Assembly (NCBI RefSeq): GCF_000949255.1
Contig: NZ_JXUW01000018.1
Coordinates: 1-57,754, forward strand
Source: Ferrimicrobium acidiphilum DSM 19497
GTDB lineage: Bacteria > Actinomycetota > Acidimicrobiia > Acidimicrobiales > Acidimicrobiaceae
Length of the DNA stretch: 57,754 nt
Direction of reading: 5' to 3'
The translations under genes and the position numbers were made by a program. Shown one piece after another: positions 1-57,754 of the stretch; within the stretch, counting starts at the first letter, position 1, and each line of letters begins with the position of its first letter. A model generated the notes under the pieces. The model did not search any database and was not told the DNA's origin. It saw nothing but the letters and a program-made list of their open reading frames with translations.

Positions 1-165
1 CCCCAGACCTAACTCCTCCGTGAAGTCTGGGACGTGCTCGGCCTCCAGAAACGCAGCAATACGGCTCCACATGCGCCGATAGTAACTGATCGTCCCCTCG
101 GTGTAGTGCAGCCGATGTAGCTCCTGCTCCAAGGCAGTGGTCAATTGGGAAAATGATTCAGACAT
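1..165 (-). CDS. Tyrosine recombinase/integrase, N-terminal fragment (runs off window)
   Basis: The minus strand reads from an ATG at 165 to the window edge without a stop, giving 55 residues (MSESFSQLTTALEQ, then LHYTEGTISYYRRMW). The segment resembles the SAM-like core-binding domain that opens phage-type integrases, with the typical pattern of a Tyr/Thr-rich helix followed by Tyr-Arg-Arg and an aromatic. A strong ribosome binding site, GAGGAGG, lies 8 bases upstream, which fixes the start. The catalytic domain is outside the window, so activity cannot be judged. It is transcribed away from the inverted repeat at 237-302, as expected for a recombinase beside its own element end. The family call rests on pattern only. 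Confidence 0.6.
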   Translation of the reverse strand, partial: MSESFSQLTTALEQELHRLHYTEGTISYYRRMWSRIAAFLEAEHVPDFTEELGLG

Positions 166-236
166 GAAGTGATTGCCTCCTCAATGGGTTAGCGGGATCG
201 CGAAGATCCTCCACTCCATTTTGACCCACAGCGGCG

Positions 237-302
237 TTATGCGAAGCTGATGTGCCCATGGATACACCTTGACATGGGAGTATGTCCGTCAACTTCGCAT
301 AA
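237..302. repeat. Nested inverted repeat, possible recombination site / element end
   Basis: TTATGCGAAG at 237-246 is matched by its exact reverse complement at 293-302. Inside it CCCATG at 255-260 is matched by CATGGG at 273-278, so the segment can fold as two nested stems. It lies between the divergent integrase start (165) and the point near 320 where reverse transcriptase sequence resumes. Arms of this kind are typical of att or terminal sites used by tyrosine recombinases. That role is inferred from position. Confidence 0.5.
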
Positions 303-319
303 TCGTCTACTTCACATAA

Positions 320-720
320 GGCGGCATCCTGTCACCACTACTTGCCAATATCGCACTCTCGGTACTCGACGAACACTTCGCCGAAGTCTGGGAGCGCGAT
401 ATGGGAACTCGTTCTCAAAGAGCTACGCGCCGGAAGCACAAGGAGGCCACATACCGACTCATTCGGTATGCGGATGACTTTGTTGTAATGGTGCATGGAA
501 CTAAGGAACATACCGAGGCCTTGCGAGCCGAGGTTGCGGTGGTACTCTCCCAGGTAGGTCTACGCCTATCACCGGAGAAGACGATGACCGTCCACATTGA
601 CGAGGGGTTTGACTTTCTCGGCTTTCGCATCCAGCGACAGACCAAGAGAGGATCAAACAAGGCATACGTCTATACCTGGCCGTCGAAGAAGTCGCTCTCC
701 TCGATCAAAGCCAAGGTTAA
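320..720 (+). pseudogene. ltrA: Group II intron reverse transcriptase/maturase, middle part, broken at both ends
   Basis: In frame from about 320 the translation begins GGILSPLLANIALSVLDEH and contains IRYADDFVVM, the reverse transcriptase box with the catalytic Asp pair, then DFLGFRIQR. The upstream half of the RT domain is missing: the frame starts abruptly next to the inverted repeat at 237-302. Downstream the gene is cut at 720 by an ISAzo13-type insertion and continues at 2014. It encoded the protein that splices and mobilises the surrounding group II intron. With the 5' part gone and an insertion in the maturase region it should be inactive. The other window end (57379) carries the N-terminal part of a related gene. 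Confidence 0.88.
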
Positions 721-2013
721 GGAGTCATAAACAAATAACATGGTCAGTCATGTCCTCGGTAAGATGACATAGTTCCATTCACCGTGGAAGTCGTCGCGAG
801 CAATTTGGATGGTAGCAAACTCCGCATCGGTGACCTTCCTGCCCGTTTGGTATTGACCAGAATCGATTTGAGCGCGAATCTTGAGTCCTTTGCTCGTTGT
901 GGTTGCGGCTATCAAGTTGACGATAACCTCGTGGCTCACCAATGGTTGACCGCGCCAGTTCAGGGTGATGAAAGAGAACATACGGTGCTCGATCTTGTTC
1001 CACTTGGAAGTGCCTGGTGGAAAGTGGCTCACGCGGATGGTCAGATCCAGCTCATCGCTAAGTCGTTGTAGCTCTAGCTTCCACAGACGTACTCGGGAGC
1101 CGTTACTTCCACCCCCGTCGGCCATGATCATGAGCTCCTTTGCGCCAGGATAGGTCGCCTGGCCCATGGCAAACCACCAGCGGCGGATCGTCTCGACCGC
1201 AAAGCTTGACGTATCGTGATCGGTACCTACGCTGACCCAGCCGGAGTTGGATGCAAGATCATAGACACCATATGGATTGGCTCTTCCCAGTTCCTGGTTC
1301 ACAAAGTCGTACACCTCGACAAGCTCTGGCTCTCCTTGTGGCCGCCACTCCTTGCCGTTGTTCTTATAGTGGCCTACCAACTCCTTCTTCTTTGTATCCA
1401 CCGAGATCACCGGTTGTCCACTCGACAGTGCGGCGTCTGTTTTGTGGTTAATGTATTCGAACTGGGCATTGCGGTCTGGATGACCTCCACCCTCGAGGGT
1501 CTTGCGGTTGCCCTGGAGGCTGTATCCAAGATCCTTAAGCAAAACTCCGACCGAGACATGAGAGATCTTATGACCCTGCTCTCCTAACTCGCGTGCCAGT
1601 TGCATCAAGCTCTTACAAGTCCAGCGCAGTGGTGACTGCGGATCACCCCTCGTGACAGGCTCCACCAACCGCTCCAGATCTCCTACCAGCAAGGGGTCGA
1701 TGTCCACCAGCTTCTTACGTCCCGCACCTGCTCGTCTGACGCGCCTGGTTCTATCGACGTCTACAGGTGGAGCTGAGTTCAGTTCCTTAATGCCGGCCAA
1801 TATAGACCCTCGGGCCACCCCAGTAGCTTCAGCAACACGCTTTACTCCGCCATGACCGAGTACTTTGGCCTCCGCTGCTGCGAACAGTCGCCTTTGACGT
1901 TCGTCGCAGAACCCTTCAAGAGCCTTGTAGCGAGCGGTGATCAACGCATCTGCATCCATCAGCCAAGTCTAGCTCGTAAGTACTAATAGTGCAAGTAATT
2001 GTTTTATGCCTCC
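721..2013 (-). mobile_element. ISAzo13-type insertion sequence, complete, inserted in the intron RT gene
   Basis: The element is 1293 bp. Its left end GGAGTCATAAAC and the reverse complement of its right end, GGAGGCATAAAAC, are imperfect terminal inverted repeats. The trinucleotide TAA occurs at 718-720 and 2014-2016, as a target duplication would. Removing the element and one TAA restores the RT reading frame exactly (...KAKVK joined to AITKQG...). One transposase gene fills the element on the minus strand. Confidence 0.85.
748..1959 (-). CDS. ISAzo13 family transposase
   Basis: This 403-residue protein is intact and should catalyse movement of the element at 721-2013. An N-terminal helix-turn-helix region (VKRVAEATGVARGSI, about residues 38-52) is followed by a DDE-type catalytic core: the first Asp in VISVDTKKKE, the second in IMADGGGSN, and the Glu in WNKIEHRMFSFI. 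The length and these motifs fit the ISAzo13 (Rhodopirellula-type) family. The ATG start lies about 54 bp inside the element end. No frameshift is visible, so unlike most transposases in this window it may be functional. Confidence 0.88.
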   Translation of the reverse strand: MDADALITARYKALEGFCDERQRRLFAAAEAKVLGHGGVKRVAEATGVARGSILAGIKELNSAPPVDVDRTRRVRRAGAGRKKLVDIDPLLVGDLERLVEPVTRGDPQSPLRWTCKSLMQLARELGEQGHKISHVSVGVLLKDLGYSLQGNRKTLEGGGHPDRNAQFEYINHKTDAALSSGQPVISVDTKKKELVGHYKNNGKEWRPQGEPELVEVYDFVNQELGRANPYGVYDLASNSGWVSVGTDHDTSSFAVETIRRWWFAMGQATYPGAKELMIMADGGGSNGSRVRLWKLELQRLSDELDLTIRVSHFPPGTSKWNKIEHRMFSFITLNWRGQPLVSHEVIVNLIAATTTSKGLKIRAQIDSGQYQTGRKVTDAEFATIQIARDDFHGEWNYVILPRT

Positions 2014-2359
2014 TAAGGCGATTACCAAACAGGGAACGAATAACCCGCTCTCTAGTCTCTTGCGCCAGATTAATGGTGTTCTGAGGGGCTGGACAAACTA
2101 CTTCCGACATGGCGTATCCAAAGATAGCTTCGCCTACCTACACCAGTACACCTGGCTAAGGGTAGTGCACTGGCTACGGCGGAAATATCGCCGTGCGAAC
2201 TGGGGGTGGTTGCGACGGCATTACCTGGCCAACGCCTGGATGCCCGAGCAAGACGGTGAAGTACTCTTTGACTGCAGGTCAGTCCAAGTGACCCGTTACC
2301 GCTATCGTGGTGCGGCAATCCCTTCACCGTGGGCGGGGATAGAGGAGAAGGCATCTTAG
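2014..2359 (+). pseudogene. ltrA: Group II intron maturase, C-terminal part (continues the RT fragment at 320-720)
   Basis: The frame resumes directly after the insertion with AITKQGTNNPLSSLLRQING, then VLRGWTNYFRHGVS, which is the group II intron maturase-specific (GIIM, domain X) signature. It ends at a TAG at 2357-2359, just before the intron domain V. The part is intact from the junction to the stop and is separated from its N-terminal portion only by the 1293-bp insertion. Maturase domain X binds the intron RNA to help splicing. Without the rest of the protein it has no expected function. Confidence 0.88.
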
Positions 2360-2381
2360 CCAGATGGCATGGGTTCGGGGA

Positions 2382-2478
2382 GAGCCGGATGCGGTGGAAG
2401 TCGCAAGTCCGGTTCGGAGGGCGGACCAGAGAAACCCACCAGCGGAAACGTTGGCAGGGCGCTCTGGTTCGACCCTAC
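2382..2478 (+). ncRNA. Group II intron 3' end: domain V and domain VI region
   Basis: Positions 2382-2415 form a 34-nt domain V: GAGCCGGAU pairs with the closing GUCCGGUUC, and an inner GCGGU/GUCGC stem is capped by a GGAA tetraloop of the GNRA type, 22 bases after the maturase stop. The AGC catalytic triad is present near the 5' base of the helix. Domain VI should follow at about 2424-2470. The intron probably ends at CCCUAC, position 2478, because the next codons (TTG GGA ACC GAG) continue an ISL3 transposase reading frame. Confidence 0.82.
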
Positions 2479-3012
2479 TTGGGAACCGAGGCCCTAGAGG
2501 AGGTACGAAAGGATCTTTGGCGGGAGATGAGAAAGCTTCCCTCTCCTACCTTTGCCCGTAAGTTCGCCGGGGCAAGGTGGGCACTGTTGAAGAATCCAGG
2601 AACCCTAACCAAGCGTCAAGGACTAGCCCTCTTAGCCATCAAACAACGAGGAGGAGCCCTATGGCAAGCTTATGAGATGAAGGAGTCCTTACGGGCGATC
2701 TTTGCTGGTGACCTCGAGATCGACGAGGTGAATGAGATGCTCGATCACTGGTGTCAGCGAGCTTCGCGTTCGAGACTACCGAGTTTCATCCGACTCTCAA
2801 AGACCATCCGAACTCATCGAGACGGGATACTTGCCTCCGCCATACTTGGGGTATCCAATGGAAGGGTCGAGGGACTCAACACCAAAGTCCGCTCCATCAT
2901 TGCCCGCTCGTATGGGTTTCACTCCGCCAAGGCTACCCTGGCCCTGGTGATGCTAGCTTGTGGACCGATTGACTTGAAGTTACCCTATGAAAGGGCGAGT
3001 TTATCCACATGA
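2479..3012 (+). pseudogene. ISL3 family transposase, C-terminal half (3' exon after the intron)
   Basis: Directly after the intron the frame reads LGTEALEEVRKDLWREMRKL and ends HSAKATLALVMLACG. It includes the C-terminal catalytic Glu region NGRVEGLNTKVRSI, which is diagnostic of ISL3 (DDE_Tnp_ISL3). The N-terminal half is not in this part of the window, but the complementary half of a matching gene is at 56028-56768, where the frame stops with DPFHVVK at an intron 5' end. The stop codon lies within the terminal inverted repeat. If the upstream intron could be spliced a full transposase would be made, but the RT is destroyed here. Confidence 0.85.
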
Positions 3013-3026
3013 ATGTCAATAGAGCC
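3002..3026 (+). repeat. ISL3 right terminal inverted repeat
   Basis: TATCCACATGAATGTCAATAG followed by AGCC at 3002-3026 is the exact reverse complement of 55884-55908 at the other end of the window. The two sites are opposite ends of two copies of one ISL3-type element in the same orientation. The bases just outside (GGATATAG here) cannot be compared with the other side of this copy, which is beyond the window. Confidence 0.8.
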
Positions 3027-3054
3027 GGATATAGGACGCCACCAAATCAATCTA

Positions 3055-4407
3055 TCAGGGAATGGTGGATCCCTCCAACTCAACGGTACGTCCAGTCTTG
3101 GACCACGATCTGACACCCTTGATCATCCTCACGAGAGCTGCCCAAGCGGAGATATAGCCGATATAATTCCACAACAGCATTAGATGACCCATCAGAATCG
3201 CCTTGGGCAAAGAAATCGACCTCGTTCGCCGATAATAAATAAGACCGATAAGAATATTTGGAAGGAAAGAAAACACGTACCAGAACAACAAGTATCCCAT
3301 CTCCCAAACAGGCGAACCCACGTGCAGATTCAATATGCTTTTGCCAGCACCAAAGGCAAGCTCATAAAACACCCACTGCTGAATGATTGACCACGGCAGC
3401 ACTATAACCCAGGGCACCAACAGATACGTGGTTACCTCAATAACTGCACTTTGGGAAACATTGGGTGACGACCAAACCTCTTTCATTCGGTTCATGCAAG
3501 TCATATGGCCTTGATACCAGCGAATACGCTGCCTAACCAGTGGTCGATAGCGCTCTACGGCCTGCTGATCCACGTATGCATCAACAGAGGTAGTGGCTTT
3601 CCAACCCTGACAGACAAGTCGCAGACCTATGTCTAAATCCTCCGTCAAGGAACTCGTCCAAGGTTCGCCTGGGAGACTCGCCAAGGCCGATAGCCGCGTA
3701 AATTGGCCATTGCCGCCCAAACTAACCGTCCCCGACCGGACGCGACTGAACTGCGACATTGCAGAAATCATCCAAAACTCAATATCCTGGAATCTCCCTA
3801 TAAGCTTCTCTCGATTGCGGATCCGAACGACATATTGCACTGATCCAACTTTGGGATCTTCGGCAAAACACTGAAGTGCCGGTCTCCCGGCGGCCGGACT
3901 CAGTCTTCCGTCTGCATCCATCACGCCTATAATGACGCTAGCGGGATCAAATCCCATATCGTAGATATACCGCCCAATGCATTCGTAACCAGCGTTCAGC
4001 GCAGCCCCTTTGCCTTTCCGAGCGTTTGGTGGTCGACGTCTCAAGATGGTAAGGCGACTTTCAGCCTGGGCGTCAATAGCGGCTTGCTTCGCACGTTTGC
4101 TAGTTAAATCCTCCGAGCCATCATCAATGACGAGAACCCTTACAAAAGGATCTAGAAGCAGATGCCGCACCGTCGCCTCGATAACGGCCTCCTCGTTCAA
4201 AGCCGGCACGAGGTAGAACAGATTTAACGCTGGCTTGACAGCCAAATCGTATTTCGGGGCACCCGGATCCAAAAGCTCTTGCTGGTTCAGCCTCCTTGCG
4301 CCGAGACGTTTGTGCGCCCGCATCCCGGCAACAATCGAGTATATAAAATAAGGCAAAGCCACAGCCAGGATAATCTCCGATGCCGTTATGAAGACGATGT
4401 TAATCAT
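3055..4407 (-). CDS. Processive family 2 glycosyltransferase (membrane polysaccharide synthase-like)
   Basis: This 450-residue protein has an N-terminal membrane segment (about 5-28) and a GT-A catalytic domain. The motifs seen are IDDGS (94-98), GKGAALNAG (132-140), DADGR (164-168, the DXD-type metal site), GGNGQF (231-236), TEDLD (255-259) and QRIRW (293-297). Three or four membrane helices close the protein (about 320-430). This D,D,D,QxxRW set is that of processive inverting enzymes such as cellulose, chitin or poly-GlcNAc synthases. The sugar cannot be told. Its start overlaps the exosortase stop by four bases, so the two are probably co-translated. Neighbouring genes for secreted and anchored proteins point to a cell-surface polymer. 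Confidence 0.85.
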   Translation of the reverse strand: MINIVFITASEIILAVALPYFIYSIVAGMRAHKRLGARRLNQQELLDPGAPKYDLAVKPALNLFYLVPALNEEAVIEATVRHLLLDPFVRVLVIDDGSEDLTSKRAKQAAIDAQAESRLTILRRRPPNARKGKGAALNAGYECIGRYIYDMGFDPASVIIGVMDADGRLSPAAGRPALQCFAEDPKVGSVQYVVRIRNREKLIGRFQDIEFWMISAMSQFSRVRSGTVSLGGNGQFTRLSALASLPGEPWTSSLTEDLDIGLRLVCQGWKATTSVDAYVDQQAVERYRPLVRQRIRWYQGHMTCMNRMKEVWSSPNVSQSAVIEVTTYLLVPWVIVLPWSIIQQWVFYELAFGAGKSILNLHVGSPVWEMGYLLFWYVFSFLPNILIGLIYYRRTRSISLPKAILMGHLMLLWNYIGYISAWAALVRMIKGVRSWSKTGRTVELEGSTIP

Positions 4408-5033
4408 CCAGCCTCCACCAGCTCAACCTGCTGGGTTTCACCTCGTTTACCCGTGCCGTGCAAGACAACCAGTGCGTACATAATGCCAGCTACAACAGTA
4501 CTGAAGATCGTGAGAAATGTCCCAAGGTAGGTATGAGCGATCGGAAAGCCCACCTTTACTCCATACTGAGCGACAAAGAGTCCAATCATCCCAAGACGAA
4601 GAATATTAAAGAGTAACAGAATAGCGCTCGCCAACACTGCAGCGGAAAGGACACGTCGCACTGGAATCGGTCTGACCATTGCAAGGAAGGCAGTGATCAA
4701 CAAGACCCCTATCACTAGGTAACCGACGCTGCACTCAGCTGTCACCGCAAAAATACCGACTACAATTCCTTGGCCACTAACCAGATAAATTAAACCACCC
4801 GAGCGGCTGTAAGCTGAATGACCCGTCAAAATCCCTATAAAATGCCCCCCAAGATTTGCCTCCATCTGCCGCCATGTGCCCTCATGGACCGCCAACACAA
4901 GCACTGCCGCGACAAGCACTAAACTAATCACATATCTCGATAACTTGCTCGTAACAGCTCGCGAAAGCACGTCAGGGAGCAGCCCCCCACGCGCACCCGA
5001 ATTCACGTCCCAGCCTCCACTCCTGCAGCACAT
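4404..5033 (-). CDS. Exosortase/archaeosortase family protein
   Basis: This 209-residue integral membrane protein has about six hydrophobic helices. Three isolated conserved positions match the exosortase transpeptidase triad: Cys101 (TAECSVGYL), Arg146 (FNILRLGM) and His167 (FPIAHTYLG), each at the edge of a membrane helix and in the family order. Exosortases cut C-terminal anchor signals of secreted proteins, in many bacteria together with exopolysaccharide synthesis. Here it is coupled by ATGA overlap to a processive glycosyltransferase, and two proteins with C-terminal hydrophobic-plus-Arg anchors lie 4 kb away. Function by homology only; the exact subfamily is not assignable by eye. The N-terminal 30 residues are polar and the start could be internal. 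Confidence 0.75.
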   Translation of the reverse strand: MCCRSGGWDVNSGARGGLLPDVLSRAVTSKLSRYVISLVLVAAVLVLAVHEGTWRQMEANLGGHFIGILTGHSAYSRSGGLIYLVSGQGIVVGIFAVTAECSVGYLVIGVLLITAFLAMVRPIPVRRVLSAAVLASAILLLFNILRLGMIGLFVAQYGVKVGFPIAHTYLGTFLTIFSTVVAGIMYALVVLHGTGKRGETQQVELVEAG

Positions 5034-5667
5034 GTATTAACGTTCATTTTAGCCGCACAAAATCACACATGTACATTTTCCCCTTCAGTTTTCGCCGAAA
5101 CACGAACGCAATCCCGATTCTCCATCATGGCTCATCCGCCGCAGTATGCGTTCCCGGGCAATAGCGGGACCTGGCACGATGCGATCCCTATGATCCAAAC
5201 AACTTATCCAACGCTTTTACACGCGAGCAGTCTCATGCTTTCTTGCATCGTTCCACACCGTGCTCTCTGCATCCTGGTTAACAGTCCACACTTCAGTTAA
5301 TGCCACGATCGTTTTATAGTGCTGACGGTCAACTACGGCAACAGCGCATCGCGTATTACCAACAAGAACGCCAACCGATAGGACCAGATGTATCCGCAGA
5401 TTTAAGTGTTTTTCGACTCGCCACTCGTCACTGTCTAGAACTTACACGTCCTTCTACACAACTATATAGCCTTTCCGAACGGTAATCGGATAGTAGGGGT
5501 CTAATTCGCGTCGGCATCTATCTGTTTGCACTCCCAAGAAAGTGAGGGCCGATAAATAGCAACAAAGGGGATTGATTGAGAACAGAGGAACACGGCTAAT
5601 GGTCCCGCTACCCAACATCTGGCGGCTGCTCAGGGTCCAGATTGGAAAGGGACTTCTTCAACACGCT
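5034..5667. other. Gene-poor stretch upstream of the exosortase operon
   Basis: The region should hold the promoter of the exosortase-glycosyltransferase pair, but I see no clear -35/-10 set. A 61-codon plus-strand frame (5300-5485) is open but has no recognisable motif or convincing ribosome binding site, so I do not call it. The last 130 bases run into the 980-bp repeat. Confidence 0.5.
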
Positions 5668-6647
5668 CCCAGTGCCCCCATCAGAGTTGGCCGTGAATCG
5701 GGGAATGTTCAATACTTGGCCTTGTTGAGCCCGTTGTACATCCACTCTCCTGGAGGAGGCAATGACAGTTGCAGAGCAGATGTCGAAGGTGAAACAAACG
5801 GTACTCCGTTCAGAGGAGACCAAGAAGAATACCGGTCGCAGCCCCAGCTCTATTGTCACGTGTTGAGCCAAGGGGGCAAGGAGCTCGTCTCTGGAAAGCA
5901 GTTGTTTGCCTCGTAATCCCACGCACAGTAGCGACTGCGCATAGCCATGACGAGCACGTTCGCGTGCTGCGCAGTCGACGCTCTTGGGAGTCGAGTTGTT
6001 TGACACCAGCTTCCCATGGTCATGGCCAAACGAAGTGCACCCATCGTTGAGGTAACGAGAACAAGATAGCCCTCGTGCGCTTGACACGCGTCGGGCTTCG
6101 CGAGAAGCGGTGATGGATGATCTAGATATCTCGCCTTCACGGTCTCACAATGGGTAAGGAGACTCTCCAATGTCCAAAGCCTTCTAGTTCCAAAGAAACA
6201 TAGCGATGAAAAGATTGCTTTGGGGTGATCAAACTCACCACCACGACCGATCCAGCTGATTCATCAACCAATACCAAGGCCGCCGAGGTCTTCAGTCTCT
6301 CCTCCGGCGGAAGTAGCTGGCGTACCTTTGGCCTCAACCCCCACGTGATTGGGGCCCTTGCGCATATCCAAAGAACCAGAGTTCACTCAAGAAGGTAAAA
6401 GACGTCACAGGTGTCTATCTGAATCCGCCAGATACAGCTATCGTCCTCAGTGTTGATGAGAAGACTAGAGGTACAAGCCCTGAACCGCACCCAACGCAAC
6501 CAGTTACGAGTATGGGCCTGACCTCACCTATGTCGGGCTACTTCATTACAAACGCAGGTGGCATCGGCAACCATCATGTGCGTCCTCGGTGTCGCCTCTT
6601 CGCAAGGTCATGCCAAGATTACGGTCGTCCTACTAGCGGTAGAGTTC
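5668..6647 (+). repeat. 980-bp direct repeat, copy 1
   Basis: The sequence from 5668 to 6647 recurs at 9962-10941 in the same orientation with no difference that I could find by eye; several long frames inside it translate identically in both copies. It carries the N-terminal and middle parts of a decayed IS630-type transposase gene. Here the IS630 remains continue past the repeat to about 7010, whereas copy 2 stops at 10941. The two copies enclose 3.3 kb with three genes for secreted or anchored proteins. Confidence 0.9.
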
Positions 6648-7010
6648 GTTATCAAGTGTGTACCAGTTGAACAGGGGTTCACATTCACAACGTCCACGAG
6701 AACTATGTGAACCTATAGAACCAAAATAGTCCGTACGTGATTCCGGACACACTCACTCTTTCAAACTTTGCATCACACCGACGTATCTATCGCAGATCTT
6801 TCAAGTGCAGCGTTGGTTCTTGAGTCCTTATCAAGTGCCTACAACACGGCCTCCACTACAGTGTGACCGAACTCATCAGAGCGATTGCCAAGTGGCCAAA
6901 ACTATGGCTTGAGAACCCCAAACCCCGTCAACGAGCAAGAGCACCGAGGAGATCTTCGTCTCCATGCACAATTACCTGGAATCTAATATTCTTCGGCCGA
7001 ATTCTGATGA
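6000..7010 (+). pseudogene. IS630 family transposase, decayed (copy 1, near full length)
   Basis: No single frame is open, but in-order fragments match IS630 landmarks. Near 6025 PIVEVTRTR resembles the start. Near 6220-6345 VIKLTTTTDPADSSTN and WRTFGLNPH match the linker before the core. Near 6370-6475 EPEFTQE and TGVYLNPPDTAIVLSVDEKT carry the first catalytic Asp. Near 6862-6990 VTELIRAIAKW with ENPKP and STEEIF match the C-terminal end. Frameshifts and stops separate the pieces. No inverted repeats could be set. It is a dead transposase gene that forms the core of the duplicated 980-bp segment. Confidence 0.65.
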
Positions 7011-7193
7011 GGACTACTGGGGCCATTCGAAAACAGTTCCGACCACATACGTACGCGTTTCACGGCAACGATAACCACCGAAGCACCATCATCCCACTAT
7101 TTCGAGCCATTTCAATCCCACTTCCTACAGAAACCTGGATTCGTGGCCGATATTTTCACTGTGCCATACTTTTCTACCCATTAACGAGGATTC

Positions 7194-8465
7194 ATGAAGC
7201 TAAACAAGACATCACCACATCGCTCAGCTCTACACAGCTATGCAGCAGCACTCAGTGTGCTCGGATTGACCGCCGGTGCTATAGCCGTTTCAACAAACAT
7301 CCAAGCACAAACGAGAACGAATCTTAACGCCGTTCAACCGACTACCGAAGGCCAACTCACGAGTCTGCACACGACGTCCCGAAGCACCACAAACGTAGCT
7401 GTGCATCATCCAGTCACGGGCACACCACTCGTTGAAGTAGCACCTGTTAAAGTTGCACCCGCACACGCCACCACAACAGCCATCCAACAGTCAACCTCTT
7501 CAACACACCCTGCGAACGGGGCTTCCCCAGCAGCCGCAATCAACACCGGTCAAGGTCTCTTCCTTCAAGTATCCTCTCTATCGCCTACTTACTCAGTTGC
7601 AGACGTGGCGCACTGGATGGCCCAGGTTTGTAGCACTGGGAAAAGCACCGCTGGTTCAACGCTGGTATTGCAAGACATCGTGAATGCCTCTGGGCAATTT
7701 AATACTCCTTACCTAAACGCCATCGTGCCGTACCTACCGGGGTACAGCACTTGCTTCTCGCAGGTCTTCATAGGAACCGCTGGGATCAACTACAACGGAC
7801 CGGGCACCCTCTATCAGCAAGGTGTGCAGAATACGAGCGTGCAAAGTGATTATCTCAACCAATCTGCTACTTTAGCGAAACAATTCCTCGCGCACTACCC
7901 GCGCGTGCGACCTAACTGGTACTTAACCCTTGAGGCTAATCTCAACTACCTTGATCAACCAGCAGTAGCAACTGCCTACTCGTCGATACTAACGAATCAG
8001 ATTCGTTACCTGCAAAGTCTCACTCCGAACGCCTCTTTCCTGTGGTCCCCCGGATTCTGGTACACCTACACTGGCTACTCATCCAATACCTACGGAATGG
8101 GCCTCCTTAATCAAGGTCTAGCCGGGCTATTCAGCAACCTAACAGCAGCCACACACCAACCCGTAATCGTAGATCTGCAGGATGAGATTGGAACGACAAA
8201 CTGTTGGGGCTCTGGCGCAATGACACCTTTAGACGCAGTCGACTGGGAGCACTACCTAACCACAATTCCCAATCATCCAGCCATTGAGATGAACACTACT
8301 CTCTTCCAGACATCATGCAGCACTGGTGGAGCTATGCCACTCTCGGCCAACCAAGTTAGCACGACAGAAAGCTATTATCAGTCGAACAATGTAAAACTCG
8401 GCCCAGCCTACGAGATGCGATATTGGCTCCAACAACACGGAATGTCACTAACCACACAGTCTTAG
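7194..8465 (+). CDS. Secreted DUF4434-like protein with probable glycosidase (TIM-barrel) fold
   Basis: This 423-residue protein begins with a signal peptide (hydrophobic run about 17-37, then IQAQT), followed by a Thr/Ser/Ala/Pro-rich linker to about residue 115. The remaining domain carries landmarks of DUF4434-type putative glycosyl hydrolases: NWYLTLEANLNYLDQP, FLWSPGFW near residue 281, and VIVDLQDEIG near 326-335, where the acidic pair would sit at the barrel's C-terminal face. It has four or so Cys and no anchor. It is the only plus-strand gene in this block, convergent with the LAFTG and surface-protein genes. A role in modifying the polymer made by the nearby synthase is plausible but only inferred. 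The family call is moderate. Confidence 0.6.
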   Translation: MKLNKTSPHRSALHSYAAALSVLGLTAGAIAVSTNIQAQTRTNLNAVQPTTEGQLTSLHTTSRSTTNVAVHHPVTGTPLVEVAPVKVAPAHATTTAIQQSTSSTHPANGASPAAAINTGQGLFLQVSSLSPTYSVADVAHWMAQVCSTGKSTAGSTLVLQDIVNASGQFNTPYLNAIVPYLPGYSTCFSQVFIGTAGINYNGPGTLYQQGVQNTSVQSDYLNQSATLAKQFLAHYPRVRPNWYLTLEANLNYLDQPAVATAYSSILTNQIRYLQSLTPNASFLWSPGFWYTYTGYSSNTYGMGLLNQGLAGLFSNLTAATHQPVIVDLQDEIGTTNCWGSGAMTPLDAVDWEHYLTTIPNHPAIEMNTTLFQTSCSTGGAMPLSANQVSTTESYYQSNNVKLGPAYEMRYWLQQHGMSLTTQS

Positions 8466-8619
8466 AGCAACTCAAGAGCGGTCGATTTGCCTTGATAGAC
8501 ACGATAACGGGAATACCAGTCACAACTACATCTCATCACAGCGGCCGGTAAATAATCCGGATAGGCCCCATGAACATGTAAAACAAACGCCATGGAAATC
8601 CGTGTGTAGGTAGCAGCAA

Positions 8620-8650
8620 GCGGAGCGCGATCACAACGATCGCACTCCGC
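8620..8650 (+). terminator. Hairpin between convergent genes (possible bidirectional terminator)
   Basis: GCGGAGCGCGATC (8620-8632), loop ACAAC, then GATCGCACTCCGC (8638-8650) gives a 13-bp stem with one mismatch. It lies between the convergent genes ending at 8465 (+) and 8711 (-). There is no long T-run, only CTCCATTATA on the plus side, so termination is uncertain. Confidence 0.45.
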
Positions 8651-8710
8651 CTCCATTATATAGAACAGTCAAACCCAAGAAGTCAACAGGCTCAAGCTCA
8701 GCATCGACCG

Positions 8711-8893
8711 CTAACTATGAACATCACTCTCAACTCGGTGTAGGCGCCGACCTCGCCACAGCAAAGCACCCGTAAGCACAAGGATCAGGCCTACAGCCAC
8801 AAACCATCCGATATCAAGACCTGTGAAGGCAAGCGCAGCTGCGCCGGTTGCCACACCACCAGCAAGTGTGCTCTTTGCAATGTCAGGGTACAC
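8711..8893 (-). CDS. 60-residue LAFTG cell-surface anchor miniprotein
   Basis: The protein has a short Gly/Ala-rich start, the pentapeptide LAFTG (residues 21-25), a hydrophobic helix (LDIGWFVAVGLILVLTG) and a basic tail WRGRRLHR. This is the layout of an actinobacterial sortase-type anchoring signal, here making up nearly the entire protein with no obvious mature domain. It starts 15 bases after the stop of the upstream surface-protein gene and is probably co-transcribed with it. Two readings are possible: a tiny envelope peptide, or the displaced C-terminal anchor of a larger protein. No sortase gene lies in the window; the exosortase at 4404-5033 is the only sorting-type enzyme seen. Confidence 0.6.
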   Translation of the reverse strand: MYPDIAKSTLAGGVATGAAALAFTGLDIGWFVAVGLILVLTGALLWRGRRLHRVESDVHS

Positions 8894-8908
8894 AAGGCCA
8901 CCCGCCCC

Positions 8909-9697
8909 TCACTCCTGAGCCGAGTTGCGAGCCAATTGACGGCGTCGAATCACGACGGCAGCGGTTGCGGCACTGGCAATACCAATCACACCGACGATCT
9001 CCAACCCATCGTTACCGAACAGTGGAGCAATAGGTGACCCAAGCGGTGTTGGTGGATCGATCCACGCATGACCTGTCACCGACTGATTGCTAGTAGCCCC
9101 AGTTGGTACGTTATACCACAATTTAATTTCCTTGCTACTGCTGGTACTCACTTCGCCTGTAAAGTAACCTCCAGTAACCGAAGCGTTACTTCCTACCGAA
9201 GAAGACGGAACTTGAATTGTAACAGACTTAGCATTGCTGGCTCCCTTACCGGTAAGAGTTATGGGCTTGACGTATATCTTTACCGCCGCCGACACCCCCT
9301 GTAAATGCAGCACCACATACCCGTTCACCGATGTCGACAGCGACTTACTGCCAGAGTAGGTTTGCCAAACCGTGAAGGTGATAAAGTCTCCCCCAGTCAC
9401 TTGTCCATTCGCATTAGTAGCACAAATAAGTACCCTATTGCCTAACGGATTATCATGATCCCCTGCCGTCGAGTGATCGCTAGCAACATAACCGTTATGA
9501 ACCACCGTCCCGCTTGAATTGGTGCATGATACAGTATTGCCTGTACTATGGCCTGTACTATGGCCTGTATCGCCGGCAAAGGCCGTCTGCGAAAATGCAA
9601 GGGTACCTCCGACTGCCCCAGCGACACCCAAGACACCAATCCCCGCGACCCGGCCAGCACTCCTGGCCCTACTCCTTAAATGTCCACGCATGCGCAC
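8909..9697 (-). CDS. Secreted surface protein with C-terminal membrane anchor
   Basis: This 262-residue protein has a long basic signal peptide (GVLGVAGAVGGTLAFSQTAFA, cut near residue 41). A His/Ser/Thr repeat (TGHSTGHSTG) follows, then a Ser/Thr/Gly-rich beta-type domain with two Cys (about 55-220). The C-terminus has NDGLEIVGVIGIASAATAAVV and the basic tail IRRRQLAR, the general form of a sorting or anchor signal. I do not recognise the domain. It lies on the same strand as the exosortase pair, which is downstream beyond the repeat, and just ahead of the LAFTG miniprotein. It is a candidate exosortase client, by context only. A good promoter precedes it at 9752-9781. Confidence 0.65.
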   Translation of the reverse strand: MRMRGHLRSRARSAGRVAGIGVLGVAGAVGGTLAFSQTAFAGDTGHSTGHSTGNTVSCTNSSGTVVHNGYVASDHSTAGDHDNPLGNRVLICATNANGQVTGGDFITFTVWQTYSGSKSLSTSVNGYVVLHLQGVSAAVKIYVKPITLTGKGASNAKSVTIQVPSSSVGSNASVTGGYFTGEVSTSSSKEIKLWYNVPTGATSNQSVTGHAWIDPPTPLGSPIAPLFGNDGLEIVGVIGIASAATAAVVIRRRQLARNSAQE

Positions 9698-9751
9698 TAG
9701 CCACTCCCATCACTCGCCACACTCGCGCCATTCATTAATGACACGATCCCG

Positions 9752-9781
9752 ATTATAACCATGTGATACTGACTGAAGTAA
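9752..9781 (-). promoter_or_regulatory. Candidate sigma-70-type promoter of the surface-protein genes
   Basis: On the minus strand TTACTT (9781-9776) and TATAAT (9757-9752) are spaced by 18 bases, about 55 bases upstream of the ATG at 9697. The -10 hexamer is a perfect consensus and the region is AT-rich compared with its neighbours. Confidence 0.5.
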
Positions 9782-9961
9782 CATTTTTGGGAATCTTTTC
9801 AATATATAGTTAAAGTTTTCTGCATTTCTAGCCGATACGCCACGCCGCGCAACATAATGACCACTCAAACGCATAAACGAGTAACGATTCGCCCATGACC
9901 ATTAAGCCACATCTCTTCTCAGCACAGGACATCTAAGGTGCTATTGATAGAAATCCAGATC

Positions 9962-10941
9962 CCCAGTGCCCCCATCAGAGTTGGCCGTGAATCGGGGAAT
10001 GTTCAATACTTGGCCTTGTTGAGCCCGTTGTACATCCACTCTCCTGGAGGAGGCAATGACAGTTGCAGAGCAGATGTCGAAGGTGAAACAAACGGTACTC
10101 CGTTCAGAGGAGACCAAGAAGAATACCGGTCGCAGCCCCAGCTCTATTGTCACGTGTTGAGCCAAGGGGGCAAGGAGCTCGTCTCTGGAAAGCAGTTGTT
10201 TGCCTCGTAATCCCACGCACAGTAGCGACTGCGCATAGCCATGACGAGCACGTTCGCGTGCTGCGCAGTCGACGCTCTTGGGAGTCGAGTTGTTTGACAC
10301 CAGCTTCCCATGGTCATGGCCAAACGAAGTGCACCCATCGTTGAGGTAACGAGAACAAGATAGCCCTCGTGCGCTTGACACGCGTCGGGCTTCGCGAGAA
10401 GCGGTGATGGATGATCTAGATATCTCGCCTTCACGGTCTCACAATGGGTAAGGAGACTCTCCAATGTCCAAAGCCTTCTAGTTCCAAAGAAACATAGCGA
10501 TGAAAAGATTGCTTTGGGGTGATCAAACTCACCACCACGACCGATCCAGCTGATTCATCAACCAATACCAAGGCCGCCGAGGTCTTCAGTCTCTCCTCCG
10601 GCGGAAGTAGCTGGCGTACCTTTGGCCTCAACCCCCACGTGATTGGGGCCCTTGCGCATATCCAAAGAACCAGAGTTCACTCAAGAAGGTAAAAGACGTC
10701 ACAGGTGTCTATCTGAATCCGCCAGATACAGCTATCGTCCTCAGTGTTGATGAGAAGACTAGAGGTACAAGCCCTGAACCGCACCCAACGCAACCAGTTA
10801 CGAGTATGGGCCTGACCTCACCTATGTCGGGCTACTTCATTACAAACGCAGGTGGCATCGGCAACCATCATGTGCGTCCTCGGTGTCGCCTCTTCGCAAG
10901 GTCATGCCAAGATTACGGTCGTCCTACTAGCGGTAGAGTTC
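9962..10941 (+). repeat. 980-bp direct repeat, copy 2
   Basis: This copy matches 5668-6647 throughout, in the same orientation. Left of it is unique sequence upstream of the surface-protein promoter. Right of it the match stops sharply at GGTAGAGTTC, and 57 bases later an IS3 element begins. The copy therefore holds only the first two thirds of the IS630 pseudogene. Recombination between the two copies would remove 4294 bp including the three secreted or anchored protein genes. Confidence 0.9.
10295..10941 (+). pseudogene. IS630 family transposase, decayed and truncated (copy 2)
   Basis: It carries the same in-order fragments as copy 1: WRTFGLNPH near 10610, EPEFTQE near 10671, and TGVYLNPPDTAIVLSVDEKT near 10703 with the first catalytic Asp. 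The gene is cut at 10941, so the region corresponding to the second Asp, the Glu and the C-terminus is missing. Because the same disabling changes are shared with copy 1, the duplication happened after the gene had decayed. Confidence 0.6.
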
Positions 10942-11028
10942 ATTTCAGTTCTTAGGGAACATCTGCAAACACTCAGATTCATAGCCTAGGCGACAATATG
11001 AACCGCCCCGGGTTTTACGGAGACCCGG

Positions 11029-11934
<906 letters not shown>

Positions 11935-11935
<1 letters not shown>

Positions 11936-12267
11936 TACTTGTTTCGTTTGGTTCCTGGTTGACCGTCCAGCTCGGTCGCGAAGAAAATCGATACCGCTCT
12001 CAGGATCTCGTTCGCTCGCTTTAACTCAGCGTTCTCGCGTTCGAGTTGGCGCACCCGTTCCTTGGCCTCACTCGTTACCCCCTCGCGGTCCCCTGTGTCG
12101 ATCTCGGTTTGGCGCACCCAGATCCGTAAGGTCTCTGGGGTCATGCCGAGCTTGTTGGCTACCGATTGAATCGCTGCCCACTGCGAAGGGTATTCCCCTC
12201 GGTGGTCTACAACCATACGAATAGCCCTATCCCTTACCTCTGGCGAGTAACGCTTCACCTGTGCCAT
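11935..12267 (-). CDS. IS3 OrfA (DNA-binding transposase subunit)
   Basis: This 110-residue protein starts 53 bases inside the right end of the element. It has a helix-turn-helix (about residues 10-60, with YPSQWAAIQSVANKLGM and ETLRIWVRQ) and a leucine-zipper-like stretch, RVRQLERENAELKRANEIL (about 72-90). This is the standard layout of OrfA, which binds the inverted repeats and in intact elements is joined to OrfB by frameshifting. The stop overlaps the first base of the orfB remains. It is intact but has no functional OrfB partner here. Confidence 0.85.
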
Positions 12268-12622
12268 AGTAACTCCATCCTCTCAAGAGTAGGAGTCTCC
12301 AAGAAACCCGGGGTTATTCAATACCCTTCCCTGGAGAGACAGATCCCGCGCTCAAATTCGCATCTCCAAGGTGGCGGAAAGGAAAACATGACCGAGAATC
12401 CTCCTGTGGCATACTGCCATCTCGACCATCTCTGTACATCGGCACACGATACCATCGAAATAGGTGCACATTTCGCTCATTTCGGACACCGAATCCGGAG
12501 TTTTCGGACAGTCTCGGACGGGGAGCCATCGGGTGCCACGCCTAACCCCTACCTCACCTCCTTTCTGGTGACTGTTCTTGGTCGGTGACCCATCGTTCTC
12601 ATCTTAGGTGTTGGACCTCTTC

Positions 12623-13367
12623 TCATCCCTGTACGTCGGTCGAGGTGACTACTTTGCGCATCGATTCTCCGTTCAGTTCGATGCGGTGAAGGTTCGTTGT
12701 AAGGCGGTCAAGAAGAGCGTCAGCGATCGTCGGGTCACCAATGCTTGCGTACCAGTTGGCAACTGGGAGTTGTGAGGTAAGGATCGTTGAGCGAAGTCCA
12801 TGACGATCCTCGATCACCTCTAAGGTGTCACTGGCAGCATCTGGGTTGACGGGTCGAATGAGAAAGTCATCAAGTATCAACACCTCCACCTTGGACCAGG
12901 CATTCATGAGACGTGCCAGTCTCGGAATCACCGCGGGCGATGGTGAGTTCTTCGAGCATTCGCGGATAGCGCAGATAGAGAGCCGAGTGCCCCTGACGGA
13001 TGGCCGCATGCCCAAGGGCACACGCCACATAGGTCTTACCCACTCCCGTGGGTCCAAGAACGGCTACTTGGTCGTGGTTGCGTACCCAGTTCGCGCTTGC
13101 CAAGGACAGCACCTGGGAACGGTCAAGACCCCGTGAGGCTCGAAAGTCAAGGGACTCTATGCTTGCCCCGGAGCGTAACTTGGCTGCCCGCAGGAGTCGT
13201 TCCATCCGACGCTCATCTCGGTAGCTGATCTCGGCAGTCACGAGATGGCTAAGACGTTCGTCAAATCCCAGGGTGAGAAACTCAGATGAACGCGACTGTT
13301 GTTCTAGAGCGTCGATCATTCCTTCGAGTCGGAGACGCCCTAAGGCTTCAATGGTATGATTGGTCAT
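12623..13367 (-). pseudogene. istB: IstB-like ATPase of IS21, single frameshift
   Basis: The first frame (13367 to about 12930) gives an AAA+ ATPase start and the Walker A motif VLGPTGVGKT. A one-base shift near 12925 moves the rest into another frame, with the Walker B motif VEVLILDDF and ending NGESMRK. In IS21 this protein is the transposition helper ATPase that acts with IstA. The two parts are complementary and complete, so the break may be recent. It follows istA by 21 bases. Confidence 0.8.
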
Positions 13368-13388
13368 GGTATTTCCTTTCTTGGTTGG

Positions 13389-14180
13389 TTACTGGTAGTA
13401 GTCGGAACCACGAAGGTTCTCATGGGTAGGTCCGGGTTGCGAGGGAGGTGTTTCACCTGGTGGTGGTGCACTATCGAGTCCGTTCTTTAGAATCGAGGCC
13501 ACACTGCGATAGGAGTAGGACCCAAGGGAAAGAGCGCGACTACAGGCTGCCTCGAGACGCTCTGGTGAGTACGTCTTTGCAAGACTCATGATGCCAAGAC
13601 AGCTCCGGTATCCCTGTTCTGGGTGTGGACGGCGCTCGAGTACTCCCTCAACCAGGGCTCCCGTCATTGGACCGGTGGTCTTGGCCCAGTTGATAATGCG
13701 TGAGGGGCTCCATTCGAGGTGAGCCCGGTGAGAGGCTGGCATGTGCGAGGGGTCCGTGGTAAAGCCGTAACGGACACTACTGCGTGGGTGGAGAGCCACT
13801 CTGACCCCCTTGGCAAAGATCTGCACACTCTTCTCTGATAGTCGTACCTCGACGTGGGTGCCTACCAGGCGGTAGGGTACCGAATAGTAGTGACGGTCAG
13901 CGCTCACGATGATGTGATAGTCAATGCTGACCTTGGCTCGCCTCCAGGTAGCAAACTCATAGGGAGTAGCTGGTAGCGGGCGCAGATGGTCACGTTCAAT
14001 CGTCTCAAACAACTCCTGACGTGAGGTACCAAGGGATTTGGTAACCCGGTGGTTAAGATCCCAGGTGAGCTTTACGATCTCTGCGTTGGCCTCTGCGAGA
14101 CTATGGAAGTGACGGTTGCGTAGCCGTGCGAGAATCCAGCGTTCAACCACAAGAACTGCCACCTCAACTTTGGGTTTATC
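13389..14180 (-). pseudogene. istA: IS21 IstA transposase, C-terminal part
   Basis: From the insertion junction the frame reads [17 protein letters not shown] and continues through the C-terminal DNA-binding and beta-barrel region, including [16 protein letters not shown]. It ends at 13389, 21 bases before istB. The N-terminal 254 codons are at 19429-20190. Joining the two at the shared GATAAA gives about 516 codons, a normal IstA length, so the gene was intact when the insert arrived. Confidence 0.85.
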
Positions 14181-14500
14181 GTCGACTATCAACTGCTCGA
14201 GGGAGCGGCGATCCGCAACGATTCCGTATCACCCACCCGTTCCACCCCAAGAAGGGTCAAGAGTACGAGTTAGTCGGCTTTGCCCACACCTGGGGGGAGT
14301 ACCGGGTGTTCTTTCGCCTGCCAGGTGACCTGCGTACGCAGTCAGTTCCCGCTGATTGGACCGATGTTGAAGAACCAGATGCCTTCGTCACCTGTTCTGC
14401 ACAACGGTCATTGTTCCGACCCAAAGATCTGCTCGAACTCGCTGATCTCTTAGAGGTCCTAGAACATCAGAGTGTAAGGACAACTACGCCGAATGTGTAA
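14126..14500 (+). CDS. DUF5372 family protein (first gene of the serine-recombinase module)
   Basis: The recognisable part runs from about 14216: [20 protein letters not shown], then [12 protein letters not shown], then [10 protein letters not shown] and [16 protein letters not shown]. This is the usual small DUF5372 protein found beside recombinases in mobile DNA; its function is unknown. Inside the inserted DNA (from 14181) no ATG, GTG or TTG precedes the conserved part in frame. The nearest in-frame ATG, 14126, lies in the flanking IS21 DNA. Either the target supplies the start, a non-standard start is used, or the 5' end of the gene was lost. Confidence 0.65.
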
Positions 14501-14614
14501 GGATGATTTCGCCAGTGAGTTCATAGATAGCTATCACGATCAGCTGACAACTGCAGAACTACCAGCTATCCTTGACTTTGGCCAAATCGTGCGGCATAAT
14601 AGTCCTTACAGGAC
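14473..14614 (+). promoter_or_regulatory. Promoter and repeated TGTAAGGA boxes upstream of the HTH-recombinase operon
   Basis: TTGACT (14572-14577) and CATAAT (14595-14600), spaced by 17 bases, form a near-consensus promoter just ahead of the HTH gene at 14636. TGTAAGGA occurs directly at 14473-14480 and 14496-14503, and inverted as GTCCTTACA at 14602-14610, where it is part of the palindrome GTCCT-TAC-AGGAC over the expected transcription start. This looks like an autoregulated operator, or binding sites of the module's own HTH protein or recombinase. Confidence 0.6.
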
Positions 14615-14635
14615 TACCCTTCAGGAGGAGGTATC

Positions 14636-15112
14636 ATGACACAAGAGCACCAAGACCCCAAAGAGGAGTCACTACGCAGAGCACGGGTGTTGAACCCAAG
14701 ACCCGAGGCGGTTCGTGCGCCCGAGTTTGTTGCTTCGGAATTCTTTGACGCTCGGGATCTTCTTCAGGTGAAGTACGAGATGTTAAGGAGGGTCACGCAC
14801 GAGGGAGCTACCATTAGCGAGGCAGCAAGCACCTTTGGCTTCTCGAGACCCTCGTTCTATGAGGCTCGGAGTGCCTATGAGGAGGGAGGGATCCCTGGAC
14901 TCTTGCCCAAGAAACCAGGACCCAGGCGAGCCCACAAGCTCTCCGAGGAGGTCATCGAGCGACTCATCTTAGCCAAAGAGGCCAATCCATCGCTCTCATC
15001 AGCGGACCTCGCTCAACTCGCTAGGGACGACTTCGGTCTTCGCGTACACCCACGAAGTGTTGAACGAGCGCTTGCGCGCTACCCAAAAGACCACCAGGAG
15101 CCGACCCTATGA
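14636..15112 (+). CDS. Helix-turn-helix protein of the serine-recombinase module
   Basis: This 158-residue protein follows a very strong ribosome binding site, AGGAGGAGG. It has a central helix-turn-helix of the type found in transposase and recombinase partners (GATISEAASTFGFSRPSFYEA, about residues 58-78) and a second helical part resembling a HTH_32/HTH_29 linker (VHPRSVERALARY, near the end). No catalytic motif is seen. Its stop overlaps the start of the next gene (ATGA). It may regulate the operon through the TGTAAGGA boxes or assist the recombinase; both are inferences. The same kind of protein commonly accompanies DUF5372 and a recombinase. Confidence 0.75.
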   Translation: MTQEHQDPKEESLRRARVLNPRPEAVRAPEFVASEFFDARDLLQVKYEMLRRVTHEGATISEAASTFGFSRPSFYEARSAYEEGGIPGLLPKKPGPRRAHKLSEEVIERLILAKEANPSLSSADLAQLARDDFGLRVHPRSVERALARYPKDHQEPTL

Positions 15113-15384
15113 GTACTCGATCTAAAGATGAGTTCGCATCTGCCTATGAGACATTGCGCGCGAGGGTGACCGAGGTGGGGTTCCCTGGGGCTCCGCTCGG
15201 CCTCAATCTGTTGCTTAACCAGGGTCTTAGTACCTGGATGCGGACGTTACCCGTAACTGGGTTGGAACTTCCCCCACTTGGGCCGGCGACCAACGGTGAT
15301 CGTGAGATGGGAGACAACCTTGAGCTCGTGCACGTACTAGCTGCGATGGCGCTTGCGAACACCTGCCACCTGGAGGCATCGTGA
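15109..15384 (+). CDS. Small conserved-type protein of the serine-recombinase module, function unknown
   Basis: This 91-residue protein overlaps both neighbours (ATGA with the HTH gene, GTGA with the recombinase), so the operon is tightly coupled. It is acidic and helical at the start (STRSKDEFASAYETLRARV), has a Gly/Pro/Leu-rich middle and ends with a helix (LELVHVLAAMALANTC). I recognise no domain. Its fixed position between the HTH and recombinase genes suggests a helper role. Confidence 0.65.
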   Translation: MSTRSKDEFASAYETLRARVTEVGFPGAPLGLNLLLNQGLSTWMRTLPVTGLELPPLGPATNGDREMGDNLELVHVLAAMALANTCHLEAS

Positions 15385-17513
15385 ACCTCGAGGCTACATC
15401 CAAGATCACCACCTCGCATCTCTCCCGAGCGGCCTACCTCTATGTCCGTCAGTCAACACTACGCCAGGTGATGGAGAACACCGAATCAACCAAGCGCCAG
15501 TACGCACTGCGCGAACGAGCGATGCAGATGGGATGGCAACCAGACCAGGTCGTGGTCATCGACTCCGATCTTGGACGTTCAGGGGCCGACTCAGATCGGG
15601 TTGGCTTTCAACGCATGGTCGCAGCCGTTGGCATGGGCGAGGTAGGAGTTGTCATTGGACTCGAGGTCTCTCGTCTTGCCCGTAGCTCCTCAGATTGGCA
15701 CCGTCTCTTGGAGATCTGCGCCCTGAGCGATACGCTGATTCTTGACGAGGATGGTCTCTATGACCCCGCTCACTTCAACGACCGATTGGTCCTTGGCATG
15801 AAGGGAACCATGTCAGAGGCTGAACTCCATGTCATTCGGTCTCGATTGGTCGGCGGCCAACAGGCAAAGGCGCGTCGGGGCGAACTCAAGGTTCATCTAC
15901 CGATCGGTCTCGTCTATGACGCTACCGACAAGATCGTTCTTGACCCGGACCTCTCGGTCCAGGGGGCCATTCGGGAGTTCTTTGCGACCTTTGTGAGAAC
16001 GGGATCGGCAACGGCGACGGTGCGTAGCTTTCACCAACGAGGTCTCCTCTTCCCTCGTCGACTCTCTACCGGTGAGCTTGCCTGGGGATCCTTGGTGCTC
16101 CACCGGGCTCTACAGATCCTGAAGAACCCCTGTTATACAGGTGCTTATGTCTATGGGCGCACCAAGATGACAAAGACGCTCCCTGACCTAAAGGCCAAGC
16201 AACGATGCCTGCCCCAAGACCAGTGGCAGACCCTCATCCTTGACCAACACCCTGGTTACATCACCTGGGCAGAGTACGAGGCAAACATCGCCAAGCTCAA
16301 AGCCAACGCAGCCGCCTATGGGCTAGATCGTAGGGCTGGCCCGCCCAGGGAAGGGCCAGCTCTCCTCCAGGGACTTGTCATCTGTGGGCGCTGTGGTATG
16401 AGAATGACGGTCAGTTACCATACCCGACACGGTAAGTCGGTACCTCTGTACCGCTGTCAGCGCAAGGGCATCGAAGAGGCGGAACCGATCTGTCAATCCA
16501 TCAACGGTGCGGCAATCGATCGCAGCATTGCCGAACTACTGGTGAACGCAGTGACTCCGCTCGCGCTAGCGGTCACCCTTCAGGTACAGGACGAACTCGC
16601 GAACCAGGCGGCCGACACTGACCGCATGCGCTACCAACAGGTGGAGCGTGCCCGTTACGAGGCCGAACTCGCTCAGCGTCGCTATCTCCATGTCGATCCA
16701 GGGAACCGTCTTGTCGCGGCGACCTTGGAGGCTGAGTGGAATGCAAAGCTCAACGCCCTTGTGCAGGCCCAAGACGACTACGAACGCCAACGAGAGGCCG
16801 ATGTACTCTTCGATGAGGCAAAACGACAGCGAATTCTTGGGCTAGCCGCCGACTTTCCCCGACTCTTTAGGGACCCTGAAACCCCTGCACAGCTGCGCAA
16901 ACGCATGATACGACTCCTCATTGAGGACGTAACTCTCCTCAAGGAAGATGAGGTCACCCTCCATGTCCGCTTCCGTGGTGGTCGTACCCAGAGCCTCACC
17001 ATTGCTCGCCCTAAGTCCGCGGCCGAACTCGCCAAGCTCGATCCAACCATCGTGAGTGAGGTTGACCGACTGATGGAGGATAACACGGACGCAGAGATTG
17101 CTAGCGCACTCAATGCCCGCGGCTATCAGCCACCTCTTGGGGCTCAGTTCACTGTCTCCATTATCGCCAAGATCCGCACCGCCTATGGACTTGAATCTCG
17201 CTTTAATCGTCTCCGCAACAAAGGGATGTTGACCCTTGACGAGATGGCCCAAGCCCTTGGTGTGCATCCAAGTACCGTGAACAAGCACGCGAGACGTGGT
17301 TGGCTTGTCTCGGTGGCCTACAACGGCAAACAACGGCTCTATGCACCCTTACCCCCGGTTGAACCAACGATCCCTTGTGCACGATGCCAAAAGCCCACTC
17401 CAGAGCGCACGCGAGGTCAACGACGCAGGTACTGCAGTGCTACCTGTCGGACAAGTGACTACGCTGCTAGGCGGAGAGAATCTGGCTGGGTCCGACCCAG
17501 GCGCGAGAGATGA
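15381..17513 (+). CDS. Large serine recombinase (recombinase family protein)
   Basis: This 710-residue protein starts with GTG, which overlaps the previous stop. The resolvase domain (about 10-155) has YVRQST, with the catalytic Ser, then DSDLGRSG and LEVSRLARSSSDW, with the conserved Arg residues. A recombinase domain follows (about 180-310, with NPCYTGAYVYGRTK), then a zinc ribbon (CGRCGMRM...YRCQRKG) and a coiled-coil-like stretch (about 395-480). Near the C-terminus are a small HTH (LTLDEMAQALGVHPSTV) and a second CxxC...CxxxC zinc motif (CARCQ, YCSATC). Such enzymes integrate or excise DNA by strand exchange at att sites. The gene appears intact and could drive the whole module. Confidence 0.9.
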   Translation: MNLEATSKITTSHLSRAAYLYVRQSTLRQVMENTESTKRQYALRERAMQMGWQPDQVVVIDSDLGRSGADSDRVGFQRMVAAVGMGEVGVVIGLEVSRLARSSSDWHRLLEICALSDTLILDEDGLYDPAHFNDRLVLGMKGTMSEAELHVIRSRLVGGQQAKARRGELKVHLPIGLVYDATDKIVLDPDLSVQGAIREFFATFVRTGSATATVRSFHQRGLLFPRRLSTGELAWGSLVLHRALQILKNPCYTGAYVYGRTKMTKTLPDLKAKQRCLPQDQWQTLILDQHPGYITWAEYEANIAKLKANAAAYGLDRRAGPPREGPALLQGLVICGRCGMRMTVSYHTRHGKSVPLYRCQRKGIEEAEPICQSINGAAIDRSIAELLVNAVTPLALAVTLQVQDELANQAADTDRMRYQQVERARYEAELAQRRYLHVDPGNRLVAATLEAEWNAKLNALVQAQDDYERQREADVLFDEAKRQRILGLAADFPRLFRDPETPAQLRKRMIRLLIEDVTLLKEDEVTLHVRFRGGRTQSLTIARPKSAAELAKLDPTIVSEVDRLMEDNTDAEIASALNARGYQPPLGAQFTVSIIAKIRTAYGLESRFNRLRNKGMLTLDEMAQALGVHPSTVNKHARRGWLVSVAYNGKQRLYAPLPPVEPTIPCARCQKPTPERTRGQRRRYCSATCRTSDYAARRRESGWVRPRRER

Positions 17514-17984
17514 ACCTGAACCGCCCCGGTTTTTATGGAGACTCCTAACCTTGAGAGGATGGAGTTATGGGAACAGCAAAGAGATGCTCGCTGTGAGGTG
17601 AGGGCGAGAGCCATTCGCATGGTTGTCGATCACTCAAGGCGAGTACCCATCGCAATGGGCCCCAATTCAGTCGGTAACGTCAAAGCTTGCACATGACGCG
17701 AGAGACACTTTAACACTGGGTCCGCAGGGCGCAAGATCGACACCGGAGCTCGTGCTGGGATCGCAGATGCGTGAGCTCGAACGTGAGAACGAAGAGCTCT
17801 GGACGAGCCAATGAGACTCTAGGGGCGGCCTCGGTTTTCAACGACCGCGAGTTGGACGCATGGCATCAGGAAGACACGCTCACAAGTAGACGCGGAAACG
17901 CTTGACTAATCTGGCCCCACCCTCAACACCACGGTTCATAGGCTTGAAGCATGAGAATTGTTTCAAGAAGTCAGAAAAGGATGT

Positions 17985-18460
17985 TGAGAGTGGAACTCTA
18001 TCAGAGTATCGCAGAATGCCGTTAGTAAAGAGGGTTGTTCAATTCGGGTGACGGCCAAGGAGTTCAAGGTCCATCGGCGAGACGTGCGCCAGGCACTTGC
18101 CTGTGCTATCCCACCAGAGCGCAAGAGTGCTCCCAAAGCTTGGACCCTACGAATCGACGGTGCGTGCGTGGTTAACGGAGGATCTAAAGGTTCCAAAGAA
18201 GCAGCGACACAGTGCAACGAGGATCTGGCAACGGCTCGTCGATGAGTGTGGCGCCGATGTCTCGGTGTCAGCCGTCAGGGTCATGGTGCGCGAACTTAGA
18301 AGCTGAGATCATCGAGCCACCAGCCACCGCGATGATACCCCAGGTGCACGTACCCGGCAGAACCGCCGAGGTGGACTTCGGTGACGTCTGGGTCATCGTC
18401 AGCGGCGAGAAGCCCAGAGTCATTAACCGGGTTCGAAGCGTAGCGGAGAACTTTCCAATG
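17985..18460 (+). pseudogene. IS21-type IstA remnant (second, distinct IS21)
   Basis: Fragments in different frames give VTAKEFKVHRRDVRQALA (helix-turn-helix region), PKKQRHSATRIWQRLVDECG and VHVPGRTAEVDFGDVWV. The last is the start of the IstA DDE core, with the catalytic Asp in EVDFG. The order agrees with IstA but the frames change several times, and the region after the first Asp is replaced by IS3 sequence. It differs from the istA at 19429-20190, so it derives from another IS21 element. Confidence 0.6.
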
Positions 18461-18477
18461 TATTCATCAGCCGGTTA

Positions 18478-18725
18478 ATCTTACGATAATGCCTTAGCCG
18501 AGACGACCAATGGTCTCCACAAGACCGAGCTGGTCTACCCCCATGGGACCTTTGAAGGGATCGTCGATCTCGAGTGGACTACCTTGTCCTTGCGTGGGTT
18601 GGTTCAATCAACGCCGTCTCCATGGGCACTGGGTATGATCCCACCGGCCTCAGTTCAAAGCGAACTACTACGCAACCGAGGAGGCAAAACTCCGAGCCTC
18701 TGACTCCTTGGGCCAGGATCAACCC
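18478..18725 (+). pseudogene. IS3 OrfB C-terminal remnant
   Basis: Translation across frames gives YDNALAETTNGLHKTELVYP, then DLEWTTL, WVGSIN and GYDPTG. This matches the stretch around the catalytic Glu and the C-terminus of IS3 OrfB (compare LNGLYKTELIH and WVDWFNNRRLHSSIG at 11060-11235). It directly follows the IstA remnant and has no start of its own. Confidence 0.6.
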
Positions 18726-19428
18726 ACGCTATCGTAACGCACGGGGATCGAGCGGTTGGCTCGGTTCCCAACCTCGATTAGCCGGTTTCGGGTTCTCCAT
18801 CAAATCGGAGCCGCCTTGGTGAGAACGGGAAGCGGTTGCGGATAAGGCCTGGTCATCGACGAGTCCCTCCACTCAAGTGGAGGACCCTAAGCCGGTTAAC
18901 CTTCTCACAACTCGTCCCATGAGCGAGTTCCCTGGCGCACCACCATCGTTGTCGCCCGGTTTTACCAAGGGGGTGAGGTAGAGCCCACCAGGACCGATGT
19001 GCGTGCCAAGGGGCTGATGCGGGGTCAGCCCTTTGACAGACGGAACACGCTATCGCGGAGCGGCTGAGATTCAGAGCCGCCGAGTCGCTAACAACACCCT
19101 TCGCTAATAACGTCGTAACGCAACGAAAACAACATGTCGCGCGAGTTCGTCATCTCAACCCATCGACGTTCACTTGCGTTGTGAGACACCCCTAACGCCA
19201 ACCGCTCCCGGATCCCAACTAATCCTCACCCACCTCCATCGACGGGTCATCCGGCGCTTCAATTGGCGTACAACCGTCAGCTCTATCAGAGTCCTCTGCT
19301 ACGCTCTCAAAGGACGCTTGGGAACCGCCCGGTTCTCAAGTAACTGGGTCTCCAAGGAACCCGGGGTTATTCAGTTCCATTACGGGTTCGTTCCCGATCC
19401 ACCAGGAGGTGTAGTCAGTTATCCAAGC

Positions 19429-20190
19429 TTTATCTCGAGGGTGATAGGGACGAGCAGGCAGTACGGTCATCTGATAGTGTGTAGCCATCTCAAGGTAGGT
19501 CGCATTGGGAACAGGCTCATACCGGTCAGCCTTGGTAACCGCGGTACGCATACCGTCACACACGATCGCATCTGTCACCCCGCCAAAGGAGCTAAACGCG
19601 CGGGTGTGAGCGCCAATGACGTGATAGAGGTTCTGATTCGCCAAAGCCTCTACGTAGGTCAGGTTCGAGGCCCCAAGGACGGCGACGAAGATCTGGGCGT
19701 AGAACTCTACCTCGTCATCTGGACCATAGATAGGAAGGGTGTCCCCGGCGAAGTCGACGAAGGTCTTAGCCCCCGCCACGTGACGTTGGCGCATGGTTGG
19801 AGAGAGGGTGTCCGCGAATCGTCGGTAGTACTCGCAGAACTGGGTGTAGCCATAGCCATCGGGATGGGCCTCTCGGTACTCAACCCAGAGGAGCATGAGC
19901 GTCATGTGGGGACGCTTCAACTCGCGGTGTAGATAGCCAAGATCGGGCATTGGTTTAGCATGAACGGGTGGCGTGTTGGCCCCAAACAATAGGGACTCTA
20001 AGCCATCGTCGTCAAGGTCGTCTGGAAGCGGCCAACACAGGCCAGCTTGCTTTGCCCGTTTGACATAGTCAGATACCGTGCTCTTTGGGAGCGAACAGGC
20101 TTGAGAGATTTCTCGTATTGAGCGGCGCTCGGAAAGTGAGAGCCTTAGTACTTCTCTGATTTGGCGCATGATGATGCGGGGACGTGACAC
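19429..20190 (-). pseudogene. istA: IS21 IstA transposase, N-terminal part
   Basis: The gene starts at 20190 with a helix-turn-helix (IREISQACSLPKSTVSDYVK, about residues 24-43). The catalytic core carries the first Asp in TFVDFAGDTLP and the second in DAIVCDGMRTA, and reaches PYHPRDK at the insertion point. Beyond 19429 the frame runs into inserted DNA and the protein would end with unrelated residues. The remaining 262 codons are at 13389-14180. As the catalytic Glu lies in or after the junction region, the truncated product should be inactive. Confidence 0.85.
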
Positions 20191-20314
20191 AACTACCTCC
20201 TCGGAAAACTCGTTGTCCGATTCAGTATGGCTACCTCAGTGGCCCACCCTGTCTAGGTGTCCGAAAACTCCGAAACGGGTGTCCGGATTGGACCGAAACG
20301 GGTGTCCGAAAACC

Positions 20315-20630
20315 TCCGAAATCTGCAAATAGGAACAGTAAGGGTGACCTTCACTAAGTTCACAGATTCCACCTCGACCAACAATGAGATCTTGGACGCT
20401 TTTGTGAGCATGTGCCCTTGGCAACAAGCACCCAAGCCCACCGACCACTATAGAAAGCAGGAAAGCACGCTGGAAAGAGATCCGGTCGAGCCACTCAATA
20501 ACATGGACTCACTACTCGACGAATGTAGGGCACCCTGGGTACCGTATTTGTTATTGGTCTGACCGCCCTACCACACGTAGCGATCTAATCAACGCAATGG
20601 AAAGATATTCCACTATGCACAAGGACTACT
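20315..20630. other. Gene-free stretch between IS21 and the DUF1634 gene
   Basis: I see no supported gene, RNA or terminator. It marks the border between the mobile cluster and the core genes that follow. Confidence 0.5.
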
Positions 20631-21071
20631 TTAGGCCCCCGAGAGCACGAACGACATGATCAGCACGAAGAGAACGAAGGCGGTAACGATCGCCATCGGA
20701 GGATCCTCTTCATAGATGAAGCTGACCACACCGGTCACCACGCGCAAGATCGGGGTGAGCAGAAGCACAATCAGACCCATGACAACGATCCCGCGGCCCT
20801 CGCCATTCTTGCCTGCGCCGAGGTACTTGATGATCCCACCAAAGGTGTGTGGGAACAGAGACGTTCTGCCAGCCACAGCATGGTAGGAAACTCCTCCTGT
20901 TATCTTGGCGTAGCCCGGGTGGTGGATGAAGATAATCACCAGACCTACCACGACGATGATGACCGAGAGAACTACGCCGATACGTAGCACCCAACTGATT
21001 GCGATCTCCGTCTGGCGTACCTTCTCCTCGAGTCTCTTCTGCTCCTCTGGAGTCTTTTCGCGCTGTGCCAC
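20631..21071 (-). CDS. DUF1634 membrane protein, partner of the TauE/SafE exporter
   Basis: This 146-residue protein has a polar, charged N-terminus (QREKTPEEQKRLEEKVRQTE, residues 3-22) and three membrane helices (about 26-50, 92-116 and 125-144). It matches the small DUF1634 proteins that are commonly encoded beside TSUP exporters. Its GTG start follows the exporter's TAA with no gap, so translation is coupled. A role as an accessory subunit of the exporter is the usual assumption and is not proven. Confidence 0.8.
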   Translation of the reverse strand: MAQREKTPEEQKRLEEKVRQTEIAISWVLRIGVVLSVIIVVVGLVIIFIHHPGYAKITGGVSYHAVAGRTSLFPHTFGGIIKYLGAGKNGEGRGIVVMGLIVLLLTPILRVVTGVVSFIYEEDPPMAIVTAFVLFVLIMSFVLSGA

Positions 21072-21971
21072 TTAGAGCAACCCCCTTTGGAACATCTCGA
21101 TAGCGATCACTGCAAGGACTATCACGAAGAGAATCCGCACCTTGCTGGAGTGGATCCTTCCAAGCACCTTAGCCCCCAACATAGAGCCTCCCAAGACTCC
21201 AGCTGCGACCGGTGCAGCGATGATCGGGTCGATCTGACCTCTGGCGAAGTAGACACCGGCACTCGCAGCGGCAGTCACTCCAATCATGAAGTTCGAGGTA
21301 GCGGTAGAGACCTTCATCGGAAGGTGCATGGCAAGGTCCATCGCCGGAACCTTGAGCGCACCTGAACCAATTCCAAGCAGGGCAGAGACCATCCCTGCGA
21401 CAAACATCAGCGCAAGCCCGGGTTTAGTACCCACCACCTTATAGCTGATCTCCTGCTTCTCCGCGTCGTCATAGTAACTGCCATGAAGCTTGAAGTAGTT
21501 AGCTATCCTGTCGTTTGAGACCGTGAGCAACGAGGCGGCCTTACGTTTGCGATACATCGCTATCGCAGAGTACCCTAGCACCACGCCGAAGAGGATAAAC
21601 AGGAACCTCGCTGGCAGAACGGTGGTGAGGTAAGCACCCGCAACAGCACCGGTCGTGGTCGCGATCTCTAAGAACATGCCGGCCCGCAGATTGGTCATTC
21701 GTTCTCGAACGTAAGCTGCAGCAGCACCTGATGACGTCGCTATCACCGAGATGATCGACGCACCAATCGCTAGTCGGATATCGACATGGAAGAGCAATGT
21801 CAACACAGGAACGACGATCACTCCACCGCCGAGACCAACCAACGAACCTAGCACACCGGCCAAGATCGAGATAAGCGCCAACAGAACCACGAAATCTAAA
21901 GGAGACACGCTAAACAATCTAGCAGCCAAAGACTCTGGGAAGAAACCCGTGGGATCTATAGGTATTCGCAA
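21072..21971 (-). CDS. Sulfite exporter TauE/SafE (TSUP) family permease
   Basis: This 299-residue protein has about eight membrane helices and the repeated Gly-rich family motif: GSLVGLGGGVIVVPVLTLL in the first half and SALLGIGSGALKVPAMDLAM in the second. TSUP proteins move sulfite, sulfonates or other small anions out of the cell; the substrate here is unknown, though sulfur compounds would suit an acidophile. The start used (TTG at 21971) may be too early; the GTG before SPLDFVVLL, about 20 codons in, is an alternative. It forms a two-gene operon with the DUF1634 gene. Confidence 0.85.
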   Translation of the reverse strand: MRIPIDPTGFFPESLAARLFSVSPLDFVVLLALISILAGVLGSLVGLGGGVIVVPVLTLLFHVDIRLAIGASIISVIATSSGAAAAYVRERMTNLRAGMFLEIATTTGAVAGAYLTTVLPARFLFILFGVVLGYSAIAMYRKRKAASLLTVSNDRIANYFKLHGSYYDDAEKQEISYKVVGTKPGLALMFVAGMVSALLGIGSGALKVPAMDLAMHLPMKVSTATSNFMIGVTAAASAGVYFARGQIDPIIAAPVAAGVLGGSMLGAKVLGRIHSSKVRILFVIVLAVIAIEMFQRGLL

Positions 21972-22512
21972 GCATCTCTGGTCCGTCTAGGCAGCTCAGA
22001 ATGGCAATCCGGCTCCACTTGTACGAATGACCGGACAGGTTCGGAGTGCTTGCCGATTACCCGGTTCTCAAAATAACTATAATCTCGATTATTAAGTCAG
22101 CTCTTATTCAAATAACGGAACCGTGCTAAATTGCACAGTAGTCATCATTATTGCACAGATTCCACTGATGTAACACGATATCGAACATAACAGCCCTTTT
22201 CTGATTGACTCGCTTTATCTATGACTGAATATCACCCGCAGCTAGCGAGTCGCGAGCATATCATGCCTGAAATCAGATACGATCTACCGTCGTGCTCTTG
22301 CCGAGCAACCCGTATTTTCTATGTCTAGGCGCAGATTTTCTGATGTCATACGGGGCTCTCAACTTCAACGATGAACTACCAGACTTCGGGCAACTACAAC
22401 GCTCTAGCTTGGACATCCAGGGCGAGACCATGAACGCCGTACCTATCGAAGTCATCGGCCTTAGTCGTTCAACTTCGAGAATCCGGTTCGATCCACCCTC
22501 TGATCACCAGTC
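21972..22512. other. Intergenic region, AT-rich, no supported gene
   Basis: This 540-bp stretch between the exporter operon and pheT is richer in A and T than its surroundings (especially 22070-22200). It should hold the exporter promoter and the pheT terminator. Short frames (60-74 codons) are open on both strands without recognisable motifs. I see no clear terminator hairpin. Confidence 0.5.
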
Positions 22513-24936
22513 TTAACCTCGACGCAGATGTGCACCTATCGCACCCGATCGCTGGTCAATCACCTCGATTAGTGCCTGTATGCTCCCCTCGTCAACCACG
22601 CCGTCAACTGACTCAAGTCGGAGGCGCACGCCCAGATAGAGATGCTCGCTGTCATCTGCCGGCTCATAGCGGTCGAATATAGCCAGATCTACACAGAGAA
22701 CACCAGCCGCATCGCGAATCAACCGCAACAGCGAGTCGACCGACACACTACGGTCAATCACAAACGACAGATCTAGGCTGCTTGCGGTATAGCTTGACGG
22801 AACCTTGATCTGGCGTATCGGCATCGCTAGCTCGACCAGAGGATCAAAGTCAAGTTCAAGATAGCCAAAACGCCCCTCAACAAGGTGCTCTAGCTCTTCA
22901 GGAATCTGTCGCGGATGCAGCTCACCTACAACGCCGACTAGTCGACCCTCTACTCGCAACTGTGACCGCCGACTTGGGTGAAGCTGGGGCCAGCCAACGA
23001 GCTCAGCGTCGATTTCACCCAATTCAAGCCGATCCTCAACTCCAAAGAATCGCGATATAGCGGTGAGCGCAGGCGCGATCGCCGCGAGGCCATTATCTGC
23101 CCCCTCGATGAGTATCCCGATTCTTAGCTTCTCATCGGGGAGAATCGCAGCCGACTCTGTCGGTCTCTGCACCACCGGGCCTAGCTCAAAAAGCGCAACC
23201 GGGTGCAGTCGTCTGGCGACGTTCGTCCTCATCGAGCGCAACAAGCCAGCGAGTACCGTCTGTCGAAGCTCGGACTCGTGTGCCACGAGCGGATCGGCAA
23301 GCCCAATCGGCTCGCTCGCTCCTCCAGCCAAGTCTCGCTCCTCGGCAGATACGAGCGTAACCGACCAGGCCTCAAAGAGCCCAAGGCCGGCGAGCAGCTG
23401 CTTGAGCCGCCTGATCAGCTGCTGTCGATCGGTTAAGCCACCTGTGGTCGCGACAGTCAGCGGAACTGAGGTAATCCGCTGGTAGCCAAAATGACGAGCT
23501 ATCTCCTCGATCACCTCGATCTCGGTGGTCACATCCGGGCGAAAACTCGGAGGAGTCACCGCATAATCGACCCCGACTGGCTCAACCACGAACCCAATCC
23601 TGGCCAACGCAGCATCCGGTGCTAGTACTTCAAGTGGTTCTCCAGCTGGTTGATGCCCAAGGATACGTGCGACTCGTGCCGCTCGTACCTCGATAGCCGG
23701 GTTCGACTGAATCGTATCGATGCGCCTCTGTAGGGGACCTACAATCGAAAGGTTGCTGAGCTCGGCGATCCGAGCGATCGCGAGCTCAAGAATCGCCGGA
23801 TCAGTACCTCGTTCAAAGCGAGAAGATGCCTCACTGCGGGCATTGAGCCGTTTAGCGGTACGAGCAATTCGCGATGCCGGAAAATGGGCAGCTTCAACCA
23901 AAACGGAGGTCGTAGCCTCGCTCACCTCGGTCTCGAGACCACCCATGACACCAGCCAAGCCCACCACCTGGTCATCACCGTCGACGATCACAACATCGGT
24001 GGTCTCGAGTGCTCGAGTTGACCCGTCTAAGGTCACTACCTGCTCGCCAGCCTTAGCGAAGCGAGCCGAGATCGTCTCGCCTGCTAGCCGTTGCTTATCG
24101 TAAGGGTGGGTCGGTTGCCCGAGTTCAATCATCACATAGTTGCTCGCATCCACAACTGGAGAGATGGAACGCATGCCAGCCAGTCGTAGTCGACGGCTTA
24201 GTCTGAGAGGAAATGTCGCCGTCTCAATCCCCGCTAGCGTTGCCACCAGCAGCCGATCGCAAGCTTGCGCGTCGTTCGCAGGATCGGGAGTGTCGTCGAC
24301 CTCCAAACCCGGCGACTCAGGCTGGTGAAAACCAACCCGCAACCAGGCAGCTAGGTCTCGAGCAACCCCGAGGACGCAGTTGGCATCGGGTCGATTTGCC
24401 TCAATCGCGAGATCAAAGACGATGTCATCATCGATGCCGAAGTATTCGCCGAACTCGACACCTACCGGCGTGTCCGGATCTAGTATCAGCAGGCCAGCGG
24501 CCTCAGAGGAGACCCCAACCTCCACCGGCGAACAGAGCATGCCGAGCGAGACCACCCCACGCATCCTCCTCTCAGACAGCGTCATCCCGGTTGGAAGCGT
24601 AACTCCTGGTCGGGCCCAGGGGACCTTGTCACCTACCTGGAAGTTCCAGGCTCCACAGACCACTGACTTGGCTTCGCCAATGCCATCATCAACCAAGGTG
24701 GCGCGAATCCTATCCGCCCCCTCGATGGGTTCAAGAGAGACAACCTGCCCAACAACCACGCCATCTAGTGAGGCAGGAGCATGTTCCACTCCCTCCACCA
24801 CCATCCCAAGCGCGTTCATCGCATCCACCAGCCGGCGAACGCCGGCGTGCGTCGGACCAACATGTGTGGCCTCACCTACATCGAAGAGCTCGCCGAGGTC
24901 GATAAACTCCGCCAACCATGAAAGCGTAATCCTCAC
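22513..24936 (-). CDS. pheT: Phenylalanine-tRNA ligase beta subunit
   Basis: This 807-residue protein is the beta chain of the alpha2-beta2 enzyme that charges tRNA-Phe. The N-terminal part has an OB-fold tRNA-binding domain (about 45-155, with VVCGAWNFQVGDKVPWA). The B3/B4 editing region (about 215-400) contains RFERGTDP, the B5 region follows (about 405-480), and the protein ends with an FDX-ACB anticodon-binding domain (about 710-807, with SSYTASSLDLSFVID). Its length is normal. Its ATG overlaps the pheS stop (ATGA), so the two subunits are made in step. Confidence 0.97.
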   Translation of the reverse strand: MRITLSWLAEFIDLGELFDVGEATHVGPTHAGVRRLVDAMNALGMVVEGVEHAPASLDGVVVGQVVSLEPIEGADRIRATLVDDGIGEAKSVVCGAWNFQVGDKVPWARPGVTLPTGMTLSERRMRGVVSLGMLCSPVEVGVSSEAAGLLILDPDTPVGVEFGEYFGIDDDIVFDLAIEANRPDANCVLGVARDLAAWLRVGFHQPESPGLEVDDTPDPANDAQACDRLLVATLAGIETATFPLRLSRRLRLAGMRSISPVVDASNYVMIELGQPTHPYDKQRLAGETISARFAKAGEQVVTLDGSTRALETTDVVIVDGDDQVVGLAGVMGGLETEVSEATTSVLVEAAHFPASRIARTAKRLNARSEASSRFERGTDPAILELAIARIAELSNLSIVGPLQRRIDTIQSNPAIEVRAARVARILGHQPAGEPLEVLAPDAALARIGFVVEPVGVDYAVTPPSFRPDVTTEIEVIEEIARHFGYQRITSVPLTVATTGGLTDRQQLIRRLKQLLAGLGLFEAWSVTLVSAEERDLAGGASEPIGLADPLVAHESELRQTVLAGLLRSMRTNVARRLHPVALFELGPVVQRPTESAAILPDEKLRIGILIEGADNGLAAIAPALTAISRFFGVEDRLELGEIDAELVGWPQLHPSRRSQLRVEGRLVGVVGELHPRQIPEELEHLVEGRFGYLELDFDPLVELAMPIRQIKVPSSYTASSLDLSFVIDRSVSVDSLLRLIRDAAGVLCVDLAIFDRYEPADDSEHLYLGVRLRLESVDGVVDEGSIQALIEVIDQRSGAIGAHLRRG

Positions 24937-26003
24937 AACACTCCCCTCATCTGTGCAAGCACCCTGAGATCATTCTCGGGCAAAATCCGCATATCACCTA
25001 GGGCGACCTTCATCTGTGCTAACCGATCGATGCCAAATCCAAAGGCGAAACCGCTGTACTCCTCGGGATCGATACCGACATGAGCAAAGACCTTCGGATG
25101 CACCATCCCGGATCCACCGAGTTCGATCCAACCAGTTCCAGAACATGTCCTACAACCCTCTCCCTCGCAGACCGTGCAGGTGATCTCGAACTCAGCCGAT
25201 GGCTCCGTGAACGGGAAATAGGCCGGCCTGAGCCGCGCCTGGATGTTGGGGCCGAAGTAGGCAGTGGTGAAGGCCTCTATCGTGGCCTTCAAGTGGGCGA
25301 AGGTAATCCCGCGATCGACGACCAGCGCCTCCAACTGATGAAAGGCTGGGGTATGGCGAGCGTCAGGCGTGTCTCGTCGATAGACCCGCCCTGGGACAAC
25401 AGCGTAGATCGGAAGCTGGCGCGTCTGCATCAACCTGATCTGCACCGGAGAGGTGTGTGTCCGAAGCAACGTCGACTCCGGATCTCCATAGTTGAGGTAG
25501 AAGCTGTCTTGATTAGCCCGTGCTGGGTGAAACTTAGGGATATTGAGCGCCTCGAAGTTGTGCCACTCAGTCTCGACTTCAGGACCCTCAGCAACGATAA
25601 AACCCATTCCAACGAAGAGGTCCTCAAGCATCATCCGGGTCTGGGTGACAAGGTGGAGCGCACCGGCTCCTTGCAGTCGTCCGGGGTGGAGGTAGTGAGC
25701 GATATCGTCTCTCTCAGCAGCCAGACGAGCGTTGAGCTCTTGCTCGCCCACTCGGCCCTCGGCGACCTCGATCGCAGCCTCGAGTTGCGCTCTAGCCTGA
25801 TGGAGAGCTGAACCAATCCTGGGCCGATCATCTGGGGGGACGTTACGCATCGCCTTGGAGATGACCGCGAGCGGAGAGGTGTGAGCATGAATCTGCTCTT
25901 TGGCTGCGGTGAGCTCGTCACTCGTCTTCACCGAAGCCAATCTCTCAACGACCTCGTCACAGAATCTCGTCAGCTCCTCCAGGGTCGCATCGATTTCAGC
26001 CAT
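24933..26003 (-). CDS. pheS: Phenylalanine-tRNA ligase alpha subunit
   Basis: This 356-residue protein is the catalytic subunit. An N-terminal coiled-coil (about 1-100) is followed by the class II synthetase core. Motif 2 is visible in PGRVYRRDTPDARHTPAFHQ (about 212-231) and motif 3 in GFAFGFGIDRLAQMK (about 328-342). CTVCEGEGCRTCSGTGW carries four Cys and may bind zinc. A ribosome binding site, GAAAGG, precedes the ATG. It is followed by pheT with a 4-bp overlap. Confidence 0.97.
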   Translation of the reverse strand: MAEIDATLEELTRFCDEVVERLASVKTSDELTAAKEQIHAHTSPLAVISKAMRNVPPDDRPRIGSALHQARAQLEAAIEVAEGRVGEQELNARLAAERDDIAHYLHPGRLQGAGALHLVTQTRMMLEDLFVGMGFIVAEGPEVETEWHNFEALNIPKFHPARANQDSFYLNYGDPESTLLRTHTSPVQIRLMQTRQLPIYAVVPGRVYRRDTPDARHTPAFHQLEALVVDRGITFAHLKATIEAFTTAYFGPNIQARLRPAYFPFTEPSAEFEITCTVCEGEGCRTCSGTGWIELGGSGMVHPKVFAHVGIDPEEYSGFAFGFGIDRLAQMKVALGDMRILPENDLRVLAQMRGVL

Positions 26004-26685
26004 GCGGAGGGTACCTTTCTCTTTGACGTTCCTAACCAGGATAAACGATGGGGGTAATGGTGGGCGGCCGCATTCGCAGTTCAGGATGAAGAAACCCGCT
26101 CTCGAGATTCTTGTAATCGTTCTAGCCTGCCGGGTCCTGGCCTACCTCAGTGTTGTCAGAAACATCAACAACCGGACAGCCACCTCCATGCCATCCATGC
26201 AACATGCTCTCGCCGTTACGGCTGGGATATTACGGCTGGAGTGCCACACCATCGACCATTGGAGGTCGTTCATAGCAAGGCACTACCCGCAACCTTCGGG
26301 TTCCCTCAATCCAAGCTCACGGCGCAACATCTTCAAGAAGTCCCGGGTCTTCCCCCGTCTCCGAAGGCCTCCAACACTCAACCAGATACCAGTGAGGACG
26401 ACCAGGCTTGGGTCGCACACCCCTGGACTGAGTCGGGGAGTAGTCCTCGCCCAGTCATGACTATGGTCAACCTCGACATAAATCAACATGTCGCGAGACA
26501 CTTTACTTTACTAGGCCCATCAGCACTAGCCAGCAGATAGACCATAGACTTGTGGCTAGGGCATCATCGGTAGCGGCTGGACCGTTGAACGAATCAGGGT
26601 CTTTGACTGCCCGAGCATATCACCGCCCTGGTTGGGGGCTCCATGCAGGCATGAAGCAAGACCTCGTTGATGAATGGGCCTTCGC
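26004..26685. other. Gene-free stretch between trmH and pheS, possible IS remains
   Basis: This 680-bp region lies between the rRNA methyltransferase and pheS. Frames of 65-186 codons are open but none has a family motif or good start. The motif CAACATGTCGCG at 26484-26495 also ends the IS mosaic at 19130-19141 and resembles the terminal bases of some IS21-type elements. A decayed IS is therefore possible. Confidence 0.4.
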
Positions 26686-27423
26686 TCAGCTTCTCGGTTG
26701 GGCGCAGTGAAAGAGAGCGATCGAACCTGCTACACCAGCATTGAGCGACTCGACCTGCGATTTCTGGGGAATTGAGATCACGCCATCGCAACCTGAGACA
26801 AGGTCTCCGTCGATCCCATGAGCCTCCGATCCAACCAACAAGGCGAACGGCGTTGCGGGAGGATCCACTGGTAGTGATCCCAGCGACTGCGGTACGAGTG
26901 CCAATCGCGTCACCCCTGCTCCACCCAGAGCCTCGAGACAGGAGCGATAGTCCTCCACCTCGCTTACTGCTACCAACGATATCAATCCCGTCGTCGCGCG
27001 TACCACCTTTGGAGAGAATGGATCGACAGTAGCTGGGCCAACCACCAGACCAACACGTTGATAAAAGGCGAGCGCCGACCGAAGGAGGGTTCCGAGATTT
27101 CCTGGATCCTGGACTCCTACCGGAACGAGAATGCAGTCTTGGCTTGGCAATTCATCGGCTGCTGTCATCACCATCGGGGCTATGCCAACCACTCCATCGG
27201 AGCTGGTCAGTGAGGATATCTGAGTGAGCCGCTTTTCGGTGACTATCCGGAGTCGATCACCCAACGCTTGGTAACTCTTGGCTCGATCCTCGGTTACGAA
27301 GAGAAGTTCGATCTCGACTGCGAGATCCATGGCCTGATCGACTGAGCGCCGACCCTCGAGTACATAGGTACCCGTGGATCGGCGCTGAATACGAGAACGA
27401 ATCAGCTCCCGAAGATGAGCCAA
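26686..27423 (-). CDS. TrmH family (SpoU) RNA 2'-O-ribose methyltransferase
   Basis: This 245-residue protein has an N-terminal substrate-binding domain (about 1-85, with TYVLEGRRSVDQAM) and a SPOUT knot domain. All three SpoU motifs are visible: VQDPGNLGTLLRSA (about 103-116), ALLVGSEAHG (about 196-205) and SQVESLNAGVAGSIALF (about 222-238). Such enzymes methylate ribose in tRNA or 23S rRNA; the target nucleotide is not deducible. In actinobacteria a homologue regularly lies between rplT and pheS, as here. It starts 16 bases after the rplT stop and is probably in the infC-rpmI-rplT transcript. Confidence 0.9.
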   Translation of the reverse strand: MAHLRELIRSRIQRRSTGTYVLEGRRSVDQAMDLAVEIELLFVTEDRAKSYQALGDRLRIVTEKRLTQISSLTSSDGVVGIAPMVMTAADELPSQDCILVPVGVQDPGNLGTLLRSALAFYQRVGLVVGPATVDPFSPKVVRATTGLISLVAVSEVEDYRSCLEALGGAGVTRLALVPQSLGSLPVDPPATPFALLVGSEAHGIDGDLVSGCDGVISIPQKSQVESLNAGVAGSIALFHCAQPRS

Positions 27424-27439
27424 CTCGGACTGAGTAGCG

Positions 27440-27790
27440 TTACTGGCCAGAGACTGAACTCACCAATCGCGCAAAGGCACTCGGATCGGTAACTGCGAGA
27501 TCTGCCAAGATCTTGCGATCGACCTCTACCCCAGCCTCCTTCATCTGATACATGAGGCGAGAGTAGCTCGTCCCGTTGATCCGGGCGGCCGCATTGATCC
27601 TCTGGATCCAGAGGCGACGGAACTCACCTTTGCGCGCGCGCCTGTCACGGTAGGCGTACTGCAACGAGTGCATGACCTGCTCGTGGGCTGCGCGGTAGCT
27701 CCGACTCTTGTTTCCGTAATACCCACTCGCGAGTTCGAGTATCTTACGGCGGTGCTTCTTCGAATTAATGGATCGTTTAACTCGTGCCAT
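27440..27790 (-). CDS. rplT: 50S ribosomal protein L20
   Basis: This 116-residue protein is very basic. It opens [18 protein letters not shown] and continues [17 protein letters not shown], then [16 protein letters not shown], all conserved in L20, which binds 23S rRNA early in large-subunit assembly. A ribosome binding site, AAAGGAG, precedes the ATG. It follows rpmI by 34 bases in the usual infC-rpmI-rplT order. Confidence 0.97.
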
Positions 27791-27824
27791 GTTTTCTCCT
27801 TTGAACCTCTCCTGAGAGCGCTAA

Positions 27825-28019
27825 CTAGCGTCCCAACAACTTCTTTACGCGGCGAGCATCGCCACTCGATACCTCGACATCTTGGTGAAGGTGACGCATG
27901 CGACGCGACGACTTCTTCTCCAACAGATGAGAGGTAAAAGCATGCCGCCTACGCAATTTTCCTGTGCCCGTAACCTTGAAGCGAGCCTTGGCTCCTTTGT
28001 CAGTCTTCATCTTTGGCAT
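27825..28019 (-). CDS. rpmI: 50S ribosomal protein L35
   Basis: This 64-residue protein opens MPKMKTDKGAKARFKVTGTG and has a basic middle (KKSSRRMRHL), the standard L35 sequence and length. A ribosome binding site, AAAGGTG, lies 8 bases before the ATG. It is separated from infC by about 360 bases, longer than usual, and followed closely by rplT. Confidence 0.97.
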   Translation of the reverse strand: MPKMKTDKGAKARFKVTGTGKLRRRHAFTSHLLEKKSSRRMRHLHQDVEVSSGDARRVKKLLGR

Positions 28020-28378
28020 CTCTCGTTCACCTTTCTACCCACCAGACCTCGCACGCGGCGAGCTGGATCACACTACCAGACAAAAATCACTCGCGAGTCA
28101 ACGACTCGCTACTCTCACGTGCCATAAACCTCGACTATCGAGGCAACAAACAAGTCGCCCCGCCCACTCGAATACGCGCCCTTCTTCACCGACTACAATC
28201 AGACGTCTGTCGTTACCCAACTCCGCAGAAAGCACACGCTCATAGACGAACCCAAGCGAGAAGATGGCGGCCAAAACAACCTATGCATCAGCACACCCTC
28301 CTCAACACATCACCAATCCAGCATTCGCCGAACATGGTCACGGCCTTACTTAACCTCGAGTTTCTCAGCACCCACTCC
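28020..28378. other. Long gap between infC and rpmI, no supported gene
   Basis: In most bacteria infC and rpmI are close. Here 359 bp separate them. Short plus-strand frames cross the region, but none has recognisable content. A leader for L35/L20 autoregulation or an internal promoter could be here, but I could not identify a known L20-leader fold by eye. Confidence 0.45.
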
Positions 28379-29164
28379 CTACAGGGAGGTGGACTCATTC
28401 GTGGTTATACCACCAACCTCTGGAGGCGAACTACCGTCTGCCGATGCATCCACATCACCTCTCGGTGTCGTGCCAACCGCCACCGTTGTAGCCTCAACGG
28501 CGTTGCTGGACGAGGTATCGTTATCTACAGTTCCATTACGTCCAGCTGCATTAGTTCCAGCTGCATTGTGCGCAGTTCCGTTTGGCGAGGCCGAGCGGCC
28601 TGGCGCGCCGTCCAGGGCACCAGCTTGCGCCTTTCCAGCAGGACGCTTCTCTGGCACGAGGACCATCAACATATTGCGTCCGTCTAGCTTTGGAAAAGTC
28701 TCAACCCGACCTACTTCTTTCACACCCTCAATAACCCGCTCAAGGATCTCCTGACCGAGCTCGGGGTGAAAGATCTCCCTCCCTCGGAACATGATGGTTA
28801 CCTTGACCTTATGTCCTTCGGCGAGAAACTTACCAACTTGGCGTGTCTTGGTGTCGAAATCCCCTACCCCGATCTTGGGACGATACTTCATCTCCTTGAT
28901 CTGTGTGGCTGACGCTTTCCGCTTTGATTCCTTGGTACGCTGTGCCTGATCGAACTTGAACTTTCCATAGTCCATAATCTTGGCAACCGGAGGTCGCGCC
29001 ATTGGCGCTACCTCTACGAGATCCATATCGAGGGCACGTGACATCGTCAGTGCCTCTTGAATTGGCTTAATGCCTAGTTGGTTTCCATCAGGTCCAACCA
29101 AGCGAACCTCACGGACACGGATCTGATCGTTAATGCGTGCATCGGGGTCTGGTGCTGAGGCGAT
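28379..29164 (-). CDS. infC: Translation initiation factor IF-3 with ATC start and long C-terminal extension
   Basis: IF-3 binds the 30S subunit and checks start-codon selection. The conserved N-terminus, DARINDQIRVREVRLVGPDG, precedes any ATG. The first suitable codon is ATC at 29164-29162, seven bases after GGAAGGAG, giving 261 residues. An AUU, AUC or AUA start is the known autoregulatory device of infC in many bacteria. The N-domain, linker (KFKFDQAQRTKESKRK) and C-domain (VKVTIMFRGREIFHPELG) are all present and end near LVPEKR at about residue 174. The remaining 87 residues are a low-complexity Ala/Gly/Asn/Thr/Ser-rich tail. The stop at 28379 is clear. Confidence 0.93.
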   Translation of the reverse strand: MASAPDPDARINDQIRVREVRLVGPDGNQLGIKPIQEALTMSRALDMDLVEVAPMARPPVAKIMDYGKFKFDQAQRTKESKRKASATQIKEMKYRPKIGVGDFDTKTRQVGKFLAEGHKVKVTIMFRGREIFHPELGQEILERVIEGVKEVGRVETFPKLDGRNMLMVLVPEKRPAGKAQAGALDGAPGRSASPNGTAHNAAGTNAAGRNGTVDNDTSSSNAVEATTVAVGTTPRGDVDASADGSSPPEVGGITTNESTSL

Positions 29165-29354
29165 AGAGCTACTCCTTCCAATCTGTGAATTCCACGACAG
29201 GCAGCGTTACTCTATCCGAACCCAGCTGCTCTTGCCCGAGTCAGTAGGGGGGAGACAGAACTCCGCTTAGCCTTCTAGAATCACTCTAGCAGTCCGATAG
29301 CTGCTTTCCTACCCAACCAACTCCTGCTCAGACGAAAGGATGGTATATCTCTCC

Positions 29355-29684
29355 ATGCCAGCAGAGGACGAAAAGATCTTACAGCTCCAACAAGAACTAC
29401 TCAATGCTGATCCAGCGACCATCGTTGCCAACCACGCCTACGGCCTCTTTGAACTAGCCGGCCTGTATCTGGGCGCAACACCGCCTCGACTCAACGACGC
29501 AAGCCTTGCTATTGATGCTTTTGCTGGGATGCTAAGCGCCATCGAAGATCGTCTCGGTGATGTCGGCGAACCACTTCAAGATGGTCTTCGACAGCTGCAG
29601 GCCGCCTTTATTCAGGTCGCCAAACTCGATCATGAACCGAACCGAACACCCCCGATGACGCCAAACTCCAGCGCCTCTGATTGA
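29355..29684 (+). CDS. DUF1844 domain protein
   Basis: This 109-residue protein is divergent from infC. The pattern ILQLQQELL, then VANHAYGLFELAGLYLG, LAIDAFAGMLSAIEDRLG and LQAAFIQVAKL is typical of DUF1844 proteins, small acidic helical proteins often encoded next to infC in actinobacteria. The function is unknown. I chose the ATG at 29355 (MPAEDE) because AAAGGATGG lies about 6-14 bases upstream; an ATG at 29340 is also possible. The tail is Pro/Thr-rich. A strong terminator follows at 29745. Confidence 0.8.
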   Translation: MPAEDEKILQLQQELLNADPATIVANHAYGLFELAGLYLGATPPRLNDASLAIDAFAGMLSAIEDRLGDVGEPLQDGLRQLQAAFIQVAKLDHEPNRTPPMTPNSSASD

Positions 29685-29744
29685 TAGTCTTCGCTTCAGC
29701 TGCCATCATCGACTCGACTCAAGCAATAGCGACTCAACAAAGCA

Positions 29745-29783
29745 GGCGGGTGACTGCCCCATCTATGGTCACCGCCTTCTTTA
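29745..29783 (+). terminator. Rho-independent terminator after the DUF1844 gene
   Basis: GGCGGGTGAC (29745-29754) pairs with GGTCACCGCC (29767-29776) in a stem with one mismatch, loop TGCCCCATCTAT, followed by TTCTTTATTT. It is on the plus strand, 60 bases after the DUF1844 stop. Confidence 0.75.
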
Positions 29784-30039
29784 TTTACAGCAAATATCGC
29801 GATTGTTCAGCCACTTTGGCAGCTGAGATCAGACGTCTGTGATGCCGGGGACATCCAGGATCCGGGCATTCATGACTAGCTACTCTGTCAGCAGCTCAAC
29901 CTGGCATCGCCAAACACAGCTACAGTTGAGAGTGGGCACACACCATCGATCACACCCTTATCTTGACCATGTGATCTTGACCAGGCTTGTCGGTCAACTC
30001 CGTGTCCAGTCATCCTCGAGAACCGGGTGACTCAGCTGA
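29784..30039. other. Gap between convergent DUF1844 and cold-shock-like genes
   Basis: The two genes are convergent and each ends into this stretch. I see no gene. The plus-strand terminator lies just before it. Confidence 0.5.
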
Positions 30040-30360
30040 TTACCCGAGCTTATGGAGGGCCGCCACCTCAAGCTCACCGCCAAAGGATGGCTTCAGGCGG
30101 ACGGTCACTCGCCTGCCCACCCCAATCGATCGGGAACCATCATCTATGGTGATGCAGTGAAACCGCAGTTCACACACCGGCTTGCAATCGAGTCTCACCA
30201 AACCAAGGCCAACGTGTGGGTCAAAGCTAGTCACCTCACCTTCAAACACCTGATTCTGGTCGAAGAGCGCGGTCGATAGCGACTCACGCGGTCGGCCATC
30301 AGCTCCAGAGACTACCGTTTGGCTCGCCCCGCGACCCCTCATTCGTTCCAGCCAGGTCAC
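30040..30360 (-). CDS. Cold-shock-domain-like small protein, last gene of the rib-hisG operon
   Basis: This 106-residue protein has a 35-residue polar lead followed by a beta-barrel-like domain: FEGEVTSFDPHVGLGLVRL, ELRFHCITIDDGSRSIGVGR and GGELEVAALHKL. This agrees with actinobacterial cold-shock-like proteins, which keep the spacing of the fold and the FHCT-IxDGSR segment rather than the classic KGFGFI ribonucleoprotein motifs. RNA or DNA binding is likely but unproven. The GTG start follows the hisG stop directly (TAG-GTG), so it is co-translated with hisG. Confidence 0.7.
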   Translation of the reverse strand: MTWLERMRGRGASQTVVSGADGRPRESLSTALFDQNQVFEGEVTSFDPHVGLGLVRLDCKPVCELRFHCITIDDGSRSIGVGRRVTVRLKPSFGGELEVAALHKLG

Positions 30361-31236
30361 CTAAGGCACTACCTTCGAGAGTGGAAGCTCAAGGATATCA
30401 GTGGCTCCTCGATCCTTTAACATTGGGATCAAGAGGTTGATCGTGGAGCGAGGCACAACCGCCTCTACCGCGAAGCCACTCTCCTGATAGAGCTGCGACA
30501 CCGTCGGCGCCTTCATCGCTGGCAGCGCCTCGATGATCTCGCTCAGATGCTCGGATGGAACGTTGAGCTTCACCAGCACCCGGTCCCGTGCCGAGAGCGC
30601 TCCCAGCAAGAGGGTCTGGAGTTGCTCCATGGCGTGACGCTTCTCTGGATCCGCCGCACTCGTTGGATTTGCGATCAGCTCGGTGTATGAGACCAATACC
30701 GTCTCGATGATCCTGAGCCCAGCGGCCCTAAGAGCCCTACCCGTCTCGGTTATCTCGACGACGGCGTCAGCGATCTCTGGAATTTTAGCCTCTGTAGCCC
30801 CATAGGACAAGAGAATCACAGGCTCGATGCCGTGTTCACGAAAGAAGCGACGAGCGAGTTCCGGGTACTCGGTCGCCACCCTAACACCATCATGGAGATC
30901 AGCAACCGAATGTACCTCGCTATCTGCACCGACAGCTAGCACGACCCGAATCGGACGAGAGGTCGCCTTCGAGTAGCGGAGCTCTCCGAGGGAGACCACC
31001 TCGGCTTGGGTTTCGTTGATCCAGTCGCGACCGGTGATACCGAGATCAAACAGCCCCTCTGCAACATAGGTAGCGATCTCTTGCGGGCGAAGAACCCGCA
31101 CCTCGCGCACCCGAGGATCATCAATACTGGCCCGGTAGTCGACTTCACTGCTACGTTCTATCGGCAGATCTGCCTCAGCGAATAGGGCGAAGGTCGCCTT
31201 TTCAAGACTCCCCTTGGGGACTACGATCCTCAGCAC
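30361..31236 (-). CDS. hisG: ATP phosphoribosyltransferase (long form)
   Basis: This 291-residue protein catalyses the first step of histidine synthesis, joining ATP and PRPP. It starts MLRIVVPKGSLEKATFALF, has GLFDLGITGRDWI (about 62-74) and the periplasmic-binding-like fold. The PRPP-binding site is near EITETGRALRAAGLRIIE (about 161-178). Its C-terminal ACT-like regulatory domain (about 215-290, with VKLNVPSEHLSEIIEALP) marks the long form, which is normally inhibited by histidine and does not need HisZ. It lies six bases after ribH, so histidine and riboflavin genes share a transcript. No hisE is adjacent. Confidence 0.95.
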   Translation of the reverse strand: MLRIVVPKGSLEKATFALFAEADLPIERSSEVDYRASIDDPRVREVRVLRPQEIATYVAEGLFDLGITGRDWINETQAEVVSLGELRYSKATSRPIRVVLAVGADSEVHSVADLHDGVRVATEYPELARRFFREHGIEPVILLSYGATEAKIPEIADAVVEITETGRALRAAGLRIIETVLVSYTELIANPTSAADPEKRHAMEQLQTLLLGALSARDRVLVKLNVPSEHLSEIIEALPAMKAPTVSQLYQESGFAVEAVVPRSTINLLIPMLKDRGATDILELPLSKVVP

Positions 31237-31242
31237 TGCTCG

Positions 31243-31761
31243 CTACTCCTTCACCATTCGCCGATAGAGATCAACGAGTCGAACCAACGAGAGCGCAGCA
31301 TCAAATCCCTTGTTCCCATCCTTGCCACCAGCACGGTTGAGGCCCTGTTCGATATTCTCAACCGTCAGCACCCCATTGACGATCGGGATCTCCGATGTTG
31401 CAGCAAGGGTCATAAGCTGACTCGCACTCTGATTTACAACAACGTCATAGTGGCTAGTCTCGCCACGGACCACTGCGCCGAGGGCGACCACTCCAGTCAC
31501 CGAGCGGCTGACTAACAGTTGATGGATGGCACCGGCGATCTCAAGGGCACCTGGAACCCACACTACGGTCAATGCAGAGTCGCTAACCCCAACGGTGTGA
31601 AACCCAGCCCGAGCGCCAGCGAGCAATGGATCGACTATCACCTGGTTGAACTCTGACGCGACGATAGCAAAGCGATCGCCTGGAAAGGCATGGAGCTGGC
31701 CGGTCAACTCTTCATAGCCTGACCGGTCCCCTTGTCCATGGACCTCTTCATATCCTGCCAT
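31243..31761 (-). CDS. ribH: 6,7-dimethyl-8-ribityllumazine synthase
   Basis: This 172-residue protein condenses the RibB and RibD products to lumazine, the riboflavin precursor. Visible motifs are RFAIVASEFNQVIVDPLLAG (substrate pocket), VPGALEIAGAIHQL, VVALGAVVRGETSHYDVV with the catalytic His, and IPIVNGVLTVENIEQ. The N-terminal 28 residues, including MAGYEEVHGQGDRSGYEE, exceed the usual length and contain a repeated GYEE, so a start further in is possible. It follows ribBA by 96 bases. Confidence 0.95.
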   Translation of the reverse strand: MAGYEEVHGQGDRSGYEELTGQLHAFPGDRFAIVASEFNQVIVDPLLAGARAGFHTVGVSDSALTVVWVPGALEIAGAIHQLLVSRSVTGVVALGAVVRGETSHYDVVVNQSASQLMTLAATSEIPIVNGVLTVENIEQGLNRAGGKDGNKGFDAALSLVRLVDLYRRMVKE

Positions 31762-31857
31762 ATAAACCTCCTATAAAACCTTCTGCTTTGCGCGCTTGTC
31801 AGGCTTTGGACTGCGCCGACCAGCATGCGCCGCTCATGCTCGACTCAACTTCGGTAG

Positions 31858-33081
31858 CTATCCAAGATCCAGAAGATGGCCCATCTTGGCCGCCTTGGTC
31901 TGGAGGTACTTCGCATTCTCTGCTTGGGGTTCGATGATGAGTGGCACCCGCTCGCTGATCTCAAGCCCAAAACCTGAGAGTCCACCATACTTGGTCGGGT
32001 TGTTCGTCAACAGACGCATCTTGCTAACACCCAGGTCTACTAGGATCTGCGATCCAATGCCGTAATCTCGCGAGTCCACCGGCAGACCAAGCGCCTCGTT
32101 AGCCTCGACGGTGTCAAGACCCTGTTCTTGAAGTTGATAGGCTCGCAACTTATGTGCTAAGCCGATGCCCCTTCCCTCATGCCCACGTAGGTAGACTATA
32201 ACTCCCCTACCCTCTTCGGCGATAATCTCCATCGATCGATGCAGTTGGGGACCGCAATCGCAGCGAAGCGACCCAAAGGCGTCGCCAGTAAGGCACTCCG
32301 AGTGCACACGAACGAGGACCGGATCGCCAGTGCTGATATCACCCATCACCAGCGCAACGTGCTGTTCGCCATCTAGGATCGACTGATAGGCGATGCCGGT
32401 GAACTCTCCATAACCGGTTGGAATACGAGCGGTGGCACCGTCAACCCGCTTAACTAAGGTGTCGTTGGCGGCACGATAACGGATGAGATCCGCGATAGAG
32501 ACAAGTACGAGTCCATACTTCTCGGCAAACTTGGTTAGTTCGTCGAGTCGTGCCATGTTCTGCTTGTCCTCGGTAACCACCTCACATATGACCCCAGCAG
32601 GGGTTATCCCGGCAAGCCGAGCAAGATCGACCGCCGCCTCCGTATGGCCACCTCTCCTGAGTACCCCTCCGTCGCGTGCACGCAGCGGGAAGACGTGGCC
32701 GGGCCGAGTCAGATCAGATGGCTTCGTCGAAGGATCGACGAGCGCTCTAATAGTGCTGGCCCGGTCATGGGCAGAGATTCCGGTAGAGACTAAGCGTTTG
32801 GCGTCGACCGATACCGTAAAGGCGGTCAGGTGGGACTCGGTATTGTTCTCTACCATCAATGGAATGTCGAGTTCATCGAGGCGTTCGCCGGTTAGAGGGA
32901 CGCAGATTAACCCAGAGGTATGAGCGATATAGAACGAGATCTTCTCGGCATCGACGAACTCAGCCCCCATGATCAGGTCTCCCTCGTTCTCACGATTCTC
33001 GTCGTCGACGACTAGGACGATCTCGCCACGGCCGATCGCATCGATCGCCTCTTCTATAGATCTAAAACTCATGAACGCCAC
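31858..33081 (-). CDS. ribBA: Bifunctional DHBP synthase / GTP cyclohydrolase II
   Basis: This 407-residue protein supplies both branches of riboflavin synthesis. The N-terminal RibB half (about 1-205) has [18 protein letters not shown] and [19 protein letters not shown]. The C-terminal RibA half (about 210-407) has [20 protein letters not shown], with the three zinc-binding Cys, and [12 protein letters not shown] with the catalytic residues. Its start overlaps the end of the riboflavin synthase gene by 13 bases. Confidence 0.97.
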
Positions 33082-33656
33082 GCCTCTCGCTGCTCGAGCG
33101 AACGTTGGCGCACGAGGTACTTTCCAATAATGTCAAACTCTATGTTCAAGGGTGCGCCGACCTCGAGTTCACCCAGGTTCGTGCGGCGCAACGTCTCTGG
33201 AATTAATGCCACGCTGGCGGCTCCCTCACCAACGGCGGTCACGGTGAGACTGACGCCATTTAGGACGATGCCCCCCTTCTCCACCACTAACTCATCAAAG
33301 CGGGGGTCAAAGGAGACTGCCAGGCTCGGGGCTAGATGCGTAACCCGTCCCACGCAATCGACATGTCCTTGGACGATGCCGCCATCTAGCAGGGTAGCGG
33401 CGGTGACGCTCTGTTCAACATTCACCCGTGCTCCAGGCTCAAGGCTCGAAAACGTGCTCCGATGCAGCGTCTCCTCAACTATCTCAACACCAAAACTGTT
33501 CGCCGTCGCCTCTATGACCGTCAGACAGACGCCGTTACATGAGATCGAGGAGCCCAGCTCGATGGTTGGCCGCCACTGACCAAGCACGAAACGATGTATG
33601 CCGTCGTCACCCTGCCCGTCATAACCGACGGTTGTAGCCACAATCCCTGAGAACAT
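33069..33656 (-). CDS. ribE: Riboflavin synthase alpha chain
   Basis: This 195-residue protein dismutates two lumazines to riboflavin. It starts [14 protein letters not shown] and consists of two similar beta-barrels: the first with [16 protein letters not shown] and the second with [37 protein letters not shown] at the domain boundary, with GHVDCVG, is conserved. It ends ...[13 protein letters not shown] with a short tail. It lies 101 bases after ribD and overlaps ribBA. Confidence 0.96.
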
Positions 33657-33757
33657 CGCTCTCGTCCCTTCGCATCTCTCCTGCTGATACCAGCCTAGTT
33701 TGGCTCAGAGCGCGACATTGTCTCTGGGTCCTTCGGAGGAGATGGTTGTCCCAACGC

Positions 33758-34813
33758 TCACCACTCAGAGACCGCCTCGGGAGCATGATCCAACTCGGTC
33801 GCGAACAGAGAGGCCAAGGTTGTAGCTTTGTTACTCCAGAGGCGAAGTTCGATATCGGTGCCAACCTTCTGTGCCTCGATGAGATTCAACCGCAGCGGAT
33901 CGACGAGGAGCCTGCCAGCGGGCAGCCTAAAGGCAGCCTTGGCCCCGTCGTCACCAAATACCATAGGGGCGAGATAGACAAAGAGCTCGTCAACGAGATC
34001 AGAGTCGACAAAGGAGGTGAGCAACGTCGGCCCACCCTCGATGAGAACTCCAAGGACTCCAGCTCCCCCCATGCGATCAAGAAACGCTTGCGGAGATTCG
34101 GAGGTCACCTGAACCCCTGGCGTGCAATAGGAGAGCTCGCGATGGGCAAAGACCCAACGCTGTGGCTGTAGTGTCGCCATGACGCCTCCCGGGCGAGCCG
34201 TCAATAGTGGGTGGTCGGCCTCCATGGTCTTTGATCCGACCACAATCGCTTGTGATTGTGCTCGAAGCAGATGACCTCGATCCCTGGCCTCTGTCGAGGT
34301 GATCCACTGCGAGCCTCCCTGGCTGTCGGCCACCTTGGCGTCGAGAGTCATAGCCACCTTGGCTCTCACCCACGGTCGACCGGTACGTCGCTGAGTAAGG
34401 TAGGCGATGAGTTCTTGAACGGTGCGGTCGGACTCCATACCAACCTCAACCTGCACACCGGCATCCTTCAATGCGGCGAAGCCACGCCCACCGACCCGTG
34501 GATCAGGATCAAGTATCGAGGCCACCACTCTGGTCACTCCCGCCGCCACGATCGCATCGACACACGGCGGTGTCCGTCCGTGATGGGCACATGGCTCCAA
34601 GGTCACAAACATAGTCGCGCCTCTGGCTAGATCGCCGGCGGCTCGAAGGGCGACGACCTCAGCATGAGGGCCACCAAGCGGCTGAGTACACCCCTCTCCA
34701 ACCACTACGCCATCAGCGACGATCACGGCACCCACCCACGGGTTTGGCGGTGCACTCTGGCGTGCATGACGACTGAGGGCAAGAGCTCGCCCCATCAACT
34801 CCTGATCGGTCAT
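33758..34813 (-). CDS. ribD: Bifunctional riboflavin deaminase/reductase
   Basis: This 351-residue protein deaminates and reduces the GTP-derived pyrimidine. The deaminase half (about 1-145) has the zinc site: GGPHAEVVAL with His and catalytic Glu, and LEPCAHHGRTPPCVDAI with two Cys. The reductase half (about 146-351) has VRAKVAMTLDAKVAD, SQWITSTEARDRGH and GVLIEGGPTLLTSF. The start overlaps the mogA end by four bases. Together with ribE, ribBA and ribH it completes the riboflavin path from GTP and ribulose-5-P. Confidence 0.96.
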   Translation of the reverse strand: MTDQELMGRALALSRHARQSAPPNPWVGAVIVADGVVVGEGCTQPLGGPHAEVVALRAAGDLARGATMFVTLEPCAHHGRTPPCVDAIVAAGVTRVVASILDPDPRVGGRGFAALKDAGVQVEVGMESDRTVQELIAYLTQRRTGRPWVRAKVAMTLDAKVADSQGGSQWITSTEARDRGHLLRAQSQAIVVGSKTMEADHPLLTARPGGVMATLQPQRWVFAHRELSYCTPGVQVTSESPQAFLDRMGGAGVLGVLIEGGPTLLTSFVDSDLVDELFVYLAPMVFGDDGAKAAFRLPAGRLLVDPLRLNLIEAQKVGTDIELRLWSNKATTLASLFATELDHAPEAVSEW

Positions 34814-35292
34814 CGACTTGAGGCAGGATGCTCTGTGTCACCGCCAGCGAGGAGTCCAAGCGCATGCTCAAGCAGAGGAACAACGGCATCGAGTGATTCG
34901 ATAGCTCCGCGAGGTGAACCTGGAAGGTTTAGCACCAGGCAGCTGCCTATCGTACCCGCAACGCCACGTGAGAGCCCACCTAGAGGGCTCGCTGCACGCA
35001 TCTGTTCTCCAAGTCCTGGAGCGAGGCGATCGAGTACCGCTCTCGTACCCTCTGGAGTCAGATCACGTGGACCAAACCCAGTTCCTCCTGTGGTGACCAC
35101 CAGACCGACGAAGTCGGTGGTGACGTTCCGAAGGGTAGATGCGACATTCTCTGCTCCATCGGCGACCACAACCCGACCTGCGATCTCGTAGCCAAGCCCA
35201 CTAAGGCGGTCGACAAGTGCTTGACCTGAACGATCCTCACGCGTCCCGGCTACTACACCATCTGAAACCGTCACTACCTTCGCCGCTAGCAT
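34810..35292 (-). CDS. MogA/MoaB family molybdenum cofactor biosynthesis protein
   Basis: This protein of about 160 residues starts MLAAKVVTVSDGVVAG, followed by REDRSGQALVDRLSGLGYE, VVTTGGTGFGPRDLTPEGTR and LNLPGSPRGAIESL, the conserved blocks of the MoCF-binding fold. Members adenylylate molybdopterin before Mo insertion. I chose the start at 35292 because GGAGG lies 10 bases upstream; a longer frame reaches 35331. It is the first gene of the riboflavin operon here, an unusual partner. Molybdoenzymes are not seen in the window. Confidence 0.88.
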   Translation of the reverse strand: MLAAKVVTVSDGVVAGTREDRSGQALVDRLSGLGYEIAGRVVVADGAENVASTLRNVTTDFVGLVVTTGGTGFGPRDLTPEGTRAVLDRLAPGLGEQMRAASPLGGLSRGVAGTIGSCLVLNLPGSPRGAIESLDAVVPLLEHALGLLAGGDTEHPASSR

Positions 35293-35870
35293 CGCCCGGA
35301 TCCTCCAGTTCTTTTCCGTCCCAGCTCGCAAACTTGCGCTGGTAAACCAGCATCCGCTGCACCCATCTCTCAGCGTTACCAGCTCTGCCGCCTGCGACAG
35401 AGGGTGACCGATTATCAGCGGTTAATCGTTGACTCTAAGCATAGGGTACGCAGGTGGCATCCTCCCCGCCGTTAGCGACTCGGCTAACCCCGTAATCTTG
35501 TTCAGGCCTGCCACATCCACTTGAGTTGCAAGCCGCCTGGATCTCACTCCAGCTGCAGTTGCGGGGTTACAGTTGCAGAGTGAGTTGGAAACTGACTACT
35601 CCAACCAACTACCGGTCAGCTGCGCCAGCAACCGGCCGTCCACCTACAGGTGGGAAAACCCGTCGGCTATAGCGGCGAGCGTCTAGCCCTAGCTGGACGG
35701 ATCTCAGCCGTCAGATCCACAGATTTGACGGCTTCAATACCCTACTCAGCTGGTCTTGGATCAGAGGATTTGCTGCTGCTTTCCAACTCCACTAGTCACC
35801 GAGCGCACACCGTACGGCCGGCATCCTGGTAGCTCCGGCATCCTGGTAGCTCCGGCATCGGAGCTGTCCT
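35293..35870. other. Intergenic region between fmt and mogA
   Basis: This 580-bp stretch should contain the promoter of the mogA-rib operon. I searched the minus strand for an FMN riboswitch (the AGGGU-type and GCCC boxes) and did not find one. AGCCGTCA (35706-35713) pairs with TGACGGCT (35726-35733) as an 8-bp hairpin without a T-run. No gene is supported. Confidence 0.5.
35820..35859. repeat. 17-bp tandem repeat downstream of fmt
   Basis: GGCATCCTGGTAGCTCC occurs at 35820-35836 and again at 35837-35853, followed by a third partial unit GGCATC. It lies just beyond the 3' end of fmt (35871). With the following GGAGCT it could form small hairpins. No function is evident. Confidence 0.7.
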
Positions 35871-36743
35871 CTACCCAGGGGAGGTGCCGATCGCCGTCAC
35901 CCGGGAACCGCGAAGAAAGTCAGCAAAGCTCATAGTGGAACGACCCTCGGGTCGCACGAGCTCAGGCACCAACATCCCCCTAGCGGTCTGGATCTTACCG
36001 TCCACGATAGAGCCAAGAGGGAAGCTTGAATCGGCCTCGTCGACATGAGCGCGAAGCAAGCGAACTCTCTTCGAGTCACAGTAGAAGTATGCGCGTCCAA
36101 GCAGATGACGTCGATAGCCCTGCAACGCGGACTCATAGCTCCTGATGATCAGATCAGCGTCGACGATCTTTGGAGCATAGGTTGGAGTACCTACTTGAGG
36201 ATGAGCGGCGGTTGTGATCCAGTCGTCATCACGAGCTAGCCAATCGCGCATGAGCGCACAACCAGCGGTCGTGAGTCGCTCATAGGCCGTGCTCAGGTCG
36301 AAGTCCTCGATTGCGACCGGAACGCTCTCATAGATCGGGCCAGCATCCATCTCTGCAACGAGGCGCATCAGCGTCACTCCGGCCGCCACACCACCAGCGA
36401 GTACCGAGCGCTCGACCGGGGCAGCCCCTCGGAATGAGGGAAGCAGTGAGTAATGGACATTCAAAAAGGGGTGAGTATTCACAAGCTGATCAGGGAGTAT
36501 CCGACCATAGGAGACGACAATCCCTAGCTCGAAATCGAGCAAATCAAGATCGGCGAGCGCCGTCAATACCTTCAGTCCTCGGCGTTCACCTAGCGCTGCT
36601 ACCGCCGTCGGCTCGACCCTCCCGTTACGAGATCGACGTTTCGGTCGCTTGGTGACGACTGCTGTCACCTCAAAACCAGCATCGAGGAGAGTCTCGAGAT
36701 AGGCGACCGACACCGCACCGGTGCCGAAAAAGGCGATGCGCAC
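35871..36743 (-). CDS. fmt: Methionyl-tRNA formyltransferase
   Basis: This 290-residue protein formylates the initiator Met-tRNA. The N-terminal Rossmann domain starts MRIAFFGTGAVSVAYLETLL. The catalytic Asn and His lie in LNVHYSLLPSFRGAAPVERS (about 93-112), and the conserved Asp in LVAEMDAGPIYE (about 130-141). The C-terminal OB-like domain (about 205-290) is shorter than usual. It starts three bases from the def end, the normal def-fmt pairing of initiation-specific Met processing. Confidence 0.94.
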   Translation of the reverse strand: MRIAFFGTGAVSVAYLETLLDAGFEVTAVVTKRPKRRSRNGRVEPTAVAALGERRGLKVLTALADLDLLDFELGIVVSYGRILPDQLVNTHPFLNVHYSLLPSFRGAAPVERSVLAGGVAAGVTLMRLVAEMDAGPIYESVPVAIEDFDLSTAYERLTTAGCALMRDWLARDDDWITTAAHPQVGTPTYAPKIVDADLIIRSYESALQGYRRHLLGRAYFYCDSKRVRLLRAHVDEADSSFPLGSIVDGKIQTARGMLVPELVRPEGRSTMSFADFLRGSRVTAIGTSPG

Positions 36744-36745
36744 GG

Positions 36746-37237
36746 CTATGAGTCGATCAACTTCTCTCGCATGCTACGCCTAAAGACCCTACGCTCCTCG
36801 TCAGTCAGCCGCTCTATCAGGAGTCTTCCCTCCAGATGATCGAACTCGTGTTGGAGAACCCTCCCCAACAACTCCTCACCCTCGACCTGTTGGGGCTTGC
36901 CATCGCGATTGAGACCGCGCATCACCACGTGTCCTGGCCGACGGATCTCCCACCAGTAACTAGGAACTGAAAGGCACCCCTCTTCATACACCCACTCGCC
37001 ATCGGCGACGACGAGCTCTGGGTTGATGAAAACCTCGGGTCCATCACCAGCGTCATAGACGAAAATGCGCTTTGGTACTCCAACCTGCGGACCGGCAAGG
37101 CCAACGCCAGGGGCGTCGTACATGGTCTCAAACATATCGTCTATCAGCCTCTGTAAGGCTGCATCAAAAGTTTCAATCTCGGTCGATCGGTTTGCGAGAA
37201 CCTGATCGCCGATAGTTCGGATAGCGAGGATTGCCAC
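36746..37237 (-). CDS. def: Peptide deformylase
   Basis: This protein of 163 residues removes the formyl group from new proteins. All three motifs are present: GVGLAGPQVG (motif 1), EEGCLSVP (motif 2, metal-binding Cys) and HEFDHLEG (motif 3, two metal-binding His and the catalytic Glu). I chose a GTG at 37237 (VAILAIRTIGD) because the frame upstream codes for unrelated residues and would overlap the divergent speB. The downstream gene is fmt. Confidence 0.95.
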   Translation of the reverse strand: MAILAIRTIGDQVLANRSTEIETFDAALQRLIDDMFETMYDAPGVGLAGPQVGVPKRIFVYDAGDGPEVFINPELVVADGEWVYEEGCLSVPSYWWEIRRPGHVVMRGLNRDGKPQQVEGEELLGRVLQHEFDHLEGRLLIERLTDEERRVFRRSMREKLIDS

Positions 37238-37290
37238 GGGTTCTAGGCTAGTAGAACGCGAAGTCGATCGCCAACACAAAGGAGCCATGA

Positions 37291-38235
37291 ATGGAACCCA
37301 TCGGACCACGCAACTCGCTCGAGGAGCCACGCTTCTCAAACTCGACTACGTTCGCCCGTCTCCCTACGCTGGCCGAGGTCGGCAGCGCTGGGATCGCGAT
37401 CGTTGGCGCCCCCTTCGATGCCGGTGTCTCTTATCGACCCGGTGCTCGCTTTGGTCCGCTAGCCATCCGCACCGGCTCACAACTACTTCGTCCCTACGAC
37501 CCAGCCATGGATCTCTTCCCCTTCGGCAAGGTGCAGGTAGCTGACGCCGGCGACATGGGCATCAACCCGTTCTCCATCGATGAGGCGATTGCGACTATCG
37601 AGACAAGAGCGAGCGAACTCGCAACCCATGCCGATCGAATCATCACCATTGGTGGCGACCACACCATCGCACTGCCGTTGCTTAGAGCGCTCACCAAGAG
37701 GACGGGACCGGTGGCGTTGATCCATTTTGACGCCCATCTCGACACTTGGGATACTTATTTTGGTGCCCCTTATACCCATGGAACCCCGTTTAGGCGTGCC
37801 TTTGAAGATGGCCTACTGCTCGAGGATCGCAGCTTTCATGTCGGCACTAGAGGACCGCTCTATGGATCAGCAGATCTCGAAGACGACGCTCGGTTTGGCT
37901 TTCAGATCATCACCTCCGATGATCTCGTCGACGCCTCCATCGGTGACATTGCCACCCGGATCAAGACGAGAGTTGGTCAGGCGCCGGTCTACCTCTCCAT
38001 CGATATAGACGTCATCGACCCCAGCGCTGCGCCCGGAACCGGCACACCGGAGGCTGGCGGGCCAAGCTCTCGGGAGGTGCTAAAGCTCCTTCGCCAGCTC
38101 AGAGGGATCAACCTGGTCGGTGCCGACCTTGTCGAGGTCTCACCAAGCTACGACCATGCAGAGATCACGGCGATCGCAGCGAGCCACGTCATCTACACCA
38201 TGATCGGACTCATGACCGCCTCTATCGGTTCATAG
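37291..38235 (+). CDS. speB: Agmatinase / ureohydrolase family
   Basis: This 314-residue protein has the binuclear manganese site of the arginase-agmatinase fold: TIGGDHT (about 119-125), FDAHLDTWD (about 145-153) and SIDIDVIDPSAAPGTGTPE (about 235-253). Length and lack of extra domains favour agmatinase, giving putrescine and urea, but other ureohydrolases such as guanidinobutyrase cannot be excluded. AAGGAG lies 6 bases before the ATG at 37291. It is divergent from def, with 53 bases between starts, so the two promoters are close or overlap. Confidence 0.87.
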   Translation: MEPIGPRNSLEEPRFSNSTTFARLPTLAEVGSAGIAIVGAPFDAGVSYRPGARFGPLAIRTGSQLLRPYDPAMDLFPFGKVQVADAGDMGINPFSIDEAIATIETRASELATHADRIITIGGDHTIALPLLRALTKRTGPVALIHFDAHLDTWDTYFGAPYTHGTPFRRAFEDGLLLEDRSFHVGTRGPLYGSADLEDDARFGFQIITSDDLVDASIGDIATRIKTRVGQAPVYLSIDIDVIDPSAAPGTGTPEAGGPSSREVLKLLRQLRGINLVGADLVEVSPSYDHAEITAIAASHVIYTMIGLMTASIGS

Positions 38236-38413
38236 TCACTTCCAGTAGATCCAATGACATGTCGAGACGTGGGGGGCTAACATCCATGAGACACCTGTGG
38301 ACGCCGCTATCTTTCCTGCTCAAGCTCGACCTAGCCCTCGCCTGAGGAGACCGAGTCACCCCCACAGCTGGCATAACAACCTCCGCTGGCCCACCCTATG
38401 GAGGATTAGATGA

Positions 38414-39556
38414 CTATCCGTTCACGCCCTGAGGGATCGAGAGAGAACCACCCTTCACGAATCCGCTGGCGCTATCTCGCCACAACGTAATCGCGGCCTG
38501 GTTGGGGTTCGCCGCCACTACAAGAGCATGACCACCATTTGAGATACCGATTCCCTGCGCATTCTTCGGACCGACTGCACTACTCACTACCCGGCCAGTA
38601 GGGGAGAACTCGACAACCTGGCTATTTCCCCCTGCAAGCGGTACTAGAGCCCACTCTCCGGTCGAAGAGACCGCTAACGACGGTGACGCGACCGGACGTC
38701 CTTTGAGTTTGACCGGCAGCGCTGAAAACGTCGTGGAGATCAACATAAGCGCATCGCTACCCCTACCCGTTGTCGGCCCAATCACCGCCGCCGCCGCCGG
38801 ATGCCCTCCGCCGCTGAACTCCGTGAGCGCTGAGAGCCCGAGAAACTCGGTTCCACTAGGGGCACGGTCGATAAAGCTGGTACCAGAGAGCGGAGATACC
38901 AAGGCAACATAGTTGGCAGCGCTACACCGCGCTAGCAGCGTAGGACTAGAAGACGGGCCAGCGAGGCTCTCATAGATCGGGTTTTTACAATGTCCACTCG
39001 AAAGAAGGTGCTGAAGAGTGGGATCAGTGGCCATTATCTGCGTAATCGAGCCGGAGCTATGAATTCTCACCAACTCCTGGCGACTAGCGCCATAGTTCTT
39101 GGAGCCTACGATCGCGACGGCGGTTGTGGCGTTTACCGGTAGCACCGATCCAGGAAATGGAGCTACCGCAGCGGTGAGTTCAGCTGGCTTCCAGTTATCG
39201 ATCGGGCCAACAAATATTGGGCTGACGTAGAGTTCACGCTCGGCTATCACCGGCGCCCATGCAATCTGCCCTCCTGGAGCCAGCGCGAGGCCGACTCCAC
39301 CACGGGTAGAGACACCCTGTGGGGTCATCAACCTGATCACGCCTTTCTTGGCCTCGAGCACCTGACCATGTTGGTATGCACGTACCTCAGTGAATAGGTT
39401 GCCTGAAGGTGACTCGAGGACGGTGGCGTAGTTCGGCGTGAGCTGTATAGGGCTTGCACTCTGGCTTGCAGTCTTTGTCTGGGTGGATCCACAGGCAGCC
39501 AAAAAGAGAGCGGCGGTCGCCAGCGCTAGGGTGGCGGTCGAAAAACGTCGTATCAT
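38414..39556 (-). CDS. Lipoprotein with beta-propeller-like repeats, function unknown
   Basis: This 380-residue protein has a lipoprotein signal peptide (TATLALATAALFLAACGST) with a clear lipobox LAAC at about residues 19-22. The mature part is Ser/Ala/Gly-rich with recurring short strands (GGVGLALAPGGQIAWAPV, SLAVSSTGEWALVPLAGG, GIGISNGGHALVVAANPNQ) that look like blades of a WD40/YVTN-type propeller. No catalytic motif is seen. It lies 67 bases after the SCO1-fusion gene on the same strand and may work with it at the outer face of the membrane. Confidence 0.7.
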   Translation of the reverse strand: MIRRFSTATLALATAALFLAACGSTQTKTASQSASPIQLTPNYATVLESPSGNLFTEVRAYQHGQVLEAKKGVIRLMTPQGVSTRGGVGLALAPGGQIAWAPVIAERELYVSPIFVGPIDNWKPAELTAAVAPFPGSVLPVNATTAVAIVGSKNYGASRQELVRIHSSGSITQIMATDPTLQHLLSSGHCKNPIYESLAGPSSSPTLLARCSAANYVALVSPLSGTSFIDRAPSGTEFLGLSALTEFSGGGHPAAAAVIGPTTGRGSDALMLISTTFSALPVKLKGRPVASPSLAVSSTGEWALVPLAGGNSQVVEFSPTGRVVSSAVGPKNAQGIGISNGGHALVVAANPNQAAITLWRDSASGFVKGGSLSIPQGVNG

Positions 39557-39623
39557 CGCTCGGCAACGCCTCGCCTTCGTTGCTCGTAACGATCAAAACT
39601 GGGGAACTCCATAGGTGTCTGCG

Positions 39624-41393
39624 TCACTGCACGCCCTTCACGAGTGAATCAACCAAGGAGGCAAAGCTTAACTGCACCCCGCTGGTGGTCGAGGGGTTGG
39701 AGGGAATCATCCAGCGCTCTACTCCCGCTGAGTTGACGATATAGACGAGGTCAGGATGCACTATCATGACCCCGTTCTGGGGGACCGAGATACCAACACC
39801 GTAGTTTTGCCAGACGGCGGCGAGAGATTTCAACGACGGACTCGTCAGGAAGTACCAGTTTGGCAACGATGACATTCCCTCTCGATCGGTGAAGATATGC
39901 ACCGCACGCACGGAGTGAAAGACCGGATTGGATGCTACCGCTATCACATCAGTATTAGCTCGCTGGGCCGGAGTGAGCTGCTCATCAGCCGCACGCAGTT
40001 CAGAGGCGATTAGCGGACAGGTATCGGTACACACTGGATCCAGAAAGGTTATGATCAGCGTCTTGCCTCTGAACTGCGATGATGAGACCGGAGTGCCAGA
40101 TTGGTCAAGCAGCCGGAATGGCGCGGCTGGACGGTCGATCTGAAATGGGGCACCCGAACTCGCCAGCGCAGCCTCAATCGAGTAGCTGGTGTTGACGGCG
40201 GCAAAACCGAGCGGCACAGCCCCCATGGCTGCGAGTATTACCACCCACACGCCAAAAAGTCGACCCGCCTGTGCTAGTGTGTTTGGCCAAATATGAACCG
40301 GTGCATCCGCGATCGCCTCGTCATACGACAATCCCATCACCATCGCGATCACCAGAACGAGCTCGGGGATCATCGAGTTAGGGTCGGTTCCAGCACCTCC
40401 CAGGAAGCCAAAATCCTGAACAAACCACCAGACCAACACCGAAAATACGACGAAGATAGGTACCGTCACCCGTAGACCGCGGCGCAGAAGAAATGAAGCC
40501 CCAACAACAAGAAGAACGACTACGGTCAGCGCATTGGCCACCACTTCTCCATGCGCTCCTAGGAGGTGTTCGAAGCCTCGGAGGCTGCTTGCAATAAACG
40601 ACGGCTGAGGGACTGCAGCCATAGATTTGACCATGTCAAAGATCCGAAAACTCCAAAATCCCCGACCAGGAAGTGCCTCTTGGATCCCGAACGCAATTAG
40701 CATCACGCCGACACCGGTCAAAACCCATCGAGGCAACTTCTCGCGCTGCCACCAGCCATAGGGCGCCAACAGGATGAGGGCAGCGGCTACATAGAAGAGC
40801 ACGCCTCCTGGTGATCCAAAAAGCCAGGATCCGCCATGGCCGAAGGTCTGGCCCATGGCCTCCCCAAAAACCCAGACAAATAAGCCCCAACCCGCTGCTA
40901 CTAGATATCCCAAGCGTGAGAACCAGCCTTCACGGCCGAGGATGAGCCAAAGTCCAAGAGCGATCTGTAGCCAGATCACCCCTGAGGCTGCCCAGATCGG
41001 GTGGCGAAACCACGCGTTGGTACCCCATTGCATCAGTTCCACTAGCCAATGTGGCTGGCCAACCTGGCTCGGCTTAACCACCTGAGAGATCATCGAAGAC
41101 GGTATCGAGCTCTGCAGCTGCAAGAGTCCGTCAAGGATCCAGAGTGCACCAAAGCCATAGCGTAAGACTGCACGCGCCCTTGGTTCTTGCACGCGGGTCA
41201 CGCTACCGGCGTCATCTCCACCACGTACGGCTAGCGCCTGAGATCCACGAAAGGCGGTCCCATAGAGCAGAAAACGAGCGGCGATTAGGACTAGTGCCAC
41301 TACCGCGAGGACAAGTGCCTCCAGCGCTACTCGGTGATAAAATGGAGCCGCGAGTCCAAACGAGCCAAGGCCCGCATTCCCCATCCCAGGCAT
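39624..41393 (-). CDS. Multi-spanning membrane protein fused to a SCO1/SenC thioredoxin-like domain
   Basis: This 589-residue protein has about nine or ten membrane helices in the first 400 residues (DoxX-like region around 80-260, helices at 300-340, 345-360 and 370-400). An extracytoplasmic SCO1/SenC domain follows. It has APFRLLDQSGTPVSSSQFRG, the metal-binding pair in DPVCTDTCPL (Cys at about 455 and 459) and a later His in MIVHPDLVYIVNSAG. SCO1 proteins deliver copper to cytochrome c oxidase or act as thiol reductases. Fusion to a large membrane part is not the usual form, where a single anchor is present. An acidophile iron oxidiser would need such an oxidase maturation factor. The membrane-part family is uncertain. 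Confidence 0.78.
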   Translation of the reverse strand: MPGMGNAGLGSFGLAAPFYHRVALEALVLAVVALVLIAARFLLYGTAFRGSQALAVRGGDDAGSVTRVQEPRARAVLRYGFGALWILDGLLQLQSSIPSSMISQVVKPSQVGQPHWLVELMQWGTNAWFRHPIWAASGVIWLQIALGLWLILGREGWFSRLGYLVAAGWGLFVWVFGEAMGQTFGHGGSWLFGSPGGVLFYVAAALILLAPYGWWQREKLPRWVLTGVGVMLIAFGIQEALPGRGFWSFRIFDMVKSMAAVPQPSFIASSLRGFEHLLGAHGEVVANALTVVVLLVVGASFLLRRGLRVTVPIFVVFSVLVWWFVQDFGFLGGAGTDPNSMIPELVLVIAMVMGLSYDEAIADAPVHIWPNTLAQAGRLFGVWVVILAAMGAVPLGFAAVNTSYSIEAALASSGAPFQIDRPAAPFRLLDQSGTPVSSSQFRGKTLIITFLDPVCTDTCPLIASELRAADEQLTPAQRANTDVIAVASNPVFHSVRAVHIFTDREGMSSLPNWYFLTSPSLKSLAAVWQNYGVGISVPQNGVMIVHPDLVYIVNSAGVERWMIPSNPSTTSGVQLSFASLVDSLVKGVQ

Positions 41394-41521
41394 CTGTTAC
41401 ACTCCTTCGCACACCTGCGGCATAAGCCGCCAACGACGCCAGTTTAGCGTTTGCACTCACCTAAACATGAATCTGGGGCTCTCACCAGCGGCTATCTGTA
41501 TACCGAAAACCTTCATACTTC

Positions 41522-43414
41522 TCACAACTCAACCGGGTCAAACGAGAAACGACAGAGACGACTGTCGGTGGGCCATGTCCCCTGTGCAAGGCGTTCATGC
41601 AGTTCAAGGCTGTCGTTGGCGACAAAGAGGCAACTGGAATCAGACTCAGTGATCACCTCGATGCCATCAAACAAGGCGGCTGGTTGTGCATCCACAAGCT
41701 CACGCGCACGCACTCCGTCCACCCTGGCTATAACCTTCGACGGAGGGAGCCCTAACCGCTGGCGAGAGGCCAACTCCCTCCGATAGAGAGCACGAAGGTT
41801 CCGTGACTCAAGGCCCGTAAGCAGATGGTCGTCTGATCCGTCGGTCAAGACGAGCACCTGTTCGCTGATCGACGCTGCACGGTTGCAATAATAGAGTGCG
41901 AGAGCAAGGCCCTCGAGCGATGAGACACCATGAAAGTGCTCCACGTTGAGCAGTGCCACCACGCTCGTCTCCTCGATCCGATCGAGCAAACCGTACCCGC
42001 CTACCACGACCTGCCAATCTGGCGCGGGGTCACTATCACCACCGACCAGCTCAACCTTAGCGGTCACCGCTCCTGCCAAAAGTGCATGCACACGCGTGGC
42101 CGACAGCGCCGTCGCCGCCACCTTGCGGCTTGCACACTTCAGACAGCGCAGCGGGAAGCGCTCACTGCAGCTAGGGCAGTGCATCGCGTCGGCGACCATG
42201 CCGTGGCGTACCAGCGCGAGTCGCTCACTCAAGCCAGGATGTGAGACGTCCAGGTTCAGCGGAGCGAGCTGGACATTGCAGTTGGGGCAGCGCTGTAGGG
42301 CATGGCACGCCTGGCAGCGCAGCCAACCACGCCAGCCTGCGCTCGGCAAGATCACCGCCAAACGCCGCGAACGATCTCGGCCCAGACCACGATCCAGAAT
42401 CGCCCCAACGATACCACGATTAGGATCGAGCTCCGCCAACCGAACCAGATCAAACCTTGGCCAACGCCCAGACTCCACCCCGAACGGTTCACGATAGACC
42501 CTCGCGTGTGCAGCGACGGCAAGCGGAGGCGCAGCGGTCACCACCGTCACACGTATGCCCTCTATGCTCGCACGCAGGCGAGCTACCTCGAGCCCATCCG
42601 CGCAAGGTGTCGACTGTTCGCGCATACTGGGATCAGCTGGATCGAGCACTAATAGGTAGTCGACCTCGGACAAGGGCGCAAAAGCGCCGAAACGACTACC
42701 AACCACCACCTTGACGGTTCCGTTCGCGATCTCCACCCAATCGGTCTCGGCATCACCCGCCTGCAATCCAGCCTGGGTAAGCGCCAGCAGTAAGCGTTCG
42801 CGCTGGCGTGAGGTTGGGCAGATGACGATGCCAGCGGAGTGCGGATGATCGCGCACGTAACCAGCCGCTGTCTCGACGGAGCTCACCCCCATCGAGTGCC
42901 AGATGAGATCCAGAGGGGCGAGCCTCGGTGGCCACCATGACTCCTCTTCACCATGAGCGTAACCGTCGGACGTAGCCGCATTCCGCACACGATCGCGAGT
43001 GTTCTCATTACTGACGACAACCTCATTGCCAGACTGAACGCCATCCCCATCGTGAGCAGGTCGTCCGACCGCTCGATCAACGCTCACTAGCGCGGCATCC
43101 CGAACCCGCGGACTCCGGGTCTTTCGCAAGAAGTAGACGGGAGAGCAGACGTACCAGCGAGAGGCGAGCATGGCGAGCTGGATGAGCCCTCCGTGCACAG
43201 CCCGCCTTCGACAGCGAATAACCTCCTTGAGCTCGGGTGATTCATCCTCGGTCGAGATCGAAATCACCCAGGCAGCAATGCGTCGCGTCTGCAAAGGCAC
43301 GATTATCTCATCACCCAAGCGAGGAGTACCTAGGCTCTCCGGCCACCGATATCGATAAGGTCCGGGGCGTCCTACAATCTCGACGACGACGTCGACGACG
43401 ACGTTAGAGGCCAA
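41522..43414 (-). CDS. priA: PriA-like primosomal protein N', helicase-deficient actinobacterial type
   Basis: This protein of about 630 residues has the PriA 3'BD-like start ([20 protein letters not shown]). The central part has no recognisable Walker A GxxGxGKT, matching the actinobacterial PriA type believed to lack helicase activity. A zinc region follows: [14 protein letters not shown] and [17 protein letters not shown] (eight Cys). The C-terminal domain has [14 protein letters not shown]. In other bacteria PriA restarts stalled replication forks. The start is unclear: I chose a TTG at 43414, overlapping metK by 11 bases; an ATG at 43480 lies further inside metK. It is downstream of metK as in other actinobacteria. 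Confidence 0.83.
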
Positions 43415-44591
43415 GCTCCGCCTTGAAGGGCTCCAACCGAGTCGTCTCCTCCCAGGTAAAACCGCTGGAGGATCTGCCAAAATGGCCGTAGGCCGCTGTC
43501 CTTCTGTAGATCGGCCTCCGAAGGTCTAGCGCCTCGATGATGGCCGCTGGTCGAAGATCAAAGATCGTCAGAATCGCCGCCTCGATCTTGGCAGGATCTA
43601 CCACCTCGGTGCCGAAGGTGTCGACCATGATGGATACCGGGTGTGCCACGCCAATCGCATAGGCTATCTGGACCTCACACCGGCTAGCCGCGCCTGAAGC
43701 AACGACATGTTTTGCCACCCATCGAGCAGCGTAGGCTGCCGATCGATCAACCTTAGAGGGGTCCTTGCCGGAGAAGGCTCCGCCACCATGGCGAGCCGCA
43801 CCTCCATAAGTATCAACGATGATCTTGCGACCAGTGAGGCCAGTGTCGGCATGGGGGCCACCGATCTCGAACCGACCGGTCGGGTTGGTCAGTACCTCTA
43901 GCCCACTTACATCGATGGTCCGAGGCAACATCGGTTCGATCACGATCGAGGTCAAATCAGGCTTAAGTAGGGTCTCTAGATCGATTCCCGCCTGATGTTG
44001 TGTAGAGATCAGCACCTTGTCGATACGAACCGGTCGATACCCTTCGTACTCCACCGTTACCTGAGTCTTGCCATCAGGACGCAGGTAAGGGAGGAGTCCG
44101 GCACGCCGCACCTCCGTCAAGCGCTGGGCTAGTCGATGGGCAACCCAGATAGGCAGTGGCATCAGATCGGGGGTCTCGTCACAGGCAAAACCAAACATCA
44201 TCCCTTGATCTCCCGCCCCTAGCGAAGAGAGTGGATCTCCCTGTCCAGCCCGGGTCTCATAGGCGGTAAGGACGCCATTGGCGATATCTCGCGACTGTTC
44301 ATCCAACGAGACCACGACCCCACAGGTATTGCCGTCGAAGCCGTAGGTCTCATTGTCATAGCCGATATCACAGATTGTGCGTCTCACGATCTTCGGTATA
44401 TCGACATAGCCCTCGGTGGTGATCTCTCCAGCGACCACTACGAGTCCAGTGGTGAGGAGGGTCTCGCAAGCCACTCTAGAGATTGGATCCTGTGCGAGGA
44501 TCTCATCGAGAATGGCGTCAGATATCTGATCCGCCATTTTGTCTGGGTGTCCCTCGGTCACCGACTCCGAGGTAAAGAGGTAAGAACGCAT
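43404..44591 (-). CDS. metK: S-adenosylmethionine synthase
   Basis: This 395-residue protein makes S-adenosylmethionine from ATP and methionine. It begins [20 protein letters not shown], with the substrate-binding His in GHPDK, and contains [20 protein letters not shown] (about 122-141) and [20 protein letters not shown] (about 260-279, the P-loop-like phosphate site). Length and motifs are standard. It lies 33 bases after coaBC. Confidence 0.98.
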
Positions 44592-44624
44592 ATTTCTCCC
44601 AACGTTTGCAGATAGGGTCTCAGT

Positions 44625-45803
44625 CTAGACCTCGATGAGAGCGACGATCGCCGCGAGGATACTCGCCGCTATCTCCGTCTTTGGAGCCATCTCGATCCGA
44701 CGTTGGCGACCGAGCCGGTCAAGAAGATAGACCGCGTTAGTCACGGATCCAAACTCAGACCCTGGTTCTGCGACATTGTTGCCAACGATCAGGTCGACTC
44801 CCTTGTTAGCGAGCTTATTGGCCACACTCTCCTCGAGCCTTTCAACCTCAGCGGCAAACCCGACGATCACCTGCGGCTGCTTACGATGTTGGACCAGCTC
44901 AACCAAGATATCCGGATTCGGAACCAACGACAGCTCGAGTCGCTCCTTGCCTGCTCGCTTGACCTTCCCAGCGAATGGCTCGGCTACCCGGAAGTCAGCG
45001 ACGGCGGCGCTCATGATAAGCACATCAGAGTCTTCCTGTGCGCTCCGCATGGCGTCGAGCATCTGCTCCGCGCTCTCGACGCGCAAAACCTCAACGAGAT
45101 CGGCTCGAAAGGGAGGATCTACGGTGGTCACGCAACGCACAGACGCACCAGCCAGCGCCGCCACCTGAGCAAGCGCCCAACCCTGACGTCCACTCGATCG
45201 ATTCCCGATGTAGCGTACCGCATCTATTGGCTCGCGGGTTCCACCAGCAGAGACGGTTATCCGCAGTCCATCTAGCGGTCCCGCTCCAGGTGTGAGCCAA
45301 TAGTGAACCGCCTCCACAACCCACAACGGATCAACAAGACGCCCAATACCCACATCACCGCCGGCTAGACGGCCCTCGGCTGGTCCGACGAAGTGGACAC
45401 CATCGCCGACCAACGTCATCACGTTTCGCTGAGTCGCTGGCGCCTCCCACATCGCGGAGTGCATTGCTGGTGCGACGACGACCGGACCATCAAAGGCCAG
45501 CAACAGTGTAGAGCCGAGGTCATCAGCAACCCCATGAGCCATCTTGGCTAGAAAATCAGCCGTCGCCGGCACTACCACAACCAGGTCAGCCCACTCTGCG
45601 AGTTCGGTATGCGGAGATGGAGAGTCACCAAAAAGAGACCGAAAAGGGTTGCTATGCGCTACCGAAGCTACGGCTTGGACACCAAGAAACCTTTCGGCTG
45701 CATCAGTAAGGAGCACCCGAACTTCATAGCCTCTATCGAGAAGTTCACGAATTACCTCAAGCGACTTGAAGGCAGCTACCCCACCGGTGACGAGTACGAC
45801 AAC
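44625..45803 (-). CDS. coaBC: Bifunctional CoaBC (PPC synthetase/decarboxylase), start not standard
   Basis: The protein makes 4'-phosphopantetheine for coenzyme A. The CoaC half has the flavin site TGGVAAFKSLEVIRELL (from about 45791), LVVVVPATADFLAKMAHG and VVAPAMHSAMWEAPATQRN. The CoaB half begins near LRITVSAGGTREPIDAVRYI and has NRSSGRQGWALAQ. The active-site Cys of classic CoaC is absent (RLAGGDVGIGR); I believe other actinobacteria share this, but could not check. No ATG, GTG or TTG precedes the conserved N-terminus in frame back to a stop within rpoZ. The first is a GTG at 45716, which would delete the flavin motif. A one-base error or shift near 45804, a rare start, or coupling to rpoZ are possible. 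Confidence 0.85.
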   Translation of the reverse strand, partial: VVVLVTGGVAAFKSLEVIRELLDRGYEVRVLLTDAAERFLGVQAVASVAHSNPFRSLFGDSPSPHTELAEWADLVVVVPATADFLAKMAHGVADDLGSTLLLAFDGPVVVAPAMHSAMWEAPATQRNVMTLVGDGVHFVGPAEGRLAGGDVGIGRLVDPLWVVEAVHYWLTPGAGPLDGLRITVSAGGTREPIDAVRYIGNRSSGRQGWALAQVAALAGASVRCVTTVDPPFRADLVEVLRVESAEQMLDAMRSAQEDSDVLIMSAAVADFRVAEPFAGKVKRAGKERLELSLVPNPDILVELVQHRKQPQVIVGFAAEVERLEESVANKLANKGVDLIVGNNVAEPGSEFGSVTNAVYLLDRLGRQRRIEMAPKTEIAASILAAIVALIEV

Positions 45804-45819
45804 TCGCCAAGACGAGGTC

Positions 45820-46107
45820 CTACTCTGGTTCGTCGTCGCCGTCGACCGACTCCTCGACTACTTCCTGACGAAACTCTGGAACGATCTTTCCAGCGGCTAT
45901 CTCATCGAATGCAAGCGAGAGTGACTTTGCCGCGTCCGACTCCATCTGCGGTGGGATGAGGGTACCAAGTCCATCACCGAGCCTACTGCGATACTCATTA
46001 ATCTGACGGGCTCTCTTGGCAGCGAGCGAGACAAGGATGAACTTCGATCCCGTCTCCTCGAGAAGAACCTCGATCGGCGGCATCAGCATCGATCTCGTAC
46101 GTTCCAT
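45820..46107 (-). CDS. rpoZ: RNA polymerase omega subunit
   Basis: This 95-residue protein starts MERTRSMLMPPIEVLLEE, followed by GSKFILVSLAAKRARQINEY, the conserved omega core that binds the beta-prime tail and helps assemble RNA polymerase. The tail is very acidic (VVEESVDGDDEPE). I chose the ATG at 46107, which has GAGGAG upstream; a longer frame to 46218 lacks omega similarity. It is located between gmk and coaBC as in most actinobacteria. Confidence 0.92.
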   Translation of the reverse strand: MERTRSMLMPPIEVLLEETGSKFILVSLAAKRARQINEYRSRLGDGLGTLIPPQMESDAAKSLSLAFDEIAAGKIVPEFRQEVVEESVDGDDEPE

Positions 46108-46486
46108 AGATGGCTCCTCATCGTAATAAATCCCGTCGGACCCTGAGCACGACGGCCGGGGCGCCAACGAACGGCTCACACCCTGCGCCAATTCTAGTTG
46201 ATCGACGACGATTTGCATCCTCGCGTGAGGATAGCGACCGGCGGTGGTGGCTCATCGATAGCCCAACGTCTAGATCCAGCGGGCACATTTGGTCGCCAAC
46301 AGGTGTCTCACCAACGCTCGGTCATCAACGACCAGCGAGTAGGGATAAAGGGTTGAGCGTATCTGGAGAGCCTTGGGGAAGAGATCTACCCTCGCCAACT
46401 ACGCCGGGCGACGTGGCAAGTCAGTAGATAGCCCTTTTAAGAGCACGAACAGTTGGTGCGGCCAAACCTGGGCAGACAAGACGGCG
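46108..46486. other. Intergenic region gmk-rpoZ
   Basis: This 379-bp gap is long for this cluster and probably holds a promoter for rpoZ-coaBC-metK. I see a short inverted repeat CCTCGCGTGAGG at 46218-46229 but no convincing terminator or gene. Confidence 0.45.
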
Positions 46487-47038
46487 TCAGGTTGGTGTTG
46501 ACCTTTTGGCCAACCAGCCCTCTATCAGTGCTACCACCTCGGCAACACTGGTATCCAAATCGTTGTTGACTACCACGTTGTCGGCGACACTACGAGCAAT
46601 ATCCATCTCATCAGTTGCGATCGCGATCCGCCTTGCAATATGATCTGCGTCATCTCCTCGTTGCGCCATACGATCGCGCAACGTGTCGAGCGAAGGTGGC
46701 TCTAGGCCGATGATCAGCGCTGACGGTTCCAGTCCTCTGACGGTACGCGCCCCTTTGGCATCGATCTCCAAGAGCAGCACCCGACCATTCTCAGGAGCCG
46801 TCCGAGGGGTCCCGTAGAGGTACCCACCAAACTCCTCCCACTCGAGGAAAAATCCAGCATCGATAGCTGAGACAAAACGTTCACGACTCACAAATGTATA
46901 GGCATCAGCAGACTCCCCATCCCTACGCTCTCTCGTGGTCCATGACCGCGAGAGAGCCAGGTACGGAAGTCGCATCACAACCTCACTAGCAATCGTTCCC
47001 TTGCCGACCCCACCGGGGCCGCAGAGGACAACGGTCAG
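46487..47038 (-). CDS. gmk: Guanylate kinase with CTG start
   Basis: This 184-residue protein phosphorylates GMP to GDP. The P-loop GPGGVGKGT falls at residues 7-15 only if translation starts at the CTG at 47038-47036. That codon overlaps the mihF stop as CTGA, and an in-frame TGA lies three codons upstream, so no other start fits. GAGGAG is about 11 bases upstream. SRSWTTRERRDGE, the GMP-binding EWEEFGGYLYGTP and RMAQRGDDADHIARR, the lid, are all present. Confidence 0.92.
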   Translation of the reverse strand: MTVVLCGPGGVGKGTIASEVVMRLPYLALSRSWTTRERRDGESADAYTFVSRERFVSAIDAGFFLEWEEFGGYLYGTPRTAPENGRVLLLEIDAKGARTVRGLEPSALIIGLEPPSLDTLRDRMAQRGDDADHIARRIAIATDEMDIARSVADNVVVNNDLDTSVAEVVALIEGWLAKRSTPT

Positions 47039-47355
47039 TGGCGCTCAGTCTCCTCGATAAGACGCTTGCGTTGGATAGCTCCAAGTCCTTGGACTCGACG
47101 AGTATCAGCGATACCGATCTCCTCCATAATCCTGCGAGCCTTGACCTTGCCGATCCCAGGAAGAGACTCGAGCACCGAAAGCACCTTCATCCTCCCTACG
47201 ATCTCATCCTTCTCGGCTTCCGAGAGCAGCGCGGTCAGCGTTAAGCTCCCCAACTTCAGGCGTTCCTTCACCTCAGCACGGGCTCTCCTCGCCTCTGCAC
47301 CCTTTGCAAGTGCGGCGGCCCTCTGTTCTGGTGTCAATTGTGGTGGCAATGGCAT
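47035..47355 (-). CDS. mihF: Actinobacterial integration host factor (mIHF)
   Basis: This 106-residue protein matches the actinobacterial IHF-like DNA-binding protein: a basic helical N-terminus (LTPEQRAAALAKGAEARRAR) and a helix-hairpin-helix-type core, LESLPGIGKVKARRIMEEIG, with the conserved PGIGKVKA turn. In actinobacteria it binds and compacts DNA and assists phage integration. The gene precedes gmk with a CTGA overlap, as in other members of the phylum. Confidence 0.93.
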   Translation of the reverse strand: MPLPPQLTPEQRAAALAKGAEARRARAEVKERLKLGSLTLTALLSEAEKDEIVGRMKVLSVLESLPGIGKVKARRIMEEIGIADTRRVQGLGAIQRKRLIEETERH

Positions 47356-47427
47356 AAGCGCAAATTAGCAGACAACGAGGAACAACGAGACCGTTTTGAC
47401 AAGAAAACCGATAAAACCCTCTGTTTA

Positions 47428-48123
47428 TTAGCCAAGAAGACCGCTAACTAGGGACTCCGCCGCAGCCTTTGGATCAGCTGCGGCGGTGACTGTACGACCA
47501 ATGACCAGATAGTCAGCGCCGGCCGCAAACGCCTCTTGCGCGGTGGCTGGCCGCCCCTGATCGTGGGTGGGAGCTCCAGACTGGCGAATACCTGGCACCA
47601 CCGACACCATTGACGGGGCGACTGCCCTGATGGTAGCCAGATCGTGTGCGCTCGCCACATATCCCTGCACGCCGGCGGCAAAGGCATGTGAGATCCGTGT
47701 CTTGAGTAGACCCGACTCCACCCGTGACTCCGACGTCAGCACCGAGACCGCGAGTGCGATAGGCATCTCCTCGTCCGCCTTCCGCGAGCCCTCCATCAGA
47801 CCCTGCATCCCAAGCCGTAACATCTCAACGCCACCGGCTGCGTGCAGGGTAACAAATGTCGGACCCAGCGATCCTAGAACATGGGCAGCCCGACCGACCG
47901 TGGTTGGAATGTCGTGAAGTTTTAGGTCTATGAACACCCGGAACCCTGCTTCACGGAGTGAGAATACCACAGAGGGCCCCGCTGCTGAAAATAGCTCAAG
48001 ACCAACCTTGGCGGTGGCGAAATACTCGCCAAGACTCGTCGCCAACCGTAGCGCGGCTACTGCATCGTCTAGATCTAGGGCCAGAATCAAACGCTCTCTT
48101 GCAGAACCCTCTATTGATGCCAT
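47428..48123 (-). CDS. pyrF: Orotidine-5'-phosphate decarboxylase (type 1)
   Basis: This protein of 231 residues catalyses the last step to UMP. It starts MASIEGSARERLILALDLDD, and the catalytic Lys-Asp network is FIDLKLHDIPTTVGRAA (about 62-78). VTLHAAGGVEML and VVPGIRQSGAPTHDQGR follow. The type 1 (short) form differs from the type 2 protein of mycobacteria. I chose the ATG at 48123, preceded by GGAGAGGTG. It lies 49 bases after pyrD. Confidence 0.93.
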   Translation of the reverse strand: MASIEGSARERLILALDLDDAVAALRLATSLGEYFATAKVGLELFSAAGPSVVFSLREAGFRVFIDLKLHDIPTTVGRAAHVLGSLGPTFVTLHAAGGVEMLRLGMQGLMEGSRKADEEMPIALAVSVLTSESRVESGLLKTRISHAFAAGVQGYVASAHDLATIRAVAPSMVSVVPGIRQSGAPTHDQGRPATAQEAFAAGADYLVIGRTVTAAADPKAAAESLVSGLLG

Positions 48124-48172
48124 TTTCACCTCTCCGTTGTCTGTTTGTTCTCCGACCACATCACACCATCCC

Positions 48173-49126
48173 TCACTCCAATTCACCGGCCCCACCTGGT
48201 CGATCAAGACCCTCGAAGCGAGCAAGAAATGACAAAAGTGAGTTGCAACCCTGGTTCGATACCTTCACCTCAAGTTCTTGTACGAGAAGCTGGGATCGAC
48301 GGGGATCAACGAAGTTAGCGGTTCCAATTTGCACTGCATTAGCACCGGCTGTCAACATTCTTACTACACTATCCACCGTGCTAATACCACCAACTCCGAT
48401 AATAGGAATAGACGGAAAATAGCTACGTAGATCGGAGACAATGCGAAGCGCCATTGCATGAATTTGAGCACCCGATAGGCCTCCTCCACGAGCTGTCCCA
48501 AGAACCGACTTTCCCTTATACAGCCACTGACCGAACACCGTGTTAATCGCTACGAGCCCATCGGCTCCAGCCTGAATCGCCGCCTCAGCTACCGCTAGCA
48601 CTCGGTCGGTGTTCGGGGACAACTTCACGTAGAGAGGATGGTTGGTCTCTTGACGGCAGCGAGATACTATCCCACTAACCGCTGTCGGGTCGTGAGCAAA
48701 TAGACGATCACCTGCGTCGGTATTGGGACACGAGACGTTCAGTTCTATGAAGGCCGCCTGGGGTGCACCCTGGGCCAAAGTGCGCGTCGCCTCCACGTAA
48801 TCCTCTATCGTCCTACCCCAAATGCTCACCGCGAACGTCGCCCCTGAACTAGCAAGCATTGGATAGTATTCGTTCAGCCATCGTTCGACGCCGGGACCAG
48901 GTAGGCCCACGGAATTTAGCATCCCAACCGGCAACGGAGCGAGCCTCGGCGCAGGGTTTCCAGCATGGGCAAAGATCGCCAGCGACTTGACCACATGGGC
49001 GCCGAGCCGCGATAGGTCGAGCACATTCGCAAACTCGACACCGTAGCCAGCCGTACCTGCCGCCGTCATGATCGGGTTTTGCAACCGCAGCTCTCCCAGG
49101 CACACGCCCAAGTCAACGTCTACCAC
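48173..49126 (-). CDS. pyrD: Dihydroorotate dehydrogenase, class 1
   Basis: This 317-residue protein oxidises dihydroorotate to orotate with FMN. It starts (V)VDVDLGVCLGELRLQNPIM and has the class 1 active-site Cys in ELNVSCPNTDAG (about 130-141). GLVAINTVFG and GVGGISTVDSVVRMLTAGAN form the FMN phosphate site. The class 1B form normally needs a PyrK flavin/iron-sulfur subunit for NAD; no pyrK is seen in this operon or the window. The GTG start shares its first base with the carB stop. Confidence 0.94.
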   Translation of the reverse strand: MVDVDLGVCLGELRLQNPIMTAAGTAGYGVEFANVLDLSRLGAHVVKSLAIFAHAGNPAPRLAPLPVGMLNSVGLPGPGVERWLNEYYPMLASSGATFAVSIWGRTIEDYVEATRTLAQGAPQAAFIELNVSCPNTDAGDRLFAHDPTAVSGIVSRCRQETNHPLYVKLSPNTDRVLAVAEAAIQAGADGLVAINTVFGQWLYKGKSVLGTARGGGLSGAQIHAMALRIVSDLRSYFPSIPIIGVGGISTVDSVVRMLTAGANAVQIGTANFVDPRRSQLLVQELEVKVSNQGCNSLLSFLARFEGLDRPGGAGELE

Positions 49127-52100
49127 TATCGATGGTACTCCTGGATCGGAGACACGCCGTAGCCGGACTCCCGCAAGGCTCTAATACCGCCTACCGCGGC
49201 CAAAGCTGCCGACATAGTAGTGATGCACGGAACTCTAAGTCGTTGCGCCGTCGCCCGTATCCGATGGCCATCGACTCTCGGACCTGACCCCTCAGGCGTG
49301 TTGATCACCAGACCCACCCGACGAGAGTTCAAGAGCCAGACGGCATCAACCGCACCATCCCTGGCGGTGCCGATATCGGTTACCCGTTCCTCATGAACCT
49401 TATCTACCAGCACCGTTATTGGGACACCATTGCTACGAAGGAAACCAGCGGTGCCGTAGGTGGCTCCCAATGAGAATCCGAGCTCGACAAGTTGGCGAGC
49501 CAGGTTCACGCCGCTCGCCTTGTCGCGATCTGCGAGCGACAGAAATACCATGCCAACATTAGGGAGCACGGTCCCTGCTGCAATCTGTGATTTTGCAAAG
49601 GCAAGCTCGAAGGTAGTGTCGACTCCCATGACCTCGCCAGTAGAGCGCATCTCGGGGCCTAACAGCGAATCGGCTGCAGGAAAGCGCTGGAATGGGAGGA
49701 CCGCCTCTTTAACCGAATAGTGCGTGCCTCGTCGGGTCGTAGTGACTCCAGAGGCTCGTATCTCAGCAAGCGTCTCGCCTACCATCACCCTAGCCGCGAT
49801 CTTGGCCAGCGGTATTCCAGTCGCCTTCGCCACAAACGGTACCGTTCGCGAAGCCCGTGGATTAGCTTCGATGACATAGACGGTCTCATCTTTGATCCCA
49901 AACTGCATGTTGATCAGACCGACGACCTCAAGCTCATTGGCGACGGCCTCTATGATCTGCTCGATTCGCTGAATCACCTCAGGGCTAAGCGTTACCGGCG
50001 GCAGAACACAGGCAGAGTCGCCTGAGTGGACACCAGCCTCCTCGACGTGCTCCATCACGCCACCTATGAGCACCTCGCCCACGCTGTCGCGCACAGCATC
50101 GACATCGACCTCGATAGCGTCCTCCAAGAAGCGATCGATAAGCACAGGGCGAGACTGCGACATCTGCCCCTCATCACTCAGCGAGGCGAGTCGCAGGAAG
50201 CTCCGTCTAAGATCGACCTCATTGGCCACGATCTCCATAGCACGTCCACCAAGGACGTAGGATGGCCGAATCAACACCGGATAGCCGACCTTACCGGCCG
50301 CCTCCACCGCCTCTTCGAGGTTGGTAACTGTTGCCCCAGGAGGCTGTAAGATGCCGAGCGATTCGCACAAAGCTGACCAGCGATTACGGTCCTCAGCCCG
50401 GTCAATGGAGGCAGCAGATGTCCCGAGAATAAGTTCAGCATCAAGATGGCGAGCGAGTTTGAGTGGCGTCTGTCCCCCAAAGGCGACAAATACGCCGCGC
50501 AAGTTAGAGGAGGTGCGCTCGGTCTCGATCACATCCAAGACGTGTTCGAGCGCCAAAGGCTCCATGTAGAGCCGCGAAGAGGTGTCATAATCGGTGGAGA
50601 CCGTCTCGGGGTTGGAGTTAACCATCACCGTCTTGTAACCCATCTCCTGGAGCGCGAAGCTGGCGTGCACGCAACAGTAATCAAACTCAATGCCCTGACC
50701 GATCCGATTCGGCCCTGATCCGAGGATGATCACCGTCGGCTCCTCGAGCCCGGTGACCTCGGTCGCCTCCTCGTTCGAGGAGTAAAAATAGGGTGTATGG
50801 GCCTCGAACTCCCCGGCACAGGTGTCGACAGACTGATAGCTAGCTCCAAGACCAAGACTAAGTCGGTGCTGACGGACCAGCGCTAAGTCGGTACCGAACA
50901 GGTAAGCCAACTGTGCATCGCCAAAACCGGCTCGTCGCGCAGCCAACAGCTCCTTGTATCCAAGGCTCGCAAGGTCAGGGACGAACGTCTCCAAGGAGCG
51001 TCGAGTTCGAACGATCTGGTCGATTTCGGCCAAGAACCAAGGGTCGATACGGGTCGCAGCGTGGACGACTTCGAGCTCGATACCACGGTAGAGAGCCTCT
51101 GCTACCAGAAATATCCTGGTTGGCGATGCAACTGCTAGCTCACTAAGGAGATCCTCATCGGTTAGCCGTCGAAGACCACGTTCTCCTTCATCACAGTTGA
51201 GGCCATCTCTAGCGCGCTCGATCGAACGTAAAGCCTTCTGGAGCGCCTCGGCGAAGCTCCTGCCTATAGCCATCGCCTCTCCGACCGACTGCATCGAGGT
51301 CGAGAGGACCTCAGGGACTCCTTCAAACTTCTCAAAGACCCATCGTGGAATCTTCACCACCACGTAGTCAAGTGCGGGTTCAAAGCTCGCCGGTGTCACC
51401 ACAGTTATATCGTTATTAATCTCATCGAGCGTGTAGCCAAGCGCGAGCTTGGTCGCGATCTTAGCGATCGGGAATCCGGTCGCCTTCGACGCTAACGCCG
51501 AGGAGCGCGAGACCCGAGGATTCATCTCCACGACTACCATCCGTCCAGTAGCAGGGTCGACGGCGAACTGGACATTTGATCCACCAGTCTCCACTCCTAC
51601 GCCACGCAATATCGCGAACGACAGCGAGCGCATCTCCTGGTACTGGAGGTCGGTCAGAGTCTGGATCGGCGCCACCGTGATCGAGTCGCCGGTGTGCACC
51701 CCCATCGGGTCGAGGTTCTCGATCGAGCAGACGACGACACAGTTGTCGTTAGCATCGCGCATAACCTCGAGCTCGAACTCCTTCCAGCCCGCGATCGACT
51801 CCTCTATCAGGACTTCGTGGACTGGCGAGGCCATGAGACCCGCCTCCATCATCGACTGGAACTCCTGCTGTGAATGTGCGATTCCGGTTCCAGCTCCTCC
51901 AAGGATGAACGACGGACGCAACATCACTGGAAAACCCAACGACTCGGCGATACGGGTCGCATCCTCAATTGAGTGCGCGAGACCACCTTTGATAGTCGCG
52001 TGCTCATAACCCATAGAGATCAAAAGATCCTTGAAGGCCTCACGACTCTCGGCCACAAGGATCGCCTCGGGCTTGGCCCCGATCATTTGAACCCCATAGC

Positions 52101-52428
52101 GTGCTAAAACTCCGCTGCCATCGAGATCCATCGCCAGGTTCAAGGCGGTCTGCCCTCCGAGCGTAGGCAGCAGCGCATCTGGCCGCTCGCGCTCGATTAT
52201 CTTGGTCATGACCTCTAACGTCAACGGCTCGATGTAAGTAGCGTCAGCGAACTCTGGATCGGTCATGATCGTAGCTGGGTTGGAGTTCGCTAATATAACT
52301 CGGATCCCCTCATCACGAAGTACGCGACACGCCTGCACACCCGAGTAGTCAAACTCGCTGGCCTGTCCTATGACGATCGGACCTGATCCAATCACCAGTA
52401 CCGAATCTATCCCATTCCTTTTAGGCAT
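49126..52428 (-). CDS. carB: Carbamoyl-phosphate synthase large subunit
   Basis: This 1100-residue protein makes carbamoyl phosphate from bicarbonate, ATP and glutamine-derived ammonia. Two ATP-grasp halves are seen: the first with [19 protein letters not shown] and GGAGTGIA, the second from about residue 550 with [19 protein letters not shown] and [10 protein letters not shown]. The C-terminal 130 residues form the MGS-like allosteric domain ([20 protein letters not shown]). The ATG at 52428 has GGAGG eight bases upstream and overlaps the carA stop by eight bases. Confidence 0.97.
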
Positions 52429-53746
52429 GAAAAACACCTCCGTTGGCGATCAAACCAGCGATCTGAGTAGCCATGTAAGTCCGTTCCTCAAGCGGACCTG
52501 GCGCCGCCTCAGGATGATACTGGACGCTCAGGGCACGAAGCTCGGGACACCGAAACCCCTCCACTACACCATCAAAGAGATTGCGGTGGGTGATCTCTAC
52601 CTCCGTGTCGAGATCACCAAGCGACTCCTCATCGACCGCGTAGTTATGATTCTGGGCGGTGATGGCGACGCTATTATCGGTGAGACGAGCAACCGGATGG
52701 TTGGAGCCGTGGTGCCCAAACCTGAGCTTGTAGGTACTAGCCCCTAGAGCAAGAGCGAGCAGCTGATGGCCGAGACAGATGCCTGCGATCGGAACCTCAC
52801 CCACCAATGCAGCGATGGTGGCAACCTTGTCTCCAAGCGCCTCGGGGTCACCAGGGCCGTTAGAGAGAAAGACGGCAGAGGGAGCTAGAGCCCGAATTTG
52901 GCTTACACCGACACTCGCATTGACCACGACGATCTCCCAAGGTCCTCGTAGGCTCGCCAACATCGCACGCTTCACGCCATAGTCAATGACCACAAGTCGG
53001 CCGGGAGTGGCGCCTTCAGAGACAGCGAGCGGTGCAATGGTATAGCTAGATGCGGTCGAAACCTGATCAACCAGATTCCTACCCTCGGTTCCGACGGCGT
53101 CTCGCACCTCGGCAAGGGCGGACTCTGGGTCCTCAGTTGTCAATCTCCCCGGTATAGCACCGACGTCACGAAGGTGGCGCACTAGTCGACGGGCATCGAA
53201 ATTTACAAACAACGGAACCCCGGCCATCTCCAGCACCGACGCTAGCGAACGCTGGGCTGCAAAATTCGATACCCGTACGGTATAACGTGGTGCGAGTACG
53301 GCCGAGACCCACACTCTGGCACTTTGGAAATCAGCTTGAGTCAGCCCATAATTACCTAACTGGGCCGTGGTGAAACACACCATCTGGCCAAAGTACGAGG
53401 GATCGCTGATCACCTCTTGGTAGCCACTCATCGCCGTGTTGAACACCACTTCTGCAGTGACCGATGGCGGCGGCGACTGGTTAGAGTGAACAAACTCACC
53501 GGCAAAGCGAGTACCGTCCTTGAGCACTAGCCATCCAGGTGTGGTGACGAACAACTCGACATCGAAGCCGGCCGAGCCACTGCCGCCGATCTCTAGTCGA
53601 TAGTCCTCGGTCCCATCAGACCTTTTCAACACCCTCATCGGCGCCTCAGAAGCACTAGAGGTACCCGGAGCAGGAACTCCCTCGGACGTCACCAGCTCAC
53701 AAGAAGCACCCAAATGCTCCGCCTGAAGAGCCAAATCCTCATGCAT
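52421..53746 (-). CDS. carA: Carbamoyl-phosphate synthase small subunit with N-terminal extension
   Basis: This 441-residue glutamine amidotransferase subunit starts at 53746, where AAGGAGAGG lies six bases before an ATG overlapping the pyrC stop. About 70 residues with no known match ([19 protein letters not shown], then Ser/Gly-rich) precede the usual start of the family, [13 protein letters not shown]. The N-terminal CPSase domain has [16 protein letters not shown]. The class I amidotransferase part has [10 protein letters not shown], the catalytic Cys in [14 protein letters not shown], and the His-Glu pair in [11 protein letters not shown]. It feeds ammonia to CarB. Confidence 0.95.
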
Positions 53747-55067
53747 CGACGACCTCTCCTTCATCAACGACCTGTCTGCCAGCAAGAAAGACATCATCAA
53801 CCCGCCCGATCAACATCTCTCCACGATAAGGAGAGTTCCCTGACCTGTACCACCGACTTGGTATCTCCCTGGGCTCAGCACTTGGATCGATAACCACCAA
53901 ATCAGCTCTGGCCTGCGGTGCCAATCGGATCGAACGCCCAAGCACCTCAGCTGGTCCAGACGTCAAACACGAGAGCAATCTACCAAGGGCAATCCACTCC
54001 GGCGAAGCCAGATCCGATCCGAGCTTCCTTCTCTCGCCGGATTCAATCGTACGCCAGAGCGCCGTCCACGTCGCTGGCATCGCCTCGGAGATACCAACCA
54101 TTCCAAACGCGGCCTCCTGGTAAGAGCCTCGCTTTCTCGAGTCTGGATGAGGAGCATGGTCAGTGGCCACCGCATCGAAGCTGCCGTCGAGCACCCCTTG
54201 CAGGAGAGCCATCTGCGTAGGGACAGAGCGCAACGGTGGGTTCACCTTGAACCTGGTATCACCGCCGAGCACACGAGTATCCGGGAGCAACAGGTGATGG
54301 GGGGTCACTTCGGCCGAGATCCGCAAACCCTCCCGCTTCGCCTGCCGAAAGAGGTTCAACGACTCACGTGCACTCACATGCTGGAGGTGGAGTCGTCCAG
54401 GAATACCTTTGAGGAGCTCGATATCCCTAGCGACCATCACCGACTCCGCGACCTCTGGAATGGAGGCTACCCCAAGTGCATCCGCCGCTACTCCGTCATT
54501 TACCACCCCACCCGCAGCGAGCGCCGCATCCTCTGAATGCTGGGCTATTAGGACTCCGAACTCTGCCGATGCCACCAACGCCTGACGCATGACGCTACTA
54601 TCCTGGATCCCGGAACCATCATCACTAAAGATCTCGACCCCAGCATCCACCAGACGTTCAAAATCCACCAACCTGTGGCCCTCGCGGCCGAGGGTTACTG
54701 TCGCAGCTTGGACGACCTCGATGGGGAGGGTGGCAAATAACGAATTCGCCTCTCGCCACCGCTCAACACGATCAATCGGTGGCTGAGTATTCGCCATCGC
54801 GACGATGACACCGTAGCCTCCCACTAATGCTGCTCGGGCGATAGAGGTCGGATCGTCGTCCTCATCAACTCCTGGGTAGCGAAGATGGGTGTGGAGATCT
54901 ATAAATGTCGGAGCAATCACCCTTCCTTCACAAACGACTACCCTATCGACGTCCGATCTATCCAATCCACGATCGACTGCCATAACTCTTGTCTCCTCCA
55001 TGAGGAGATCAGCACGACAGAATCGTCCTCCAACAAAGACGACGCCACCAGCGAACAGGGTACGCAT
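53739..55067 (-). CDS. pyrC: Dihydroorotase
   Basis: This 442-residue amidohydrolase closes carbamoyl aspartate to dihydroorotate. The metal site is visible in TFIDLHTHLRYPGVDEDDD (HxH), IAQHSEDAALA, LHLQHVSARESL and FDAVATDHAPHPDSRKRG (Asp and His). The multi-domain type I length fits actinobacteria. It begins 12 bases after pyrR and overlaps carA by eight bases. No pyrB (aspartate carbamoyltransferase) is found between pyrR and pyrC, where many actinobacteria have it. Confidence 0.95.
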   Translation of the reverse strand: MRTLFAGGVVFVGGRFCRADLLMEETRVMAVDRGLDRSDVDRVVVCEGRVIAPTFIDLHTHLRYPGVDEDDDPTSIARAALVGGYGVIVAMANTQPPIDRVERWREANSLFATLPIEVVQAATVTLGREGHRLVDFERLVDAGVEIFSDDGSGIQDSSVMRQALVASAEFGVLIAQHSEDAALAAGGVVNDGVAADALGVASIPEVAESVMVARDIELLKGIPGRLHLQHVSARESLNLFRQAKREGLRISAEVTPHHLLLPDTRVLGGDTRFKVNPPLRSVPTQMALLQGVLDGSFDAVATDHAPHPDSRKRGSYQEAAFGMVGISEAMPATWTALWRTIESGERRKLGSDLASPEWIALGRLLSCLTSGPAEVLGRSIRLAPQARADLVVIDPSAEPREIPSRWYRSGNSPYRGEMLIGRVDDVFLAGRQVVDEGEVVDA

Positions 55068-55079
55068 AAGAGGAACTCC

Positions 55080-55610
55080 TTAGGCTCGATGGATGGTAAC
55101 ACCGTGGGGGGTCACCGCCACGTACTCAGACAGTGCAGACGGAAGGTTCTTCCCGACGTAATCAGGACATATCGGCAGCTCACGGTGTCCTCTATCCACA
55201 AGTACCGCCAGTTGAATCAGTTCAGGACGATAGCTGGAGAGGATCGCTTCAAGCGCGGCGCGAGCCGTGCGTCCACTCTGAATTACGTCATCGACGAGGA
55301 TGACCACGCCCTGCTCGACTGGAAGTCTTTGGTCAATACCAACCGCATCGACAACTGCAGTACGCGGGCGGTCATCACGAAAGGAGGAGATACTGACCTC
55401 AGAGAACGCAATCTCCAACTTCGCGTACTCAACCAGTCGTTCGCACAGCCTCCGCCCTAACCATACACCACCGCTCCGAATCCCTATCACCGAGAGAGGA
55501 TTAGACTTTAGCGACTGCACTCGTTGTAAGCGTTCGAGGATCTCATGGGCCATACGAGCGATCATCCGCTCAACCTCAGCCTCATCTAGGACTGTAGAAC
55601 TACGCGCCAC
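55080..55610 (-). CDS. pyrR: Bifunctional pyr operon regulator / uracil phosphoribosyltransferase
   Basis: This 176-residue protein has the PRPP-binding loop VILVDDVIQSGRTARAALEA (about 103-122), IGIRSGGVWLGRRL and the C-terminal LVDRGHRELPICPDYVGKNL, all typical of PyrR. It binds a hairpin in its own mRNA in response to UMP/UTP. The GTG start at 55610 has GGAAGGAG eight bases upstream. A candidate PyrR-binding hairpin lies just before the ribosome binding site (55623-55640). It heads pyrR-pyrC-carA-carB-pyrD-pyrF. Confidence 0.95.
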   Translation of the reverse strand: MARSSTVLDEAEVERMIARMAHEILERLQRVQSLKSNPLSVIGIRSGGVWLGRRLCERLVEYAKLEIAFSEVSISSFRDDRPRTAVVDAVGIDQRLPVEQGVVILVDDVIQSGRTARAALEAILSSYRPELIQLAVLVDRGHRELPICPDYVGKNLPSALSEYVAVTPHGVTIHRA

Positions 55611-55622
55611 GATTCTCCTTCC

Positions 55623-55640
55623 GTCCGAGCCTCACAGGAC
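55623..55640 (-). promoter_or_regulatory. Candidate PyrR-binding hairpin overlapping the pyrR leader
   Basis: On the minus strand GTCC-TGTGAGGCTC-GGAC forms a 4-bp stem with a 10-base loop containing GAGGCT. It shares GUCC and GAGGCU with the known PyrR-binding consensus (ARUCCAGAGAGGYU). It ends just before the pyrR ribosome binding site (GGAAGGAG), so bound PyrR could block translation, the mode described in mycobacteria. No attenuator terminator is visible between it and the start. Confidence 0.55.
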
Positions 55641-55883
55641 ACAGTTAACGGTCGATACGATCCTAATCGCAGCCACACGCGACCACTCCAAGGGAGCTAA
55701 AACAAGCACAGCGCACAATTAGCCCCATGGGACAGACCAGAGTTATCGTTGGACGCGTATTCCTCGGCAATCTTGCGAAGGCGCTGCCTACGACAGCCAT
55801 CAAGAGAGGGAATCCACCTGGAGAAGGATATTCGAGAGGAAGGGATCTGATCAAAACAAACGAGCGTCAAACGCTATATTTCC

Positions 55884-55908
55884 GGCTCTATTGACATTCA
55901 TGTGGATA
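55884..55908 (+). repeat. ISL3 left terminal inverted repeat
   Basis: GGCTCTATTGACATTCATGT followed by GGATA is the exact reverse complement of 3002-3026. It marks the start of an ISL3-type element that runs to the window edge. GGCTCT is the usual first hexamer of the family. Confidence 0.82.
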
Positions 55909-56027
55909 GATTTGGCCCGGATCTGATCCATAGCCCCAGTTCAGTGGGGGTATTTGGAGCTGAAATGGCCACATAAGAAACGCGCACGGTTTCTGAGCTC
56001 TAAATTTGGTGTTGGTTTGCCATCAAA

Positions 56028-56768
56028 ATGGAGTTCAGAACCGTGCGCGCTACCTCTCTAGTTAAGCAGATGCTTGCCCTTCGCAGTGTCACCGTCATCG
56101 AGGTTTTAGTTCGTCCACACGAACTGCTGATAAAACTTAGGCTTACCCGATCGCGGTTGGTATGCCCTAAGTGCTCCTATACGACCCGGTCCTGTTATGA
56201 CACGAGAACGCTCGACTCCCGATGGAGACACCTCGACATCGGGACTCACCAGACGTGGCTCTCGTGCCAACTGAGACGACTCCGGTGTCCAACCCACGGG
56301 GTGATCACTGAGGCAGTACCATTTGCCCGACCAGTTGGGGAGTCGCGGTTTACGAGGGACTTCGAGCACTTGGTAGCTTGGGCATGCGCCAAGATGGATA
56401 AGACCACGGTGACAAAACTGCTCAGAGTCGCCTGGCGTACGGTAGGAACGATCTGTGAACGAGTCGTCACGCCAAGAGCTCGATCCCAACCGTCTTGATG
56501 ACCTCTTCATTCTCGGAGTCGACGAGATCAGTTATCGCAAGCACCACAACTACTTAACGCTTGTCACCAATCACGAGACGGGCAAGATCGTCTATGGGGC
56601 AGAGGGGAAAGTGCCAAGAGCCTAGATGAATTCTTCGATGACCTGGGTGAAGAACGGATTGCCAAGATCAAGGCAGCCACAATGGATCTCGGTCCAGCCT
56701 TTGCCAAGGCCTTCCGCGAGAAGGCACCTAACGCCCAAATCTGTCTCGATCCATTTCATGTGGTTAAG
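56028..56768 (+). pseudogene. ISL3 family transposase, N-terminal half, two frameshifts, cut by a group II intron
   Basis: The start MEFRTVRATSLVKQML is followed by the zinc-binding and HTH region of ISL3 (LVCPKCSYTTRSCYDTR, LRRLRCPTHGV and DKTTVTKLLRVAWRTVG). An extra base near 56472 breaks the frame at VVTPRARSQPS. The next part, DDLFILGVDEISYRKHHNYL, carries the first catalytic Asp in another frame, and a missing A near 56611 returns to a third stretch, SLDEFFDDLGEERIAKIKAA, ending LDPFHVVK at 56768. There the group II intron begins. The C-terminal half is beyond the window, but a matching half lies at 2479-3012. Confidence 0.82.
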
Positions 56769-57754
56769 GTGCGCCATGAGGCGCCATGTATTCCTGCGGT
56801 GATGAAAGGACACCGCCTCTTGGGATGTCGCAGCATCCCAGCGAAGCTGAGGGCAGTCTAACCGAGGAGGTGCTCGGGAGGGCGGGAAGCAGCCCTGACA
56901 ACGACGGGACGAACTGGTACTGCCAGACGGTTCGGGCCCGGCTAGCAAGACAGAGAGGTGTAACGAAAGTGAACCAGTGGTTGAACCCGCTTAAGCGTGA
57001 AACCGACCCCAAATCTGGTAGATATGGGTCGGGCAGCGGTGCGTATCCTTCCTATGTACTAGGAGGGACAACTCGTGCAATGGCTATTGATGTCAGTGTA
57101 AGAGGTCATGGTGAAGGCCTGCGGCGTAACCATGACGAGGCCGCAGCGGAAGAGCTGGGCACCCATCCTGTCAAAGGAAACATGGTGAACATGGGAACCA
57201 TCCCGAGGTCGCCCTCGCTCTCGCACATCCAGTGCGAAGACGGGCAGGCCCACCGTCGGCTGATGGCCTCGGGATGGGGCGGAGGATTCGTAGTAGTCAG
57301 AGGACGGGAAAGCCGTCTACAAGGCGAAGGAATCCAGCGAACCCGTAGTAGAAGTACTGCAATGCCAGGAGGTCGCCGGTGAATACCGACGCATGTTGGC
57401 CAACGCTCGATGAAGCCAAGGTCACAGTACTGGGAATGCAGACCAAGCTACACCAATGGGCGACCGATGCCCCTAATCGTCGGTTCTGCGACCTGTATAA
57501 CCTCGTCTACGACCCCGCCTTCTTGATGGTGGCGTGGGATCGAATACGGAGGAATCGAGGAGCACGTTCGGCCGGAGTGGATTACGTGAGACCAAGCGAC
57601 ATCCCCCGAGATGAGGTATCCATCCTGTTTCAGCTTCGAGATGATCTCAAAGCCGGCAGGTTCGTACCTCTACCCGTGCGGGAAAGGATGATACCGAAAG
57701 CGTCGGGGAAACTCCGCCGCCTAGGCATTCCAACTGCTCGGGACCGAATCGTGC
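56769..57754 (+). ncRNA. Group II intron, 5' part (runs off window)
   Basis: The sequence GTGCGCC at 56769 directly after the ISL3 codons for HVVK is the typical 5' end (GUGYG) of a bacterial group II intron. The next 600 bases are non-coding in the ISL3 frame and rich in complementary segments (GCGCCATGAGGCGCC at 56771-56785), as expected for domains I-III. An RT gene starts at 57379. The 3' half with domains V and VI is outside the window. The insertion position corresponds exactly to the 3' splice junction of the copy at 2478/2479. Confidence 0.78.
57379..57754 (+). CDS. ltrA: Group II intron reverse transcriptase, N-terminal part (runs off window)
   Basis: A GTG at 57379, 4 bases after AGGAGGTC, opens a frame that stays open to the window end (125 codons). 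It contains RRFCDLYNLVYDPAFLMVAW, then RNRGARSAGVDYV and VRERMIPKASGKLRRLGIPT with DRIV, the conserved RT-0 and RT-1 blocks of group II intron proteins. The rest (RT-2 to maturase) is outside. The copy at the left end of the window carries the complementary later part, from the block before YADD onward. The two do not overlap, so identity between them cannot be tested here. Confidence 0.88.
   Translation, partial: MNTDACWPTLDEAKVTVLGMQTKLHQWATDAPNRRFCDLYNLVYDPAFLMVAWDRIRRNRGARSAGVDYVRPSDIPRDEVSILFQLRDDLKAGRFVPLPVRERMIPKASGKLRRLGIPTARDRIV

Follow-up and report, generated by a model that had tools for sequence, protein, structure and literature searches.

To what does a bacterial exosortase attach the protein that it processes? 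To our knowledge, the acceptor is not settled. We considered this question for a stretch of DNA from Ferrimicrobium acidiphilum DSM 19497 (genome G000; 3.09 Mb in 68 contigs), here called the window, which is one contig (C18) taken at its full length of 57,754 nucleotides (positions 1–57754). An earlier note on this DNA had drawn attention to an exosortase-like gene joined to that of a glycosyltransferase (GT). On the evidence set out below, the window likely carries a one-client exosortase system coupled to the synthesis of a surface HexNAc polymer, as a lineage-specific branch allied to the actinobacterial XrtP/CoaP systems. Its genes probably serve to trim and anchor a single secreted surface protein and to make a surface sugar polymer.

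Samples and searches

With the exosortase as a single-protein query against the genome contigs, no match was found, and a scan with an alignment of the GT was used in its place. The best 80 of the 139 places confirmed by that scan were combined with the window and a locus of genome G056 (L011) into a GT-selected sample of 82 loci, part of whose contigs are short. An exosortase is present in 30 of these 82 loci (“paired”) and absent from 52 (“unpaired”), and counts of paired and unpaired loci refer throughout to this sample (best 80 of 139, plus two). Genome-level searches covered 60 genomes, G000 included. The scans with NCBIfam exosortase models took in the window, L005/L011, L010/L014, L013 (a contig of genome G001), L015–L023, L025–L027, L057, L075 and L081. 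The clustering of neighbouring genes contained antisense ORFs; the sole group taken from it, a large membrane protein, was rechecked.

The exosortase and its coupled glycosyltransferase

4404–5033, minus strand: exosortase-family membrane protein of 209 aa
3055–4407, minus strand: processive-type GT2 synthase of 450 aa

The exosortase/archaeosortase signature TIGR04178 matches the first of these proteins at 30.9 bits (cut-off 23), so that the profile search placed it in the exosortase family and not in an unrelated membrane family, and the Cys101-Arg146-His167 triad reported in the earlier note is present at the length, coordinates and strand given there. C101 lies within ECSVG, R146 within N143-x-x-R146 and H167 within H167-x-x-x-G171. 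E58, R146, H167 and G171 are found in every one of 29 aligned homologues, C101 and N143 each in at least 90% of them. The catalytic Cys has been lost (VTGPVSASW) from an exosortase relative of Promicromonospora panici (L024, 11585–12172) that is encoded downstream of its GT. An AlphaFold2 model built from the 29 rows (mean pLDDT 87.7, pTM 0.79) has about five long helices. It had no fold match in the PDB at E ≤ 0.001, and the exosortase profile matched no PDB sequence at E ≤ 1, that is, no solved relative; structure therefore neither confirms nor refutes the family assignment. The matches that the fold search returned, rotor rings and GPCR helix bundles, were taken as uninformative. Judged by its sequence, the protein is a member of the exosortase/archaeosortase superfamily, with a predicted cleavage or transfer activity.

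The exosortase stop overlaps the GT start as ATGA, and a GGAGG precedes this start. The highest-scoring model for the GT was NF053846 (XrtP-associated GT), at 274.4 bits and below its cut-off of 520; the second-best NCBIfam model was PgaC/IcaA, at 92.7 bits and below 422.3, and PF13641 scored 72.8 bits against 27. All elements of the processive GT2 set (D, DxD, ED, QxxRW) were found, as D96, DADG, LTED and QRIRW. The overlap, the motif set and the extent and strand of the GT are thus as previously described. QxxRW is the processive signature; since it occurs in 30/30 paired and 52/52 unpaired GTs (best 80 of 139, plus two), it marks the GT family and not the pairing. A 4-bp exosortase/GT overlap was found in 6 of the 30 paired loci, possibly an undercount given that the most-upstream ORF starts were used (same sample). 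In L026 (4440–6436), the order is reversed, GT then exosortase, and a 4-bp overlap is retained.

One client and its C-terminal signal

8909–9697, minus strand: secreted client of 262 aa, with an N-terminal hydrophobic (Sec-type) signal and a C-terminal anchor
8912–9055, minus strand: C-terminal signal of the client (SPIAPLFG, hydrophobic helix, RRR), recognised by identity to G001 and by profile match

Two proteins nearby had been put forward as candidate clients. When C-terminal features were applied as a heuristic to ORFs starting within positions 1–15,000 of the window, one fitted, that at 8909–9697. Besides G000, a full-length relative was found among the 60 genomes in G001 only (E 4.2e-53), where it shares a contig with the exosortase and GT; a match in G033 was N-terminal only and weak (E 6.7e-4). 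Between the window and G001 clients, 30 of 47 aligned residues are identical in the signal region and 64 of 151 in the mature body. A C-terminal profile made from 11 client C-termini gave one strong match in G000, the client itself (3.6e-16), followed by one at 0.02. Because the window and G001 sequences were part of the profile, the strength of the client's own match arises by construction, and the informative part of the search is the absence of further strong matches. In G001, a second client-like C-terminal signal was seen (C18 of that genome, 1247–1360; 254-aa frame, E 1.6e-4). The same profile matched G004, which has no exosortase match, at E 3.2e-4, and therefore matches at the level of 1.6e-4 to 3.2e-4 are not decisive.

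How widely is the signal shared? The motif SPIAPLFG is common to the window and G001 and resembles GVPQAPLFG of L015, whereas the L014 client has LIPALGG and matches the window client weakly, over 25 residues (E 0.004). The L015 client (7752–8663), beside an exosortase of the window clade, is ice-binding-protein-like, at 107.8 bits and below the cut-off of 400. A broader profile trained on 20 clients from paired loci matched 25/30 paired and 0/52 unpaired loci at E ≤ 0.01 (best 80 of 139, plus two), the 20 clients being the training set itself. In a held-out test over 12 groups, the profile picked up 8 at E < 0.05, and no unpaired locus scored better than 0.22 in any run. It missed the window/L013, L015 and L020 groups and reached L019 at 0.32; inside recovered groups, L011 was found and L016 missed, and in the Pseudonocardiaceae group 4 of 9 loci were found. 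A composition-only control marked 11/30 paired loci (in L089, the exosortase itself) and 4/52 unpaired loci (best 80 of 139, plus two), counts that are low because the nested-ORF filter dropped many clients found earlier. This partial recovery, together with a window motif that G001 shares and L015 resembles, indicates a lineage-specific signal. The conserved C-terminal signal expected by the earlier note thus exists in part: G001 has it too and L015 has one like it, but a profile of other clients misses it.

Glycan genes and mobile elements

7194–8465, plus strand: secreted, possibly TIM-barrel protein, candidate glycoside hydrolase
5668–6650, unstranded: 983-bp insertion sequence copy, IS630-like by our own reading, between the exosortase and hydrolase-like genes
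9962–10944, unstranded: second 983-bp insertion sequence copy, beyond the client
2329–3012, plus strand: ISL3-type transposase remnant (PF01610, 114.1 against 23; NF049919, 52.4 against 30)
Contig C47 (L097), 1045–1956: sortase (PF04203, 99.4 against 26.6)

The protein at 7194–8465, with relatives in G001, G020 and G027, matched nothing in Pfam at E ≤ 1; in NCBIfam its one match was insignificant (E 0.026). A two-sequence model was barrel-like but poor (pLDDT 49.5); its top fold match was a GH5 mannosidase (Z 12.2, rmsd 4.0, 236 aligned), followed by an aldolase (11.9). E247 and E331 are retained in all four aligned sequences. On this low-confidence model, the protein is possibly a glycoside hydrolase.

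The sole wecB of G000 (UDP-GlcNAc 2-epimerase; TIGR00236, 418.8 bits against 210.15) lies on contig C47, which also carries the sortase and a large membrane protein of 767 aa. The membrane protein had no Pfam or NCBIfam match, and “ArnT-like” is a label that we gave it by eye; its relatives occur in L014, L016, L017 and L020, i.e., 4/30 paired and 0/52 unpaired loci (best 80 of 139, plus two). The sortase scored 146.4 bits on the class E model, below the cut-off of 160, and is class E-like. Sortases also adjoin the hydrolase-like protein in G020 and G027 (L137, 3853–4734; L138, 1917–2837); their identity to the C47 sortase is 42–43%. The two enzymes, sortase and exosortase, may work for the same surface layer. 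In G001, wecB adjoins the GT, and the gene order in G020 is wecB, client, exosortase, GT, membrane protein. The earlier view that there is no wider exopolysaccharide operon thus holds for the window itself; it does not extend to C47, with wecB and the membrane protein, or to close relatives, in which wecB (G001, G020) and the membrane protein (G020) stand beside the pair.

Across the GT-selected sample (best 80 of 139, plus two), wecB was found in 22/30 paired and 49/52 unpaired loci, 71/82 in total; being frequent with or without an exosortase, it tracks the GT and not the exosortase. A wecB search of 13 genomes gave four matches, of which that in G002 (no exosortase) is cut by a contig end. 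The 49 unpaired GT2 + wecB pairs (of 52; best 80 of 139, plus two) lie within L028–L092, many in Streptomyces and Actinomadura, and it is possible that they make an unnamed surface polymer.

How might wecB have come to lie apart from the GT? The two 983-bp copies are 99.9% identical and flank the hydrolase-like gene and the client, and the ISL3 remnant lies at the 3′ side of the window GT, the position held by wecB in G001. Window positions 2493–3028 are 95% identical to C47 13482–14017, and the insertion sequences common to C47 and the window are 95–97% identical. These shared elements suggest that the island was probably broken by mobile elements, and a single island broken by insertion sequences is the simplest reading. 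In addition, a 95%-identical repeat occurs near the window end (55881–57022) and at both C47 ends (1–964 and 14021–15175), and is possibly the cause of the assembly break.

Elsewhere in the window (401–2478), a group II intron reverse transcriptase is apparently split by an ISAzo13 transposase (748–1959), with a YADD fragment at 401–730 and a maturase-like end at 2006–2359 (both by our own reading) and RF00029 at 2380–2478. An Rfam scan of the window found no regulatory RNA by the genes, the group II intron alone being over threshold, with two sub-threshold matches; a scan of the other loci likewise found none, with two sub-threshold matches. A stretch of about 200 bp found upstream of both wecB and the hydrolase-like gene had been considered as a regulator, a reading that we dropped; we read it as the end of an IS630-type transposase. 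In Pfam, its window ORF matched no family, and its C47 ORF (7368–7775) has an HTH_32 domain.

Distribution, phylogeny and selection

Within the seven genomes of the genus, the exosortase, GT (E ≤ 1e-30) and client were all found in G000 and G001, and none of the three in the other five. Four of the 60 genomes have the exosortase and four the hydrolase-like protein; the membrane protein occurs in three, and the GT (E ≤ 1e-30) in ten. All four proteins are present in G000, G001 and G020; G027 (76% complete) has the hydrolase-like protein without an exosortase, G056 has the exosortase and GT only, and the GT without an exosortase was seen in five genomes of genus g4 and in G054. In the 396 genomes of the phylum, the XrtS model reached E ≤ 1e-8 in four, none over the cut-off. 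Exosortase-side searches over 396 genomes each, one of which scored eight candidates per genome and may miss exosortases, led to four other genomes. A GT2 stands beside the exosortase in G435, G245 and G286 (E ≤ 5e-32); in G376 both matches were weak (exosortase 2e-8, GT 4e-12). Among these four, a client-profile match (E ≤ 0.1) was present in G435 only, and wecB in the stretch in G286 only.

On the GT tree, the pairing label requires 6 changes, against a shuffled mean of 24.6–24.8. The window groups in one clade with L013, L014 and L015 (SH-aLRT 100) within a 19-row set, 16 of whose rows are paired; the tree was made by a quick method and has several long branches and a weak root. The same four loci form a clade on the exosortase tree (99/96), with the XrtP member L081 in a separate clade of nine (100/99).

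In a comparison of five genes with G001 (wecB being that of C47), third-position differences were the most frequent in all. By codon position 1/2/3, the differences were 0.18/0.12/0.60 for the GT, 0.33/0.30/0.67 for the exosortase and 0.43/0.36/0.65 for the client; dS was computable for the client only (dN/dS 0.55/2.85). This bias points to constraint on the genes, as measured over the time since G001 split off and not over the time since the insertions.

Relation to described exosortase systems

Is such a system new? The unit of polymer synthesis and sorting suggested earlier is supported, with 8909–9697 as its client and with the co-occurrence in G000 and G001, against none in the other five genomes of the genus. 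The suggestion that it is undescribed is not supported, because NCBIfam has models for XrtP, the XrtP-associated GT and CoaP that match related loci, and a Firmicutes XrtG system has been published (PMC12854382); this kind of exosortase, GT and client was already known. L081 scored 265.3 for XrtP (cut-off 200), 65 for CoaP (35) and 98.1 for choice-of-anchor P (27), and the GTs of L057, L089 and L011 pass NF053846. The L018 exosortase, also GT-paired, is XrtR (223.6 against 150).

The XrtP system (NF012139, NF053845, NF053846), like the window, combines an exosortase with a GT2 from the same family and has, close by, a client that ends in a helix and Arg tail; L081 and L089 also have wecB in the locus. 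In contrast to XrtP, the window exosortase scores 49.7 bits on NF012139, below 200, and its GT falls short of the NF053846 cut-off (274.4 against 520). The client has no CoaP (NF053845) or choice-of-anchor P match at E ≤ 1, and the window lies in a separate exosortase-tree clade and, on the GT tree, outside the set to which the XrtP loci belong. As outlined in the available text of PMC12854382, the XrtG/Firmicu-CTERM system of Lactiplantibacillus plantarum combines a single CTERM protein with one exosortase and two GTs, and is likewise a minimal Gram-positive system; the window differs in its single GT and its phylum, and its exosortase has no TIGR03110 match at E ≤ 1. The accessible part of PMC1569441 describes EpsH (XrtA) of the PEP-CTERM system as having Cys, NxxR and HxxxG motifs, a tie to exopolysaccharide genes and a tripartite C-terminal signal, all as in the window, and lists Actinomycetes among the lineages with no PEP-CTERM example in 2006. 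However, the window has no PEP motif and one client was found. Its exosortase, of 209 aa and about five long helices in the model, has C-x-x-G, against C-x-G and at least eight helices in EpsH (same source), and scores 22.2 bits on PF09721, below the gathering score of 25.7. The top-scoring subfamilies were XrtS (NF033767, 58.9 bits) and XrtR (NF012138, 50.6 bits), below cut-offs of 145 and 150, respectively. Forming one clade and lying below every named exosortase cut-off tested, the window branch looks like a distinct, unstudied variant. Literature searches, with most subscription papers outside their reach, found no paper on an actinobacterial exosortase–GT pair.

Proposed mechanism and alternatives

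How might these proteins act together? The client would be exported by Sec and retained through its C-terminal helix and RRR tail. The exosortase, with C101 as nucleophile and R146 and H167 assisting, would cleave it at or near SPIAPLFG, and the new C-terminus would be transferred to an acceptor at the membrane's outer face. The coupled GT2 would polymerise and extrude a HexNAc polymer, for which the donor is probably UDP-ManNAc from WecB, as suggested by wecB alone; the 7194–8465 protein may trim the polymer. In G000, insertion sequences would have left the island in two or more separate places.

A serious possibility, which we place somewhat short of an even chance, is that a membrane lipid or peptidoglycan receives the client, the GT/WecB polymer being separate and merely co-regulated. 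In Haloferax, the archaeosortase ArtA has been proposed to link its substrates to archaetidylethanolamine (PMC7157517, in the text available), and methanolan production is described as unaffected by disruption of EpsH (PMC1569441, in the part available). The GT and wecB occur without an exosortase in 49/52 unpaired loci (best 80 of 139, plus two). Against this stand the clustering of exosortase-paired GTs on the tree and the 4-bp overlap that joins both genes in 6/30 loci of the same sample, with L026 reversed.

We think it rather unlikely that the GT makes no polymer and instead attaches a single sugar, or a small number of them, to the client or a lipid carrier. No further gene for polymer export could be made out next to the pair, and the membrane protein on C47, ArnT-like by eye and with relatives in L014, L016, L017 and L020, would suit such a scheme; the QxxRW motif in 30/30 paired GTs (best 80 of 139, plus two) and the rank of PgaC/IcaA as second-best NCBIfam model (92.7 bits, below 422.3) argue against it. 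Improbable, too, is a decaying remnant disabled by insertions: insertion sequence copies lie on both sides of the hydrolase-like gene and client, and an ISL3 remnant occupies the position of wecB in G001, with wecB on C47, but the compared genes are open, third-position differences dominate in all five, and the client dN/dS is 0.55/2.85, a value that covers the time since the G001 split and not since the insertions.

Returning to a one-client exosortase system coupled to HexNAc polymer synthesis, we consider it unlikely, as a specific form of this reading, that the exosortase acceptor is the nascent polymer of the coupled GT, so that one protein would be fixed C-terminally to a ManNAc-containing glycan. 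Because the system, with a single enzyme, a single recognised client and a single coupled synthase, is of a size that could be reconstituted, the acceptor question is directly testable here, and the presence of wecB beside this GT family in 71/82 loci (best 80 of 139, plus two) points to a sugar donor worth testing. If transfer to the polymer is true, the locus would represent a protein-to-polysaccharide ligase module in a Gram-positive phylum, in which lineage-specific signal motifs would track lineage-specific enzymes.
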